Below, in pieces: positions 1-55,248 of a DNA stretch of 55,248 nt. Source of the stretch: Planctomycetota bacterium (GTDB lineage: Bacteria > Planctomycetota > Phycisphaerae > Phycisphaerales > Phycisphaeraceae); contig JAJRXX010000007.1 in the NCBI GenBank assembly GCA_024276075.1, forward strand, positions 1 through 55,248, given 5' to 3'. The notes under the pieces are model-generated. The model did no database searches, was not told the origin of the DNA, and was given only the letters and a program-made list of their open reading frames with translations. Numbering within the stretch: the stretch's first letter is position 1; every line of letters starts with the position of its first letter. Position numbers and translations under genes: made by a program.

Positions 1-1344
1 CGAGAGCGTTTGTGTTTGGAACGTGCCCCCTGCCAGGGTCAAGCGGCCGTTGTCGCCGACGGTGGTGGTGTTGCTAATCGTCAAGCTGCTACCCGTACCC
101 AGTGTGAGTGTCGAGCCGATGGTCAGCCCCGCCGCACCGGTCACGCTCAGTGTGCCCTGATTGAAGGCGATGCTCCCCACCCCGGCCAACGAATCGGCGG
201 TCACGGTGCCCCCATCGATCGCGAGCGTGCCGGTTTGCAAGGTCCCCCCTGCGACGGTCAGGCTACCGGTCGACGCTACGGTCGTGGTATCGCCGACGAC
301 CAAGCCTTTGGTCGCGTCCAAGACGAATGAAGTGCCCAGGATTTCGCCCGTGCCAACGGCGACGCTGGTTGGGCCGACGGCGGGGTTGGTAAACGTATTG
401 GTGCCCGACACCCAGGCGTCGGGGTCGAAGAACCGCTGGATACGATGGTTGCCTTGATCAGCGACGTACACCAAGCCCGTCTGTGATACCGTCACGCCTG
501 TAGGTGCGGAGAATTGCCCGTCCCCGGTGCCGAAGCTGCCCCACTTTGTTTCAAAAACGCCGTCCGCTGAGAACCGTTGGACACGATTATCTTGTAAATC
601 AAGGGCGTACACCCGCCCCGTCTGTGATACCGTCACGCCTGAAAGGTTATTGAATTGCCCGTCTCCGGTGCCGGCGCTGCCCCACTTTGTTTCAAAACCG
701 CCGTCCACCGAGAACCGCTGGATACTATGGTTGCCTTGATCAGCGACATACACCTGCCCTGTCGGTGATACCGCCACGTCTAAAGGTAACTGGAATTGCC
801 CGTCTCCGGTGCCGAAGCTGCCCCACTTTGTTTCAAAAACGCCGTCCGCCGAGAACCGCTGGATACGCTGATTGCCATGATCAGCGACGTATACTAGGCC
901 CGTCGGTGATACCGTCACGCCTGAAAGGTTATTGAATTCCCCGTCCCCGATACCGAGGCTGCCCCACTTTGTTTCAAAAACACCGTCCGCCGAAAACCGC
1001 TGGACTTGAAGGTTGTTTGTGACCGTCACATAAACCTGGCCGGTGGGCCCCACCGCGATCCCATTGACCAAAGTAGGACCGCCCCCGTTGCCGAAATTGC
1101 CCCACTTCAACTCAAACGTGCCGTCTGCCGAGAACCGCTGGATACGACTGTTAAAGAAATCAGCGACGTACACCTGCCCTGTCGGTGATACCGCCACGTC
1201 TGAAGGGTTATTGAGTTGCCCATCACCGGAGCCGAGGCCGCCCCAGCTATTGAGGAACGTGGCTTGGGCGTGTGCTTGGCCAGCGGCTAGTGCGAGTGCC
1301 AGCGAAGCGGCGACGAATAAGACTCGTGTTGTGGTGTGCATCAT
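1..1344 (-). CDS. Secreted NHL-repeat protein with beta-strand passenger-like region (3' end outside window)
   Basis: The reading frame is open from the ATG at 1344 (a second ATG follows directly) to the window edge, giving 448 codons with no stop. Residues 1-26 form a signal peptide ending AGQAQA. Six NHL-type units of about 47 residues follow (roughly residues 29-310), each carrying variants of FETKWGSFGTGDGQF, VSPTGQVYVAD and NHRIQRFSADG, which predicts a six-bladed propeller. After FDPDAWVSG the sequence becomes Gly/Thr/Ser-rich with recurring LTVAGGTL/LTLGTGS strands, like autotransporter-associated beta-strand repeats. It is probably exported and cell-surface or extracellular; ligand unknown. 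The C-terminus, which could carry PEP-CTERM or another anchor, is outside the window. Confidence 0.85.
   Translation of the reverse strand, partial: MMHTTTRVLFVAASLALALAAGQAHAQATFLNSWGGLGSGDGQLNNPSDVAVSPTGQVYVADFFNSRIQRFSADGTFELKWGNFGNGGGPTLVNGIAVGPTGQVYVTVTNNLQVQRFSADGVFETKWGSLGIGDGEFNNLSGVTVSPTGLVYVADHGNQRIQRFSADGVFETKWGSFGTGDGQFQLPLDVAVSPTGQVYVADQGNHSIQRFSVDGGFETKWGSAGTGDGQFNNLSGVTVSQTGRVYALDLQDNRVQRFSADGVFETKWGSFGTGDGQFSAPTGVTVSQTGLVYVADQGNHRIQRFFDPDAWVSGTNTFTNPAVGPTSVAVGTGEILGTSFVLDATKGLVVGDTTTVASTGSLTVAGGTLQTGTLAIDGGTVTADSLAGVGSIAFNQGTLSVTGAAGLTIGSTLTLGTGSSLTISNTTTVGDNGRLTLAGGTFQTQTLS
430..1245 (-). repeat. Six tandem 141-bp coding repeats (NHL units)
   Basis: The GAACCG core recurs at 430, 571, 712, 853, 994 (as AAACCG) and 1132. 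The period is exactly 141 bp, with one unit three bases shorter. Identity between units is high at DNA level, which suggests recent unit duplication or gene conversion. Confidence 0.85.
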
Positions 1345-1699
1345 GTCTTCCGGTCTGCGGTGAGTAGACGATCATCGCCATTATCCGGATATTATAGGCC
1401 TCGATAGCCAAGAGGCCAAGGGTTTTTGACGCTTAAATTTGTACCCGGCTGCGGGTGCGTTTGAATGTTTTGGCTGGGTTTGTCGTTTGAAACGCCGGTG
1501 CTGGATGTGTCCGGGCAGGCCCGGACCTACAGACTGCCGGGGTGCCCGATGCCCCCCGGGGCTAAGTGGGATGGCCACACATTGCAATGCGTGGGCTTCT
1601 TAATCCGCACCCAGTCTGTGGCACCCGCGGGCCAAAACTGCTATAAAACTTGCCCAAATTAACAGCCACACCCCAACCGACAGACACAGGACCGCACCC
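1345..1699. other. Divergent intergenic region upstream of the NHL gene and ndk
   Basis: No gene is seen. The region holds a perfect 8-bp hairpin (GTCCGGGC-AG-GCCCGGAC, 1509-1526) and a TATAAA box at 1642-1647 upstream of ndk without a convincing -35 element. It must carry the promoters for both flanking genes. Confidence 0.5.
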
Positions 1700-2170
1700 A
1701 TGCAGACCACACTGATCATCCTCAAGCCCGACACCCTCCAGCGAGCCTTGGCGGGACGCGTTATCACCCGGTTCGAGGAGAAGGGCCTGCAGATCGTGGC
1801 TACGAAGCTGATGCGCATCCCCGCGGATCTCGCTGCCAAGCACTACGAGTCGCACAAGGGCAAGCCCTTTTATGACGGGCTGGTGTCGTTCATGACCAGC
1901 CAGCCGGTACTCGTCTTGGCATTGCGTGGCGTCAACGCGATCGATATCAGCCGAAAGATGATGGGTGCAACGTTTGGCTCCAAAGCAGAGCCGGGCACCA
2001 TCCGTGGCGACTTCGGCATGTCCAACTCCTTTAACCTGATTCACGGCTCGGATAGCCCCGAAGCGGCCCAGCGCGAGTTGGGCCTGTTTTTCAATAAGGA
2101 AGATATCCTCGACTACGACCGCCACATTGATCGGTGGGTGTACGATCAGCGGTCGGGCACGCCGGAGTAA
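1700..2170 (+). CDS. ndk: Nucleoside diphosphate kinase
   Basis: Transfers the gamma-phosphate from ATP to NDPs through a phosphohistidine; cytosolic nucleotide metabolism. The 156-residue length is near the family norm (about 140-150) with a short C-terminal extension. The N-terminus TLIILKPDTLQR holds the P-loop-like Lys, and the active-site signature NLIHGSDSPEAA places the catalytic His at residue 115. The ATG at 1700 is the first good start and matches family N-termini. The gene stands alone, with a divergent NHL gene upstream and a convergence-free gap downstream. All key residues are present. Confidence 0.97.
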   Translation: MQTTLIILKPDTLQRALAGRVITRFEEKGLQIVATKLMRIPADLAAKHYESHKGKPFYDGLVSFMTSQPVLVLALRGVNAIDISRKMMGATFGSKAEPGTIRGDFGMSNSFNLIHGSDSPEAAQRELGLFFNKEDILDYDRHIDRWVYDQRSGTPE

Positions 2171-2388
2171 GCTTGCCTGAGCTACGCGACACACCTCCTT
2201 GCCGAATCGCGTCAATAGCTGGGATTTAAACGCACGAATCGGATTGCCTGGCGATCAGCGATTGGGTATTGCGTATTTGCGGGTGGCACAGGTCACCCGT
2301 TGGCCGTGTAATACCACCTGATGGGCGGCGGCGCATTTGATGTCGTCGCTGATAACACGCAACATCCTCAGACCCGGACTTTTACCCC

Positions 2389-3897
2389 TTGCCGCGACGA
2401 TCGAGCCAAACGTACCGCTGCGAACCGCTGGCCGAGTTGGCTAGGCAGTTGCTCTACGCGCCACCCGCACGGCGGATCGAGCAGGCTCGTCGTGCCGAAG
2501 CGCTACACGACCAGCTCGATCCCCAGCAGAACTACCCTTTCGACTTCATCTCGTACCGTGTTACCGGGTACCGGACCGACACTTCCTCCAACACGCTGCT
2601 GATCGGCCAGGCGATCCTTCCCGACCTGCGCTTGATGATCGATCAGCTCACCCACACTGCTCCGATCCCCGTCACGAGCGACGATCCTGCTGATCCGCCC
2701 GATGAGATCGCTCGTCGGCTGGGTGTATCGACCAAGACGGTCGCTCGGTGGCGCGGTGTCGGTCTGCGGTGGCGGTGGGTCATACAGCCGGGGCGCACCC
2801 GTAAGACCATCGCCCTGACGCCCGATGCTGTCGAGCATTTTGTGACCCATCACGGCAACCGTGTCAAGCGTGCTACCAACCTTACGCACATTGATGTGGA
2901 TACCCGTCAAAGTATTATTCGCCGCGCTGGTCGCATCGCCCAAGCTACCGACGCCACGCTTAACCGTGTGGCTGCGCATCTGTCAAAGCGATTCAACCGC
3001 GCCCACCAAACGGTCCGCCTGATCCTCCAGCACCATGACCGAGACCATCCTGACAACCCGCTATTTGCCCAGCGTACCGGCCCGCTGACTCGTAGACAAC
3101 GACGGCTGGTCGCACACGCCCTACGCAGGGGTGAGACCGGCGCCCAGCTCGTTCGCCGATTTAACCGCACACGCTCGACTATCTATCGCGCAGCCCGCCA
3201 TCACCGTACTGAGGTGCTGCGACGCTTACGCATCGAGTATCGACATAACCCTCTGTTCAATCGCAAGGACGCCGACCAGCGGTTCCTTGTAGCCGTGTTG
3301 TCCCCACAAAAAAGTAAGTCTCGCAAGACACCTGTTACCACGACCGACGACTTGCCGCCTCAGATCGCACCGATGTACCGTCACCCACGCCCCGCGTCCG
3401 ATCAATTGCGCGAGATATTGCTGAGCTACAACTATCTGAAATTTGACGCCGCACGCCGACGTGTCCATCTCGATCGTTACGATCCTCGCGCCGCCGATCT
3501 CAATCAGATCGAAGAGATGATCAGGCGTGCGGGCGTGCTGCGCCAAAATGTGTTCACTCTTAGCCTGCCCCTGACGCTCTCTGCTGCGCGCCGACACCTA
3601 ATCAGCCAACCCGACCGCTCGGTTTCATGTCTGGTTGACCTGCTTGTTTCGGCTATCCCCGTGCTGGCGAAGGCTATTGATGAGTACGACGTCTCGCGTG
3701 ATCAGGACTTTGATGCTTACCTTACATTTTTGCTCATGCGGCATTTCGCGCCCCAACACTCTGTCGACACTCCCCCCAAAGCCCATCGCAAGCTCACCCC
3801 TCAAATCGCAATTGGGCGCCTCGTCCACGCAGCCACAAGCTACCGATACAGGCTACAGCATACCCCTGAATTGAGTAAAATAGATACCTTTTCATAA
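2389..3897 (+). CDS. Divergent sigma-70-like protein with several helix-turn-helix segments
   Basis: A 502-residue cytosolic protein from a TTG at 2389; an in-frame TAA at 2353 leaves no ATG or GTG upstream. An N-terminal conserved block (PFDFISYRVTGYR) is followed by three HTH-like stretches: EIARRLGVSTKTVARW (about 105-125), LSKRFNRAHQTVRLIL (about 198-213) and LVRRFNRTRSTIYRAA (about 253-268). Near residues 403-455 a block (RRHLISQP, LVDLLVSAIPVLAKAIDEYD, DFDAYLTFLLMRHFA) resembles sigma-70 regions 2.1-2.3. The aromatic region 2.4 that reads the -10 box is not recognisable, and the HTHs precede region 2, the reverse of a normal sigma factor. A role in transcription is likely; true sigma activity is uncertain. 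Confidence 0.7.
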   Translation: MPRRSSQTYRCEPLAELARQLLYAPPARRIEQARRAEALHDQLDPQQNYPFDFISYRVTGYRTDTSSNTLLIGQAILPDLRLMIDQLTHTAPIPVTSDDPADPPDEIARRLGVSTKTVARWRGVGLRWRWVIQPGRTRKTIALTPDAVEHFVTHHGNRVKRATNLTHIDVDTRQSIIRRAGRIAQATDATLNRVAAHLSKRFNRAHQTVRLILQHHDRDHPDNPLFAQRTGPLTRRQRRLVAHALRRGETGAQLVRRFNRTRSTIYRAARHHRTEVLRRLRIEYRHNPLFNRKDADQRFLVAVLSPQKSKSRKTPVTTTDDLPPQIAPMYRHPRPASDQLREILLSYNYLKFDAARRRVHLDRYDPRAADLNQIEEMIRRAGVLRQNVFTLSLPLTLSAARRHLISQPDRSVSCLVDLLVSAIPVLAKAIDEYDVSRDQDFDAYLTFLLMRHFAPQHSVDTPPKAHRKLTPQIAIGRLVHAATSYRYRLQHTPELSKIDTFS

Positions 3898-4238
3898 CCC
3901 CAATCTCTGCCTGCCGGCATTGCGTTGGCTCTGCCACCGTCGCTTCTGAATCGTCTACTATAGGCAGAATTTATACGCATCGCGTAGATTTTTAGCGCAT
4001 TGCAAAGGGTGTAAGCTATTGCCTGCTTTGCCTTTGTGTTCGCAGATGTCGCGTAAGCATTAATTAGATCATTAAGAAGCGACAAATTTATCCCGTCTGC
4101 CCACGGACAAATAAAAAAAAATTCTTGTCGCAACAGCCGAAGCCTACTATAATCTAATATGCTAGCGATTTTTCATTTCGTTTTAAGCTAGCAGGGAGTG
4201 GCAATATTGCGCCATATTGGCAGATAGGAGAATGGCTC
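3898..4238. other. Intergenic region with dispersed repeat
   Basis: No gene is supported. It holds dispersed-repeat copy A (3972-4066), GCTAGC boxes around 4165 and 4190, and the ribosome-binding site (AGGAG, 4226-4230) of the PEP-CTERM gene. Confidence 0.6.
3972..4066 (+). repeat. Dispersed ~95-bp repeat, copy A
   Basis: Starts with a near-perfect palindrome (ATACGCATCGCGTA) and contains TAGCGCATTG, GTAAGCTATTG and GTTCGCAGATGTCGCGTAAG in order. The same blocks occur at 17164-17256 (inverted) and 19131-19220. Confidence 0.75.
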
Positions 4239-4976
4239 GTGCAACCATCACATCATCTCCGGGCTATTTTGATCGCTGTGTTTGTTACCGCTATGACCAC
4301 ACACTCGATCTTTGCCAGCCCAAGCATCTTTTTCGTTAACGGCAATCTCAAAATCAGCAATGGCTCCATTACCGAATTCGAAATCTTTGGTACGACGCCC
4401 GGCTCAGGTCACGATCAAATCGTCGTTACAAACAAACTTACCATTGAGGGAGGCAACGCTGAACTCGATGTCGACTTGGGGCAATTTACCCCAAGCTACG
4501 GCGACACTTTTCAGATTATCACCTACGGGTCACGCGTGGGGGTGTTCGATCGGATTAACGGGGTATTTCCAATCCCGTCTCTGGCATTGGCGCCAATCTA
4601 CGACTTCCCCGGCTCCGCAGACCCGTTGCTTGCCAACACACCTTTCGCAGCGGCTCCCAATAGCCTGACGCTCTTTACCACTTTGCCCGGCGATGCAAAC
4701 CTTGATTTGACCGTGGAAGACGCCGACCTGAGTCTTTTGCTTACAAATTTTGGAATGACCGGTGCCAGTTGGATCGATGGCGACTTTACCGGCGACCGTC
4801 GTGTCAATGACGATGATCTGAGTCTGCTTCTGACCAATTTCGGCAATGCCGTCACGATCGGCCAACAACCTGTGCTTGGGGTCTCTACACTATCAACTAT
4901 CCCCGAGCCTGCGACGCTAGCGATCTTGTCCGTTGGTGGCCTTCTGCTGGCCCGTCGTCGTCGGCACCGTAAATAA
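4239..4976 (+). CDS. Secreted PEP-CTERM protein with two dockerin-type repeats
   Basis: A 245-residue exported protein. The GTG at 4239 lies 8 bases after an AGGAG; the ATG at 4232 is out of frame and too close. A signal peptide (about 1-26, ending SIFA) precedes a beta-rich region with a DQIVVTNKLTIEGG motif common in such proteins. Two calcium-binding dockerin-like repeats, GDANLDLTVEDADLSLLLTNFG and GDFTGDRRVNDDDLSLLLTNFG, span about 149-205. The C-terminus has PEP (IPEPATLA), a hydrophobic helix and a basic tail RRRRHRK, the sorting signal cleaved by an exosortase. It is likely a surface or matrix protein tied to the EPS made by the locus on the right; no exosortase gene is in the window. 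Confidence 0.92.
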   Translation: MQPSHHLRAILIAVFVTAMTTHSIFASPSIFFVNGNLKISNGSITEFEIFGTTPGSGHDQIVVTNKLTIEGGNAELDVDLGQFTPSYGDTFQIITYGSRVGVFDRINGVFPIPSLALAPIYDFPGSADPLLANTPFAAAPNSLTLFTTLPGDANLDLTVEDADLSLLLTNFGMTGASWIDGDFTGDRRVNDDDLSLLLTNFGNAVTIGQQPVLGVSTLSTIPEPATLAILSVGGLLLARRRRHRK

Positions 4977-5000
4977 GATCGCTCAACACCAAAGTGATTA

Positions 5001-5420
5001 TTACATCCCCACGGGCGTAAAGATACGCTTGTGCGTCATTACGTACACGTAGCCGATCGCCACCGCCGTCAATCCCAGCGCAATCCCCACCCATGCCTGT
5101 TGACGCTGACGTGCTACTGTCTGGGCATCGTCACCGGCCCAGGTTTTCCAATCACGGTGAACCCACAGCACCAGGACACCTGCGCCGATCGCGCCGGGGT
5201 CCAGCAGTAGGAACACCACCGTCACCAGCCAGTCCGGCGCCGATGCCCACCACAACCCCGCCGACGACACCACTGATGCCAAGCTCAGCCAGGCGCTACC
5301 CAGTGCCAGCCACGGAGCGATTGTCAGCCAGGCGTCGCTGCGTCTGGGTAGACGCCACATCCACCACAGCACACCCGCCACGATTAACCCTGATGCTAGT
5401 ATCTGCGCAAACAAACGCAT
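5001..5420 (-). CDS. Small multi-pass membrane protein of unknown function
   Basis: 139 residues from the ATG at 5420, chosen because AGGAG lies 8 bases upstream (5429-5433 on the plus strand); a longer frame to 5504 lacks such a site. About four hydrophobic helices are visible: residues 4-20, 30-50, 60-80 (ending near LWVHRDW) and 112-130. Aromatic WW residues flank the helices. No family is recognised. It converges on the PEP-CTERM gene and lies downstream of queD on the same strand, separated by a strong hairpin, so it is probably transcribed separately. Confidence 0.75.
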   Translation of the reverse strand: MRLFAQILASGLIVAGVLWWMWRLPRRSDAWLTIAPWLALGSAWLSLASVVSSAGLWWASAPDWLVTVVFLLLDPGAIGAGVLVLWVHRDWKTWAGDDAQTVARQRQQAWVGIALGLTAVAIGYVYVMTHKRIFTPVGM

Positions 5421-5487
5421 GCTAACGACTCCTGGAGCACTTTCTGATTTCGTATACGAGATTCTTAACGAGCCGCGCGCGTCAGAT

Positions 5488-5511
5488 GCCACGGGTGTGA
5501 TCACCCGTGGC
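5488..5511. repeat. Perfect 10-bp stem-loop between queD and the membrane-protein gene
   Basis: GCCACGGGTG-TGAT-CACCCGTGGC. There is no T-run on either side, so it may be a dispersed palindrome or a Rho-independent-like structure of low certainty. Confidence 0.6.
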
Positions 5512-5583
5512 TAAGTGGGTTCGAGCCTGACAGTGCGAAGTCCTTTCAATACCTTATACCCATTTAGAAAACGCTCTAACGGT

Positions 5584-5943
5584 TTACCCCCTGTATTCTG
5601 CTTGCGTTGTACAGGTCTCGTGCACACGCACGGCAGTGAGCATCGGAAGGTGCTGACTTACGTGATCGAACACCCATTTCGCGATCATCTCGGCAGTCGG
5701 GTTTTCTAGGCCTTCGATCTCGTTGAGCACGTAGTGGTCGAGCCGATCAATCACTGGTTGCGCCGCTTGCTTGATCGTGCCGTAGTCGATCAGGTACCCC
5801 TTCTCCTGATCCACTTCTCCTGCTACCACGATGTCAATGCGGAACGAGTGCCCGTGCATTCGTCGACACTTGTGCCCTTCTGGAAACGTCGGGAGCCAAT
5901 GCGCCGCTTCGAATTGAAAGCTTTTAGATAATCGTATCTTCAT
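5584..5943 (-). CDS. queD: 6-carboxy-5,6,7,8-tetrahydropterin synthase
   Basis: Converts 7,8-dihydroneopterin triphosphate to 6-carboxytetrahydropterin, the second step toward queuosine and other 7-deazaguanines. The protein has 119 residues, the usual size. Zinc ligands H15 (FEAAHWLP), H30 and H32 (MHGHSF) and the catalytic Cys26 (EGHKCRRMHGH) are all present, as are the LDHYVLNE segment (H70) and the C-terminal VRVHET Glu (E109). It lies 25 bases downstream of queE on the same strand, so the two are likely co-transcribed. Confidence 0.96.
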   Translation of the reverse strand: MKIRLSKSFQFEAAHWLPTFPEGHKCRRMHGHSFRIDIVVAGEVDQEKGYLIDYGTIKQAAQPVIDRLDHYVLNEIEGLENPTAEMIAKWVFDHVSQHLPMLTAVRVHETCTTQAEYRG

Positions 5944-5968
5944 CGCAGAATACCCCAGCCCATGTTTT

Positions 5969-6739
5969 TTATACGCCTCGCATCGCTGGGTCCCAGATTA
6001 GTTTGTGCAATTGCACCTGCACCCGCACCGGCAACCGATCCTCGAGCACCCACTGCGACAACTCACGTAGGTCTAGCCCGGTCACACCCGGGACTTCGCT
6101 TTCAGGCTGCGCGTATCCGCTATACCCATCCGCTGGCCCTGTCGCTGCGCTGACCAGCACTGTTCCGACGCGCGCCGCCAGGTCGTAACGCTCGATCACG
6201 CCCCGTGACCAAAGATAATCCTCGCGATCACACACCACTAATTTTACTTCGTCTCGTTGTGTGAGGTGCTCGACATTCGACCACAAGTTTCGCTGTGCTT
6301 CACCGCTGCCGGGTGTCTTGACGTCCATCACTCGTACCACGCGTGCGTCGCATTTTGAGATGTCACACGCGCCGCTGGTTTCGACCAGCACCGTCTTGCC
6401 TGCGTCGCACAGCCGCGACATCAATGCATACACGCCCGGTTGAAGCAGCGGCTCGCCACCCGTCACCTCCACCAATCCGCAGTTGTATGACTGTACCTGT
6501 TCGACCACGTCCTCGACCGATCGGCGAACCCCCTCGTAAAAGGCGTAAGCTGTATCGCAGTACCGGCAGCGAAGGTGGCAACCCGTTAGCCGTACAAACA
6601 CACAGGGCAGGCCCGAACGCGTGCTCTCACCCTGGATCGAGTAGAACACCTCGTTTACCACGACGTGGTGTGCCGAGCCGTTTTCCACGGGCTGTTGGTC
6701 GTGTCCTAGTTTGAATGTTTGAAGCGGAATTTTACTCAT
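5969..6739 (-). CDS. queE: 7-carboxy-7-deazaguanine synthase (radical SAM)
   Basis: Radical-SAM enzyme that converts 6-carboxytetrahydropterin to 7-carboxy-7-deazaguanine. Family N-terminal motif NEVFYSIQGEST is at 29-40. The [4Fe-4S] cysteines C54, C58 and C61 form CxxxCxxC in TGCHLRCRYCDTAYAF, and the SAM-binding GGEP follows (VTGGEPLLQ). Length 256. Paired with queD directly downstream; queC and queF are not seen in this window. One arm of a 15-bp inverted repeat lies inside its first codons (FKLGHD). Confidence 0.95.
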   Translation of the reverse strand: MSKIPLQTFKLGHDQQPVENGSAHHVVVNEVFYSIQGESTRSGLPCVFVRLTGCHLRCRYCDTAYAFYEGVRRSVEDVVEQVQSYNCGLVEVTGGEPLLQPGVYALMSRLCDAGKTVLVETSGACDISKCDARVVRVMDVKTPGSGEAQRNLWSNVEHLTQRDEVKLVVCDREDYLWSRGVIERYDLAARVGTVLVSAATGPADGYSGYAQPESEVPGVTGLDLRELSQWVLEDRLPVRVQVQLHKLIWDPAMRGV

Positions 6740-6844
6740 AGGTCAACTGCAAAAAGTTTTATTCAAAGCGAATTAAACAAGGCAAATGCCCGCTCCTTCA
6801 CAGTCGCGGCTCGTCGCGACGACACTCGGATTCAAACTAGGACA
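6702..6844. repeat. 15-bp perfect inverted repeat flanking the queE start
   Basis: TGTCCTAGTTTGAAT at 6702-6716 is the exact reverse complement of 6830-6844. One arm is inside queE codons 8-12, the other in the gap to folK. The spacer includes a GC-rich segment (TCGCGACGAGCCGCGA type) that looks like a dispersed intergenic motif. Confidence 0.7.
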
Positions 6845-6880
6845 TGATCGGGCTGTTTATGCAACTGGTCCATTGATGGA

Positions 6881-7381
6881 TTAGCACCTTTGCCCAAGTT
6901 GTTTTGCCTCGCCCTGTTCGACATAGATAAGCAACTGTCCAACCGTCATTTCAAGGAGCGGATGCACTACGGCTGGGTCTATATCTGCTAATGGCTTTAG
7001 CACGAACCAACGCTCGTGCATCAGTGGGTGTGGCACGATCAGTTCGTCGCTGCTGATCACGCGGTTGCCGTATAGCAGGACGTCCAGGTCGAGCGTGCGT
7101 GGGCCCCACTTTACACGCTCGTCACGCGGCACACGCCCTGTTTCACGCTCAATCGCCTCTAAACCGTCGAGCAGATCATAGGGGTCGAGCGGTGTTTCAA
7201 GCTCCGCTACAGCGTTTAGGTACTCGCCCTGCGGGATTGGCCCCACCGACTGGGTTTCGTAGATGCGACTGAGGGCCTTTACCCGCGTCCCGGGCATCTC
7301 ACCGAGCCCACGCTGAGCCAGACGGACGTACTCGTGACGATCCCCCACGTTTGACCCGATCCCGATGAACACCCTTGCCAT
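6881..7381 (-). CDS. folK: 2-amino-4-hydroxy-6-hydroxymethyldihydropteridine pyrophosphokinase
   Basis: Pyrophosphorylates 6-hydroxymethyl-dihydropterin in folate synthesis; cytosolic. 166 residues, typical length. The N-terminal FIGIGSNVGDR, the substrate loop (YETQSVGPIPQGEYLNAV) and the signature KWGPRTLDLDVLLYG (91-105) with the Mg-binding Asp pair D98/D100 are all visible. The ATG at 7381 gives the classical MARVFIGIGSN start. It is divergent from cysH and about 140 bases upstream of queE on the same strand, so a pterin/7-deazaguanine transcription unit folK-queE-queD is possible. Confidence 0.96.
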   Translation of the reverse strand: MARVFIGIGSNVGDRHEYVRLAQRGLGEMPGTRVKALSRIYETQSVGPIPQGEYLNAVAELETPLDPYDLLDGLEAIERETGRVPRDERVKWGPRTLDLDVLLYGNRVISSDELIVPHPLMHERWFVLKPLADIDPAVVHPLLEMTVGQLLIYVEQGEAKQLGQRC

Positions 7382-7647
7382 TAATTAATCTTCCTTGGAG
7401 CATCGCCGTCTTGGAGCATCGTCGTCGCGTAACTCATTCTCCCCTCATTCTCCCCTCATTGTCTCGTGCTCCTTGGCACCGGGCAACCTTTTTTCGATCA
7501 TATTCCTCCCCTAGACGGTCCAATCCCACACGCACAAGCGTACACAACGGCCCCCGCTCTACACTGGCGTGGACCAAGGTCCTACAATATCCTTTAATTA
7601 CGACGCTGCCAGTCCCTAGCCCACGGGGCTTCACAGGATGCGAAACC

Positions 7648-8400
7648 ATGGCACAGGCCACTATGGACAAACAGAAGCTCGACTTAGACGCTGTCAACCG
7701 CGACCTCACCCAGGCGGATGCTGGGCAGGTCGTGCGGTGGGCTATAGATACCTTCCGCGATCGGGTGGTGCTCAGCTCCAGCTTCGGCGCCCAAGCGGCT
7801 GTCATGCTCCACCTCGTAACCAAGGTCGTGCTCGATGTGCCGGTGATCTTCATTGATACCGGCTACCTGTTTCCCGAAACGTATACCTTTGCCGAGTCGT
7901 TGACCAAGCGCCTTAAACTCAACCTGCACGTGTACCAGCCCTTGCTGTCACCGGCGCGGCACGAGGCTTTGTATGGGCGACAGTGGGAGCAGGGCCCCGA
8001 ACAACTCGATCTCTACAACCAAATCCGCAAGGTCGAGCCCATGCGGCGCGCATTGCGCCGATTGCGTGCCTCTGCGTGGCTGGCGGGGCTGCGACACGAG
8101 CAGACCGACCACCGTGCCGCTCTACGCACTGTCGGGCTACAGGACGGGCTATACAAGGTGCACCCCATCCTAAACTGGTCGGCTAGCGACGTGCACGAGT
8201 ACCTCACCCGTCACGACCTGCCCTATCACCCCTTGCACGACCAGGGCTACCGGTCCATTGGCGATACCCACACGACCACCGCTGTTACCGACGACGCACA
8301 CGAGCGTGCGGGTCGATTTCACGGCCTCAAGCAAGAGTGTGGGCTGCACCTACCCGAGACGGCAGAGGAAAGTGAGTCCCGCGACGCCAGCGGGTTGTGA
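7648..8400 (+). CDS. cysH: Phosphoadenylyl-sulfate (PAPS) reductase
   Basis: Thioredoxin-dependent reduction of PAPS to sulfite in assimilatory sulfate reduction. I start at the ATG at 7648 (AGGA 9 bases upstream), giving 250 residues; the frame is open further upstream but that part lacks family similarity. Landmarks: LSSSFGAQAAV (42-52), IDTGYLFPETY (69-79), KVEPMRRAL (128-136), GLRHEQTDHRA (147-157) and the catalytic ECGLH (Cys231). The CC and CxxC pairs that ligate the Fe-S cluster of APS reductases are absent, which favours PAPS over APS as substrate. No other cys genes adjoin it. Confidence 0.94.
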   Translation: MAQATMDKQKLDLDAVNRDLTQADAGQVVRWAIDTFRDRVVLSSSFGAQAAVMLHLVTKVVLDVPVIFIDTGYLFPETYTFAESLTKRLKLNLHVYQPLLSPARHEALYGRQWEQGPEQLDLYNQIRKVEPMRRALRRLRASAWLAGLRHEQTDHRAALRTVGLQDGLYKVHPILNWSASDVHEYLTRHDLPYHPLHDQGYRSIGDTHTTTAVTDDAHERAGRFHGLKQECGLHLPETAEESESRDASGL

Positions 8401-8465
8401 GTTTTATACGTTTCCGAATTGATTGAGTATGTAGGTACGGCCGTCGCGCGGCGAGACACGCTTAC

Positions 8466-8572
8466 TTAGAGCAACTTGCGTAATTATTCTCCATCTCCCC
8501 AAGAAGAAGGCAGGTCAATGACCTGCCCTACTCCAGAACTGACATGGCAATTATTTATGCAAGGTGCTCTAA
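8466..8572. mobile_element. MITE-like element, TTAGAGCA family, copy 1
   Basis: 107 bp bounded by TTAGAGCA and TGCTCTAA; the inverted similarity extends inward (TTAGAGCAACTTGCGTAAT against TTAGAGCACCTTGCATAAA). The centre holds a perfect palindrome GGCAGGTCA-A-TGACCTGCC (8509-8527). The outer TA pair could be a TA target duplication. Its right end supplies the TAG stop of the pseudopilin gene. Confidence 0.65.
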
Positions 8573-9072
8573 TACGTGTTGTACTGCACGCCGTCTTCGT
8601 CCAGATCACTGTCGGGAAGGTTTGCCCTGACGTCGCCGGTCGCGGAATTGAACCACCACCCTTTGCTGGCTGTTCCCTGCGGGGGCACGTCGCCGATATT
8701 CACGGTCTCATACACGCCCGTTGCGCCCTTGCGACTGCCCACGGGTAATGCGGGCATCTCCTGAAGGTATGGGCCAAACACGATCTTCTGGCCCACGTCT
8801 TTGGCTGTCGCCACCAAGAGACCTGTACGATCCGACCACGCCATCATTTGTGACATCTGTGTCGGGTACTTCCCTTCGTGCTCGGCGGCGTACAGTTCCA
8901 CCGCGCGTCGCAGCGACGCCAAATCCGCTTTGAGTGCACTGGCACCGGCCCGTCTGGCGCCTCGGTTCAAACGCGGGATCGCGATCGCCGCGAGGATCCC
9001 CATGATCACGATAACAACAACTAGCTCGACCAAGCTAAAGCCGTAGACTCGATGCGAACGATGGCTACTCAT
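8569..9072 (-). CDS. Type II secretion / type IV pilin-like pseudopilin
   Basis: 167 residues with a class III prepilin signal: basic leader MSSHRSHRVYG, then the prepilin-peptidase site G|FSLVELVVVIVIMG with the conserved Glu5 and a hydrophobic helix (about 12-32). The globular part (ALKADLASLRRAVELYAAEHEGKYP) is typical of GspG-like major pseudopilins and of planctomycete DUF1559-type secreted proteins. Its ATG overlaps the brkB stop by 4 bp (ATGA), so it is translationally coupled to that gene. The stop codon lies in the end of an adjacent MITE-like element, so the natural C-terminus may be altered. No other secretion genes adjoin. Confidence 0.9.
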   Translation of the reverse strand: MSSHRSHRVYGFSLVELVVVIVIMGILAAIAIPRLNRGARRAGASALKADLASLRRAVELYAAEHEGKYPTQMSQMMAWSDRTGLLVATAKDVGQKIVFGPYLQEMPALPVGSRKGATGVYETVNIGDVPPQGTASKGWWFNSATGDVRANLPDSDLDEDGVQYNTY

Positions 9073-10577
9073 TTTTTGATCAGCCCCGCCACGGTGGTAT
9101 CCCCCGCCGCGTCACGCTGGGCCTTGCCCAGTTCTTGAAGGTACGCCCATCCCGGCTGATCGCTACCGGCCACGCCTGCGTCGCCTAGTGACTGACCGAG
9201 TTCTAGTAGCTGCTTGACGGGGATGTCCTCGGGGCGTTTTGCTAGCGTGTACGCGCCCTGGTCGTCGCCGCTTTCGGCGACGCGATGAACCAACCCCGCT
9301 TTGTAAAGCCGTTCACCTAATTCCACCACAGCCCGTTCCGGCAGGCCCAGCTCTTGGGACAATTGATCTTCGCGGATCGTTTTCCCCTCAACAAACACGC
9401 GGCCAATCTGTGTCATCATGGGTAGTAGCCACCGGCCGTCATATACCGCTTGCTGATTTATTCGGGCTGCTTGCTTTTCAAATACCCGCCCACGCATTGC
9501 CTGTAGTGTGTACGTGATCTCTAAACCGAACAGCACAACCCACCATGTGACGTATAGCCACAATAGAAACAACGGCACCAACCCCAGCGTCCCGTACAGC
9601 ACCGAGTAGGACACCGCTCTGCTGACATAGAGCTTAAAGCCGACCTTGCCCGCTTCCCAGAGCACCGCCGCCACGAGCGCGCCCGCCAGTGCCGGACGAA
9701 GCCTCACACGTGGTGTGGGCATCAAGACGTATAACAAGAACAGCAAAAGCCAACTCGCCGCCAGGGCAGCACTGCGCCCAAGCAGCCCCAGCACACCCGA
9801 GAGTACCCAGCCCAGACCACCTGCCTGTACCAATCGCTCGACCTGTCCCACTGACTGGCCCGCGACGTATAGGCTCACCCACAACAGTACCGGCCCCAGC
9901 GTGATTACCGACCAATAGATCGGGACGCGCAGATGCCACGATCTGCCGCTGGCGCTGTTGTAAATTTGATTAAAACAACCCTCAACCGTCACCAATAGCC
10001 CGATCGCACCCCAAATCAACACGACCAACCCCACCACGCCCACACTGCCGACGTTCACCTCCGATGCTTTTTGTGTCAGGTCCGTAATGACCTTGTCGAT
10101 GCTCGCTCGTAGCTCGCGCTGTGATTCGTCTTTGACTTGCGCCCCCACCACAGCCACGCCCTCGGTAGCTGTGCTTTGGTCCACGCTCTCTTGCGTTGCC
10201 AGGGTGATGGACGTGAGGCCCAGGTACTCGTACACATGGCCCTGTAAGTCCGTGCTTACTTGCTCAAAACCACCGAACGCGCGAAACACAAGCAGCATCA
10301 GCACAGCGATGGGTACCAAGCTAAAAATGGTCCGATACGTCAGTGCTGCGGCCATGTGGGTGGCTTGGTTACGTTGCAACTCGCGGCCGCAATGGCGCGA
10401 CAAGTCCAGCCAAAACCGCACCGTACGCTGGGCGCGGCTCAGCTCCCCCTTGGGCTGCCTGAGCAACCGCCCCACGTACCCGACGACGTCACCGATAACC
10501 TTCATACCCCCACTATCGGCCCGATTGCGACCGCCCCCGAACTGATCTCTCGATGCCTTTGACCACACGCCCATCAT
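9069..10577 (-). CDS. YihY/BrkB-family inner-membrane protein
   Basis: 502 residues. The YihY/BrkB motif ALTYRTIFSLVPIAV occurs near residue 88-102, followed by about six hydrophobic segments (for example IFSLVPIAVLMLLVF, VGVVGLVVLIWGAIGLLV, LYGTLGLVPLFLLWLYVTWWVVLFG). The last third is soluble, with a winged-helix-like stretch (IREDQLSQELGLPERAVVELGERL). An alternative start is the Met at residue 25 (10505). Proposed transport roles for this family are unproven. It sits downstream of rnpA-yidD on the same strand and overlaps the pseudopilin gene by 4 bp. Confidence 0.9.
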   Translation of the reverse strand: MMGVWSKASRDQFGGGRNRADSGGMKVIGDVVGYVGRLLRQPKGELSRAQRTVRFWLDLSRHCGRELQRNQATHMAAALTYRTIFSLVPIAVLMLLVFRAFGGFEQVSTDLQGHVYEYLGLTSITLATQESVDQSTATEGVAVVGAQVKDESQRELRASIDKVITDLTQKASEVNVGSVGVVGLVVLIWGAIGLLVTVEGCFNQIYNSASGRSWHLRVPIYWSVITLGPVLLWVSLYVAGQSVGQVERLVQAGGLGWVLSGVLGLLGRSAALAASWLLLFLLYVLMPTPRVRLRPALAGALVAAVLWEAGKVGFKLYVSRAVSYSVLYGTLGLVPLFLLWLYVTWWVVLFGLEITYTLQAMRGRVFEKQAARINQQAVYDGRWLLPMMTQIGRVFVEGKTIREDQLSQELGLPERAVVELGERLYKAGLVHRVAESGDDQGAYTLAKRPEDIPVKQLLELGQSLGDAGVAGSDQPGWAYLQELGKAQRDAAGDTTVAGLIKK

Positions 10578-10608
10578 TTTCGCCTTAATTTGGAGACCGT
10601 ATCAACCC

Positions 10609-10839
10609 TCACGCCGGGTCGTACCCGCCGTGGCCGCCTAGGGGATGGCACCGTAGCACACGCCTTACCCCCCGCCACGCGCCTCGCCACGGGCCATGCT
10701 TTTCGATCGAGTCGATCATGTATTGGCTGCACGTGGGCAGGTACCGGCAGTGCCCGATCAGCAACCGCCCGATTGTCGCACGGTACACCGACACCGCAAA
10801 GATCAGGACCCAACTCGCCATGCGATTGATCGTTGTCAC
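10609..10839 (-). CDS. yidD: Membrane protein insertion efficiency factor YidD
   Basis: 76-residue protein with the family signature: hydrophobic/amphipathic start, then YRATIGRLLIGHCRYLPTCSQYM with the conserved CRYxPTCSxY block, IEKHGPWRGAWRGVRRVLRCHP and the terminal GGYDP. The start is GTG at 10839, only 3 bases after the rnpA stop, which keeps the classic rnpA-yidD coupling. It is thought to assist YidC/Sec-dependent insertion at the inner membrane. yidC itself is not in the window. Confidence 0.95.
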   Translation of the reverse strand: MTTINRMASWVLIFAVSVYRATIGRLLIGHCRYLPTCSQYMIDSIEKHGPWRGAWRGVRRVLRCHPLGGHGGYDPA

Positions 10840-10842
10840 CCC

Positions 10843-11235
10843 TTAGCCTCCTCTACGCTGCCATTGTTTCGCCACGGCCTTGACCCCATCCATCAGCAGA
10901 CGCTGGTAGTCTTCTAATTTCATGGCCTCGTGCGCCCGCACGACCACCACCAAATCATACCCCGCCCCGCCCGCTGCATCCTCCACTAGCTCCTGCTGGC
11001 ACAATCGAAACGTCTCACGGATTAGCCGTTTGATTCGGTTACGCTTGATCGCGTTGCCCACACGCCGCGAGACCGACAGCCCCAACCGCAGATAGCCCAT
11101 GTCGTTCGGCAGGCCATACACCACCAATGGTCCCGCGGGTTTGCGACAGCGACCGGCAAATACCGCATCAAACGCGCGACGCCCGTGCAGTCGTCTCGAC
11201 CAGCCGAATTTGTACCGGGGCTTGTCCTGAGACAT
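10843..11235 (-). CDS. rnpA: Ribonuclease P protein component
   Basis: 130 residues. RNase P protein motifs: FGWSRRLHGRRAFDAVFAG at the N-terminus, LRLGLSVSRRVGNAIKRNRIKRLIRETFR (the RNR box) around 49-77 and DLVVVVRAHE. It binds the RNase P RNA and helps process tRNA 5' ends. It leads the yidD-brkB-pseudopilin run. The usual upstream neighbour rpmH is not found in the 104-bp gap to the CLC gene, so the common dnaA/rpmH/rnpA arrangement is broken here. Confidence 0.95.
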   Translation of the reverse strand: MSQDKPRYKFGWSRRLHGRRAFDAVFAGRCRKPAGPLVVYGLPNDMGYLRLGLSVSRRVGNAIKRNRIKRLIRETFRLCQQELVEDAAGGAGYDLVVVVRAHEAMKLEDYQRLLMDGVKAVAKQWQRRGG

Positions 11236-11339
11236 CGTTCTATTATGGCGAACCCGCTCTCAGGCCGCGCGGCACAGAGAAATACGAGGCAAAGAACGGC
11301 TCGCGGCTCTCACCATGGTCGCTATGGGCAAATCGTCGA

Positions 11340-13232
11340 TCAGGTCTCGAATTCCGCTCCGTCTCTTCGCATTGCTAATAGGCGCATACTGTAGGCCGTG
11401 ATCACGTCTTGGCGACGCATCAGCGCGATTACCTTTCCCGGCTCCTGGGCGTCGATCACCGGCAGCTCCTCGTAACGACCCGACGCAAACTCGCTGATCG
11501 CGCTGGATAGGTCGGTCTGGAGCGTGAGTATCGGCTCCTCTGTGCTTGCGAGGTCCTGCGCCACGGCCAAGTCGCCCATCCCATCCGAGTCGTACAAGAA
11601 CTGCCTCACATCATTGATCCCAAACAGGCCGTAGTACTCGCCCTGCTCGTCCACCACCGGGAAACACGTCTGACGCGTATCGGTGATCAGGTGCACAATG
11701 TCGCTAAGCGGCATGCCCATCGGCACGGCTTTAAAGTCACGTATCGCTCTGCCAATTGCGTCACGGACCGTCAGACCGCTGAGCACGTCGATAATAAAGT
11801 CGCCCCGGTGTGCCGGCGACTCCACCCGTGAACCCACCTGCTCTGAGAAGATCGTCCAACCGCGTCCCAGCAGGTACGTCAGCGCGCAGACCCACATCGC
11901 TGGGAGCAGCAGCGCGTAGCTACCCGTCATTTCCGAGACCATGATTAGCGCACTGACCGGCGTGTTCCCCGTCGCCGCAAAGAAGCCAGCCATACCCAGG
12001 ATCACGTATACCTCCAACCGGATGTCGCCCCAAATCCCCATACCACCGAGCCAATAATCCATGCCCAGCCCTACCACCGCGCCCAACGTCCCACCGATCA
12101 CCATGCTTGGTGCAAACACACCCGCCGACCCACCCGATCCGATTGTTAATGATGTGGTAAGGATTTTCCCCACCCCCACCGCCAACAACACCAGCACCAT
12201 CAGCCCCTCACCATCGGTGCTCGACAGCACATTCTGAAGATAACCGTATCCCACCGATAAGACGCTCAAGCCATCGCGTCCGGCCTGCTCACCCATCAGC
12301 CCCAGGCTGTAGTACATCAGTAATGCCAATCCACCCGTGGCCGCGCCGCCGATCATGGGCTTGATTACCCTCGGTACACGCCATCGCTCAAACAGCGCGT
12401 GCACACCATAAAAACACTTCACAAACGCCAGTGACGCTATCACCATCACCACAGCCAGTATTGTCAACGGCATCATGATAAAAGGGTCGCTGAAGTGCAG
12501 CCTGCCCACGTCAAACAACGGCTCAAACCCATACACCAAACAAAAGACGCTGTACGCCACGGTTGTGGACATAAACGCCGGGATCAGGTTCTCCGCCTCG
12601 AAGTCGGGGTCACGGTACAGCACTTCGGTAGCGAAGATCGCACCCGCCAACGGCGCGTGGAAAATCGCACCGATCCCTGCACCTACGCCCGCCGCCATCA
12701 GACTACGCCGCTCGGCATCGGGTAGTTTCAGCCACGTACCCAGTGTGGATCCGCAGCCCGCACCGATCTGCGCGATCGGGCCCTCCTCACCACCTGATCC
12801 GCCCGTGCCCAGCGTCACAGCGGAGGCGATCATCTTTACCACCGGCACACGCCACCGGATCATCCCCCGTTTGTGGTGGTATGCTTGAATCGCGGCGTCC
12901 GTGCCGTGGCCCTCCGCTTCCGGTGCCAGCCAAAACACCAATCCGCCACTGACAAGCCCTCCCACCGCTGGGATTAACACGAGCAACCAAGGCCGAAACG
13001 GCACCCCAAGCACCGAAAACATATCTCTCTCTCCGGCGGGTTCAGTCGGCCGATACCCCGCCATCCATTCGAGTGTGCCGTGCGTCACCGCTTGACACAA
13101 CCAGTGAAACGCGATCGCACCGAAACCGGCGATCACACCGACCGTAGCTGCCAGCACGATACCCCTGCCCACGTCCCACATCCCCGGTCTAGGCCAAACA
13201 CCTACACGTACAAATATTGACTTTAGATTCAT
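11340..13232 (-). CDS. CLC-type chloride channel/transporter with C-terminal CBS pair
   Basis: 630 residues: an N-terminal CLC membrane domain (about 25-470, 10 or more helices) and two cytosolic CBS domains (about 490-620, motifs TCFPVVDEQGEYYGLFGI and YEELPVIDAQ). Pore motifs are GHGTDAAI (the GSGIP position), GSGGEEGP with the gating Glu, GAIFHAPLAGAIFATE and GSGGSAGVFAPS. The internal proton Glu of CLC antiporters (second E of the FIIEEM motif in E. coli ClcA) aligns with Val in FATEVL, which argues for a channel or an unusual exchanger. CBS domains suggest nucleotide or ionic-strength control. Confidence 0.93.
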   Translation of the reverse strand: MNLKSIFVRVGVWPRPGMWDVGRGIVLAATVGVIAGFGAIAFHWLCQAVTHGTLEWMAGYRPTEPAGERDMFSVLGVPFRPWLLVLIPAVGGLVSGGLVFWLAPEAEGHGTDAAIQAYHHKRGMIRWRVPVVKMIASAVTLGTGGSGGEEGPIAQIGAGCGSTLGTWLKLPDAERRSLMAAGVGAGIGAIFHAPLAGAIFATEVLYRDPDFEAENLIPAFMSTTVAYSVFCLVYGFEPLFDVGRLHFSDPFIMMPLTILAVVMVIASLAFVKCFYGVHALFERWRVPRVIKPMIGGAATGGLALLMYYSLGLMGEQAGRDGLSVLSVGYGYLQNVLSSTDGEGLMVLVLLAVGVGKILTTSLTIGSGGSAGVFAPSMVIGGTLGAVVGLGMDYWLGGMGIWGDIRLEVYVILGMAGFFAATGNTPVSALIMVSEMTGSYALLLPAMWVCALTYLLGRGWTIFSEQVGSRVESPAHRGDFIIDVLSGLTVRDAIGRAIRDFKAVPMGMPLSDIVHLITDTRQTCFPVVDEQGEYYGLFGINDVRQFLYDSDGMGDLAVAQDLASTEEPILTLQTDLSSAISEFASGRYEELPVIDAQEPGKVIALMRRQDVITAYSMRLLAMRRDGAEFET

Positions 13233-13548
13233 CCGCCTGTCATACCAGATTTAGATTTTGGTGCTGCGATGCCTGCTTCGTGTGCGTCTTTAATCTGTCT
13301 TTTAAACGGTCGCATAGCAATGATTATTGCAATCATCTTCCGATCTGTGGCCGTGAGCCTAGGCTGGGACGCACAATTCGCAGCCCATACGTCTAGAACT
13401 CATCCCAAAACTCAAATAATAAACCACCGACAACTGATCCGCCGGTGTAAACCTTTGTCATTTATACTGGCTGACAAGCAGCCAGTAGCACCCGATTCAA
13501 CCCCGCATGGGGGTTTTGGGATGAGTTCTGCATCGTCACCGTACCGGC
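13233..13548. other. Intergenic region occupied by a MITE-like element
   Basis: No gene is supported. 13395-13529 is an inverted-repeat-bounded element; the rest shows no recognisable signal. Confidence 0.6.
13395..13529. mobile_element. MITE-like element with 16-bp perfect terminal inverted repeats
   Basis: AGAACTCATCCCAAAA at 13395-13410 is exactly inverted at 13514-13529, enclosing 103 bp without a coding frame. It includes an inner hairpin (ACTGGCTG-ACAAG-CAGCCAGT). No clear target duplication is visible in the flanks. Confidence 0.75.
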
Positions 13549-14418
13549 TCACTCCTGAACAACTTCGTTTTTGGCCGCCTCGATCCCCTGTGCCAACCCC
13601 ACGCCCATCGCACAGCCCGCAAGCCCCGCAGACACATAGTGGATCGGCAGCGCCAGCGCCGCACCATATATCTCCCCCGTGAACCATGCACGCAACAGTG
13701 TTTCTTCGCTATGGAACCGTAGCACCACGTACGCATACACCACGATTGCCGCAAGCGCGGGTCCGAACAGCACGCCCGCGGGGTTTACCTTCGGGAAGAT
13801 TAACCCCGCCGCTACGCCACCGATGCCAAACGCAATGACCAGAGAGCCGATTACCTGCCCCACGTCTGACGTACGGATCATCGCGCTGCTAATGAGCAGA
13901 CCCACCGTCGCGCATACCAGCCCCGCTGCTGCTGACTGCAACCGTGGCATGCGGATGTGAAGGTCGACCCCCAGGTGATCCTCAAACGCCAGTGCCGGCC
14001 ACTTGGTCCGTAGCGGCGACCGGTATATCTGTATCGCCACGACCATGATCGCCACGCCCATCTGCCACACGAGCATCTCCGCCATCAGCCATGCGTATCC
14101 CCCCGGTATCTCTACCCTGGCCATCCAGCCGTCGATTGCACCACCTTTTGCCGAAAGCACGCACAAGCCACCCGCGACGGCGAAAACGCCCGAAAGCGGG
14201 TTTCCCATCGCCGACGCGATCACCCCCAACACCATTGCCGCGATCCCCACGCCCGCTGTCAGCAACGTCGCGCCCCAGAACCCGATCCGTGCCGACGTTA
14301 GGCTCAACCCACCCATGCCGTCTGGTGCCCCCAGCGGACCCGACACGCACAACCACAACGTGGCACCTAGCGCCATCGCTACCACGATTACCAATCGTTG
14401 TCGCAGCTTTGGCAGCAT
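13549..14418 (-). CDS. Multi-pass membrane protein of unknown function
   Basis: 289 residues with about eight hydrophobic helices (first at 9-27, others around 45-65, 72-88, 108-131, 163-182, 190-211, 216-235 and 258-278) joined by short loops; one longer loop (about 130-160, PLRTKWPALAFEDHLGVDLHIRM) is polar. I do not recognise the family. ATG at 14418. It is on the same strand as the CLC gene but separated by a MITE-like element, and downstream of hemB. Confidence 0.75.
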   Translation of the reverse strand: MLPKLRQRLVIVVAMALGATLWLCVSGPLGAPDGMGGLSLTSARIGFWGATLLTAGVGIAAMVLGVIASAMGNPLSGVFAVAGGLCVLSAKGGAIDGWMARVEIPGGYAWLMAEMLVWQMGVAIMVVAIQIYRSPLRTKWPALAFEDHLGVDLHIRMPRLQSAAAGLVCATVGLLISSAMIRTSDVGQVIGSLVIAFGIGGVAAGLIFPKVNPAGVLFGPALAAIVVYAYVVLRFHSEETLLRAWFTGEIYGAALALPIHYVSAGLAGCAMGVGLAQGIEAAKNEVVQE

Positions 14419-14489
14419 AACAATCCTGATCCTTACCTCTGAACTGACGAACCCCTCATCGACCTACAACAGTTCCAAATCAATGCCGT

Positions 14490-15506
14490 TTATATCCATC
14501 CCACGAGTTGCGGCGCAAAATACGTCACGATCACATCCGCCCCGGCACGCTTGATACCGTGCGTCACTTCCAACGCCGCTTCCTTTAGATCGAGCCAGCC
14601 CCGTTCCGCAGCGGCACACATCATCGAATACTCGCCGCTGACGTGGTACGCGCCCACGGGCACACTACACGCGTCACGTACCTGACGCACAATATCAAGA
14701 TACGCACCTGCGGGCTTGACCATCACCATGTCCGCCCCCTGGGCCAGGTCTTGATTTAGTTGCGCCTGCCATTCCCGCGATCGGCGGTAATCCATCTGAT
14801 ACCCACGTCGATCCCCAAACTTCATGTCACCCCCCCCCGCATCACGAAACGGCCCATACAGGCTCGACGCGTATTTGATACTGTACGACAGAATCGCCAC
14901 CTGCCCGTGTCCGTTGTCGTCGAGTGCCCGACGCACCGTGCCGACTTGGCCATCCATCATGCCCGATGGCGCCACGACGTCCGCGCCGCTGCTGGCGAGC
15001 ACACACGCCACCCGACCCAGCACGTCGAGCGTCCGGTCGTTGTCGACTTCGACTTTCGTTTCTGCTGCCCCCGCACTGTTGTCGAGCACGCCACAGTGCC
15101 CATGCCCCGTGTACTCACACAAGCACAGGTCCGCATACATCACAGCTTCGATCCCTGCGTCTCGTACTGATTTGAGCACGCGGTTCACCGGCGCGTCTTC
15201 GTGGGCTGCGTAGCTACCCGTGGCGTCCTTCTTATTCTCGTGCGTCACCCCGAACAAGACAAATTGCCGAAGACCAACCCGCGTCTGTTCCCGGATTCTG
15301 TCCACCGCATCCTTGACCGATTGCTGCTCGACCCCCGGCATACTCGCCACAGGCCGTGACGACTCGAAATCGCCCACAAATACAGGGCATACCAGGTCAT
15401 CTTTGTTTAGGCGCACGTCCGCCACCGCGTCGCGGAGCGATTCGACTCGACGCAGCCGACGTAGCCTCCGTTCCGGGAATTTACCGCCTGTCTTGCACGT
15501 ATTCAT
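14490..15506 (-). CDS. hemB: Delta-aminolevulinic acid dehydratase (porphobilinogen synthase)
   Basis: Condenses two 5-aminolevulinate molecules to porphobilinogen in heme synthesis. I start at the ATG at 15506 (338 residues, family size); the open frame extends to 15677 but the extra N-terminus lacks similarity. Early motif RRLRRVESLRDAV is normal. The zinc site DLCLCEYTGHGHCG supplies Cys128, Cys130 and Cys138, making this the Zn-dependent form. Catalytic lysines are K211 (LSYSIKYASSLYGPFR) and the Schiff-base K264 (VMVKPAGAYLD). No other heme gene adjoins. Confidence 0.96.
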   Translation of the reverse strand: MNTCKTGGKFPERRLRRLRRVESLRDAVADVRLNKDDLVCPVFVGDFESSRPVASMPGVEQQSVKDAVDRIREQTRVGLRQFVLFGVTHENKKDATGSYAAHEDAPVNRVLKSVRDAGIEAVMYADLCLCEYTGHGHCGVLDNSAGAAETKVEVDNDRTLDVLGRVACVLASSGADVVAPSGMMDGQVGTVRRALDDNGHGQVAILSYSIKYASSLYGPFRDAGGGDMKFGDRRGYQMDYRRSREWQAQLNQDLAQGADMVMVKPAGAYLDIVRQVRDACSVPVGAYHVSGEYSMMCAAAERGWLDLKEAALEVTHGIKRAGADVIVTYFAPQLVGWI

Positions 15507-15697
15507 ATAATTCGCATCATACCAACGCCCGTATCTCCAAGCGCACCGCAGCTCTTCGCCACCCCACTTGTGCCGCCGCCCTTCACCCCGCCTATAATCA
15601 TTTGGAGGTAAGCCCCGCCGCGAGACGGGGCCCGGCGAGTCTGGAACGCATCGACAGGCCGCTAGGTTCATTTGCATACGATGCGGGAGTAAAACCC

Positions 15698-15862
15698 ATG
15701 AAAACCTTCTTTACCATCACCGCTTCTGTTCTGTTTCTGCTCGTGTCACTGCCGGGATGCAGTTCCACGGATCAGTCGCACAGCCTCACAGGCTCCGACG
15801 ACACCGTTGCCGAACATGAAGCGATGAACGACCCGTATTACCCGATTGACAGCGGCTATTAA
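15698..15862 (+). CDS. Mini-lipoprotein, copy 1
   Basis: 54 residues from the ATG at 15698, with GGGAG 8 bases upstream. Signal peptide MKTFFTITASVLFLLV is followed by a lipobox LPGC, so the mature lipid-anchored peptide is only about 34 residues (CSSTDQSHSLTGSDDTVAEH..., ending SGY) and acidic. It is a paralog of the next gene, including the 5' flank. Small lysis-type or osmotic lipoproteins have this architecture, but no function can be assigned. Confidence 0.75.
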   Translation: MKTFFTITASVLFLLVSLPGCSSTDQSHSLTGSDDTVAEHEAMNDPYYPIDSGY

Positions 15863-16035
15863 TCTTGCTGCCGAACAGAGTGGCTGCGACTAAGCGAGAT
15901 GTGCTACTGCTGCCTGTGCCAATGCTCTAGGCGTGCCTATTCATAGACATGCCCCGTCGCACGAAAGAATCTGGCGAGTTTAGAACGTATCGACAGCCCG
16001 CCAATTTCTTTCGCGCACGATGCGGGAGAGAAATT

Positions 16036-16203
16036 TTGAAGTTTATCTTTACAGTTATCGCTTCCGCTTTGTTTCTGATCGTGTTACTACCAGGGTGCAG
16101 GTCCACTGATCAACCGCGCAGCCTCACAGGTTCCGATGACCCCGTCGAGGTGCGTGAAGTGATAAGCGACCCGTTTTATTCACTAGATAACAGCGGCTAT
16201 TAA
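16036..16203 (+). CDS. Mini-lipoprotein, copy 2 (TTG start)
   Basis: 55 residues beginning with TTG at 16036, seven bases after GGGAG. Compared with copy 1 the ATG has become TTG: MKFIFTVIASALFLIVLLPGC matches MKTFFTITASVLFLLVSLPGC, and both continue with STDQ..SLTGSDD and end in SGY. The mature part again is short and acidic. The TTG could lower expression relative to copy 1. Confidence 0.7.
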   Translation: MKFIFTVIASALFLIVLLPGCRSTDQPRSLTGSDDPVEVREVISDPFYSLDNSGY

Positions 16204-16285
16204 ACCGCTTGTTGCCCGTTGGTTTGAAAATCGACGTGGGGTTGCGCTATATCTTCTACAGTTACATTGCGTGATGGCGTTCGAG

Positions 16286-16927
16286 TCAACGATCCTGTTG
16301 CGTTTCGTAGCTGTATACTTCGTTAAGCAGGTCGATCCGTTTAGCCATCTGAACCCGCCGCGATGCACTGAGTTGCTCGCAACGTTCCACCTTTTGCAGC
16401 AACCGGATCATCGCTCGCCCGTCGATCCCCTGCCTCTCTAGTAGCCGGCAACCCAACAAGTCGGCGTACGACTCCTCGTTGCACACGATTGTCTGCCCCG
16501 CCAACGACGCTAACGCTTGGCCGCTTTGGTCATTGAGTAAGTGCCCCACTTCGTGCGCCACCGCCGCAGCCAATTCCTCGTCATCCATGTTGTCGATCAG
16601 CCCGCGTGTCAGATACACCGATCCTTTTGGCCATATATGCGCGTCCAACGCATTGCTATCCAACACCTCGATCGTCAACTCATAATCCAGCCACGCCCGC
16701 AACAACTTCCCACACACACCGCTCACCCGGTCTTGCCTCGCGTCACACAGCACGCCGCCTCGGTCTTGGGTCCACCTTGTCTCTAGGTTTGCCGCGCTGC
16801 ACCCACCGAGCGAACCTGCCACCACCATACCCCACAGGCACGCCGCCACCGACCACGCTCGTCGCTGCACCACTCGGGGCGTCACTACGCCACCACGTTC
16901 AGATTTTCTCGCCCTCATCGACGCCAT
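16286..16927 (-). CDS. M48-like zinc metallopeptidase, lipoprotein
   Basis: 213 residues. A basic N-terminus and hydrophobic stretch (WSVAACLWGMVVAGSL) lead to a lipobox-like LGGC (Cys43). The gluzincin motif HEVGH lies at 125-129 inside ELAAAVAHEVGHLLND, with WPKGSVYLTRGLIDNMDDEEL before it, as in M48/BepA-like peptidases; the candidate third ligand is a Glu in CNEESYADLLG near 151-152. It lacks TPR repeats. Likely a periplasmic, membrane-tethered protease for envelope quality control (inferred). Confidence 0.88.
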   Translation of the reverse strand: MASMRARKSERGGVVTPRVVQRRAWSVAACLWGMVVAGSLGGCSAANLETRWTQDRGGVLCDARQDRVSGVCGKLLRAWLDYELTIEVLDSNALDAHIWPKGSVYLTRGLIDNMDDEELAAAVAHEVGHLLNDQSGQALASLAGQTIVCNEESYADLLGCRLLERQGIDGRAMIRLLQKVERCEQLSASRRVQMAKRIDLLNEVYSYETQQDR

Positions 16928-17254
16928 GCCTATCGCGTCGGACCAACCCGCAATCCCCCTTCATCGACGTCCCGCAACTGCTGTATATCGCTGCGTTGGT
17001 CTCCATCAGATCCCACATAAGCCGTACAAACCACACCGACACGACACACTCATGACAAAACCCTTCAAAGGTGCGCAAATGACACCCGCAAGCCAAATGT
17101 TCCTGGCTCTGTGCAAATCATGCGTAAAACGGTCTTTGAATTGTCGGGGTTATACCAATCAAGATTAATACTTGCGTAGCATCTGCGAACGCGGGAATAG
17201 AATAGACAATAACTTACATCATCTACAACGCGTTAGAAATATACGCAATGCGTA
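16928..17254. other. Intergenic region with dispersed repeat copy C
   Basis: No gene supported. The right half is the inverted copy of the ~95-bp repeat, which ends next to the PP2C stop codon. Confidence 0.6.
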
Positions 17255-17256
17255 TT
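17164..17256 (-). repeat. Dispersed ~95-bp repeat, copy C
   Basis: Read on the minus strand: AATACGCATTGCGTATATTT, CTAACGCGTTGTAG, GATGTAAGTTATTG, GCGTTCGCAGATGC, ACGCAAGTATTAAT, block for block like copy A. The palindrome ATACGCAATGCGTAT is perfect here. It runs into the end of the PP2C frame. Confidence 0.75.
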
Positions 17257-17983
17257 ACACCCTCAATCGGTAGGCCACCACCGTCAGGTCGTCTGGTTTC
17301 GACGGTTGACCGTTGCGCGTTTCCGCCATGCGTCGCAGCGAGTCGGCTGCCAACCGTTGTGCTGCATGATCTATGGGACCCTTGCGCACGCGCTCGACGA
17401 TCTCGTCTATGCACAGGTTATCGAACAGGCCGTCACTGGCTAGCAAGAGTGTATCCCGCTGTGCCAACCGAACCGCAGACCCCACTTCGATTCGCATATC
17501 GGCTGTGCCCACCACGTTCGATACGACGTGTCGGTCTTCGTGACGCATCGCCTCTGATTCGTTTAAAAAACCCGCTTCCACCGCAAACCCAATCGGGGAG
17601 TGCGATATGGTCTGAAGTTTAATCTTCCCTCGACCACCTATCGCCAGGATCATTGAGTCCCCCACGTGGTAGGGTCGGGCGGTCCCATCGTGTATCTCCA
17701 CCACCGTCAGGGTCGTTGCCGCGCCGATCCCCAACTCCTGCACCGCGAGATTTGCCTGTTCGATCCCATCCATGATCGCCGAGCGTAGCAACACACCTTG
17801 CCTGGCTGCCTCTTGTAGCTCCGATTGCAGCGAACTGATTGCCAGGTCCGCCGCCAATTCTCCAGACCGCTCACCACCGAGCCCATCCGCTACCACCAGT
17901 ACACCCGATCGTTCGTCGTATGGGATCACCGCTGCCGCATCTTCGTTGGCGGTCTCTTTGCCCGGGCAACGCGCCGATAGCAC
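17255..17983 (-). CDS. PP2C-family serine/threonine phosphatase (apparently 5'-frameshifted)
   Basis: Mn/Mg-dependent protein phosphatase. The catalytic domain is intact: TANEDAAAVI, VLVVADGLGGERSG, VGDSMILAIGG, LLLASDGLFDN and KPDDLTVVAYR carry the metal-binding Asp residues. From GTG at 17983 it has 242 residues and starts abruptly before the first strand. In another frame, 17984-18080 encodes MMADLFPQDGWLYFDQDM and TKAQVHPLAG, which continues in sense into APAAVLSARCPGK if one base is removed. The break lies in a perfect 14-bp hairpin. It is therefore either a frameshifted gene, an assembly error or a recoding site; the short form might still fold. Confidence 0.85.
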   Translation of the reverse strand: MLSARCPGKETANEDAAAVIPYDERSGVLVVADGLGGERSGELAADLAISSLQSELQEAARQGVLLRSAIMDGIEQANLAVQELGIGAATTLTVVEIHDGTARPYHVGDSMILAIGGRGKIKLQTISHSPIGFAVEAGFLNESEAMRHEDRHVVSNVVGTADMRIEVGSAVRLAQRDTLLLASDGLFDNLCIDEIVERVRKGPIDHAAQRLAADSLRRMAETRNGQPSKPDDLTVVAYRLRV

Positions 17984-18080
17984 CGCCGCAGGTGCACCCA
18001 GCTAATGGGTGCACCTGCGCCTTGGTCATGTCCTGATCGAAGTACAGCCACCCGTCCTGTGGAAATAAATCAGCCATCAT
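17984..18080 (-). pseudogene. Out-of-frame 5' segment of the PP2C gene
   Basis: ATG at 18080 opens a frame whose first 28 residues read like the missing N-terminus of the phosphatase. It then leaves the phosphatase frame at GGG-T-GCACC within the palindrome. Confidence 0.6.
17987..18019. repeat. Perfect 14-bp hairpin at the PP2C frame break
   Basis: CGCAGGTGCACCCA-GCTAA-TGGGTGCACCTGCG. Removing one T from one arm restores the phosphatase frame and makes the hairpin imperfect. Confidence 0.9.
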
Positions 18081-18344
18081 TGATCCCGATGTCGCTGGCG
18101 TTTTCTCGCCTACCCAGGGTCACTCACTATGGGCGTACCTCATCCCGTAACTGTATCGGCTTACTGGGTTCCGCTACGCTCAATTGAATGTTAATTCAAT
18201 GTGTAAAGACAATTAAACGATATCCTGCGCCAGTTCGATCCTAAAGCTGCCGCTTTACAATTGCAGCGATACCGCTCCCGCAATTGCCTTTTTTACCGCA
18301 GCAATAATGTAGATGAGTCACCCGCGTCGACATTTGCTTGGCGA

Positions 18345-18875
18345 TCATTGCACTCGCTTGAGATCGATTTTCGCCATATCTGCTTGGCTGCCCTCTTTGT
18401 ACATCACCCATTCCGAACGAATATGACTTGGGCTCACAAACATAATCTTGGCCTTGTGCATGTGTGAATCACCCTCGGTTTCCATGCCCGTCTTGTCGGC
18501 AAAATCAAAAGACACCTCATCTTCACCGCCCTGGCCCGTCGAGATCATCCTGGGCTGGTTCCCCAGCATGCAGTAATGCGTGAGCAGCAGGTCTTCTCTG
18601 GACATGTAATACAACGTATACATTTCGTGGTCGGTCCCGACGAATTGCTTTTCGACTACCACGCTTCCTCCCGCCGTTAGGCTGAATTCAAACGCCGCTT
18701 CATGTGTTCCCTCGTGCTGACTGGTTGATGTGCCTTCCCACCTCCCAACCAATGATTTGATCCGCTCGAATTTCTCCATGTCTCCCGCTTCAACTGAGCT
18801 TGTCATTAACAAGCCCAGTACACCAGTTACAACCATTGCTCTGAAATAATCACGATGAGTTACATTCTTAATCAT
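18345..18875 (-). CDS. Secreted small protein, DUF1579-like
   Basis: 176 residues from the ATG at 18875; GAGGAG lies 7 bases upstream, whereas the earlier ATG (18890) overlaps that site. Signal peptide (about MIKNVTHRDYFRAMVVTGVLGLLMTSSVEAG) ends in VEA. The mature part begins FERIKSLVGRWEGTSTS and has alternating strands (AAFEFSLTAGGSVVVEKQF, MYTLYYMSREDLLLTHY), a lipocalin-like layout seen in DUF1579-type proteins. Function unknown. It is AT-richer than its neighbours. Confidence 0.8.
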   Translation of the reverse strand: MIKNVTHRDYFRAMVVTGVLGLLMTSSVEAGDMEKFERIKSLVGRWEGTSTSQHEGTHEAAFEFSLTAGGSVVVEKQFVGTDHEMYTLYYMSREDLLLTHYCMLGNQPRMISTGQGGEDEVSFDFADKTGMETEGDSHMHKAKIMFVSPSHIRSEWVMYKEGSQADMAKIDLKRVQ

Positions 18876-18991
18876 GACGAAACTCCTCATTGAGTCTGGA
18901 GGTTTATTACAAGCCGAATTAACGATAGGCTAGCTATCCGAACAATTGATTTGAAATACGCAGACGCGACCTATTCAATAATCACTGTGTC

Positions 18992-19116
18992 TAGAGCAAC
19001 TGGCGTCATTAATCTTCATTGACCGGGTGGCACGGCTTGCTTGCAAGCCGTGAAATACAGATGTTTGTTACACCTACGATCCAATCAAGATGGATAATAT
19101 TGACCCAGTTGCTCTA
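18992..19116. mobile_element. MITE-like element, TTAGAGCA family, copy 2
   Basis: 125 bp with 12-bp perfect terminal inverted repeats TAGAGCAACTGG. Centre: perfect hairpin CACGGCTTGC-TT-GCAAGCCGTG (19031-19052). The ends match copy 1 (TTAGAGCAACTTGCG). Confidence 0.75.
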
Positions 19117-19130
19117 AAATGATCTGTTAT

Positions 19131-19220
19131 TATACGCATTGCGTATTTTCTAGCGCGTTGTAGCAACTGTAAGCTGTCGTCTCTCATGTCCCCGCGTCCG
19201 TCAATGCGTGTGAGTTTCAA
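19131..19220 (+). repeat. Dispersed ~95-bp repeat, copy B
   Basis: TTATACGCATTGCGTATTTT, TAGCGCGTTGTAGCAACTGT, AAGCTGTCGTC and CCCGCGTCCG in the same order as copies A and C. The second half is more diverged. Confidence 0.7.
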
Positions 19221-19256
19221 GTGGAATTGGTATTAAATCCGCTATATCAACCAATC

Positions 19257-19297
19257 AAAAAAAAAAGAACCCCCCGCCTTTTAAAAGCGAGGGGTTC
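19257..19297 (-). terminator. Strong intrinsic terminator (minus strand)
   Basis: Read on the minus strand: stem GAACCCCTCGC / GCGGGGGGTTC around a TTTTAAAA core (19267-19297), followed by ten T (19266-19257). No protein gene lies upstream of it on that strand before efp. Confidence 0.85.
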
Positions 19298-19792
19298 GAG
19301 AGCATTCCCCATCCCCTGTATCTCCCTTCTAGCTCCTTCTCTTTTCTCACAACGACTCTGCCCCGCTGCCTCAACTCACTGCTAGCTCCCAACTTCTCTT
19401 GGTTGAGTATATCTCAAACTTATCGGTCCTACAATACCAAACCGTAACACCTTCACCGAATGAACTCGCAACAGCATGTTTTTGCTAGGCTTATGGTTAT
19501 TTACCCTATCCGGACTGGTGTGAACTACGATCACCGGGGCTGCTGCTTACATAGCCCTTGGCCTTGCTGCGTCACGCGCGCAAAAAAACAGACACAAGGC
19601 TGCGTCGGTTCAGCGAGCTTTATAACAAAGATCTACTTTGGCGCCCGTCTCAGCTATTTCACCTCTCCAGGTCGTGACAGGAAGCCGCGTCTCAAAATCG
19701 GTGTCTTCGCTCCGGACTGTCAGCCTCGCGCCTGAATTTATGCTGATCACATTCTAGCTCTTGCGTGCTTTGTCCGCTACCCCATGCGCTAA
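19257..19792 (-). ncRNA. Candidate non-coding RNA, unclassified
   Basis: A region of about 530 nt on the minus strand is bounded by a candidate promoter (TTGGGA-16-TATTAA, 19799-19826) and the strong terminator at 19257-19297, and has no convincing reading frame. It can form local stems (GCCTTG...CAAGGC around 19561-19600, CAAAG-TAGAT-CTTTG near 19626-19640). I looked for tmRNA, RNase P RNA, SRP RNA and TPP-riboswitch signatures and did not find them. The existence of a transcript is inferred. Confidence 0.4.
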
Positions 19793-19798
19793 TGAGTT

Positions 19799-19826
19799 TT
19801 AATAATGTTCTCCGCAAATCTCCCAA
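19799..19826 (-). promoter_or_regulatory. Candidate sigma-70 promoter for the RNA
   Basis: On the minus strand TTGGGA (19826-19821), 16-bp spacer, TATTAA (19804-19799). Moderate match only. Confidence 0.35.
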
Positions 19827-19985
19827 CCAAATAACGTGCTGGTATTTGCGGGCATTGCACAACCACCATTCCCATTAGCACCCCACGCTGTTTCACGAGC
19901 GTGGCGAGGATATGGAGGGCTGTTACAATTATGCTTCTGATTGATTTATAGAATCGTTGTGATGATTTAATAGGAGAATAACACG

Positions 19986-20540
19986 GTGAAGTCGACCGAC
20001 CTTCGGCCGGGCATGGCGGTGAAAATGGATGGATGCGTGTACGTGATTACACAGTTTCATCACGTGACGCCGGGCAATCTACGCGCCTTCGTCCAGGTCA
20101 AGCTCAAGCGCGTGCCCGAGGGCACCTCGATTGAAAAACGCCTTCGCAGTGGTGAAGATATCGAACAGGTAAACCTAGACCGACGAGAGATGGAATACCT
20201 GTACTCCGAGCCCAGCGGTCATATTTTCATGGACAGCGAGAATTACGATCAGGTCACAATCAGCGAAGATTTGATCGGCGAAGCTATGAAATTCCTCAAG
20301 CCGAACACGCAGTTACACGTCCTATTCACCGAAGGTCAGCCCGTGATGGCGGAACTGCCCAAAACGGTAGACCTAGAGGTCTCGGAGACACCGCCTGGCA
20401 TCAAAGGTGCGACCGCCACGAACCAACTCAAAGAAGCGACTCTAGAGACGGGCCTAAAGACACGGGTCCCGCCGTTTATCGATGTGGGAGAGGTGGTCCG
20501 TGTGAGTACAGAAGACGGCAGTTACCTTTCCCGCGCGTAG
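19986..20540 (+). CDS. efp: Elongation factor P with Asn at the loop tip
   Basis: Relieves ribosome stalling at polyproline. 184 residues, GTG start with AGGAG 9 bases upstream. Three beta-barrel domains are recognisable: KOW-like N-domain (1-62), central OB domain (about 65-127) and C-terminal domain (TATNQLKEATLETGLKTRVPPFI, GEVVRVSTEDGSYLSR). The tip of the first domain reads TPGNLRAF instead of PGKGQAF, so the Lys that is beta-lysylated in E. coli EF-P is Asn31, with Arg33 two residues on. It therefore cannot use EpmA-type lysylation. No modification enzyme lies nearby. Confidence 0.95.
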   Translation: MKSTDLRPGMAVKMDGCVYVITQFHHVTPGNLRAFVQVKLKRVPEGTSIEKRLRSGEDIEQVNLDRREMEYLYSEPSGHIFMDSENYDQVTISEDLIGEAMKFLKPNTQLHVLFTEGQPVMAELPKTVDLEVSETPPGIKGATATNQLKEATLETGLKTRVPPFIDVGEVVRVSTEDGSYLSRA

Positions 20541-21074
20541 AACGTAAGTGGCATCAAACAAACTGATTATGGGGCTTTTTATCTTTGTTTATTTGTACAC
20601 GACCGATCCATTCATGCTAAACGCAATTTCAACGTATCCAAATAACGTCCATTAATCGTTCATGAAAAAATTCCCTTGGTCAATCGCCCGATGATCCCAA
20701 TCGGTGGACCAGGTTAGCCGGACCGAGTTATACGTCTAGTCCAGATAACTTGTTATAACACACCATGTGGATTTTGCGGCTCTGATAGAGTTTATGTTTT
20801 GATAAAATATGAGGAAAAGTCTTGACGTGACCCGATTTACGGGATATATGACGCGGGTAGAGATTTGGGGAACCACTACTGAGAAGAGAATTCCCTTTCC
20901 TTAATGGGGCAACCGATTTTTCAAGAGCTTGCAATCCAGATTTTTGGACGTAAGCATTTATACTGCAGAAGATTGCATAAACGGCGTATGGTCGTTTAGG
21001 GGGACGGAGTTTGCGCATATACCCACAGGACGGGTAGCCGCGTCGGCTTCAAAAACAGAAGGGTCGTATTCTCT
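20541..21074. other. Leader region of the EPS locus
   Basis: AT-rich 534-bp gap. A candidate promoter at 20822-20850 would give an untranslated leader of about 220 nt before 21075. Small minus-strand frames here look spurious. Confidence 0.55.
20822..20850 (+). promoter_or_regulatory. Candidate sigma-70 promoter of the EPS locus
   Basis: TTGACG, 17-bp spacer, TATATG. The spacer holds CCCG-ATTTA-CGGG, a possible operator between the -35 and -10 boxes. Confidence 0.5.
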
Positions 21075-22895
21075 ATGTCTGATGTTGTCATAGCTGGTGC
21101 CGGTCCCGCAGGTCTGACCGCAGCGTACGAGTTGGCCAAACTCGGCAAGACCTCGACCATCCTCGAAGCCGATCAACAGGTCGGGGGTATCTCCCGTACG
21201 GTCAACTATCAGGGCTATCGCTTTGACATCGGTGGGCATCGGTTCTTCTCGAAAATTCAATTGGTTAATGATTTATGGGATGAAATGCTCAATGAAGAGT
21301 TTCTCATGCGACCCCGGATGTCTCGCATCCATTATCGTGGGCGATTCTTCGACTACCCCCTGAAGGCGGGGAATGCACTGCTGGGGCTGGGACCGATCGA
21401 AACGGTTCGTATTGGCTGTAGCTACGCTAAGTACAAATTGTGGCCCACGCAGCCTGAAAACACTTTTGAGCAATGGGTCTGCAACCGTTTTGGACGCAGG
21501 CTGTTTGAGATCTTCTTTAAGACCTACACCGAAAAGGTATGGGGTATTCCCTGTGGAGAGATTTCCGCTGACTGGGCGGCCCAGCGTATCAAGAACCTTT
21601 CGCTGACCGAAGCGCTGCGCAACGCGATCCTGGGCGACGGAAAATCAAAAGACGGCCAAGTCATCACGACGCTGATCGATAAGTTCAAATATCCGCGTCT
21701 GGGCCCGGGGATGATGTGGGAAAACTGCGAACAGTCGCTCAATAGCCGCGGCAACCCTACGCTGCGTGGAATCCGGATCGAAAAGTTTCGCCACCGCAAC
21801 GGCCGAGTCGAAAGCGCCTTGGGCAGGAACGTTCAGGGCGAGCAGATCGAGTACGACGGTGACGACTTCCTCTCGACCATGCCGCTGCGTGAACTGATCC
21901 ATTCGTTCGACCCGCTGCCACCCGCTGAGGTAATCCGGGCTGCGGACGGTCTGCGATACCGCGACTTTCTTACCGTTGTTTTAATCGTCAAACGTGCCGA
22001 CCTTTTCCCCGACAACTGGATCTACATCCATTCGTCAGACGTCAAGATGGGCCGCATCCAGAACTACAAAAACTGGAGCCCCGAGATGGTCCCCGATCCT
22101 ACGCGCAGCTCGCTGGGTCTGGAATACTTTTTGTGGGACACCGATGATTTATGGAATTGGGACGACCAGCGTCTGATCGAATTGGGCCGACAGGAATGCG
22201 TCAAGCTCGGCCTGATCGAGCCCGATGAGGTAGAGGACGGCACTGTAGTCCGGATGAAGAAGGCCTACCCTATTTACGATCAAGCCTATCCCGAGCACCT
22301 CGCGACGGTACGACGATATCTCGATACGTTCAAGAACCTTCAGACGATCGGTCGCAACGGTCAGCACCGGTACAACAACCAAGACCACTCCATGCTCACA
22401 GGGGTCTACGCGGCGCGCAACATCACCGGCCAGGAATACGACATCTGGGCGGTCAACGTTGAAAAGGACTACCACGAGGAAGAGCGGAAGCCTTCCGACC
22501 GCATGGTGCCCGGGCGCGTCGAGACCGACGAGCCGTCGCTACCCACACCCGAGCAACTGATTCAGGCGGCGCTGGCGAAGCTCGATCCGGTGGCACTGGG
22601 TGTCGCATCGGGCGTGGTCTGCGGCCTGGGCATCTTTATTGTCAGTGCTATCTTGCTGCTGCGGGGCGGCGAGGAAGTAGGGCCAACCTTATCACTGCTG
22701 GGACACTATTTAATCGGATATAAAGTTTCGTGGCCGGGTGCCTTGATCGGATTGGTAGAATCCGCGATCCTCGGATATATCCTGGGCTACGGGTGTGCGT
22801 GGCTAAGTAACTTCTTCACGAAGGCCTACGCGTTTGCCGCCAAATGGCGAGCAGAGGCCTCTCAGACCCGCGACTTGCTGGAGCGATTACGATGA
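21075..22895 (+). CDS. UDP-galactopyranose-mutase-like FAD oxidoreductase with membrane tail
   Basis: 606 residues. The N-terminal Rossmann motif [17 protein letters not shown] (4-20), the [15 protein letters not shown] segment and [14 protein letters not shown] match the UGM/protoporphyrinogen-oxidase-like flavoproteins found at the head of many EPS loci. The domain ends near residue 500. The tail carries two membrane helices (about 508-530 and 551-575) with the motif [19 protein letters not shown], repeated in the next gene. Probable role: isomerisation or oxidation of a nucleotide- or lipid-linked sugar at the membrane. Its stop overlaps the next start (ATGA). Confidence 0.88.
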
Positions 22896-23215
22896 CCGAC
22901 GAACAGAGTGTAGACAGAGCGCATATTGAATACGAAATCACGCGTGCCGTCGCCAGACTCAAAGCGGTCGTGCTGGGTATGGTCATAGGGCTGATCGCTG
23001 GCGTGGGTCTCTTCGCGATGACCGCTGTGCTCATCATCGACGGGGGCCCGGATGCGGGTATCCACCTGCAACTATTGGGCAATTTCTTCCCGGGTTATTC
23101 CGTTACCTGGCCCGGTGCTGTCATCGGATTCTTCTGGGCATTCGTCTGCGGCGGTGTCATCGGATTCGCCATCGGACGGGTCTACAACCGCGTGGTTGAT
23201 ATACGACAGCGATAG
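22892..23215 (+). CDS. Two-helix membrane protein, homologous to the tail of the preceding flavoprotein
   Basis: 107 residues from the ATG at 22892, overlapping the upstream stop by 4 bp. Two hydrophobic helices (about 24-48 and 72-97) flank [20 protein letters not shown], which matches [21 protein letters not shown] of the flavoprotein tail. A short helical N-terminus ([18 protein letters not shown]) precedes them. No enzymatic domain. Possibly a membrane scaffold that pairs with the flavoprotein tail (inference). Confidence 0.8.
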
Positions 23216-23257
23216 CTCTCGCACCATTCTGTTTTTTCATCGAGTGATTTTTGTCAT

Positions 23258-24436
23258 ATGCGTATCGGTATCGATGCAGCCTGTTGGTCGAACCACCGTG
23301 GTTTTGGGCGGTTTATCCGCGAGTTGGTTCCCGCCATCATCGCCAGCGACCCTGAAAATGAATACCTCCTTTTCGCCGATCGCCAAACCGCCGAGCAGTC
23401 TGCTTTCCCAGACGGCTGCCGCGTCATCGCAGCGCAGACGTCCCAGGCCGTCACGCAAGCGGCCTCGTCCGACGGCAGGCGTTCGGTTCCCGACATGTGG
23501 GCCATGCACCGCCTCGTGCGGCAGCACGCGCCCGATCTGATGTTCTTCCCAGCGGTGTATTCGTTCTTTCCCATACCAAGAGGCATTCCCTGCGTCGTCA
23601 CCTTTCACGACGTCATCGCGGAGACTCTGCCGCACCTGATCTTTTCTTCCAGGCGTAGCCGATTTTTCTGGAACCTGAAGTCTCTGATGGCGATCCGTGC
23701 CGCAACTTATGTAATGACCGTCTCGCAGGCGTCCAAACGGGGCTTGATCGATTATTTTCAACTACCCGAGGACCGCGTCCGCGTGGTCTCGGAGGCGCCA
23801 GGTGAAGCATTTTCTTTCGACCACGCGCCACGCACACTCGACGAACAGGCCCTTGAGCGTCACAGCCTGCGACCCGGTGAACGCTACCTGCTCTACGTCG
23901 GCGGGATCAGCCCGCACAAGAATCTTGACACGTTGATCAACGCCTTCGTGCGGATCGCCCACGAACCCGGTATGACCGACGTCCGGCTCGTGCTCGTAGG
24001 CGACTACGCCGGCGACGCTTTCCGTACGTGTTATGAAGAACTGAAGCAGATCGTCGCGGACCAAAATCTCGATCAGCGTGTTCATTTCCCAGGCTTTGTG
24101 CCTGACGACGATCTGTGGCATGTGTATAAGGCAGCGCAGGCGTTTGTATTCCCATCGTATCTTGAGGGCTTTGGCTTACCCGCCGCCGAGGCGATGGCGT
24201 GCGGCACGCCCGTCCTCGCTAGCGATCGCGGCTCGCTGCCCGAGGTGCTCAACGGTGCCGGCGAATTGTTCGACCCGCACGACGACACCTCCATAGCTCA
24301 TGTTCTGGCTCGCGTGCTCACCGACGACGCTCACCGCGAAGATCTTCAACGACGCAGCCTCGCACGAGCGAAAGACTTTTCATGGAACCAATCCGCTCGT
24401 CAGGCCGTCGCTATCTTTCGAGACGCTGTTCAATAG
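23258..24436 (+). CDS. Glycosyltransferase family 4 (GT-B fold)
   Basis: 392 residues. N-terminal MRIGIDAACWSNHRGFGRF, then VVTFHDVI, VMTVSQASKRGLIDYF, the nucleotide-binding start LLYVGGISPHKN and the donor-binding EX7E motif EGFGLPAAEAMACG (303-316) define a retaining GT4 enzyme. It should transfer a hexose or deoxyhexose from a nucleotide sugar in the cytosol to the growing lipid-linked chain. Specificity cannot be read from sequence. Second transcription-unit gene after the flavoprotein pair. Confidence 0.93.
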   Translation: MRIGIDAACWSNHRGFGRFIRELVPAIIASDPENEYLLFADRQTAEQSAFPDGCRVIAAQTSQAVTQAASSDGRRSVPDMWAMHRLVRQHAPDLMFFPAVYSFFPIPRGIPCVVTFHDVIAETLPHLIFSSRRSRFFWNLKSLMAIRAATYVMTVSQASKRGLIDYFQLPEDRVRVVSEAPGEAFSFDHAPRTLDEQALERHSLRPGERYLLYVGGISPHKNLDTLINAFVRIAHEPGMTDVRLVLVGDYAGDAFRTCYEELKQIVADQNLDQRVHFPGFVPDDDLWHVYKAAQAFVFPSYLEGFGLPAAEAMACGTPVLASDRGSLPEVLNGAGELFDPHDDTSIAHVLARVLTDDAHREDLQRRSLARAKDFSWNQSARQAVAIFRDAVQ

Positions 24437-24509
24437 ATTCCGTCGGTTTTAGCTTGTGAAATCTATTGCGGAAATCGATCTGTAATACTTGCGGCATTAA
24501 GAACGACCC

Positions 24510-25829
24510 TTGACCACGCAGATTGACAACCCGTTGAAGTTTTGCCTCGTCACGACGTTTTATCCGCCTTACAACTTCGGCGGCGACGGCATCTACGCTC
24601 ATCGCTTGGCCAACGGCCTGGCCAAACTCGGGCATCGTGTCACGGTCCTGCACAGCCCCTCGGCGTACGAGATGGCCACGGGCCGCATACCCGATGAACC
24701 TTACGATGATCACGCCAACGTCACCGTCCAACCCATCCGCACGCCGCTGGGATCGTTGGGTTTACTAGCGGTCCAACAAACCGGTAGGCCCTGCCTACAA
24801 GGACCGGCGCTGCGGCGGCACCTCGACCGCGGCGACTTCGATGTCATCCATTACAACAACGTCTCTCTGCTGGGGGGGCCACACGTTTTCCGGTACGGCA
24901 ATGCGCTGAAGCTGTGCACGCTCATCGAGCACTGGCTGGTGTGTCCAATGCACGTGCTGTGGAAATTCGACCGAAAAGTCTGTGATAAGCCAACGTGCCT
25001 GCGCTGCACGCTCCACGGGCGTCGTCCGCCACAAATATGGCGATACACCGGGCTGATGCAACGCGCCACACGTGCCATTGACGCCTTCGTCGGGCCGAGC
25101 CTCTTTACGATGAACATGCACCGTCAGCGGGGCATCAAGGGCAATATGGTCCAGCTACCGCTTTTCCACCCCGAGCCAATTGTTCAACTTGACGACCCCA
25201 AGCCCCTCAACGACGGCAGGCCGTTTTTCTTCTTCGTGGGCCGACTCGAAAAGATCAAGGGTGTGCAAAACATCATCCCGGTCTTCCGAGCGCTACCCGA
25301 CGCTGATCTGCTGATCGCGGGCTCGGGGAATTATGAGTCCGAGTTGCGCCGACTCGCGGGTGACGCGCCGAACATTAAGTTCATCGGCCGTGTCGATCAC
25401 CGCAGGCTCCACACGCTGTATCACGCGGCACTGGCTACCGTCGTCCCGTCGTTGTGCTACGAGACGTTTGGCCTGATCGTCGCTGAGTCTTGGGCTGCGA
25501 ATTCGCCCGTAATCGTGTACGCCCAGAGCTCGCTCGAAGAACTGGTCAACACGCACGGCGGTGGCTTGACGTATAAGAACGACGCTCAGCTTCGCGACGC
25601 CATCGAACGTATCCGCACCGACGCGGCGTTTCGGCGTGAGCTTTCGCAGCAGGGGCGGGCCGCCTACGACGCCGAATTCGCCGAGGCACCGTTCTTGGGG
25701 CACTACCTCGATGTGGTGCGTGAGATGCTCGCGCGAAAACGTGCCGGCCGACCTATCTGTGACCCCTGTCAATCCACCGAATCAGATACATTTGCCGGAC
25801 GCATCGTGTTTTTTTCCGCTACGAGTTAA
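24510..25829 (+). CDS. Glycosyltransferase family 4
   Basis: 439 residues from TTG at 24510 (no ATG fits the N-terminus FCLVTTFYPPYNFGGDGIYAHRLANGLAKLGH). GT-B features: FFVGRLEKIKGVQNII and YETFGLIVAESWAANSPVI (EX7E near 318-326). The acceptor side has HWLVCPMHVLWKFDRKVC and CLRCTLHG, a Cys pair seen in some actinobacterial and EPS GT4s. The last 25 residues (CDPCQSTESDTF...) look like a non-conserved extension. Cytosolic EPS assembly. Confidence 0.92.
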   Translation: MTTQIDNPLKFCLVTTFYPPYNFGGDGIYAHRLANGLAKLGHRVTVLHSPSAYEMATGRIPDEPYDDHANVTVQPIRTPLGSLGLLAVQQTGRPCLQGPALRRHLDRGDFDVIHYNNVSLLGGPHVFRYGNALKLCTLIEHWLVCPMHVLWKFDRKVCDKPTCLRCTLHGRRPPQIWRYTGLMQRATRAIDAFVGPSLFTMNMHRQRGIKGNMVQLPLFHPEPIVQLDDPKPLNDGRPFFFFVGRLEKIKGVQNIIPVFRALPDADLLIAGSGNYESELRRLAGDAPNIKFIGRVDHRRLHTLYHAALATVVPSLCYETFGLIVAESWAANSPVIVYAQSSLEELVNTHGGGLTYKNDAQLRDAIERIRTDAAFRRELSQQGRAAYDAEFAEAPFLGHYLDVVREMLARKRAGRPICDPCQSTESDTFAGRIVFFSATS

Positions 25830-25919
25830 CACCGGCCAAACAGGACGCATCACAATCAACCGTTATCACACAATGACCGATGACTCGACAGGGTTGTCTT
25901 CTATACGAGGAGAGTATCT

Positions 25920-26906
25920 ATGAAATCACTGATCACCGGCGGCGCTGGATTTATCGGCTCCCACCTCACCGAACGGCTCCTGGACGCTGGCGACGAGGTC
26001 ACGCTCATGGATAACCTCTCGACGGGCCGACGGGGAAACATCAAGCAGTTTCTCAAGCATCCCCGGTGCAAGTTCATCGATGGATCGGTCGACAACGTCA
26101 CGCTCATGGAGATCCTCATCGCTGATTGCGATCGCATCTTCCACCTCGCCGCGGCTGTGGGCGTCGACATGATCGTTAAAAGACCCGTTCATACGATTGA
26201 GACGAATATCCACGGCTCGCAGGTCGTCCTCGACGCCGCTGCGCGTCACAACAAAAAAATATTTATTGCCTCCACCAGCGAGGTCTACGGCAAGAGCACC
26301 AAGATTCCTTTCTGCGAGGACGACGACGTCGTCTACGGCAACACGACGCTTAGCCGTTGGTCGTATGCAGCCAGCAAAGCTATCGACGAGTACCTTGCGC
26401 TGGCATATCACCGACAGACGGACCTGCCCGCTGTGGTCGGACGATTTTTCAATACCGTTGGCCCACGCCAAACCGGTACCTACGGCATGGTCGTACCGCG
26501 ATTCGTACAGTCGGCGCTCCGCAACGAACCGATCCAGGTCTACGGCGACGGCAAGCAGACCCGCTGCTTTGGCGACGTGCACGATGTGGTCGGCGCTGTA
26601 ATTAAACTAATGGAAGAGCCCCGTGCCGCGGGACAAGTCTTTAATATCGGTGCGGAAACACCGATCTCCATCGAGGACCTCGCCAAGCGCATTATCGAGC
26701 TTACCAAAAGCACCAGCACCCTCGAGTACATCCCGTATTCCAAAGCCTACGCACCAGGGTTTGAGGACCTGCGCGATCGCAAACCCTCACTCGATAAAAT
26801 TCAATCCATTATTGGCTATAAGCCCACCATGACGCTCGACCAGACACTGGGGCGTGTCATCGATTACATGCGTCAGCAAATGACCCAAGACGAATCCAGT
26901 CACTAA
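25920..26906 (+). CDS. NAD-dependent nucleotide-sugar epimerase/dehydratase (extended SDR)
   Basis: 328 residues. Nucleotide-binding GGAGFIG (7-13), catalytic STSEVYG and YAASK (Tyr149, Lys153), and the extended-SDR C-terminal sugar-binding part (RFFNTVGPRQTG, YGDGKQTRCFGDVHDVV). Closest in look to UDP-glucose 4-epimerase/UDP-glucuronate decarboxylase-like enzymes; the exact reaction is open. GAGGAG precedes the ATG. The TAA stop coincides with the left end of a MITE-like element. Confidence 0.93.
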   Translation: MKSLITGGAGFIGSHLTERLLDAGDEVTLMDNLSTGRRGNIKQFLKHPRCKFIDGSVDNVTLMEILIADCDRIFHLAAAVGVDMIVKRPVHTIETNIHGSQVVLDAAARHNKKIFIASTSEVYGKSTKIPFCEDDDVVYGNTTLSRWSYAASKAIDEYLALAYHRQTDLPAVVGRFFNTVGPRQTGTYGMVVPRFVQSALRNEPIQVYGDGKQTRCFGDVHDVVGAVIKLMEEPRAAGQVFNIGAETPISIEDLAKRIIELTKSTSTLEYIPYSKAYAPGFEDLRDRKPSLDKIQSIIGYKPTMTLDQTLGRVIDYMRQQMTQDESSH

Positions 26907-27037
26907 GAACTGGTTTCATAATTCCCCTCCCTATCAGGGAGGGGGTAGGGGGAGGGTCGTGTGCCCGTGATTTGCGGGGCTTTCACCCCTCACCCAACCT
27001 CTCCCCTCAAGGGGAGAGGAGTTTTGAAACAGGTTCT
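26906..27037. mobile_element. MITE-like palindromic element between EPS genes
   Basis: Ends AGAACTGGTTTCA and TGAAACAGGTTCT match as inverted repeats at 11 of 13 positions. Inside are two perfect hairpins: CCCCTCCCT-ATC-AGGGAGGGG and CCTCTCCCCT-CA-AGGGGAGAGG. No coding frame. It may affect transcript stability or termination between the epimerase and the GT2 gene. Confidence 0.65.
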
Positions 27038-27076
27038 AGTACCTCCCCTGTTCACGACGCCTTAGGGCGTTCAAAC

Positions 27077-28150
27077 ATGACCGACAAATCCACTCAAATC
27101 CAGCCGCTTACCAGCGACAAAACTGTCGCAGCGCCAAGCGACACGACCACCCTCTCGGTCATTGTGCCGGTGCACAATTCCGTGCACATGCTCAAGCGGT
27201 GCCTCGACGCGCTGGCGCAGAGTGAATACAAAGGATTCGAGGTGCTGGTGATCGACGATGGCTCGACCGAACCTATCGAGCCGATTGTTAGTGAATACGG
27301 TCACCGCTACATGCGCATCGAGGGTCCCAACGGCCCGGGCGTTGCGCGGAACCACGCGGCAAAACACGTAAGCGGCACACACCTGGTCTTCGTGGACGCC
27401 GATGTCTGCATCCACAGCGACACGTTAGGCCGCTTTGCCGCTGTGTTCGACGCCGATCCCGGTGTCGCCTCTGTCATAGGCACCTACGACGACGAGCCGG
27501 ACGACCCGAATTTTGTTTCGCAATATAAAAATTTGTTTCACCACTACGTCCACCAGGATTCGGACGGTCCTGTGACCACGTTCTGGGCCGGCTGTGGTGC
27601 GATGCGGCGTGACGTGTTCCTCCAATTCGGAGGCTTCGACGAACAGCGATACCGACGACCCTCAATCGAGGACATCGACCTGGGCGCACGGATTAGCGAG
27701 GCGGGACACCGAATCGTGCTCGACCAGTCCATCCGCTGCAAGCACCTCAAGCGGTGGACGTTGACAAACCTGATTAAGACCGATGTGTTTGACCGTGGCA
27801 TCCCGTGGACCCGACTCATGCTCAGGTCCGGTGCGATCAATCAGACGCTCAATACCAAATGGTCCCAGCGTGTTTCCGTGGTGCTGGTCTACCTAACCAT
27901 CATCACGACTGTCGCCGCGATCTGTTGGCCAGGGCTCTGGCTCGTCGCTGCCGCGATGGCGGTCCTCGTCACGCTGATTAATTTTGATTTTTATCGTTAC
28001 TTTGCCGCTCGTCGTGGGCTGTGGTTTACGCTCCGCACCGTACCCATGCATTGGTTGTATTTCTTCTACTGCGGCGTGTGTATCCTCGTGGGCACGATCC
28101 AGCACCGCCTCGCACGTGACAGCGACGGTCACGCTACCAACACGGGCTAA
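27077..28150 (+). CDS. Glycosyltransferase family 2 with C-terminal membrane helices
   Basis: 357 residues from the ATG at 27077; the open frame extends upstream only through the MITE-like element. GT-A motifs: LSVIVPVHNSVHMLKRCLDAL, VLVIDDGSTEP, the DXD-like FVDADVCIHSD (about 103-113) and the acceptor-side GCGAMRRDVFLQFGGFDE with EDIDLGARI. Two helices near 283-305 and 328-346 anchor it. Predicted inverting transferase acting at the cytosolic membrane face. Confidence 0.92.
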   Translation: MTDKSTQIQPLTSDKTVAAPSDTTTLSVIVPVHNSVHMLKRCLDALAQSEYKGFEVLVIDDGSTEPIEPIVSEYGHRYMRIEGPNGPGVARNHAAKHVSGTHLVFVDADVCIHSDTLGRFAAVFDADPGVASVIGTYDDEPDDPNFVSQYKNLFHHYVHQDSDGPVTTFWAGCGAMRRDVFLQFGGFDEQRYRRPSIEDIDLGARISEAGHRIVLDQSIRCKHLKRWTLTNLIKTDVFDRGIPWTRLMLRSGAINQTLNTKWSQRVSVVLVYLTIITTVAAICWPGLWLVAAAMAVLVTLINFDFYRYFAARRGLWFTLRTVPMHWLYFFYCGVCILVGTIQHRLARDSDGHATNTG

Positions 28151-28179
28151 AGGGAATCGCCCTCCAGGACACACAGCAG

Positions 28180-28959
28180 ATGACCGCACCAGATCGCCTA
28201 ACAATCCTGACCTATCACTCACTCGACGACACGGGCTCTGTGGTTTCGATCCCGCCGAGTCTATTCGTGCAGCAAATGCAGTCGCTAACCGAGATCGGGT
28301 TCCAAGGCATTTCGCTGGGTCAAGCCCTGGATAATCGCCGCTCTACAGGCCGTTGGCCCGAGCACCGTGTCGCGATCACATTCGACGATGGCTTTGCGAA
28401 TTTCCATAAACACGCCCTACCCGTTCTGACCCGTTACGGTTTCAGCGCTACGGTCTTCATCGTGACCGGTCACGTCGGGCAAGACAACGACTGGGCCCCA
28501 CCGCCGGACGAATTGGGCCGACAGCCCATGCTCTCCTGGCCACAGATCAAAGAACTATCCGATGCGGGCATCGAGATCGGCGCACACACACGCACACACC
28601 CGGACCTGTGCAAAGTCTCCGCGAAGGAACTCGACACCGAGATCGCCGGCTCAGTAGCCGACATCGAACAGCACATCGATCAGCCCGTGAAAACCTTTGC
28701 TTATCCTTATGGATACGTCAGCCCAGCGGCCACATCCGTCGCAGCGAAGCTGTTCCACGGGGCCGTCACCACGCGGCTGGGCCGTGCGGGCAACGACGAC
28801 CCAACTCAGCTACCTCGCGTCGACACGTACTATTTCAAGCACCTGCCCGCGTTCCGTGCTGTAGTCGAAGGTCGTAGCGACGCCTATCTGGCGCTCCGCC
28901 GCTGGGGCCGCGTCGCCGGGCGCCTGGTGCGGGCCGTCACGACTCGAAACAGCGCATGA
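28180..28959 (+). CDS. Polysaccharide deacetylase (CE4/NodB family)
   Basis: 259 residues. NodB motif 1 TFDDGFANF (about 67-75) and motif 2 HTRTHPDL (about 135-142) provide the catalytic Asp and the metal-binding Asp/His/His; FAYPYGYVSP is motif 3. It begins ILTYHSLDD as in PEP-CTERM-locus deacetylases. No signal peptide, so it may act on lipid-linked or cytosolic intermediates. It overlaps the next gene by 4 bp (ATGA). Confidence 0.92.
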   Translation: MTAPDRLTILTYHSLDDTGSVVSIPPSLFVQQMQSLTEIGFQGISLGQALDNRRSTGRWPEHRVAITFDDGFANFHKHALPVLTRYGFSATVFIVTGHVGQDNDWAPPPDELGRQPMLSWPQIKELSDAGIEIGAHTRTHPDLCKVSAKELDTEIAGSVADIEQHIDQPVKTFAYPYGYVSPAATSVAAKLFHGAVTTRLGRAGNDDPTQLPRVDTYYFKHLPAFRAVVEGRSDAYLALRRWGRVAGRLVRAVTTRNSA

Positions 28960-31598
28960 CCTCGTACACCGCTGTTAACACGCCGATCAAGTTTCACGTC
29001 ATGGCACAAATCGCTCCGATCAAAATCGGCCTGGACCCCAGACTCAACTCATGGGCTGCTGAAATCAAGTACGTCCTTCGTACACTCATGCGCCTCGCCG
29101 GCTACCCGTATGAGTTTCACGCAGCGCCACACGACGCATCACCCAAAGACTTCGATCTCTACTACGGCCTATCGCCCAAATCCGCTAGCGCCACCGTCGT
29201 CATTGTCGCGTGTGGCAGACACTTTACCGGCGCGCCCTGGCTGCAACCCGATCGTCTCGATCTGAGCGGGGGTTTGACCTTTCTCAACTTTGGCCAATCA
29301 AAAACAGAGCCGCTTCAAAGCACCGACAAGACACTGCACTTTAGCAACGACATCATCTTCGCCTGCTACTGGCTGCTGGTCGGTGCACCTGAGCCGCATT
29401 ACCCCCGAGACCAGCGTGACAATCTCGACCTAACCGGCTCATTCTTCATTGAACAGGGTCTACCTACCAAGCCACTGGTCTCGCAGTACGCGGCGTTTCT
29501 GCGGCGCCATTTTGCCGATCTTGGCCAAACGCCTCTGGACCTGCCCTGGGCGAGCGCGGGCCCAACGGCTGCCGTGGCGTTTACACATGACGTGGACTAC
29601 CCGCAGATGATCCGTTGGATCGAGTGCCTGCGTCTGTTGCGATCACGAGGCGTCGGCGGGACAGCGCTAATGAGCAAAGTCGTCTGCGGCCAAAGCCACT
29701 TCTGGCAGTTCGACCCATGGATCGAATTAGCCAAACAATACGGCACGCGGCCGGCGTTCTACTTCATGGCACGACAGGGTTCGCTGCTCGAATACGCGCT
29801 GGGCACGCCCGACGCTTTCTATGACATTGGGCAACCTGAATTCACCGACCTGTTCCGTCGGCTAACCGACGACGGCTGTGAGGTCGGCCTGCACGCTTCC
29901 TACCACGCCCACCAAGACGTTCGGCGTATCCGCTGTGAAAAACACGCACTCGAACAGGCCGCGAAAGTCACCGTAACGGGCAACCGCAACCACTATTGGC
30001 ACCTCGATCCTACAATGCCGCACGAGACCCTCCACCGCCATGAGCAAGCAGGCTTGGCTTATGACAGTTCGCTAGCGCTGGAGTTTTACCCCGGATTCCG
30101 TCGCGGCATCTGTCATCCGTTTCGACCGTTTCACCCCGGCCAACGGCGTGAGCTAGACCTCATCGAGCTGCCACCCGCTTGGATGGACGATCATTTTGAT
30201 CAACGCCTGGCCAAAAACCGTATCGAAGACCCCGTCGGCTACGCCAAGCAATTGCTCGACACCGCACGCGACACGGCTGGCATCGTCATCGTCGACTACC
30301 ACGTGCGCGGGATGAACGAAGACTTTTTTCCCGCCTACGGCCGATGGCTGCGGGCGTTCGCCGACGAGCACCTCAGCAGCAGCGATTCGTTTCACACGCC
30401 AGCCGAGTTGGCACGCATGTACACGCAATACGAACAGCAACTAACCGCGCACAGCAGAGACCTGACCGACGCGACTACGGCATCGGCGAGACAGGCTGTG
30501 ACCGTCACCCCCGACGCGCAGCATGCTGACGGTGCTGTCTGCGTGGGACAACTGCAAATCGGCGAAGAAGACCAATGGGATGCATACGCAAATGCCCACC
30601 CACGGGGCAACGTCTACCACACCCAAGCGTGGCGCGGCGTCACGGAAGAAGGGTTTGGACACAGGGCTTACTACCTTCGGGCTGTCGATAGCGAAGGCAA
30701 ATTCGTCGGCATCCTTCCGCTATTTCTCGTCGATGGCCTGTTCGGTCGCCGTCTTGTATCGGTCCCGATGCGTGACCGCGGCGGTGTGCTCGCCGACGAT
30801 GCTGACGTGGCCTCACGTCTTGTGGGAAAAGCCGCCGAGCTGACCCGCCAGCTTGACTGCCAATATCTCGAATTGCGGTCTGACAGTGCCCCGGACCAGA
30901 CCGTGATCCGCGACCATGATCTGCATTGCTTCCATCACTGGACGACCACGCGGATCGACTTAACCCCCGGCACCGACGCGCTGTGGAAGGGCCTGGACCG
31001 AAAAGCCATCCGCTGGGCCATTAACAAAGCTCGCAAACAGGGCATCCGGATCGAGCAGGACGACTCTCTAAAAGGGGTCCGATTGTTCTATGAGATGTTC
31101 GCCCGTACACGGCATCAGATGGGTATCCCGCCGTTTTCGTTTCACTTTTTCGAGGCCATCTGGCGGCACATGATATCCACCGGCAAGGCCAACCTCTTCG
31201 TTATCTGGAAAGATCGCACCCCGATCCACGCGATGATCAGTCTGTTATCAAATGATCGCTTCGTACCCGCTTACGCAGCGCCCCAGAACGAATTTCGCAA
31301 GCTCTATCCCAGCGAGCTTATGATCTGGCACACGATCGAATGGGCTGCGCAGCACGGGTTCCACACCTATGACTTCGGTGCCGACTCGCCTCAGCAGTTC
31401 GGGCTGATTTGGTTCAAATCCAAATGGGGCGGACGCCAACACCCCATGTGCTACAGCTACTATCTGAACAAACAGGAGCATCCCCCAAACTTTGACTCCA
31501 GTGATACGTCCTTTTCCCTGGCCCGCGCCGTCTGGCCCCGGCTGCCCGCGGCAGTGAGCAAGCACCTGGGCGCCTGGGTCACTACACAGTTGAGCTGA
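28956..31598 (+). CDS. Fusion of deacetylase-like domain and FemAB-like acyl/aminoacyl transferase
   Basis: 880 residues. The N-terminal part (about 20-200) lacks known motifs. It is followed by a CE4-like barrel with FTHDVDYPQ (209-217), EVGLHASYHAHQD (309-321) and GNRNHYWH (342-349), as in the DUF7033-type deacetylases. After a linker, residues ~525-860 match FemAB-like proteins of EPS loci: WDAYANAHPRGNVYHTQAW, GFGHRAYYLRAV, GILPLFLVDGLFGRRLVSVP, IRWAINKARKQGIRIE and the C-terminal FDFGAD-like YDFGADSP. These two activities are usually separate genes in exosortase-linked EPS loci. Coupled to the preceding deacetylase by overlap. Confidence 0.88.
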   Translation: MTSYTAVNTPIKFHVMAQIAPIKIGLDPRLNSWAAEIKYVLRTLMRLAGYPYEFHAAPHDASPKDFDLYYGLSPKSASATVVIVACGRHFTGAPWLQPDRLDLSGGLTFLNFGQSKTEPLQSTDKTLHFSNDIIFACYWLLVGAPEPHYPRDQRDNLDLTGSFFIEQGLPTKPLVSQYAAFLRRHFADLGQTPLDLPWASAGPTAAVAFTHDVDYPQMIRWIECLRLLRSRGVGGTALMSKVVCGQSHFWQFDPWIELAKQYGTRPAFYFMARQGSLLEYALGTPDAFYDIGQPEFTDLFRRLTDDGCEVGLHASYHAHQDVRRIRCEKHALEQAAKVTVTGNRNHYWHLDPTMPHETLHRHEQAGLAYDSSLALEFYPGFRRGICHPFRPFHPGQRRELDLIELPPAWMDDHFDQRLAKNRIEDPVGYAKQLLDTARDTAGIVIVDYHVRGMNEDFFPAYGRWLRAFADEHLSSSDSFHTPAELARMYTQYEQQLTAHSRDLTDATTASARQAVTVTPDAQHADGAVCVGQLQIGEEDQWDAYANAHPRGNVYHTQAWRGVTEEGFGHRAYYLRAVDSEGKFVGILPLFLVDGLFGRRLVSVPMRDRGGVLADDADVASRLVGKAAELTRQLDCQYLELRSDSAPDQTVIRDHDLHCFHHWTTTRIDLTPGTDALWKGLDRKAIRWAINKARKQGIRIEQDDSLKGVRLFYEMFARTRHQMGIPPFSFHFFEAIWRHMISTGKANLFVIWKDRTPIHAMISLLSNDRFVPAYAAPQNEFRKLYPSELMIWHTIEWAAQHGFHTYDFGADSPQQFGLIWFKSKWGGRQHPMCYSYYLNKQEHPPNFDSSDTSFSLARAVWPRLPAAVSKHLGAWVTTQLS

Positions 31599-31600
31599 CG

Positions 31601-32296
31601 ATGGCCCCCGACCCGACAAACGCACCACCGGCCCCAGACGACCCGGGCACCATCGTCTACCGCTTGGCGCAGGCCGGTGATGTTGAGCACGCTTGTGGGA
31701 TATTTTTTGAGAATTTTCCACACCGACTCCAACGGCTGTTTAACCGCGACCAGCACGGCAAGTGTTTCTTGAGCGACTTGATCGAATGGTACCTTTTGGC
31801 GTACAGCCAAACGTTTTTCACCGCTCATTGCAACGACCAATTGGCTGGATACCTGATCCTTACGATGCCCAACGATCACACATGGTCGAGTCTCTTTCGG
31901 CGGGGATGGATATTCCGAACGGCTACACACGCTCTGACGGGTCGGTACGGCTACCGGTTTTTGAGCCAAGTCATCAGGAGATTAGCTGGTTCAATCACTT
32001 CTACATCCAGCGCACCGCCACGCCACACCCCCCACGTCCCCATCGTCGCTGTTGACGGTCGTTACAGCGGCAGGGGTATTGGCACCCACCTGATGTCTCA
32101 AGCCATGGACGCCTGCCGACAATCGTCCGGAAAAATATGGCTTAATGTTGAATCTGATAACCACCCGGTGATACGGTGGTACAAGAATTTAGGGTTCCAG
32201 ATCATCGGCACCGATTCGCAGCAGCACATCATGCTGTGGCACGCCGACGCGACCCATGACCAAACCCAACACGATGAGCACGATCACAGTGTGTAA
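31601..32296 (+). CDS. GNAT-family N-acetyltransferase
   Basis: 231 residues. The acetyl-CoA-binding motif VDGRYSGRGIGTHLMSQAMD (R/Q-x-x-G-x-G/A type) and the following DNHPVIRWYKNLGFQII are classic GNAT. The N-terminus IVYRLAQAGDVEHACGIFFENF is the acceptor part. Substrate unknown; in this context an amino sugar is likely. It starts 2 bases after the FemAB fusion and its His/Asp-rich C-terminus overlaps the next frame. Confidence 0.88.
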   Translation: MAPDPTNAPPAPDDPGTIVYRLAQAGDVEHACGIFFENFPHRLQRLFNRDQHGKCFLSDLIEWYLLAYSQTFFTAHCNDQLAGYLILTMPNDHTWSSLFRRGWIFRTATHALTGRYGYRFLSQVIRRLAGSITSTSSAPPRHTPHVPIVAVDGRYSGRGIGTHLMSQAMDACRQSSGKIWLNVESDNHPVIRWYKNLGFQIIGTDSQQHIMLWHADATHDQTQHDEHDHSV

Positions 32297-34046
32297 AAAG
32301 ACTGACTCTAGAGAGCCCAATCCAGTGATGCCGGGACTCTACGCCTCGTTGGCCTTGGCTCAAACACCACGCCTCTTGGCGGCGATCGATCGTCAACCGC
32401 ATTCGCGCAGTTTTGGCAGCTTCGACCGTCAACACTGGGGGTGGAAGTTTCAAGACTTTCCAGCCAACATGCTCCAGATCGCCATGTACCCGCTGGCACT
32501 GTTGTGGCGACACCCGTTCCAGGACAACCCGTACCACCAAAACCCGCAACTTCTGACTTGGGTCCATGCCGCGATCAGCGAGACCTGCCGACGCCAACAC
32601 CGCAACGGTGCCTTCGACTCCGTTGGGCCCTACACGCGAGACCACGGCGTGACGCTGGCGATGGCCTACGGCCTAGCGGAAACCGCGCAGTTGCTAGGTC
32701 GTAATCTGCCCGCCCCACTGCGTGGCCAAGTCATCGACGCGATTGCTCGCGCCTGCCGATTTGCGCGTTACAGTACCGAAGATTATGCCTTCATCAGCAA
32801 CCACCACGCACTGTTCGCATTGGCGTATCTCGAAGCAGGAAAATTGCTCGATGACCTCACCCTGCAACAACAAGCAGATCGCGTCATCGAACAAATCATT
32901 CACCACCAGTCCTCTGAGGGCTGGTATCACGAATATACGGGTCCAGACCCCGGTTACGAGTCGCTTGGTATCCATTACCTCGCCGCCTGTTGGCGCCACA
33001 CCCGGTCGAAGTCGTTACTCGACTCTTTACGCTGCAGCATCGAGTTTTACGCCCATTTCGTGCATCCCGACGCCAGCGTCGGCGGCGCCTACGGCTCACG
33101 GCACACGTCGCTGTACTTCCCAGCGGGGTTTGAAATCTTGGCGCAGCACATCCCGATGGCTGGGACGGTCGCTCGGTTCATGCGCCAACGGCTCGACCGG
33201 CACAATGTCCTGACACCCGCTGTGGTTGATGCGCAAAATCTCGCACCGCTGCTCTATTCGTACCTTGAAGCTGATCTTGCTTATTCTGACGTGCTATCTT
33301 CCGATACAACCACCCTGCCGTGCCAGTCACTGGTCGGCACGCTGAATTTCACCGACTCGGGTCTGACTGTGGCTGGCTCCGATCGTTACTACGCTGTGAT
33401 TAATACTGAAAAGGGCGGGGTCTGCCGAGTTTTTGACCGCCGCACCGAGAAGATCGCCTACGAGGACGCGGGCTACGTCTTGACCGTCGGCACGCGACGC
33501 TGGACCTCTCAGAATACCGCGGACGGTCGGTGCCAAGACACCGAAGCCAAGGACGAGGTCGCCTGCACCGCCACGCTTGCCGAAGCCCGTCAGGAACTGC
33601 CCACACCGTTTCGGTTTGTCATTCTGCGGCTGCTAAACCTGACGCTGTTTCGCAGCCTGACACTGGGAGCTTGGCTACGAAGGATCATTATCGGACGATT
33701 GATCCTGGCCAAGAAGCCCGCGCCCGTCCGCCTGACGCGAAACGTCGTCTTCGGTTCTGACAGCATCGCGTTCAGTGACCAGCTTCAGCTCGATCAGCCC
33801 GCTCACGTGGATCAGGTTGCACTGCCTAGGACGTTTACAGGTATCCATATGGGTTCGGCAAAGTACTTTCATTTGTCAGAACTCGAACCGACCCCCCACG
33901 TTCGGGCCGATGATATGACGGTCGAGCTCAACCACAGAGGCTGCGCATCATGCTCGTTTGTCATACGATGGGACCATGAGGCTGGCGACATACCGGCGAT
34001 TGAGATATCGGACTCAGATCAAGTCGAAACAGGGGAGAAACCATAG
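32256..34046 (+). CDS. Alpha/alpha-toroid protein, heparinase II/III-like (uncharacterised)
   Basis: 596 residues. The N-terminal two thirds are helical repeats (MYPLALLWRHPF, GVTLAMAYGLAETAQLLG, SNHHALFALAYLEAG, EGWYHEYTGPDPGYESLGIHYLAACW), the layout of an alpha/alpha toroid as in polysaccharide lyases and terpenoid-cyclase-like folds. The C-terminal third (from ~360) is beta-rich, as in heparinase II/III. Candidate active residues are His in SNHH and Tyr/Glu in YHEYTG (inference). Starts at 32256, 32274 or 32328 are all possible; the first overlaps the GNAT by 41 bp. No signal peptide. It may trim or epimerise the polymer or a precursor. Confidence 0.8.
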   Translation: MTKPNTMSTITVCKKTDSREPNPVMPGLYASLALAQTPRLLAAIDRQPHSRSFGSFDRQHWGWKFQDFPANMLQIAMYPLALLWRHPFQDNPYHQNPQLLTWVHAAISETCRRQHRNGAFDSVGPYTRDHGVTLAMAYGLAETAQLLGRNLPAPLRGQVIDAIARACRFARYSTEDYAFISNHHALFALAYLEAGKLLDDLTLQQQADRVIEQIIHHQSSEGWYHEYTGPDPGYESLGIHYLAACWRHTRSKSLLDSLRCSIEFYAHFVHPDASVGGAYGSRHTSLYFPAGFEILAQHIPMAGTVARFMRQRLDRHNVLTPAVVDAQNLAPLLYSYLEADLAYSDVLSSDTTTLPCQSLVGTLNFTDSGLTVAGSDRYYAVINTEKGGVCRVFDRRTEKIAYEDAGYVLTVGTRRWTSQNTADGRCQDTEAKDEVACTATLAEARQELPTPFRFVILRLLNLTLFRSLTLGAWLRRIIIGRLILAKKPAPVRLTRNVVFGSDSIAFSDQLQLDQPAHVDQVALPRTFTGIHMGSAKYFHLSELEPTPHVRADDMTVELNHRGCASCSFVIRWDHEAGDIPAIEISDSDQVETGEKP

Positions 34047-34048
34047 AC

Positions 34049-34888
34049 ATGAAGCTCTACGTCCTACTACCGGCCTACAACGAAGAGCAGGCGCTGCCTC
34101 CCCTGGCCCAGAAAATCGACGACACCGCCAAAGAGCACGGCATCGATTACTGCATCGTCGTGGTCAACGACGGTTCGAGCGACGACACCGCGCGTGTAGC
34201 CGAAGAACTGGGGAAGCAATACCCCATCGACCTTGTCTCTCACAAATACAACCGCGGCTTGGGCGAAACCATCCGCGACGGCTTCGAGTATATATGCGAA
34301 CTTGCCGCGCCGGACGACATCATCGTCCGCATGGACTGCGACGACACCCACCACCCCAAGTACATCCCCACCATGATCGAAAAAATTAACCAGGGGTACG
34401 AGGTCGTCATCACCTCGCGTTACGCGCCCGGCGGCGGACAGATCGGGGTCAATTGGTATCGGCGTGCCATGAGCCGTGCGGCCAATTCTCTGATGAAGAT
34501 GATCTTCCCCATTCCCGGCGTGTGGGAATACTCTTGTGGGTACCGCGCGTACCGCGCCTCAGCGATTCAAGACGCGATCGCCATCTTCGGAAATAGGTTT
34601 ATCGATCTCAAGGGCATGGGGTTTACCGGCACCGTCGAGAAGATCATCAAATTTAAGATGATGGGCGTACGCATCACGGAGATTCCATTTGTGCTCCGCT
34701 ACGACCAAAAAATCGGGGTCAGCAAGGTTGTCTCGAGCATCACGACGCTCGGCTACCTCGCGCTGATTCTTAAAAACATCGTCTACTGGGGCGACATCGG
34801 CAAGACCTGGCAAGAGAAGATCGCCGAGCGCAAGGCCCGTGTCTACGGCCCCGACGGAAAATTGATCGACAAGCAGGGGGGCGCTTAA
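34049..34888 (+). CDS. Glycosyltransferase family 2, dolichyl-phosphate-mannose-synthase-like
   Basis: 279 residues. MKLYVLLPAYNEEQALPPLA, VVNDGSSDDTARVAEEL, RGLGETIRDGFEYI and the DXD segment RMDCDDTHHPKYI are typical of DPM1/polyprenol-phosphate sugar synthases. IPGVWEYSCGYRAYR and ITEIPFVLRY follow. There is no membrane helix. It would load a polyprenol phosphate with a sugar, a good donor for the three GT-C enzymes downstream (inference). Two bases separate it from the preceding stop. Confidence 0.92.
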   Translation: MKLYVLLPAYNEEQALPPLAQKIDDTAKEHGIDYCIVVVNDGSSDDTARVAEELGKQYPIDLVSHKYNRGLGETIRDGFEYICELAAPDDIIVRMDCDDTHHPKYIPTMIEKINQGYEVVITSRYAPGGGQIGVNWYRRAMSRAANSLMKMIFPIPGVWEYSCGYRAYRASAIQDAIAIFGNRFIDLKGMGFTGTVEKIIKFKMMGVRITEIPFVLRYDQKIGVSKVVSSITTLGYLALILKNIVYWGDIGKTWQEKIAERKARVYGPDGKLIDKQGGA

Positions 34889-34891
34889 TCC

Positions 34892-36856
34892 ATGTGCGGC
34901 ATTGCCGGCATTATTGAACGTGACTCGCAGTGCCCCGCGAATCGTGATGCGGTGGGCACCATGATGGACACGCTAGCACACCGCGGCCCCGATGCCGGTG
35001 GCATCTACGTCGACGGACCGGTCGCGCTGGGACACCGACGCCTATCCATCATCGATCTCGAATCGGGTCGTCAGCCCATGGCGAACGAGGATCAGTCCAT
35101 TTGGCTGGTCTTCAACGGTGAAATCTACAACTACCTCGAACTGCGGTCAGACCTCGAACGTAACCACGACTTCCGCACGAACAGTGATACAGAGGTGATC
35201 CTCCACCTGTACGAGGAGCTGGGCGAGCGGTGTCTTGAACGGCTCAACGGCATGTTCAGCTTCGCGATCTGGGACCAGCGTCAACAACGACTGTTTGCCG
35301 CGCGTGATCGGTTGGGTATCAAGCCTTTTTATTGGCACGCTGACGCCAACCGATTCAGCTTTGCCAGTGAGCCGAAAGCTCTTCTCGCCGCGGGACTGGT
35401 CAAGCCGCAGCCCGATCCCGAAGGCCTCGAGCAGTACCTCACATTCCAGTTTTGCCTCAATGATCGCACCATGTTTAAGGATGTCTGGCGTCTCGAGCCG
35501 GGCCACTACCTCATCTTTCGGCCCACTCGTGACACCTCGCCTAATATCGTCCGGTACTGGGATTTTAACTACGAGCTCGATACCCACCACACCGAAGACT
35601 ATTACGTCGATCAGCTTAAATACCTGCTCAAGGACTCTATCCGGCTTCGGCTACGCAGCGACGTCCCCGTCGGTGGTCACATGTCCGGCGGCATCGATAG
35701 TTCCACCGTCGCTTGTCTGGCTGCCCCCCAGTACTCCGGGCAGTACCACACGTTTACCGGTGCGTTCCGCGATGGGCCGCAGTACGACGAGACCCATTAC
35801 GCCCGCCTCGTTGCCGAACACGTCAACGCCGCCCACCACGAGACTTGGCCCACCGCGCAGGACTTCGCCGATGTCATGCCCTGGCTGATCTACATGATGG
35901 ACGAACCCGCCGCTGGTCCCGGGCTGTTTCCACAATTTTTCGTTTCAAAGCTCGCACGCGAAAACGTCAAAGTCGTCCTGGGCGGTCAGGGCGGTGACGA
36001 AATCTTCGCGGGCTACGCACGCTACCTCGTTGCTTACCTCGAGCAGTGCCTCAAGGGCGTCATCTTCGGCTCACAGGAAGAGGGCAAGCACATCGTCACA
36101 TGGGACAGTATCGAGCCGAACCTCTCGCTGCTACGGCAATACCGCCCCATGCTCCAGAGCTTCTGGCGCGACGGTCTGTTTGATGAAATGGACACCCGTT
36201 ATTTCCGGCTCGTGAGCCGTATCGAAGACGCCACCACGCTCATGTCCGGCGACGTCTGGACCGCTGACAGTCAGCCTCGCATGTTTACCACGTTTCAACA
36301 GACGTTTAATAACCCCGCTGCCAAGAGCTATCTCAATAAGATGACCAACTTCGATCTCAAGACGCTCCTACCTTCGCTCTTGCAGGTCGAAGACCGCACC
36401 AGTATGAGTGTTTCGCTCGAGTCGCGTGTGCCGCTGCTGGATCACCGCATACCCGAGCTGATCACGCGCATGCCACCGACTGCCCGTTTCAAAGGCGGCG
36501 ACACCAAGCGCGTCTTCCGCGAAGCCGTGCGAGACCTGCTGCCTGCTGAAATATTTAACCGCAAGGACAAGATGGGCTTCCCCGTGCCGTTGTCCGATTG
36601 GGTCAAGGGTCCGCTGCGTGACTTCATCGGCGACATTCTCCTAGGCCCCACCGCTCGGGGGCGAGGCATCTACCAAATGGAAGGCATCGAAAAACTGATC
36701 CTCGAGGAACAAAAATTCGGACGTCAACTCTGGGGTTTGCTGTGCCTTGAGCTGTGGAACCGTGCCTTTATGGACGGACAAAAAATCACACGCCCCTCGT
36801 CTGCTCCGCCGTTGACCGTTGTCGCTGCTGATGAGCCGTCCCGTCGCGCATCGTAA
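34892..36856 (+). CDS. asnB: Asparagine-synthase-type glutamine amidotransferase
   Basis: 654 residues. N-terminal class II glutaminase with nucleophile Cys2 (MCGIAGII), LAHRGPDAGG, GHRRLSIIDL and FNGEIYNY. C-terminal synthetase domain with the PPi loop MSGGIDSS (264-271), MDEPAAGP and GGQGGDEIFAGYARY. In EPS and O-antigen loci such proteins (for example WbpS) amidate the carboxyl of uronic acids, and the nearby wbpB/D/E/I genes make a uronic acid substrate, so this role is more likely here than free asparagine synthesis. Three bases after the GT2 stop. Confidence 0.93.
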   Translation: MCGIAGIIERDSQCPANRDAVGTMMDTLAHRGPDAGGIYVDGPVALGHRRLSIIDLESGRQPMANEDQSIWLVFNGEIYNYLELRSDLERNHDFRTNSDTEVILHLYEELGERCLERLNGMFSFAIWDQRQQRLFAARDRLGIKPFYWHADANRFSFASEPKALLAAGLVKPQPDPEGLEQYLTFQFCLNDRTMFKDVWRLEPGHYLIFRPTRDTSPNIVRYWDFNYELDTHHTEDYYVDQLKYLLKDSIRLRLRSDVPVGGHMSGGIDSSTVACLAAPQYSGQYHTFTGAFRDGPQYDETHYARLVAEHVNAAHHETWPTAQDFADVMPWLIYMMDEPAAGPGLFPQFFVSKLARENVKVVLGGQGGDEIFAGYARYLVAYLEQCLKGVIFGSQEEGKHIVTWDSIEPNLSLLRQYRPMLQSFWRDGLFDEMDTRYFRLVSRIEDATTLMSGDVWTADSQPRMFTTFQQTFNNPAAKSYLNKMTNFDLKTLLPSLLQVEDRTSMSVSLESRVPLLDHRIPELITRMPPTARFKGGDTKRVFREAVRDLLPAEIFNRKDKMGFPVPLSDWVKGPLRDFIGDILLGPTARGRGIYQMEGIEKLILEEQKFGRQLWGLLCLELWNRAFMDGQKITRPSSAPPLTVVAADEPSRRAS

Positions 36857-36885
36857 TTACGATCCACCTCTACGCGTAACTGAAT

Positions 36886-39546
36886 ATGAATACCGAGCCA
36901 CAAACGATTAAGCCCAAACCTGTCAGCAAGGCCTGGTTCCATGTCGACATGGACGGGTTGGACGCCATCTACCAAGGCCACGGCTTACCGTACAACCTCG
37001 CACGCGACGACTTCTACACCTCGGCGGTTGACAACTCGCTGAGCTTCTTCGCCCAGCAAGGCGTCATGGCCACTTACTTTTTGATCGCCCGCGACCTCGA
37101 CGACCCGCACAAGCGTCCCGCCATCGAGCGTGTCGTCGACGCCGGCCACCGTATCGCCAGCCACAGCCTCAACCATAAATACCTCTACAAGATCACGTCT
37201 GACCAAAAACGCGAAGAAATATTCGCATCCAAGCAAAAGATCGAAGACACCCTGGGCGTCGCCTGCGAGGGTTTCCGTGCGCCGGGCTACTCGATCGACA
37301 CCGAGTCGCTGCACATGCTCAGCGAGGCTGGGTACCGGTACGACAGCTCGGTTTATCCGAATTACGCTTTCAGGAAACGCTTGGGGATCAACCGCCTATT
37401 CCCCGAGCCGTTCGCCCTGTTTCCCGAGAATAATTTCTTTGAAATCCCCATGCCGTCGCTGGGCCTGGGTCTGCCCCCGTTCCACCCTTGTTACGCGTTT
37501 TACCTCTCGCGGTGGTATTCGCATCTGGCTCTGCGGGCGTTCCGGAAACGGTTCAATTATCTTACGTACCTCTTCCACTTCACCGATTTTGCCGATCCCC
37601 AGCCGCACAACCACGGGATCAAGCTCAACGTTTTCACTAACAACTACTTCTCACGCGACTGCAAGCTCAGATTTCTCGCCAAGCTCGTCAAGCCGATCCG
37701 CGATCATTTTGAGATTACCACCACCGAAGAATTTCTCAGCGATTGGCCCGACTCCGCGCCGGACCTCAACCCGCGCACCATCCTGGGTATCGCCACCACT
37801 CACGAAACCGGTGCGTGCATTGTGCGTGACGGCAAGGTCCTCAGCGCCATCAGCGAGGAACGCATCTCACGCATCAAGCTCGACAATCGTTTCCCGCCCA
37901 AGCGTGCCATCCGCCAGGCGATCCGTGTCGCCGGCATACAGCCGAGCGACATCGACGCCGTCGCCATATCTGGCCTGCACTGGACCGATCTGATACCCCA
38001 GTCGCTTGATAGCTTTCGGCAAGACTTCAAGGACTATCACGCATTCAACGATTACTTCCCTCACTTTTGCCGCATCTTTTATCGCGTGTTCTACCTTTGG
38101 CGGGCTATGGCGTACGGGCGTGTGAGCCGCTACCTCAAACGAGAATACGGCGTCGCGCCCAAGGTCTTCCACGTCGAGCACCACGAGGCGCACGCCTCGA
38201 GCGTCTACCGCACCGGCGATCACGACGATGCTCTGATCGTCACCGCCGACGGCGTGGGCGACGATGTTTGTATCACGTTTTCACACGCACACGGATCTCT
38301 GATCCAGCGGGCCGAGACGTTTTTCTACCCCAACTCTTTTGGCCAATTTTACACCGCCTGTACGCAGATTCTCGGGTTCAAAGCCGGGCGACACGAGGGC
38401 AAGATCACCGGCCTGGCGGGCTACGGGAAGCCTAACCAACAACTGATCAATGCTGTCGAGCAAACGTTCTTCAACCACGACGGCGGGTTCAGGCTCAACA
38501 AATATTACTACAGCGAAGGCTTCTTGCGCATCCATATTGACGACGTAAAAAAGATGTTCAAAGGCCAGTACAAGGTCATTTCTGCTGACTACCGCAACTA
38601 TAAAATGCCGCTCAAACGACTGCTTCAGGGCTATTCACGTGAAGACGTCGCCCATGCCTTTCAGCACTTACTCGAACGTGAGATGGTCCGTCTCACACGC
38701 CGACACATGCGCGACGATCAGGCACTGCACCTGATGCTGGCGGGCGGGATATTCGCCAACGTCAAGCTCAACATGGCTATGTCACACGATCTTGACGCCG
38801 AATCCATTTTTATCTTCCCCGCGATGGGTGACGGTGGGTTGTGCGTCGGCGCGGCGCTGAGCGTACCCGGGACCACGCCCTCGTCCATTCCCAACGTCTA
38901 CCTCGGCACTGAGCATACCGATCGTGAGATAGACGAGGCGCTCAAACGCCACCCGACGCTCTCGTACACCAAGCCCGACGACATCGCTCAGTGCGTTGCC
39001 CAGGCGCTGGCAGATAAAAAGATCGTCGCCCGATGTGCCGGACGTATGGAGTACGGGCCACGCGCCTTGGGCAACCGTTCGATCCTCTACCACTGCGCCG
39101 ACCGCTCGGTCAACGACTGGCTCAACGAGCAGCTCAACCGCACGGAGTTTATGCCTTTCGCGCCCATGGCACTCTGGGAAGATGCCGACGAATACTTCCT
39201 GCTCAAGGACGGTGAGAAACGCGCCTGCGAGTTCATGACACTCGTCGCCCGCTGCACCGAAAAGATGATCCAAGCCTGCCCCGCAGCGGTCCACGTCGAC
39301 GGCACCGCTCGGCCACAGCTTGTACGACGCGATCTCAACCCTGGCATGTACGACATCCTCGTTGCGTATAAAAAGATCACGGGCATCTCGTGTGTCATCA
39401 ATACCAGCTTCAATATGCACGAGGAACCGATCGTCGAGTCTCCGCATGACGCCATCAGCGCGTTCCAGCAGAGCAAGATTGACCACCTCGTCCTGGGCCC
39501 CTACTTTGTCCAGGCCACGTCAGCCTCGAGTCAAGATACCGACTGA
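36886..39546 (+). CDS. NodB-like deacetylase fused to NodU/CmcH-type O-carbamoyltransferase
   Basis: 886 residues. Residues ~15-290 form a CE4 deacetylase: HVDMDGLDA (Asp21, Asp23), ASHSLNHKYL (His93, His97), FRAPGYS (130-136). From ~296 a complete carbamoyltransferase follows: ILGIATTHETGACIVRDG, EHHEAHASSVYR (about 431-442, metal/phosphate-site histidines), IVTADGVGDD, then the YrdC-like C-terminal domain with GRMEYGPRALGNRSIL (about 719-734) and NTSFNMHEEP. It should use carbamoyl phosphate and ATP to carbamoylate a sugar hydroxyl. NodB and NodU act on the same sugar in Nod factors but are separate proteins there. Confidence 0.92.
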   Translation: MNTEPQTIKPKPVSKAWFHVDMDGLDAIYQGHGLPYNLARDDFYTSAVDNSLSFFAQQGVMATYFLIARDLDDPHKRPAIERVVDAGHRIASHSLNHKYLYKITSDQKREEIFASKQKIEDTLGVACEGFRAPGYSIDTESLHMLSEAGYRYDSSVYPNYAFRKRLGINRLFPEPFALFPENNFFEIPMPSLGLGLPPFHPCYAFYLSRWYSHLALRAFRKRFNYLTYLFHFTDFADPQPHNHGIKLNVFTNNYFSRDCKLRFLAKLVKPIRDHFEITTTEEFLSDWPDSAPDLNPRTILGIATTHETGACIVRDGKVLSAISEERISRIKLDNRFPPKRAIRQAIRVAGIQPSDIDAVAISGLHWTDLIPQSLDSFRQDFKDYHAFNDYFPHFCRIFYRVFYLWRAMAYGRVSRYLKREYGVAPKVFHVEHHEAHASSVYRTGDHDDALIVTADGVGDDVCITFSHAHGSLIQRAETFFYPNSFGQFYTACTQILGFKAGRHEGKITGLAGYGKPNQQLINAVEQTFFNHDGGFRLNKYYYSEGFLRIHIDDVKKMFKGQYKVISADYRNYKMPLKRLLQGYSREDVAHAFQHLLEREMVRLTRRHMRDDQALHLMLAGGIFANVKLNMAMSHDLDAESIFIFPAMGDGGLCVGAALSVPGTTPSSIPNVYLGTEHTDREIDEALKRHPTLSYTKPDDIAQCVAQALADKKIVARCAGRMEYGPRALGNRSILYHCADRSVNDWLNEQLNRTEFMPFAPMALWEDADEYFLLKDGEKRACEFMTLVARCTEKMIQACPAAVHVDGTARPQLVRRDLNPGMYDILVAYKKITGISCVINTSFNMHEEPIVESPHDAISAFQQSKIDHLVLGPYFVQATSASSQDTD

Positions 39547-39621
39547 TCACCCGTCAGCCACGACGTTTACCAGCATTTTTCGCCTGCTGATTCATCAGCT
39601 TCGACACTGGAACTGTCACTC

Positions 39622-41424
39622 ATGAACACAGCCCATACCCATTGCACGTGCGATCGACTGCCGCTGATACTTATTGTGCTCACCCTAGCCGTCTACCTGC
39701 CTGGCTTCACATGGGGCATCCCACACGCCACCGGCGCCGATCGCACCCACGCCTGGGGAAACGACGATCAGGTGCCCTTGGCGCCGCTGGCGGAGATGCA
39801 CAACACATTCGTCGTCGCCAAGCCCGATCGCAACATTGCGTACCCCTGGTTCCATTACGGATTACTAGCTGCGGCATACAGCCCGTACCTGGTCTACCTT
39901 TACTTCACCGGCGAGATCACCAGTCCGACCGGCGTCTACCCCTTCGGCTTAAATGATCCTGTCACTGCTTTTCGCCACCTATCCTGGATCGGCCGACTGG
40001 TCAGTCACGCTCTGGCCATCGCCGTGGTTCTGGGGATGTATTACGCTGGCAAACACCTCTGGGGACGCTTGGCCGGCTTCCTGGCTGCGGTCTTTACCAT
40101 GCTCTTGTTTCCGATGGCGTATTACGCCAAGCTGGGTAATCCTGACGTACCCGTCCTCGGATGGACCTGCCTGGGATTGGCGTTTTGCGCTCTGATCATC
40201 CGTGAAGGGTTAACCTCCAAACGCGCTGCTTGGCTTGGCGCGTTTATGGCCATAGCTGCCGCCACAAAAGACCAGTCCGCGGGGTCCTTCATCCTCCTGG
40301 CCCCGCCGCTGCTGGTGATGCACCTATTCTCAGGCCGACCCGACCGGACGCTTTTGCAATACAAGAATACATGGTCGCCGATTGTGGCCAATCTCTTGAG
40401 CTTCGCGGTTGTGTACGCCATTGCTAGCGGCATCCCCGTCGACCCCACGCGGTTCGCGCAACACGTTTCCAAAACGCTGATGGCCGGCACCACGACTAAG
40501 CTGTATTCCATCTCGCGTCACCCCGCTACACTCGCTGGATACGCCCACCAAGCCTTCGACATCTTCGCATACATGATCGATGTCATGGGTTGGCCGTTGT
40601 TGATAATGTCGTTCGTCGGGGTCGCATTGGCAACCGTGCGTGACCGCAAGCCACTGATCATACTCCTCGCATCGCTTGGGTTTTTCCTCATACTGCTGCC
40701 CGTGCGGTTTACACGCGTCCACTACTCACTACCGATTGCCGTTCCGTTCACCCTGTTCGCCGCCTACGCCGCTTGCGTGGGCTTACAACACAGATTGAAG
40801 CCGATCCGTGCCGTGACACTGATCGCAATCGTTTGTGCCGTCGGGGGTCTACTGCTCAACACACTTAGCCTTAACCACGACATGCGACACGATGCTCGAT
40901 ACGCAGCCGCCGATTGGCTCGACCAACACACGCTCCCCGGCGATCGGCTGATCTATTTCGGTGGGGGGCTGCAGGTCCCGCCGCTGCGGGAGGACGTCGG
41001 AACGATCCCGATCTATTACCGTGATGAGGCTCGACCCGCGCTCGTTGAGCAACGCCCCGAATTCGTCCTGGTCATGCCGCTCGACTTTAATGAAGACCGT
41101 CAGCGCGTCGAGTGGCGACGCGGCCCGCACTCGGTCCGCAGCGATTACCTCCCTCCGGATGTCTTCGACGATCTGGCTGATGGGTCGCTGGGCTACCGGC
41201 TTGTCGCCCAGTTCCAGAGCCCGCCGTTGTTTACTTGGTGGGATCGCCCGTTCCTGACGTACGCCACGGTCAATCCGCCGATCCAGATATTTGTCCGTGA
41301 CGACCGTGCCGGCGACGCCCCCAGGCTCGATCCTTGGCGTACCGCGCCGTACAACCCCCGACACATCCGCATCCGTGAACGCACCGTCGACTGGATACAA
41401 GAAAACCCATTGCCGCAATCATGA
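39622..41424 (+). CDS. GT-C membrane glycosyltransferase (GT39/ArnT-like), paralog 1
   Basis: 600 residues with about ten membrane helices and a soluble C-terminal region. The first loop carries DRTHAWGNDDQVPLAPL (acidic pair of the GT-C catalytic loop) and YPWFHYGLL. YYAKLGNPDVPVLGW follows in the membrane part. The extracytoplasmic tail starts near YAAADWLDQHTLPGD and ends with TVNPPIQIFVRDD. It should transfer a sugar from a polyprenyl-phosphate donor on the outer membrane face. Overlaps the next paralog by 4 bp. Confidence 0.88.
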   Translation: MNTAHTHCTCDRLPLILIVLTLAVYLPGFTWGIPHATGADRTHAWGNDDQVPLAPLAEMHNTFVVAKPDRNIAYPWFHYGLLAAAYSPYLVYLYFTGEITSPTGVYPFGLNDPVTAFRHLSWIGRLVSHALAIAVVLGMYYAGKHLWGRLAGFLAAVFTMLLFPMAYYAKLGNPDVPVLGWTCLGLAFCALIIREGLTSKRAAWLGAFMAIAAATKDQSAGSFILLAPPLLVMHLFSGRPDRTLLQYKNTWSPIVANLLSFAVVYAIASGIPVDPTRFAQHVSKTLMAGTTTKLYSISRHPATLAGYAHQAFDIFAYMIDVMGWPLLIMSFVGVALATVRDRKPLIILLASLGFFLILLPVRFTRVHYSLPIAVPFTLFAAYAACVGLQHRLKPIRAVTLIAIVCAVGGLLLNTLSLNHDMRHDARYAAADWLDQHTLPGDRLIYFGGGLQVPPLREDVGTIPIYYRDEARPALVEQRPEFVLVMPLDFNEDRQRVEWRRGPHSVRSDYLPPDVFDDLADGSLGYRLVAQFQSPPLFTWWDRPFLTYATVNPPIQIFVRDDRAGDAPRLDPWRTAPYNPRHIRIRERTVDWIQENPLPQS

Positions 41425-43094
41425 ACACCGACACACTGTCACCAACTAAAAACCGCGATCAATGGCTGCTGTTCGCCGCTGCCGTGGCGGTTTACCTGCC
41501 CGGTTTTGGCTGGGGACTCCCCTACGCCACGCAGTACGACCGTATCCACGGCTGGGCGACCGACGCCGTTACGCCCCTCGACCCACTGGTTCAATTCTAC
41601 AACCTCATGCAAGGCGGGCCCTACGAGTGGATCTGGTACCCGCTGATGCACCACGCCCTGCTCGTCGTTGTGTATTCGCCTTATCTGCTCTACCTCTTCG
41701 CCACGGGTCAGTTCTCCAACCCATCAGCGGAATTCCCCTTCGGCCTAGCCGACGCGTACACCTCACTTCAGGTTCTGGAATACCTTGGCAAGGCCGTTAC
41801 GCTGGCCATGGCCGCCGGTACCATCGTCATCGCCTATCGCATCGCCCACACCCTTTGGGACCGAGCCACCGCGCGTCTCGCGGCTGTCCTTTTCATGCTC
41901 ACGTATCCCATGTTCTACTACAGCAAGACCGGCAATGTGGACGTTCCCCTGCTGTTCTGGACCGCGTTGGCCATCTTGGTCTTTATCCAGATCACGTACC
42001 ACGGTTTCTCGGTACGGCGTGCGGTTTGGCTGGGTAGTTTTGTCGCCGTCGCCACCGCTACCAAGGACTCGGGCTGGGGAAGCTTCGCCCTGATGCCTCC
42101 GATCCTGCTCGTGCTGGACTACCGCCGTTCAAAACAGACCGGCGAACCGATGTCGTGGAAACCTTACATCTTCGGACCCCTCGCCTGTCTCGTCGCGTAC
42201 CTGATCGGTACCGGCATGGTCATTGATCCCCAGCGTCATATTGCCCACATCGTGTGGATGCGTCAGCACGCGCTGCTCCCCGAGCAATATCACCATCCCG
42301 CCACGCTTGCCGGCTTTGCCGCCCTGCTCCCGGAGGTACTTTGGCACATCGCCGAATCAATCGGCCCGGTTACACTGGTCATCGCAACGGCGGGGTTGAT
42401 TATGGCCGCAATGTGTACGCCGCACAGCCTCGTCGCGATTGCGCCCCCGATCGGCTACGCCCTGGGCTTCTTGGCGCTTACACGCTTGTCTCTGCTGCGG
42501 TACGCCATCCCGCTTAATTTTATTGCCTGTATCTTCGCCGCCTACGCGCTTGCGCGTGGTATGCGGGCGCCCCACCTTTGGCAACGACGCCTATCGTGGT
42601 CGCTGGTGATACTGGTTTGCGCATGGCAATTGATACTCGGAGCCGATCTGACGTATCAGATGATCAACGATTCACGTTATGCCGCCGCCGATTGGCTCGA
42701 CGAACATACCCAGCCGGGCGACGTGATCGCTACGACCGCCACCATCGCCGCGCTGCCACGAACCAAACCCGGCATCGAGCACCTCTCCTTCCACCGTGTC
42801 GATGACGATGCCGAACTGATCGCCCAAGAGCAACCCGATGTTATTATTGTGATGCCCAACTGGCTTGCACCCAAAGGGGCGTTGTACCCCACCACGTTTC
42901 CCGACCATGTTTACAAAGCCCTGGCCGACGGATCGCTGGGCTACGAGAAGGCCGCGTATTTCAAAACCGACTCGCTGGTCAAACGCCAGATACTCGACTA
43001 CCCCACGGTCAACCCGCCGATCGAGGTCTTTGTCCGATCCAAGCCGCTGACGGGTACCGGTCAATCTGACGGATCAATCGCAACGCCCCCGTAA
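41421..43094 (+). CDS. GT-C membrane glycosyltransferase, paralog 2
   Basis: 557 residues, same layout as its neighbours. First loop DRIHGWATDAVTPLDPL, YPLMHHALL, then MFYYSKTGNVDVPLLFW. The region EVLWHIAESIGPVTLVIAT and AGLIMAAMCTPHSL is the part found again, decayed, at the end of paralog 3. The tail has YAAADWLDEHTQPGDVIA and TVNPPIEVFVRS. The ATG overlaps the stop of paralog 1. It probably has a different donor or acceptor from its siblings after duplication. Confidence 0.88.
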   Translation: MNTDTLSPTKNRDQWLLFAAAVAVYLPGFGWGLPYATQYDRIHGWATDAVTPLDPLVQFYNLMQGGPYEWIWYPLMHHALLVVVYSPYLLYLFATGQFSNPSAEFPFGLADAYTSLQVLEYLGKAVTLAMAAGTIVIAYRIAHTLWDRATARLAAVLFMLTYPMFYYSKTGNVDVPLLFWTALAILVFIQITYHGFSVRRAVWLGSFVAVATATKDSGWGSFALMPPILLVLDYRRSKQTGEPMSWKPYIFGPLACLVAYLIGTGMVIDPQRHIAHIVWMRQHALLPEQYHHPATLAGFAALLPEVLWHIAESIGPVTLVIATAGLIMAAMCTPHSLVAIAPPIGYALGFLALTRLSLLRYAIPLNFIACIFAAYALARGMRAPHLWQRRLSWSLVILVCAWQLILGADLTYQMINDSRYAAADWLDEHTQPGDVIATTATIAALPRTKPGIEHLSFHRVDDDAELIAQEQPDVIIVMPNWLAPKGALYPTTFPDHVYKALADGSLGYEKAAYFKTDSLVKRQILDYPTVNPPIEVFVRSKPLTGTGQSDGSIATPP

Positions 43095-43125
43095 CAATGG
43101 CTCGTCACGCATCGCGCACACACCC

Positions 43126-45087
43126 ATGAAATCATTCATCTCGCGCATCCCCCGTACCCCGGCGCTACTGGCGCTGTTGGCGTTAGCGATCTACCTGCCC
43201 GGCTTCTGGTGGGGCGCCCCTCACGCCACCGCGCCCGACCGCACCCACGTCTGGGCCATCGACGCCATGCTCCCGCTGGGACCGTTGTCCGAGGTCCACA
43301 ACATCATCGATCCCAAACCCGACCGGTCGCTGAGCTATCCCCTGATGCACTTCTTCACCCTTGCCGGCGTGTACGCGCCGTACCTGGCATACCTCAAGCT
43401 CACCGGCCAACTCGGCAGCATCACCGGCGTCTACCCATTCGGATTAATTGACCCAGCCGCTGCGCTCTACACGCTTTCACTAATTGCCAAGATGGTTTGT
43501 GTGCTGTTTGCCGTGGGTATTGTCCTGGCCGCCTTCTATGCCGCCGAGGCGTTGTGGGATCGCCACACAGCCGTATTGGCCGCGATCTGTGCCATGGTTT
43601 CTTACCCCATGTTCTTCTACTCACGCGCAGGGAATATTGACGTCCCCGCTCTGTTTTATGCCGCCGCTGCAATGGCAGTGTTCGCACGCTGTATCACCAC
43701 GGGACTGACACCCTGGCGTGCACTATGGCTCGGTGTATTCGTCGGTTTCGCTGTGGGCACCCGTGACGCGGTGTACTCGCTGTTTGTGGCCATGCCAATC
43801 GTCCTGTTGGCGGTACACCGGCCTACGATCGATTCGCACAATCAATCCACAGCCGGACGGTTATCCTGGGCTTTCTGGAAAGCCCCGTTCGCGGGGTTGC
43901 TGGGCGCTTTCGTTGCGTATGGCTCCGGTAGCGGCCTGTTTATCGAGCCCCATCGCTATTTCGCGCACATCGCTTTTCTCAAACAAAACGCTCAAAACTA
44001 CGCTTCAGGCAAGATTCAGATGATCCACACCTTCCCTTTCACGCTTGAAGGGCACCTCGGGCTGGCTAGGCTCGTCACTCATTACATGATCGACGCCATG
44101 ACACTACCCGGGCTGCTGCTGGCCGGCTTCGGCGTGGCGTGGGCGATCCGACGCAGGTCTATCGCATCCACACTCGTACTACCCACGCTCACCTATCTAG
44201 CGCTGACGCTATTCTGGTCGGGCCGCGTCGCCGAACTTCGGTACATCATGCCTGCGGTTTTGCCTCTCGCGTTGTTCGAGGCACGCGCACTGACCGTCTT
44301 CTGGGAGTCGCCAAAACCGCTGATCCGTACCGCCTGCGTCATGCTGGCGGTTGGTGTCATCGGCCTCAATATCCTTCGTGGTGCCGACCTGACCTATTTG
44401 ATGATCTACGACTCACGGTACACCGCCAGCGATTGGCTCGACGAACACACACAGCCGGGCAACGCTGTAGCCATATTTGGACCTCAAGCCGTACAGCCAT
44501 TCTTCAAATACGGCGTCGTCACCACGCAGGTTGATCCATTCATCGGCCTCGCTCCTGGCACCATCCGCGATGACGACGAATCGACACGGGTTATCATCAA
44601 TACTTGGCAACGTGAGAAGCCCCGTTACATCGTCATTATGCCCGACTACACCAGTGCCCCAGGCCTCGAGCACAGCGGCACCTGCCCGCCACAGGTTTAC
44701 CAACGCCTGCTCGACGGGTCACTGGGCTACCGTCAAAGCGCACATTTCAAAACCCCGAACTTGTTCGCCTGGCTAAAACGACCCATGCCGACCTTTATCA
44801 AACGCGATCCGATCATCACGGTGAATCCATCGGTTCGCATCTTCACGCTCATCGGCGACGACGCTATGCTCAAGAAGTGCTCTGTCACAACTCCGAATCG
44901 ATCGCTCGGTTACACTCGTTACCGCAGCGACGGGGCTGATTACGGCCGCAATATGTATACCGCACAGCACCGTCTCCGATCGGCTCGAAGAATTCACCCT
45001 GCCGGACAATGTGATCGCCATCACCGGCACCTAGCACCGCAGATTCACGGCATCATTGCCGCCGCCGCACGCAATTATAAATTGTAA
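43126..45087 (+). CDS. GT-C membrane glycosyltransferase, paralog 3, with chimeric 3' end
   Basis: 653 residues. DRTHVWAIDAMLPLGPL, YPLMHFFTL, MFFYSRAGNIDVPALFY, YTASDWLDEHTQPGN and TVNPSVRIF line up with its siblings, so the enzyme proper ends near residue 575 (about 44850). The last ~80 residues (GYTRYRSDGADYGRNMY and on, Arg/His-rich) come from an out-of-frame fragment of a fourth paralog and have no family counterpart. The frame then overlaps the opposite-strand gene by 35 bp. The extension probably does not hinder the membrane domain but marks a deletion event. Confidence 0.87.
   Translation: MKSFISRIPRTPALLALLALAIYLPGFWWGAPHATAPDRTHVWAIDAMLPLGPLSEVHNIIDPKPDRSLSYPLMHFFTLAGVYAPYLAYLKLTGQLGSITGVYPFGLIDPAAALYTLSLIAKMVCVLFAVGIVLAAFYAAEALWDRHTAVLAAICAMVSYPMFFYSRAGNIDVPALFYAAAAMAVFARCITTGLTPWRALWLGVFVGFAVGTRDAVYSLFVAMPIVLLAVHRPTIDSHNQSTAGRLSWAFWKAPFAGLLGAFVAYGSGSGLFIEPHRYFAHIAFLKQNAQNYASGKIQMIHTFPFTLEGHLGLARLVTHYMIDAMTLPGLLLAGFGVAWAIRRRSIASTLVLPTLTYLALTLFWSGRVAELRYIMPAVLPLALFEARALTVFWESPKPLIRTACVMLAVGVIGLNILRGADLTYLMIYDSRYTASDWLDEHTQPGNAVAIFGPQAVQPFFKYGVVTTQVDPFIGLAPGTIRDDDESTRVIINTWQREKPRYIVIMPDYTSAPGLEHSGTCPPQVYQRLLDGSLGYRQSAHFKTPNLFAWLKRPMPTFIKRDPIITVNPSVRIFTLIGDDAMLKKCSVTTPNRSLGYTRYRSDGADYGRNMYTAQHRLRSARRIHPAGQCDRHHRHLAPQIHGIIAAAARNYKL
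44850..45034 (+). pseudogene. Remnant of a fourth GT-C paralog
   Basis: In a shifted frame the DNA encodes EVLCHNSESI, then after a 1-nt deletion SVTLVTAATGLITAAICIPH, then directly SDRLEEFTLPDNVIAITGT and TAG. Paralog 2 has EVLWHIAESI, PVTLVIATAGLIMAAMCTPH and, about 90 residues later, ADWLDEHTQPGDVIATTAT. So two separate segments of a paralog are joined by an internal deletion. Confidence 0.8.
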
Positions 45088-46972
45088 ATATCCCTCTCTT
45101 TGCAGGCTCACCGAGGACATCGTACCGCTGTAATAGTTTTTCAAAATACTCCCGATTGGCCTTTATTGATAACTGCTGAGTGTATTTGTTCTCCCAGCGG
45201 AATAGGCTAAAGTCCGCGACCTCTACTGTGATGTTACGGTAAACGCGGTTGCCTATCAGTAAAATCCGTTTCTCTTTTGCCGCCACATCGGCGATGACCT
45301 TGTCGGGATCAAAATTGGTAAGCATGAATCCTTGCGTGAAAGGCGTAGGATTTCTTCGTAGCAGGAAGTAATTTATTCCGCCCGTATAACCAAGAGTAAA
45401 AACCGGAATGTTGCCGCTTGGGTCCAACCGATTCACCTGTTCGCTTAACCACTTATAATCTTGTGCTACTCGAGCCAACCAGTTAAATGTCCCCCTAGGC
45501 GTTTCGATCGATGGGTATACACGGTGTCTACTGAGTGGCCCAACGGCTTTGTGTCTATATGTATAGATACCCACGACAATCAACCCGATCAGGGATAGGG
45601 TTATCCCTTTCTTAAGCATTTTAGAATCGGGCACAAACAAAAATATGGCTGCTGTGTAGACCGGTGCTTCTAATAAAAAATGATACCACTCGACATGCTC
45701 AAATAAACTTTTTAAACGTGCCGCGAAACAAAGTCCTAAAAGAAACAAGACGGCATTGCGTAACTGTGGCGACTCAAATTTCTTCCACCTCACAAGCACC
45801 GTCACCCCAATTATTCCCGACAGCAATACGGGGAAAAACCCGTCGAGCAAGCGATGTTTGAGCCACGAAATCGAACCACGAAAGAGGCTCCAATTACCCT
45901 GGATTTTCTGTGTGTAAAGATGTTCCTCCGTGGGGGTAGCCAAGAGCCCGATTCCCTCGGCACGCAAGCGTACCCCGATGTTGTAACTCATCCAGATATG
46001 GAGTCCGCAAACAAATACCGCAATCGTACACAAAACCCCCATCAGCACGCCCACACGCGGCAGCGGAACCGAACGAGTCACGACCAGACACAAGAGCACC
46101 ATTAGCACCAACAGCGATGACATGCCCACATCAACAGCCAAGCGTTCCCAAGACGGATAGCCTCGCCCCCCATACTCTGCCACTCGTCCGAAGCCGTCGA
46201 TAATACCCCACACGGTGCCCCAACCCGCGTCTTGAACAACAACAAAAACACCCCCAAGCACAACTACAGCACACGCTATCAACATGGAAGCCGCCCAATG
46301 CCACCCCTGTTTGCCGTACATCATGGGCAAAATAAGGCAACTCACAAACACCAAATACGCCGAAGGCACCCAGAAATCGTGCTTGATTAAAACGCACATG
46401 CCGCACAATAGACCAACGCTCACAGCACGCCACATCCAGCCCGAGTCAAATAATTTCAGGGTCAACACGATCGCTGTAAATTGAAATAAGAATCCGATTG
46501 GCATGGCCGGCGTATAATCGCCAACGGGCACTTTTATGCCGTATGCTACAAACAACGCAAAACCGCTAATAACCACCGGCAATACAATGCCTGACGGCAC
46601 GAGCAGCGACGCGTACCGGTAGTACACGGCCACGATCAGAAGAAACACGATGCTGGTCAACATCCAGAGCGTGTAGACGTCCGTTCCTACAACCCGTGCA
46701 ATACCTCCCAACAACCACATTGCACCGGGAGGGTAAGTCCAGTGAAAATCAACATAAGGAACTCCCCTTTGAGCGAATCGTTCGACTTCATGCCTCCAAG
46801 TCCCAAAGTCACCCCAAAATAACCCCGTGTAGCCCCAGGTTGAAATGATGTGCCCCAGAGCAAATACGAACAAAGCGAAAATGCTAATCCAATGTAATTT
46901 TTGGCGACTACCGGCAAGCTCAAACATTCGCACTTGTTTTTCACCTAACGCCATAGACGATTTTTCACACAC
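45053..46972 (-). CDS. Polytopic membrane protein, GT-C-like glycosyltransferase
   Basis: 639 residues, about eleven membrane helices. Early loop GDFGTWRHEVERFAQRGVPYVDFHWTYPPGAMWLLGG resembles the first loop of GT-C/PMT-like enzymes (acidic residues, then YPPG). The C-terminal ~170 residues are soluble and extracytoplasmic (PVFTLGYTGGINYFLLRRNP, EKRILLIGNRVY). It runs against the rest of the locus and is clearly AT-richer with different codon choice, which suggests separate acquisition. It has its own AT-rich upstream region (46973-47251). Confidence 0.85.
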   Translation of the reverse strand: MCEKSSMALGEKQVRMFELAGSRQKLHWISIFALFVFALGHIISTWGYTGLFWGDFGTWRHEVERFAQRGVPYVDFHWTYPPGAMWLLGGIARVVGTDVYTLWMLTSIVFLLIVAVYYRYASLLVPSGIVLPVVISGFALFVAYGIKVPVGDYTPAMPIGFLFQFTAIVLTLKLFDSGWMWRAVSVGLLCGMCVLIKHDFWVPSAYLVFVSCLILPMMYGKQGWHWAASMLIACAVVVLGGVFVVVQDAGWGTVWGIIDGFGRVAEYGGRGYPSWERLAVDVGMSSLLVLMVLLCLVVTRSVPLPRVGVLMGVLCTIAVFVCGLHIWMSYNIGVRLRAEGIGLLATPTEEHLYTQKIQGNWSLFRGSISWLKHRLLDGFFPVLLSGIIGVTVLVRWKKFESPQLRNAVLFLLGLCFAARLKSLFEHVEWYHFLLEAPVYTAAIFLFVPDSKMLKKGITLSLIGLIVVGIYTYRHKAVGPLSRHRVYPSIETPRGTFNWLARVAQDYKWLSEQVNRLDPSGNIPVFTLGYTGGINYFLLRRNPTPFTQGFMLTNFDPDKVIADVAAKEKRILLIGNRVYRNITVEVADFSLFRWENKYTQQLSIKANREYFEKLLQRYDVLGEPAKRGIFTIYNCVRRRQ

Positions 46973-47251
46973 CGTGACCCCTTCAAACGGTTATGTGACC
47001 CGCTAACCTTGTATTGTCCGCCCCGAAATACGCATCCAGAAAATGTGTGTCAAAATAAGTATAGGCTGGATTTGGTCTCACTCCACTATTTCAAAACCAA
47101 CCGAATCTAAATCACGTTTCAATTTCGAAAATTATTATACGGATCTCAAAAGCTTTTGGCCTATTCTCGTTTTTGAACTGTTTTCCAGTAAATCACAACG
47201 CCCCGTGATGTAGGTCAAATTTTTTTGCGATCCGTATTAGACTACACAGCC
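46973..47251. other. AT-rich divergent intergenic region
   Basis: 279 bp between the opposite-strand gene and the AglD-like gene, clearly AT-richer than the locus. No gene or clear promoter pair identified; it must hold start signals for both. Confidence 0.5.
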
Positions 47252-48259
47252 ATGTCCACGACACGCAAACCCTTGCCTACAATGACCCAAACACGCCGAA
47301 TATTCAGCATCTTGTTTCGCGTGGTCATCGCTGCGGTGCTGTTGATTTACCTTTGGCATTCAGGCGCTATCGACTGGTCTGATCTCATCGGGTTAATCGA
47401 AGCCTGGCCATTGGCCGGAGCCGCTACGATTTTGCTGCTCACCGCCGCCGCTGTAGGCAGCTCCAGGCTGTGCGTCTTACTCAAACCACAGGGGCTGCAC
47501 CTTTCGTTTATGGACTCTTTTCGGCTGCTGCTGGTTGGACAATTTTTCAACACCTTTTTGCCCAGTTCGACCGGGGGCGACGTCGTCAAAATCTACTACG
47601 CCTCAGCGGGCAACCGCGGCCGACGCACCGAGGTCACGACGATTATCTTGCTCGATCGAGCGTTTGGCATGTTCACGATGGTTCTTTGGCCACTGCTGGC
47701 AGCTCCGTTTTTCGCCACTATCATCTCCGACTCCCAAACACTTCAGAGCCTGCTCTGGGCAGACGCGTTGGTTGTAGTCATCTTGGTAACCGTCATGCTC
47801 CTGGGCATGACCAGTCGTGTACGAGACAGCCGCGTCATGGCTTGGGCATTTAAACGACTACCGTTAGGCGGTTACTTGCAGCGTATCTTTGACACCATCC
47901 ACACCTATCGCCACCACAAATTCGCCATGATGGCCGCGCTTGGTATATCAATCGCTGCACAAGGGCTCAGCTTGGTAGCCATGCTCTTGATCGCGCAAGC
48001 GACCAACGCTGACGGCTATGCTTGGCGCATGCTCGTTGTGATCCCCCTGGGGCTGGTCGCCAATACGATCCCGCTCACCCCAGGCGGGTTGGGCGTGGGC
48101 GAAGCGGCGTTCGAAAAACTATTCTTGCTAACCGGCCTCACCGGCGGAGCCGTGGTCATCCTGGGCTGGAGACTCCTGATGACCCTCATCAGCCTGCTCG
48201 GTTTAGCCGTTTATCTAAAAGGGCGACAGCAGTTCGTCCACGACGCGTCCACCGCCTAA
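47252..48259 (+). CDS. Lysylphosphatidylglycerol-synthase-TM-domain (AglD-like, UPF0104) membrane protein
   Basis: 335 residues from the ATG at 47252 (a TTG at 47225 and an ATG at 47282 are also in frame). Seven to eight helices with the family hallmarks FFNTFLPSSTGGDVVKIYY (about 100-118) and PLTPGGLGVGEAAFEKLF (about 282-299). Members act as flippases or associate with lipid-linked glycans (AglD-like) or lack the MprF catalytic domain, as here. In this locus a role in lipid-carrier handling is possible but unproven. Confidence 0.9.
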   Translation: MSTTRKPLPTMTQTRRIFSILFRVVIAAVLLIYLWHSGAIDWSDLIGLIEAWPLAGAATILLLTAAAVGSSRLCVLLKPQGLHLSFMDSFRLLLVGQFFNTFLPSSTGGDVVKIYYASAGNRGRRTEVTTIILLDRAFGMFTMVLWPLLAAPFFATIISDSQTLQSLLWADALVVVILVTVMLLGMTSRVRDSRVMAWAFKRLPLGGYLQRIFDTIHTYRHHKFAMMAALGISIAAQGLSLVAMLLIAQATNADGYAWRMLVVIPLGLVANTIPLTPGGLGVGEAAFEKLFLLTGLTGGAVVILGWRLLMTLISLLGLAVYLKGRQQFVHDASTA

Positions 48260-48329
48260 CTGGAAATAGCAAGCCCACACACGCCCACAAGCCCGATAAT
48301 GTGAGCTCAGAGAGGAGATCCATAAAACC

Positions 48330-49346
48330 ATGACCACCACACGACACATCGCGGTGATCGGCAGCGGATACTGGGGTAAGAACCTGGTGCGCAACTTCGA
48401 CCAGCTCGGCGCCCTGGCATACATCTGCGACGCCAATCAAGAAGCGCTAAACGCCCAAGCCGCCAAGTATCCCAACGCAAAACCCACGACCAGCTTCGAT
48501 CAGGTCCTCGCCGACGACAGCATCAAAGGCGTCGTGATCGCCACACCCGCCGTCATGCACCACGCCCACGCCAAGCAGGCGCTCCAAGCCGGCAAGGACG
48601 TCATGATCGAGAAACCGCTTGCGCTACACTTCCATGAGGGCCAGGAGCTGGTTGAAATCGCCCGTGACGCTGGGCGTATCCTCATGGTCGGACACATCCT
48701 CGAATACCACCCCGCGGTGCGCTTGTTAAACGACCTCGTCCACCGCGGCGAGCTTGGCAAAATCCTCTACATCTACTCAAACCGTCTCAACCTCGGCAAG
48801 ATTCGCCAGGAAGAGAACATCCTCTGGAGCTTCGCCCCGCACGATATTTCGGTTATCTGTAGCTTACTCGACGCAGAGCCTACCACGGTCTGTTCCTCGG
48901 GCGGAAGCTATTTACAGGAAGGCATCGTCGACGTCACCACGACCAACATGACCTTTGCCTCGGGCACACGGGCGCATATTTTTGTCAGTTGGCTGCACCC
49001 CAGCAAAGAACAAAAGCTCGTCGTCATCGGCGATAAGAAGATGGCCGTCTTCGACGACCAGGCACGCGAGGGGAAGCTCAAAATATACGACAAGGGCATC
49101 GAGTGGCGTGCGGGCCTGCCCGTGCCGCGCCAGACCGCTGAATCCACGCTCTTTTTCGATGAGGTCGAGCCGCTGCGCATCGAGTGCGAGCATTTCCTGG
49201 CACGCATCGACGACCGTCAGCAGCCCATCACCAACGGGCCCAGTGCGCTGCGTGTGCTGAAAGTCCTTCAATCCAGCCAGATGTCGCTCGAACGTGATGG
49301 CGTACCCGTTAAACTCGCCGAACTCGAATCGCAGGCAAACCCATGA
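48330..49346 (+). CDS. wbpB: UDP-GlcNAcA 3-dehydrogenase-like Gfo/Idh/MocA oxidoreductase
   Basis: 338 residues. Rossmann start [17 protein letters not shown] (7-23), [18 protein letters not shown], the [11 protein letters not shown] motif (Lys in EKP) and [10 protein letters not shown] are family features, and SGYWGKN plus [22 protein letters not shown] is the WlbA/WbpB pattern. It oxidises C3 of UDP-GlcNAc-uronate for transamination. GAGAGGAG precedes the start. First of four overlapping genes (ATGA, ATGA, GTGA). Confidence 0.93.
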
Positions 49347-49933
49347 GCGAGCCCTTTATCCATGAGTCGAGCTACGTCGACGACGGCGCTCAGATCGGCC
49401 AGGACACCAATGTCTGGCACTTCTGCCACATCATGCCCGACACCCGAATCGGCCAGCGGTGCAACATCGGTCAAAACGTTCTCGTCGCTTCGGGCGTCAC
49501 CATTGGCGACAACGTCAAGATCCAAAATAACGTCTCGCTCTACACTGGCGTGGTCATTGAAGACGACGTATTTCTAGGCCCCTCTATGGTCTTCACAAAC
49601 GTCATCAACCCGCGCAGCCACGTCTCGCGGCGCAACGAGTACCGCAAGACCCTCGTCAAGCGAGGCGCAACGATCGGCGCCAACGCCACGATCCTCTGCG
49701 GCACGACGCTTGGTCAATACGCATTCGTCGGCGCCGGTGCCGTCGTCACCAAAGACGTCCCCGACCACGCGCTTGTATTCGGCAACCCGAGCCATCTCCG
49801 AGGCTGGATGTGTCAATGCGGCGTCAAGCTGCCGCTAAGCCCCGGCCCAGAGGAAGAATCCGCCGCCTGCACCGACTGCGGGCACCGTTACAAGAAATCA
49901 GGTCAAACCGTCACGCTAGAGGAAGCCTCATGA
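49343..49933 (+). CDS. wbpD: UDP-2-acetamido-3-amino-glucuronate N-acetyltransferase (left-handed beta helix)
   Basis: 196 residues. Hexapeptide repeats throughout ([62 protein letters not shown]) and the WbpD/WlbB features [10 protein letters not shown] and the C-terminal [18 protein letters not shown]. Trimeric acyl-CoA-dependent enzyme that acetylates the 3-amino group. The Cys-rich tail (CQCG...CTDCGHRY) could bind zinc. Overlaps both neighbours by 4 bp. Confidence 0.94.
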
Positions 49934-51051
49934 ACATCCCACTGATGGACCTCGTCGCCCAGTACCGATCGCTCCAGACCGAAATCGACAGCGCCGTGCG
50001 CGAGGTGATCGAAAAGGGCTCATTCGTCCTGGGCCCCACCGTCACAGCCCTTGAGCACGAGGTCGCCGCTTACCTGGGCACCTCGCACGCAGTCGGCCTC
50101 GCATCGGGTACCGACGCGCTGGTACTCACCATGCGTGCTATGGATATCGGACCTGGCGACGAAGTCATCGTCCCCGTCTACACCTTCTACGCCACAGCAG
50201 AAGCCGTCGCCATGGTCGGCGCCACGCCTGTCTTCGTCGACGTTCAACCCGACACGTACTGCATCGACCCTATTCAGGTCGCTGGGCGGATCAACAAACA
50301 CACCAAGGCCATCATCCCCGTCCACCTCTACGGGCACCCCGCCGATATGGACCCCATCATTCAGCTCGCCCATGCCAAGGGAATCAAGGTTATCGAGGAC
50401 AACGCCCAATCATTCGGCAGCGCCTACAACGACACGAAAACCGGATCGCTCGCGGACGCCGGTTGCATCAGCTTCTTCCCCAGCAAAAACCTAGGCGGCT
50501 TCGGCGACGGCGGCATGGTCGTCACCAACGACCCCGAACTCGACGACCGCATCCGCATGCTGCGGTCGCATGGCTGGAAGAAAAAATATTGCCCCGAAGT
50601 GATCGGCTACAACAGCCGTCTCGACGCCCTCCAAGCCGCGATTCTCCGCGCCAAGCTCCCTCATATTGACCAGTGGAACGACGCTCGCCGCGAGCTTGCG
50701 CAGCGCTACAACCAATCACTTCTGGAACTGGGCATCGTGGTGCCACACGAAGCACCCTATGGCCGTCACGTCTACCACCTATTTATGATCCAGACGCCGC
50801 ACCGCGACCACCTTGCGACATCGTTAAAAGACCAGGGCGTCGCCTCGGCGGTCTATTACCCGCAGCCGCTGCACCTGATGAAACCGTTTGCTTCGCATGG
50901 CCACAAGAGCGGTAAATTCCCCGTCGCCGAAAAGGCAAGCGGAAACCTGCTGGCCATACCCATGTTTCCTGAGATGTCACACGACCAGCTCGATTACGTC
51001 GTCGCCTCGCTGAAGCAGGCCATCGTATCGGCACCAGGGGCCAACTCGTGA
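49930..51051 (+). CDS. wbpE: PLP-dependent sugar aminotransferase (DegT/DnrJ/EryC1/StrS)
   Basis: 373 residues from the ATG at 49930, which overlaps the wbpD stop; the frame is open further upstream without similarity. [42 protein letters not shown] and the PLP-lysine segment [15 protein letters not shown] (Lys186) are diagnostic. It adds the 3-amino group to the keto sugar made by WbpB, using glutamate. Confidence 0.95.
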
Positions 51052-52121
51052 AGATCGTCACTATCGTCGGCGCACGCCCGCAATTCATCAAGGCCTCGCC
51101 GGTCAGCAAAGCGCTGGCACAGGCGGGACACCAGGAACTGCTCGTCCACACCGGTCAGCACTACGATCACAAGATGTCGCAGGTATTCTTCGACCAGATG
51201 AGCATCCCAAAGCCGTACAAAAATCTGGAAGTCGGCTCCGGCCCGCACGGCCAACAGACCGCGCTCATGCTCGAACGCATCGAGCAACTGCTCCTACAAG
51301 AAAAACCCGACCGCATGCTCGTCTATGGCGACACAAATTCGACGCTCGCCGGGGCACTGGCCGCGTGCAAGCTCCAGATACCCATCGCTCACGTGGAAGC
51401 GGGCCTGCGGTCCTACAACCGCCAGATGCCCGAGGAGCACAACCGCGTCTTGACCGACCATTGCTCTGATCTGCTGTTCTGCCCCACCCAGACCGCCATC
51501 GATAACCTCGCCAAAGAGGGTATGCAAAACGGCGTCAAACTCGTCGGCGACACCATGTACGACGCTGTCCTGCAGTTCACCGAAATTGCAAACCAACACT
51601 CTACGGCACTGCGTGACCTGGACCTGACGCCCAAACAGTACGTCCTGGCCACCGTCCACCGCGCCTACAACACCGACGTGCCCGAGAATCTACGCTCGAT
51701 CATGTCTGCCCTAGTCCAACTCGGTCTGACCGTCGTATTCCCCGTCCACCCACGCACACGCGCAAGGCTAGACGCACTCGATGGCCATGCACCCGATACC
51801 CCAACGATCAAGATGGTCGAACCCGTCAGCTACCTCGACATGCTCGTCTTGGAACAAAACGCCAAACTGATCCTCACCGACTCCGGCGGCATGCAGAAAG
51901 AGGCCTATTTCTTCGGCGTGCCCTGCGTCACCTTGCGGCCTGAGACCGAGTGGGTCGAAACCGTTGACGCTGGTTGGAACGTCATCGCTGACACCGACCC
52001 CGAAAAAATCATCGCCGCTGTTCGTGATAAGGCTTGGCCCACCACCGCGCCGCCGCCGGTCTTTGGCACGGGCGACGCCGCTCACAACATCGCCGCACAC
52101 CTAAGCGAAGCGCCTCATTAA
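51048..52121 (+). CDS. wbpI: UDP-N-acetylglucosamine 2-epimerase (WbpI/WecB type)
   Basis: 357 residues from GTG at 51048 (GTGA overlap with wbpE). [73 protein letters not shown] and LTDSGGMQKEAYFFGVPCVTLR are typical 2-epimerase motifs with the catalytic Asp/Glu/His set. Next to wbpB-D-E it most likely turns UDP-GlcNAc(3NAc)A into UDP-ManNAc(3NAc)A rather than UDP-GlcNAc into UDP-ManNAc. The UDP-GlcNAc 6-dehydrogenase (wbpA) is absent from the window. Confidence 0.93.
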   Translation: MKIVTIVGARPQFIKASPVSKALAQAGHQELLVHTGQHYDHKMSQVFFDQMSIPKPYKNLEVGSGPHGQQTALMLERIEQLLLQEKPDRMLVYGDTNSTLAGALAACKLQIPIAHVEAGLRSYNRQMPEEHNRVLTDHCSDLLFCPTQTAIDNLAKEGMQNGVKLVGDTMYDAVLQFTEIANQHSTALRDLDLTPKQYVLATVHRAYNTDVPENLRSIMSALVQLGLTVVFPVHPRTRARLDALDGHAPDTPTIKMVEPVSYLDMLVLEQNAKLILTDSGGMQKEAYFFGVPCVTLRPETEWVETVDAGWNVIADTDPEKIIAAVRDKAWPTTAPPPVFGTGDAAHNIAAHLSEAPH

Positions 52122-52197
52122 TTCAGCCTGGACGAAGCCACCGTTTTTACGCCGTTATAATTAGGGACCATCCACCTACAGACACTTGGGTACACCT

Positions 52198-53238
52198 ATG
52201 ACTCTACGATTTGGCATCATCGGTTGCGGCGACATCGGCCAATTGCGTGCCGAGGCGATACACGCCACGCCATCCACCACACTGACCGCTGTTTCCGACG
52301 TGGACTCGAATCGTGCCGCTTCGCTTGCCTCTAGCTATAGCGCGCAGGTTGCATCTGATTGGCACGAGTTGGTCCGTCGTGATGACGTCGACGCTATGCT
52401 CGTTTGCACACCCCCGTCACTGCACGCGCAGATGTGTACCGAGGCGCTCGACGCCCACAAGCACGTCCTGTGTGAGAAACCGTTAGCCCGCAACCCTGTC
52501 GAGTGCCGCGCCATCCTCGACGCGGCTCAACGCTCCGGCTGTATCGTCGCCACAGGGTTTAATTACCGCTTTTACCCCTCGATCATGAAAGCACGCCAAC
52601 TGCTCGACTCGGGCATCATCGGCAAGCTCGACCACATCCGCAGCTACACCGGATATATGGCTACCGCACACAGTCACCCCTGGATGCACGAGTTCGAGAC
52701 CATGGGTGGCGGATCACTAAGGGACAACGGCATCCACCTGATCGACCTGACGTGCTACTTCCTCGGTGATGTCGCACACGCACAGGGCCTGGGCTCCAAT
52801 GCGGTCTGGCAATTCGATGGCTGCGAGGACAACGGCTTCCTCCTGCTCAAGAACAAAGCCGGGAACATTGCCACCGTGCAGGCAAGCTGGACCGAGTGGC
52901 GCGGCTACCGCTTGCTGATCGAGCTCTACGGCCACCTCGGCTGCATTCGGGCTTCCTGCTTCCCCATGTGGACACAGGTCATCTGGTCGGACAAACTCGG
53001 CGGAAAAACGCAACGCAAACGACACCTATTTCCCTACACGCATCTCATGGAACACCTACGCTCATACCGATGGGTCGTCGTGCAGAGCTTTATCCATGAA
53101 CTCGACTCGCTGGCAAGAGCTGTGCGTGGAGAGGAAACGCAATTAGCGATAGGTCATGATGGCGCCCTCGCCATCGAAGCAGCGCACGCCGCTTCAGAAA
53201 ACGATACACCGCCACCCGAGAGCAAACGTCCATCATGA
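52198..53238 (+). CDS. Gfo/Idh/MocA-family oxidoreductase
   Basis: 346 residues from the ATG at 52198 (an upstream in-frame TTG at 52186 is possible). LRFGIIGCGDIGQLRAEAI, MLVCTPPSLHAQMC, CEKPLARNPVECRAIL and GFNYRFYPSIMKARQLL, then MGGGSLRDNGIHLIDLTCYFLG, show a complete two-domain enzyme. Distinct from the wbpB gene; probably another sugar oxidation or keto reduction in the locus. Overlaps the PepSY gene by 4 bp. Confidence 0.92.
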   Translation: MTLRFGIIGCGDIGQLRAEAIHATPSTTLTAVSDVDSNRAASLASSYSAQVASDWHELVRRDDVDAMLVCTPPSLHAQMCTEALDAHKHVLCEKPLARNPVECRAILDAAQRSGCIVATGFNYRFYPSIMKARQLLDSGIIGKLDHIRSYTGYMATAHSHPWMHEFETMGGGSLRDNGIHLIDLTCYFLGDVAHAQGLGSNAVWQFDGCEDNGFLLLKNKAGNIATVQASWTEWRGYRLLIELYGHLGCIRASCFPMWTQVIWSDKLGGKTQRKRHLFPYTHLMEHLRSYRWVVVQSFIHELDSLARAVRGEETQLAIGHDGALAIEAAHAASENDTPPPESKRPS

Positions 53239-53939
53239 AAAACATTTACCGTTGGCACAAATGGATCGGCGTGATCGCGGGAACACCCTTGCTCATATGG
53301 CTCGTCAGCGGCATCGTCCTCACATTGCCAAACTGGTCGGATACGACTGTTGGCAACCCCGCGCAGCCGATCGACCCCACCTCGGTGAGTGTAACACCCG
53401 CACACGCTCTCTCGGCCGCCGCGCAGGACACCGGCCAACCCTTCGAGGCAAAGTACATCAAGCTGTTACAAACCGTTGCGGGCCCCGTCTATGAAATCGC
53501 ACCCCTGCGTGGCCGGGCACACTTAATCGACGCCGCCACCGGACAGACGGTCACGATGGACGCGGGCATGGCTGAACTTATCATCCGCCACGCGACGGGC
53601 AGGCCCGACGTGCCGGCACAGGTCCGGAAGGCAACCAAACATACCCTCGCCTACCCCTTTGGACCCCTGCCCACATACCGCCTCGCATTCGACGATGATC
53701 CCTCAACCTATTATTTCACCCACTCACCCATTCACCGCATCCGACGCAGCGACCGGTTGGGCCGGGCAAACTTTTTAATCGGCAGCTTCCACACGTTCGA
53801 ACCGTTAAGGGTCGCCGTGCGCAACGTGCATTATGTACACATCGTGATGATCTCTTTCGCCCTGCTGGGAACTTTCAGCGTCCTCACCGGCTTTTACATG
53901 GCCCTACCAACGCGACGCCGCAACAAGATACCGGGCTAA
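53235..53939 (+). CDS. PepSY-domain membrane protein
   Basis: 234 residues. N-terminal helix (about 10-32, HKWIGVIAGTPLLIWLVSGIVL) of the PepSY-associated TM type, a periplasmic part with a PepSY-like strand-helix layout (ALSAAAQDTGQPFEAKYIKLLQTVAGPVYEI and HLIDAATGQTV), and a second helix near 205-226. PepSY proteins often inhibit or bind peptidases or accompany iron reductases; its role in the EPS locus is unknown. ATG overlaps the upstream stop. Confidence 0.82.
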   Translation: MKNIYRWHKWIGVIAGTPLLIWLVSGIVLTLPNWSDTTVGNPAQPIDPTSVSVTPAHALSAAAQDTGQPFEAKYIKLLQTVAGPVYEIAPLRGRAHLIDAATGQTVTMDAGMAELIIRHATGRPDVPAQVRKATKHTLAYPFGPLPTYRLAFDDDPSTYYFTHSPIHRIRRSDRLGRANFLIGSFHTFEPLRVAVRNVHYVHIVMISFALLGTFSVLTGFYMALPTRRRNKIPG

Positions 53940-54053
53940 CACCCAAACCGGCACCAACAGCCGTTCACTTTCACCGCCGACATGATCTATACCTCACGAC
54001 CGATCACAACACCCATCGACAACAGCTAACGCTTCTGATTGCAGATCATCCCC

Positions 54054-54983
54054 ATGCAAGACCAACCCCAAGCACCGTCGCCTCGGCTTTCCGTGGTCGT
54101 CGTCACCTTTGGCGGACGCGCCTCGCTGCCCCGTTGTCTCGATGCCTTGTCAAACCAGACAAACGTCGACGATATTGAAATCATCGTCCCCTGCGACGAC
54201 CGCATCACCGACCTCGACACCCTTCGTGGGCAGTTCCCCAAAGCCGAGTTTCTCCCCGTCGAAGGCCGGCGCGTCTACGCCGAGCTGCGTGCCATTGGTA
54301 TCAAACACAGCCACGCGCCTATCGTCGCCATCACCGAAGCTCAATGCGTGCCCGATCCCGACTGGGCCTCGCAGATACTCGACGCCCACCGTTTGCCTCA
54401 CCCCGCCATCGGAGGCGTCGTCGACAAAGACGCCGGCTCTGCCGTTAGCTGGGCCATGTACTTCTGTGACTACAGCCGATACACACCGCCGGTCCAGGAG
54501 GGCGCCACCGATTACCTGACCGATTGCAATGTCTCTTACAAACGCGCCGAGATTGACGCGATTGCCGACGTCTGGCCCGTCGAGTTCCACGAGACGTCCG
54601 TCCACTGGACCCTCATGGCAAAAGGCCAATCGTTGTGGCTCTCACCCCATATCATGGTTCGTCACGCGCGTGTCCTGGGTCTGGGCGAAGCCATCGCCGA
54701 CCGCTACGCATTCGGGCGCTTGTTCGCCGCCACGCGCGTCGAAGCCATCGGCCCGCTCAAGCGCTGGATTTACGCCGCCACTTCGTGCCTGTTACCCCCG
54801 CTGATCGTTTGGCGGGCTTCTGTTAACACGCTGCGTAAACGACGCCACCGCCCTCAGCTTGCCGTAGCCTTACCCGCTATGATGCTCGTCGCCTCGGTCT
54901 GGGCGATCGGGGAGTTTCTTGGGTACGTCACCGGCCGCGCCGGCAAATCGCTCACGCCTAGCAACCCACACACCACACAGTGA
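54054..54983 (+). CDS. Glycosyltransferase family 2 with C-terminal membrane helices
   Basis: 309 residues from the ATG at 54054 (TTG 54039 also in frame). LSVVVVTFGGRASLPRCLDAL, EIIVPCDDRITD, IVAITEAQCVPDPDW in place of a DXD, and DYLTDCNVSYKRAEI with FHETSVHWTLMAKG give the GT2 fold. Two hydrophobic segments near 245-260 and 275-295. Its stop overlaps the start of the next gene (GTGA). Confidence 0.88.
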   Translation: MQDQPQAPSPRLSVVVVTFGGRASLPRCLDALSNQTNVDDIEIIVPCDDRITDLDTLRGQFPKAEFLPVEGRRVYAELRAIGIKHSHAPIVAITEAQCVPDPDWASQILDAHRLPHPAIGGVVDKDAGSAVSWAMYFCDYSRYTPPVQEGATDYLTDCNVSYKRAEIDAIADVWPVEFHETSVHWTLMAKGQSLWLSPHIMVRHARVLGLGEAIADRYAFGRLFAATRVEAIGPLKRWIYAATSCLLPPLIVWRASVNTLRKRRHRPQLAVALPAMMLVASVWAIGEFLGYVTGRAGKSLTPSNPHTTQ

Positions 54984-55248
54984 ATTTTCAAGGCATCGAA
55001 ATCTGCTGTCCTCGCTGCCGAGGCGACTTGCACCAGACGCAAGCCGCCCACAGCGAATTCCTCCGCTGCAACGTCTGCGACCACGACTACCCCGTGATCG
55101 TCGGCATACCTGATCTGCGCATCTTCCCAGACCCCTACATCGACTTCGAGCCCGACCGTGAAAAAGGCCTCAAGGTCGCTGCACAACTCGACAGCCTCGA
55201 TTTCCCCAAGCTCGTCGAGTTTTACTACAGCATGACTGATGTCGTCCC
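54980..55248 (+). CDS. Trm112-like zinc-ribbon protein, probably SAM methyltransferase (3' end outside window)
   Basis: 89 codons are visible from GTG at 54980. The N-terminus has a zinc ribbon, CCPRCRGDL and RCNVCDHDYPVIVGIPDLRI, the Trm112-like start found on many class I SAM-dependent methyltransferases in EPS loci. The enzymatic domain would begin just beyond the edge. Coupled to the preceding GT2 by overlap. Confidence 0.75.
   Translation, partial: MNFQGIEICCPRCRGDLHQTQAAHSEFLRCNVCDHDYPVIVGIPDLRIFPDPYIDFEPDREKGLKVAAQLDSLDFPKLVEFYYSMTDVV

Follow-up and report, generated by a model that had tools for sequence, protein, structure and literature searches.

A predicted CE4 deacetylase fused to a class III carbamoyltransferase in a recurrent sugar-building gene cassette

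Introduction

In Nod factor, NodB-type de-N-acetylation and NodU-type carbamoylation act on one terminal sugar. In a 55,248 nt stretch of DNA from a Planctomycetota bacterium (assembly GCA_024276075.1, contig JAJRXX010000007.1; hereafter the window), one reading frame had been interpreted, from its letters alone, as a CE4 domain with metal-binding histidines joined to a full NodU/CmcH-type carbamoyltransferase. The locus raises the questions of whether this fusion is a genuine protein, to which families its halves belong, and whether they could act on the same residue of a glycan.

The Fused Reading Frame and Its Active Sites

The ORF listing of the window has an ATG-started, uninterrupted frame of 886 aa lying exactly at 36886–39546 on the forward strand (as are all features below unless stated). 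By Pfam, a CE4 domain (PF01522, residues 41–152, 37006–37341; 66.9 bits, cut-off 23.1) is followed by the two domains of a class III (CmcH/NodU-type) carbamoyltransferase: the N-terminal, Kae1-like part (PF02543, residues 299–658, 37780–38859; 150.1 bits, cut-off 24) and the C-terminal, YrdC-like part (PF16861, residues 705–876, 38998–39513; 193.2 bits, cut-off 27). The signature GRMEYGPRALGNRSIL occupies residues 719–734.

On alignment with 3qbu, a peptidoglycan deacetylase of H. pylori, the D-x-D motif of the CE4 half falls at D21-M-D23 (36946–36954) and the HxxxH motif at H93 and H97 (37162–37176). We take D21 to be the catalytic base, D23 the metal Asp and H93/H97 the metal His residues, with R131 and H231 presumably the other CE4 motif residues. 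In the carbamoyltransferase half, H306 (37801–37803) aligns with the general base H27 of GdmN, while H432 and H436 (38179–38193), D455 (38248–38250) and D649 (38830–38832) align with its iron ligands H133, H137, D156 and D333, as numbered in the accessible part of PMC9633730. All eleven positions are identical in the eight full-length fused proteins compared (8 of the 9 found; G1207, which was found later, was left out), so that the Asp-His-His metal site and catalytic Asp of CE4 enzymes and the general base and iron ligands of GdmN are retained in each. Across eight fused proteins, identity to the window fusion is 34–59% in the CE4 half and 48–65% in the carbamoyltransferase half. An AlphaFold2 model of the fusion (pLDDT 83.9, pTM 0.81) matched TobZ, GdmN, NovN and VtdB by Foldseek and, lower down, the CE4 structures 3rxz and 3qbu. 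Both domains look intact, and the Pfam and residue checks agree with the interpretation from which we started.

Two dangers that had been foreseen for that interpretation, a stop or frameshift near residue 290 and loss of the CE4 metal site on alignment, did not materialise: the frame is unbroken, with intact full-length homologues elsewhere, and D23, H93 and H97 are retained. An assembly artefact or chance ORF is ruled out by full-length homologues without internal stops in eight other genomes, in two of which the contig with the fusion is megabases long (4.3 and 4.6 Mb). None of the eight fused proteins scanned has a hydrophobic segment over threshold.

Family Membership

The sequence-only reading had likened the halves to NodB and NodU, and this part of it did not hold. 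The NodB model TIGR04243 gives the fusion 30.2 bits (cut-off 240) and the NodU model NF041651 gives 128.5 bits (cut-off 1000), which rules out membership of either family, and the gene setting is also of another type (see below). The top curated CE4 model is that of the XrtA-system deacetylase, TIGR03006, at 82.4 bits (cut-off 276.2); it is likewise the best curated CE4 model for the four fused relatives scanned, the scores of all five lying at 70–96 bits, below cut-off. Judged by domains and residues, the protein is both a CE4 and a class III carbamoyltransferase, and it falls short of the NodB, NodU and XrtA deacetylase cut-offs.

The domain pair had not been known as described. A search of the open-licence PMC literature, as far as its texts were accessible, likewise returned no description of the pair or of the cassette, so that within that body of literature the fusion is a combination of known kinds in an arrangement for which no prior description was found.

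Distribution and Phylogeny of the Fusion

Searching genome contigs with the single fused protein returned nothing, and alignment A1 was needed to reveal its relatives. The matches listed from the A1 scan included full-length fusions at L139 and L141 (deposited as Deltaproteobacteria; Myxococcota by tree placement), L140 (Verrucomicrobia) and L143 (Nitrospira), and two copies cut at contig starts, L142 (Planctomycetota) and L144 (Rhodothermia/Rhodothermota). The fusion is present in 4 of 29 genomes of the genus of L143 and, full length, in 3 of 377 genomes sampled from the L139 phylum, of which G1207 had not been found before. Full-length fused proteins therefore number at least nine: that of the window, four from one Nitrospira genus, three from Myxococcota and one from Verrucomicrobiota. 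These counts are lower bounds, as the profile search of genome contigs gave 588 stretches, of which 558 were confirmed and 80 of those listed. Group labels may be mistaken in some cases, since most of the records come from metagenome binning.

No further full-length fused copy was seen among the matches from 61 genomes of the window's lineage (its own included), nor in 400 genomes of its order, 397 of its class or 392 of its phylum, with up to two candidates scored in each genome of the latter three samples; the four samples overlap. Vertical inheritance in the lineage of the window was rejected on these samples. One genome of the same family has a carbamoyltransferase fragment (L054 1–741, G018:C244) that is 50% identical over window residues 641–871; it begins at a contig end and may derive from either a fused or an unfused protein. 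Plasmid records gave 338 with matches, none covering ≥80% of the query, and a single-protein scan of viral contigs gave nothing.

In a 44-row tree, the carbamoyltransferase parts of the 10 fused or contig-end-cut proteins group together in a single clade (100/99), apart from 34 hand-chosen unfused rows, the latter made up of 22 of the 74 unfused loci and 12 earlier rows. The cut copies L142 and L144 fall inside this clade. This tree supersedes an earlier one of 87 rows without fused relatives, in which the window sat on a long branch. The single clade suggests one fusion event followed by transfer, which is the simplest reading.

Unfused relatives were inspected for a separate deacetylase using a CE4 profile made for this analysis. 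Among the matches listed, 12 of 74 unfused loci have a CE4-like gene; in eight the distance to the carbamoyltransferase is at most 500 bases, with the CE4-like gene always upstream and on the same strand, and in the remaining four the distance is 3.7 to 7.5 kb. Pfam agrees in half of the eight adjacent cases, finding PF01522 in four and no family at E 0.01 in the other four. The Pfam-confirmed adjacent CE4 proteins that were scanned are of differing type, that of L200 being nearest to TIGR03006 (179.8 bits) and that of L173 to PgaB (76.2 bits), both below cut-off, and the CE4–carbamoyltransferase pairing may therefore have more than one origin. No adjacent CE4-like gene is seen in 66 of the 74 unfused loci among the matches listed, which indicates that this class of carbamoyltransferase often works without one. 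Two unfused carbamoyltransferases, L252 and L253 (G1091 and G1353), reach 537 and 507 bits against the profile of the fused proteins, and their fetched contigs hold no CE4 gene. At L180 (9001–12526), query residues 299–875 are matched across 3.5 kb, and this copy is perhaps interrupted or duplicated.

The Gene Cassette around the Fusion

The fusion is one of ten consecutive genes on one strand (28180–45087), the distances between neighbours lying between −41 and +75 bases, a spacing that makes the region look like an operon. Promoter and terminator scans of 34800–39800 gave counts no higher than in shuffled sequence, with no sigma-70-like promoter found in that interval, and an Rfam scan of the window gave no match.

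The first of the ten genes encodes a separate PgaB-like CE4 protein (28180–28959). It is followed by a second fusion, an 880 aa protein (28956–31598) in which a VimE-like deacetylase (residues 110–456) is joined to a FemAB-type acyltransferase (residues 540–879); both curated models fall below cut-off (VimE, 79.3 bits against 440; FemAB, 219.3 against 260.35), and the same fusion occurs at the Nitrospira locus L143. Next come a GNAT acetyltransferase (31601–32296) and a conserved 596 aa protein (32256–34046) without a Pfam match. The predicted structure of the latter (pLDDT 72.5) has a polysaccharide-lyase/epimerase-like fold: its matches are chondroitin AC, xanthan and hyaluronate lyases, with human dermatan sulfate epimerase further down the ranking (TM-scores of about 0.4–0.5); despite this predicted fold, it has no hydrophobic segment that would suggest export. 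A GT2 glycosyltransferase (34049–34888), whose nearest curated model is ArnC (NF007986, 74.5 bits, cut-off 529), and an asparagine-synthase-type amidotransferase (34892–36856) complete the genes upstream of the fusion. The amidotransferase exceeds the cut-off of the general asparagine synthase model TIGR01536 (526.5 bits against 267.1) and falls short of that of the XrtA-type model TIGR03108 (512.9 against 816.9), and an ordinary asparagine synthase is thus a possible identity.

Downstream of the fusion, three successive genes encode related membrane proteins: one with 9 hydrophobic segments and no family match of its own (39622–41424) and two that are PMT-like and GT-C-like (41421–43094 and 43126–45087). 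In relatives, the DNA retrieved shows a single gene of this kind. On the opposite strand, a 639 aa ORF at 45053–46972 has 11 hydrophobic segments; neither Pfam nor NCBIfam gave a match for it. Further genes flank the group on both sides. Upstream is an NAD-dependent epimerase/dehydratase (25920–26906) that is a cassette member in Nitrospira; downstream are an LPG_synthase_TM membrane protein (47225–48259), a Gfo/Idh/MocA oxidoreductase resembling UDP-GlcNAc 3-dehydrogenase (48330–49346; below cut-off), a hexapeptide sugar acetyltransferase (49343–49933), a DegT-type sugar aminotransferase (49810–51051) and a UDP-GlcNAc 2-epimerase (51048–52121; over cut-off).

Eleven loci were compared (the window, L139, L140, L141, L142, L143, L144, L240, L241, L242 and L254), and the VimE–FemAB protein, the lyase-fold protein, the ArnC-like GT2, the amidotransferase, GT-C-like proteins and UDP-sugar enzymes all recur beside the fusion. 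Of the 11 loci, 9 have the lyase-fold protein (not L140; L254 stops at a contig end there) and 9 the amidotransferase (not L140; L142 offers only 3.3 kb). The VimE–FemAB protein is found in six, counting for L139 an incomplete match that lies in the adjoining stretch L243; the remaining five have too little DNA, or none was seen. The slot ahead of the lyase-fold gene, held by the GNAT gene in the window, is held by an fmt-like formyltransferase in L139 (1672–2421), L143 (2552–3394), L240, L241 and L242; the window has no formyltransferase match.

Proposed Function and Alternatives

The same fused protein stands in similar sugar-building cassettes of distant groups, which argues for a real enzyme, with its activities predicted. 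The fusion marks a glycan cassette common to Nitrospira, Myxococcota and one Planctomycetota genome, that of the window, with fused copies in Verrucomicrobiota too, and ties two predicted sugar modifications into one conserved protein. Our preferred interpretation, which we hold to be somewhat more probable than its competitors taken together, is a cytoplasmic bifunctional enzyme whose target is an amino sugar of a glycan precursor: its N-acyl group would be taken off, and the same residue would receive a carbamoyl group, probably on an oxygen. The two activities, the residue they share, the O-acceptor and the nature of carrier and glycan are our inferences. With its metal held by D23, H93 and H97, the CE4 half would carry out the de-N-acylation, on a precursor linked to a nucleotide or to undecaprenyl. 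The YrdC-like part would convert carbamoyl phosphate and ATP to carbamoyl-adenylate, and the iron-binding Kae1-like part would pass the carbamoyl group to the same residue, a hydroxyl being a likelier acceptor than the freed amine. The product would then enter the surface glycan built by the surrounding cassette. A soluble, cytoplasmic glycan-tailoring enzyme acting on a precursor is suggested by the lack of hydrophobic segments together with a chemistry that needs ATP and carbamoyl phosphate. The O-acceptor is favoured because hydroxyls, including those of sugars, are the described case for class III carbamoyltransferases in the available text of PMC6022934.

That both halves would act on one residue is a reasonable reading: the single clade of fused proteins favours it, as does the CE4-like gene upstream in 8 of the 74 unfused loci listed (4 of the 8 by Pfam). 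Alternatively, the halves might modify different sugars or successive intermediates, with the fusion serving co-expression or complex formation only. The 66 listed unfused loci without an adjacent CE4-like gene are in keeping with this, as are the several N-acyl-handling proteins of the cassette; however, the fusion has been kept as one clade across 10 rows, and the placement of a CE4 gene upstream of the carbamoyltransferase recurs in unfused relatives with CE4 proteins of varied type, and we judge separate targets unlikely. Counting against the shared-residue reading itself, the separate deacetylase-type proteins of the cassette (28180 and 28956) could supply the amine.

If the freed amine were the acceptor, the CE4 half would expose a nitrogen that the carbamoyltransferase half then carbamoylates, giving an N-carbamoyl (ureido) sugar, which if true would be unusual sugar chemistry. 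Related TsaD-like folds favour such an exchange, their known acceptor being an amine. StdF, in which a peptidase is joined to a NodU-like carbamoyltransferase, is said in the accessible part of a preprint (PMC13174530) to carbamoylate a lysine amine, a precedent that also makes the O-acceptor less than secure. The neighbouring VimE–FemAB fusion fits as well, since it matches a pair whose proposed role is to unmask the 2-amine of a linking sugar and attach an amino acid to it (PMC7468200, in the sections available). StdF and this neighbour are the reasons for keeping the N-carbamoyl product as a reading. Against it, the sugar acceptors described for class III enzymes are hydroxyls (PMC6022934, same text), and a search of the open-licence PMC literature aimed at a ureido sugar found none in the texts accessible; we regard it as improbable. 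Just as doubtful is its extension, in which this enzyme and a VimE–FemAB exchange of N-acetyl for an amino acid would form a cassette replacing sugar N-acyl groups that has spread among several phyla.

Least probable, with roughly the standing of an outside chance, is that the cassette builds an aminoacylated linking sugar, modified by the fusion, to which an exosortase joins PEP-CTERM proteins: the FemAB- and amidotransferase-type neighbours, the speculation in the available part of PMC7468200 that such loci serve exosortases, and 3 exosortase and 16 PEP-CTERM matches in the window genome speak for it, but 2 of the 4 Nitrospira genomes with the fusion have no exosortase match, as against 2 of the 25 without it, and the same holds for 1 of 5 other carriers; none of the VimE, FemAB and TIGR03108 scores reaches its cut-off, and no exosortase lies beside the cassette among the scanned ORFs of the window. 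Dependence of the cassette on an exosortase was accordingly not upheld, given the carriers without a match. A PEP-CTERM protein is encoded at 4239–4976 of the window.

Returning to the bifunctional, shared-residue enzyme, the joining of its halves means that one purified protein could reveal which sugar is made. It could also show if sugar amines serve as acceptors for class III carbamoyltransferases, and what loci of the VimE/FemAB/amidotransferase type build outside Porphyromonas.

Comparison with Known Systems

NodB and NodU combine CE4 de-N-acetylation with class III carbamoylation, as predicted for the fusion, but they are separate proteins whose curated models are missed by far, in another gene setting. 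TobZ, GdmN, NovN and VtdB have the same fold, base and iron ligands as the carbamoyltransferase half; they lack a CE4 half and act on small molecules. StdF differs in its peptidase partner, its peptide substrate and its lysine N-carbamoylation (PMC13174530, accessible part). The XrtA-system polysaccharide deacetylase differs in that the fusion scores below its cut-off and that its model includes no carbamoyltransferase. In gene content, the surroundings of the fusion resemble Wbp/Vim-type and Arn-type sugar handling and not Nod factor synthesis. The Wbp/Vim linking-sugar pathway of Porphyromonas likewise brings together VimE-like, FemAB/VimA-like, amidotransferase and UDP-sugar genes, but here VimE and FemAB are fused, a CE4–carbamoyltransferase is added and the models score below cut-off. 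The Arn pathway (ArnA/C/D/T) is an analogy only, the ArnC model being below cut-off and the carbamoyltransferase having no Arn counterpart, but the likeness extends to a formyltransferase (in relatives), an ArnC-like GT2, a CE4 enzyme and GT-C-like proteins.
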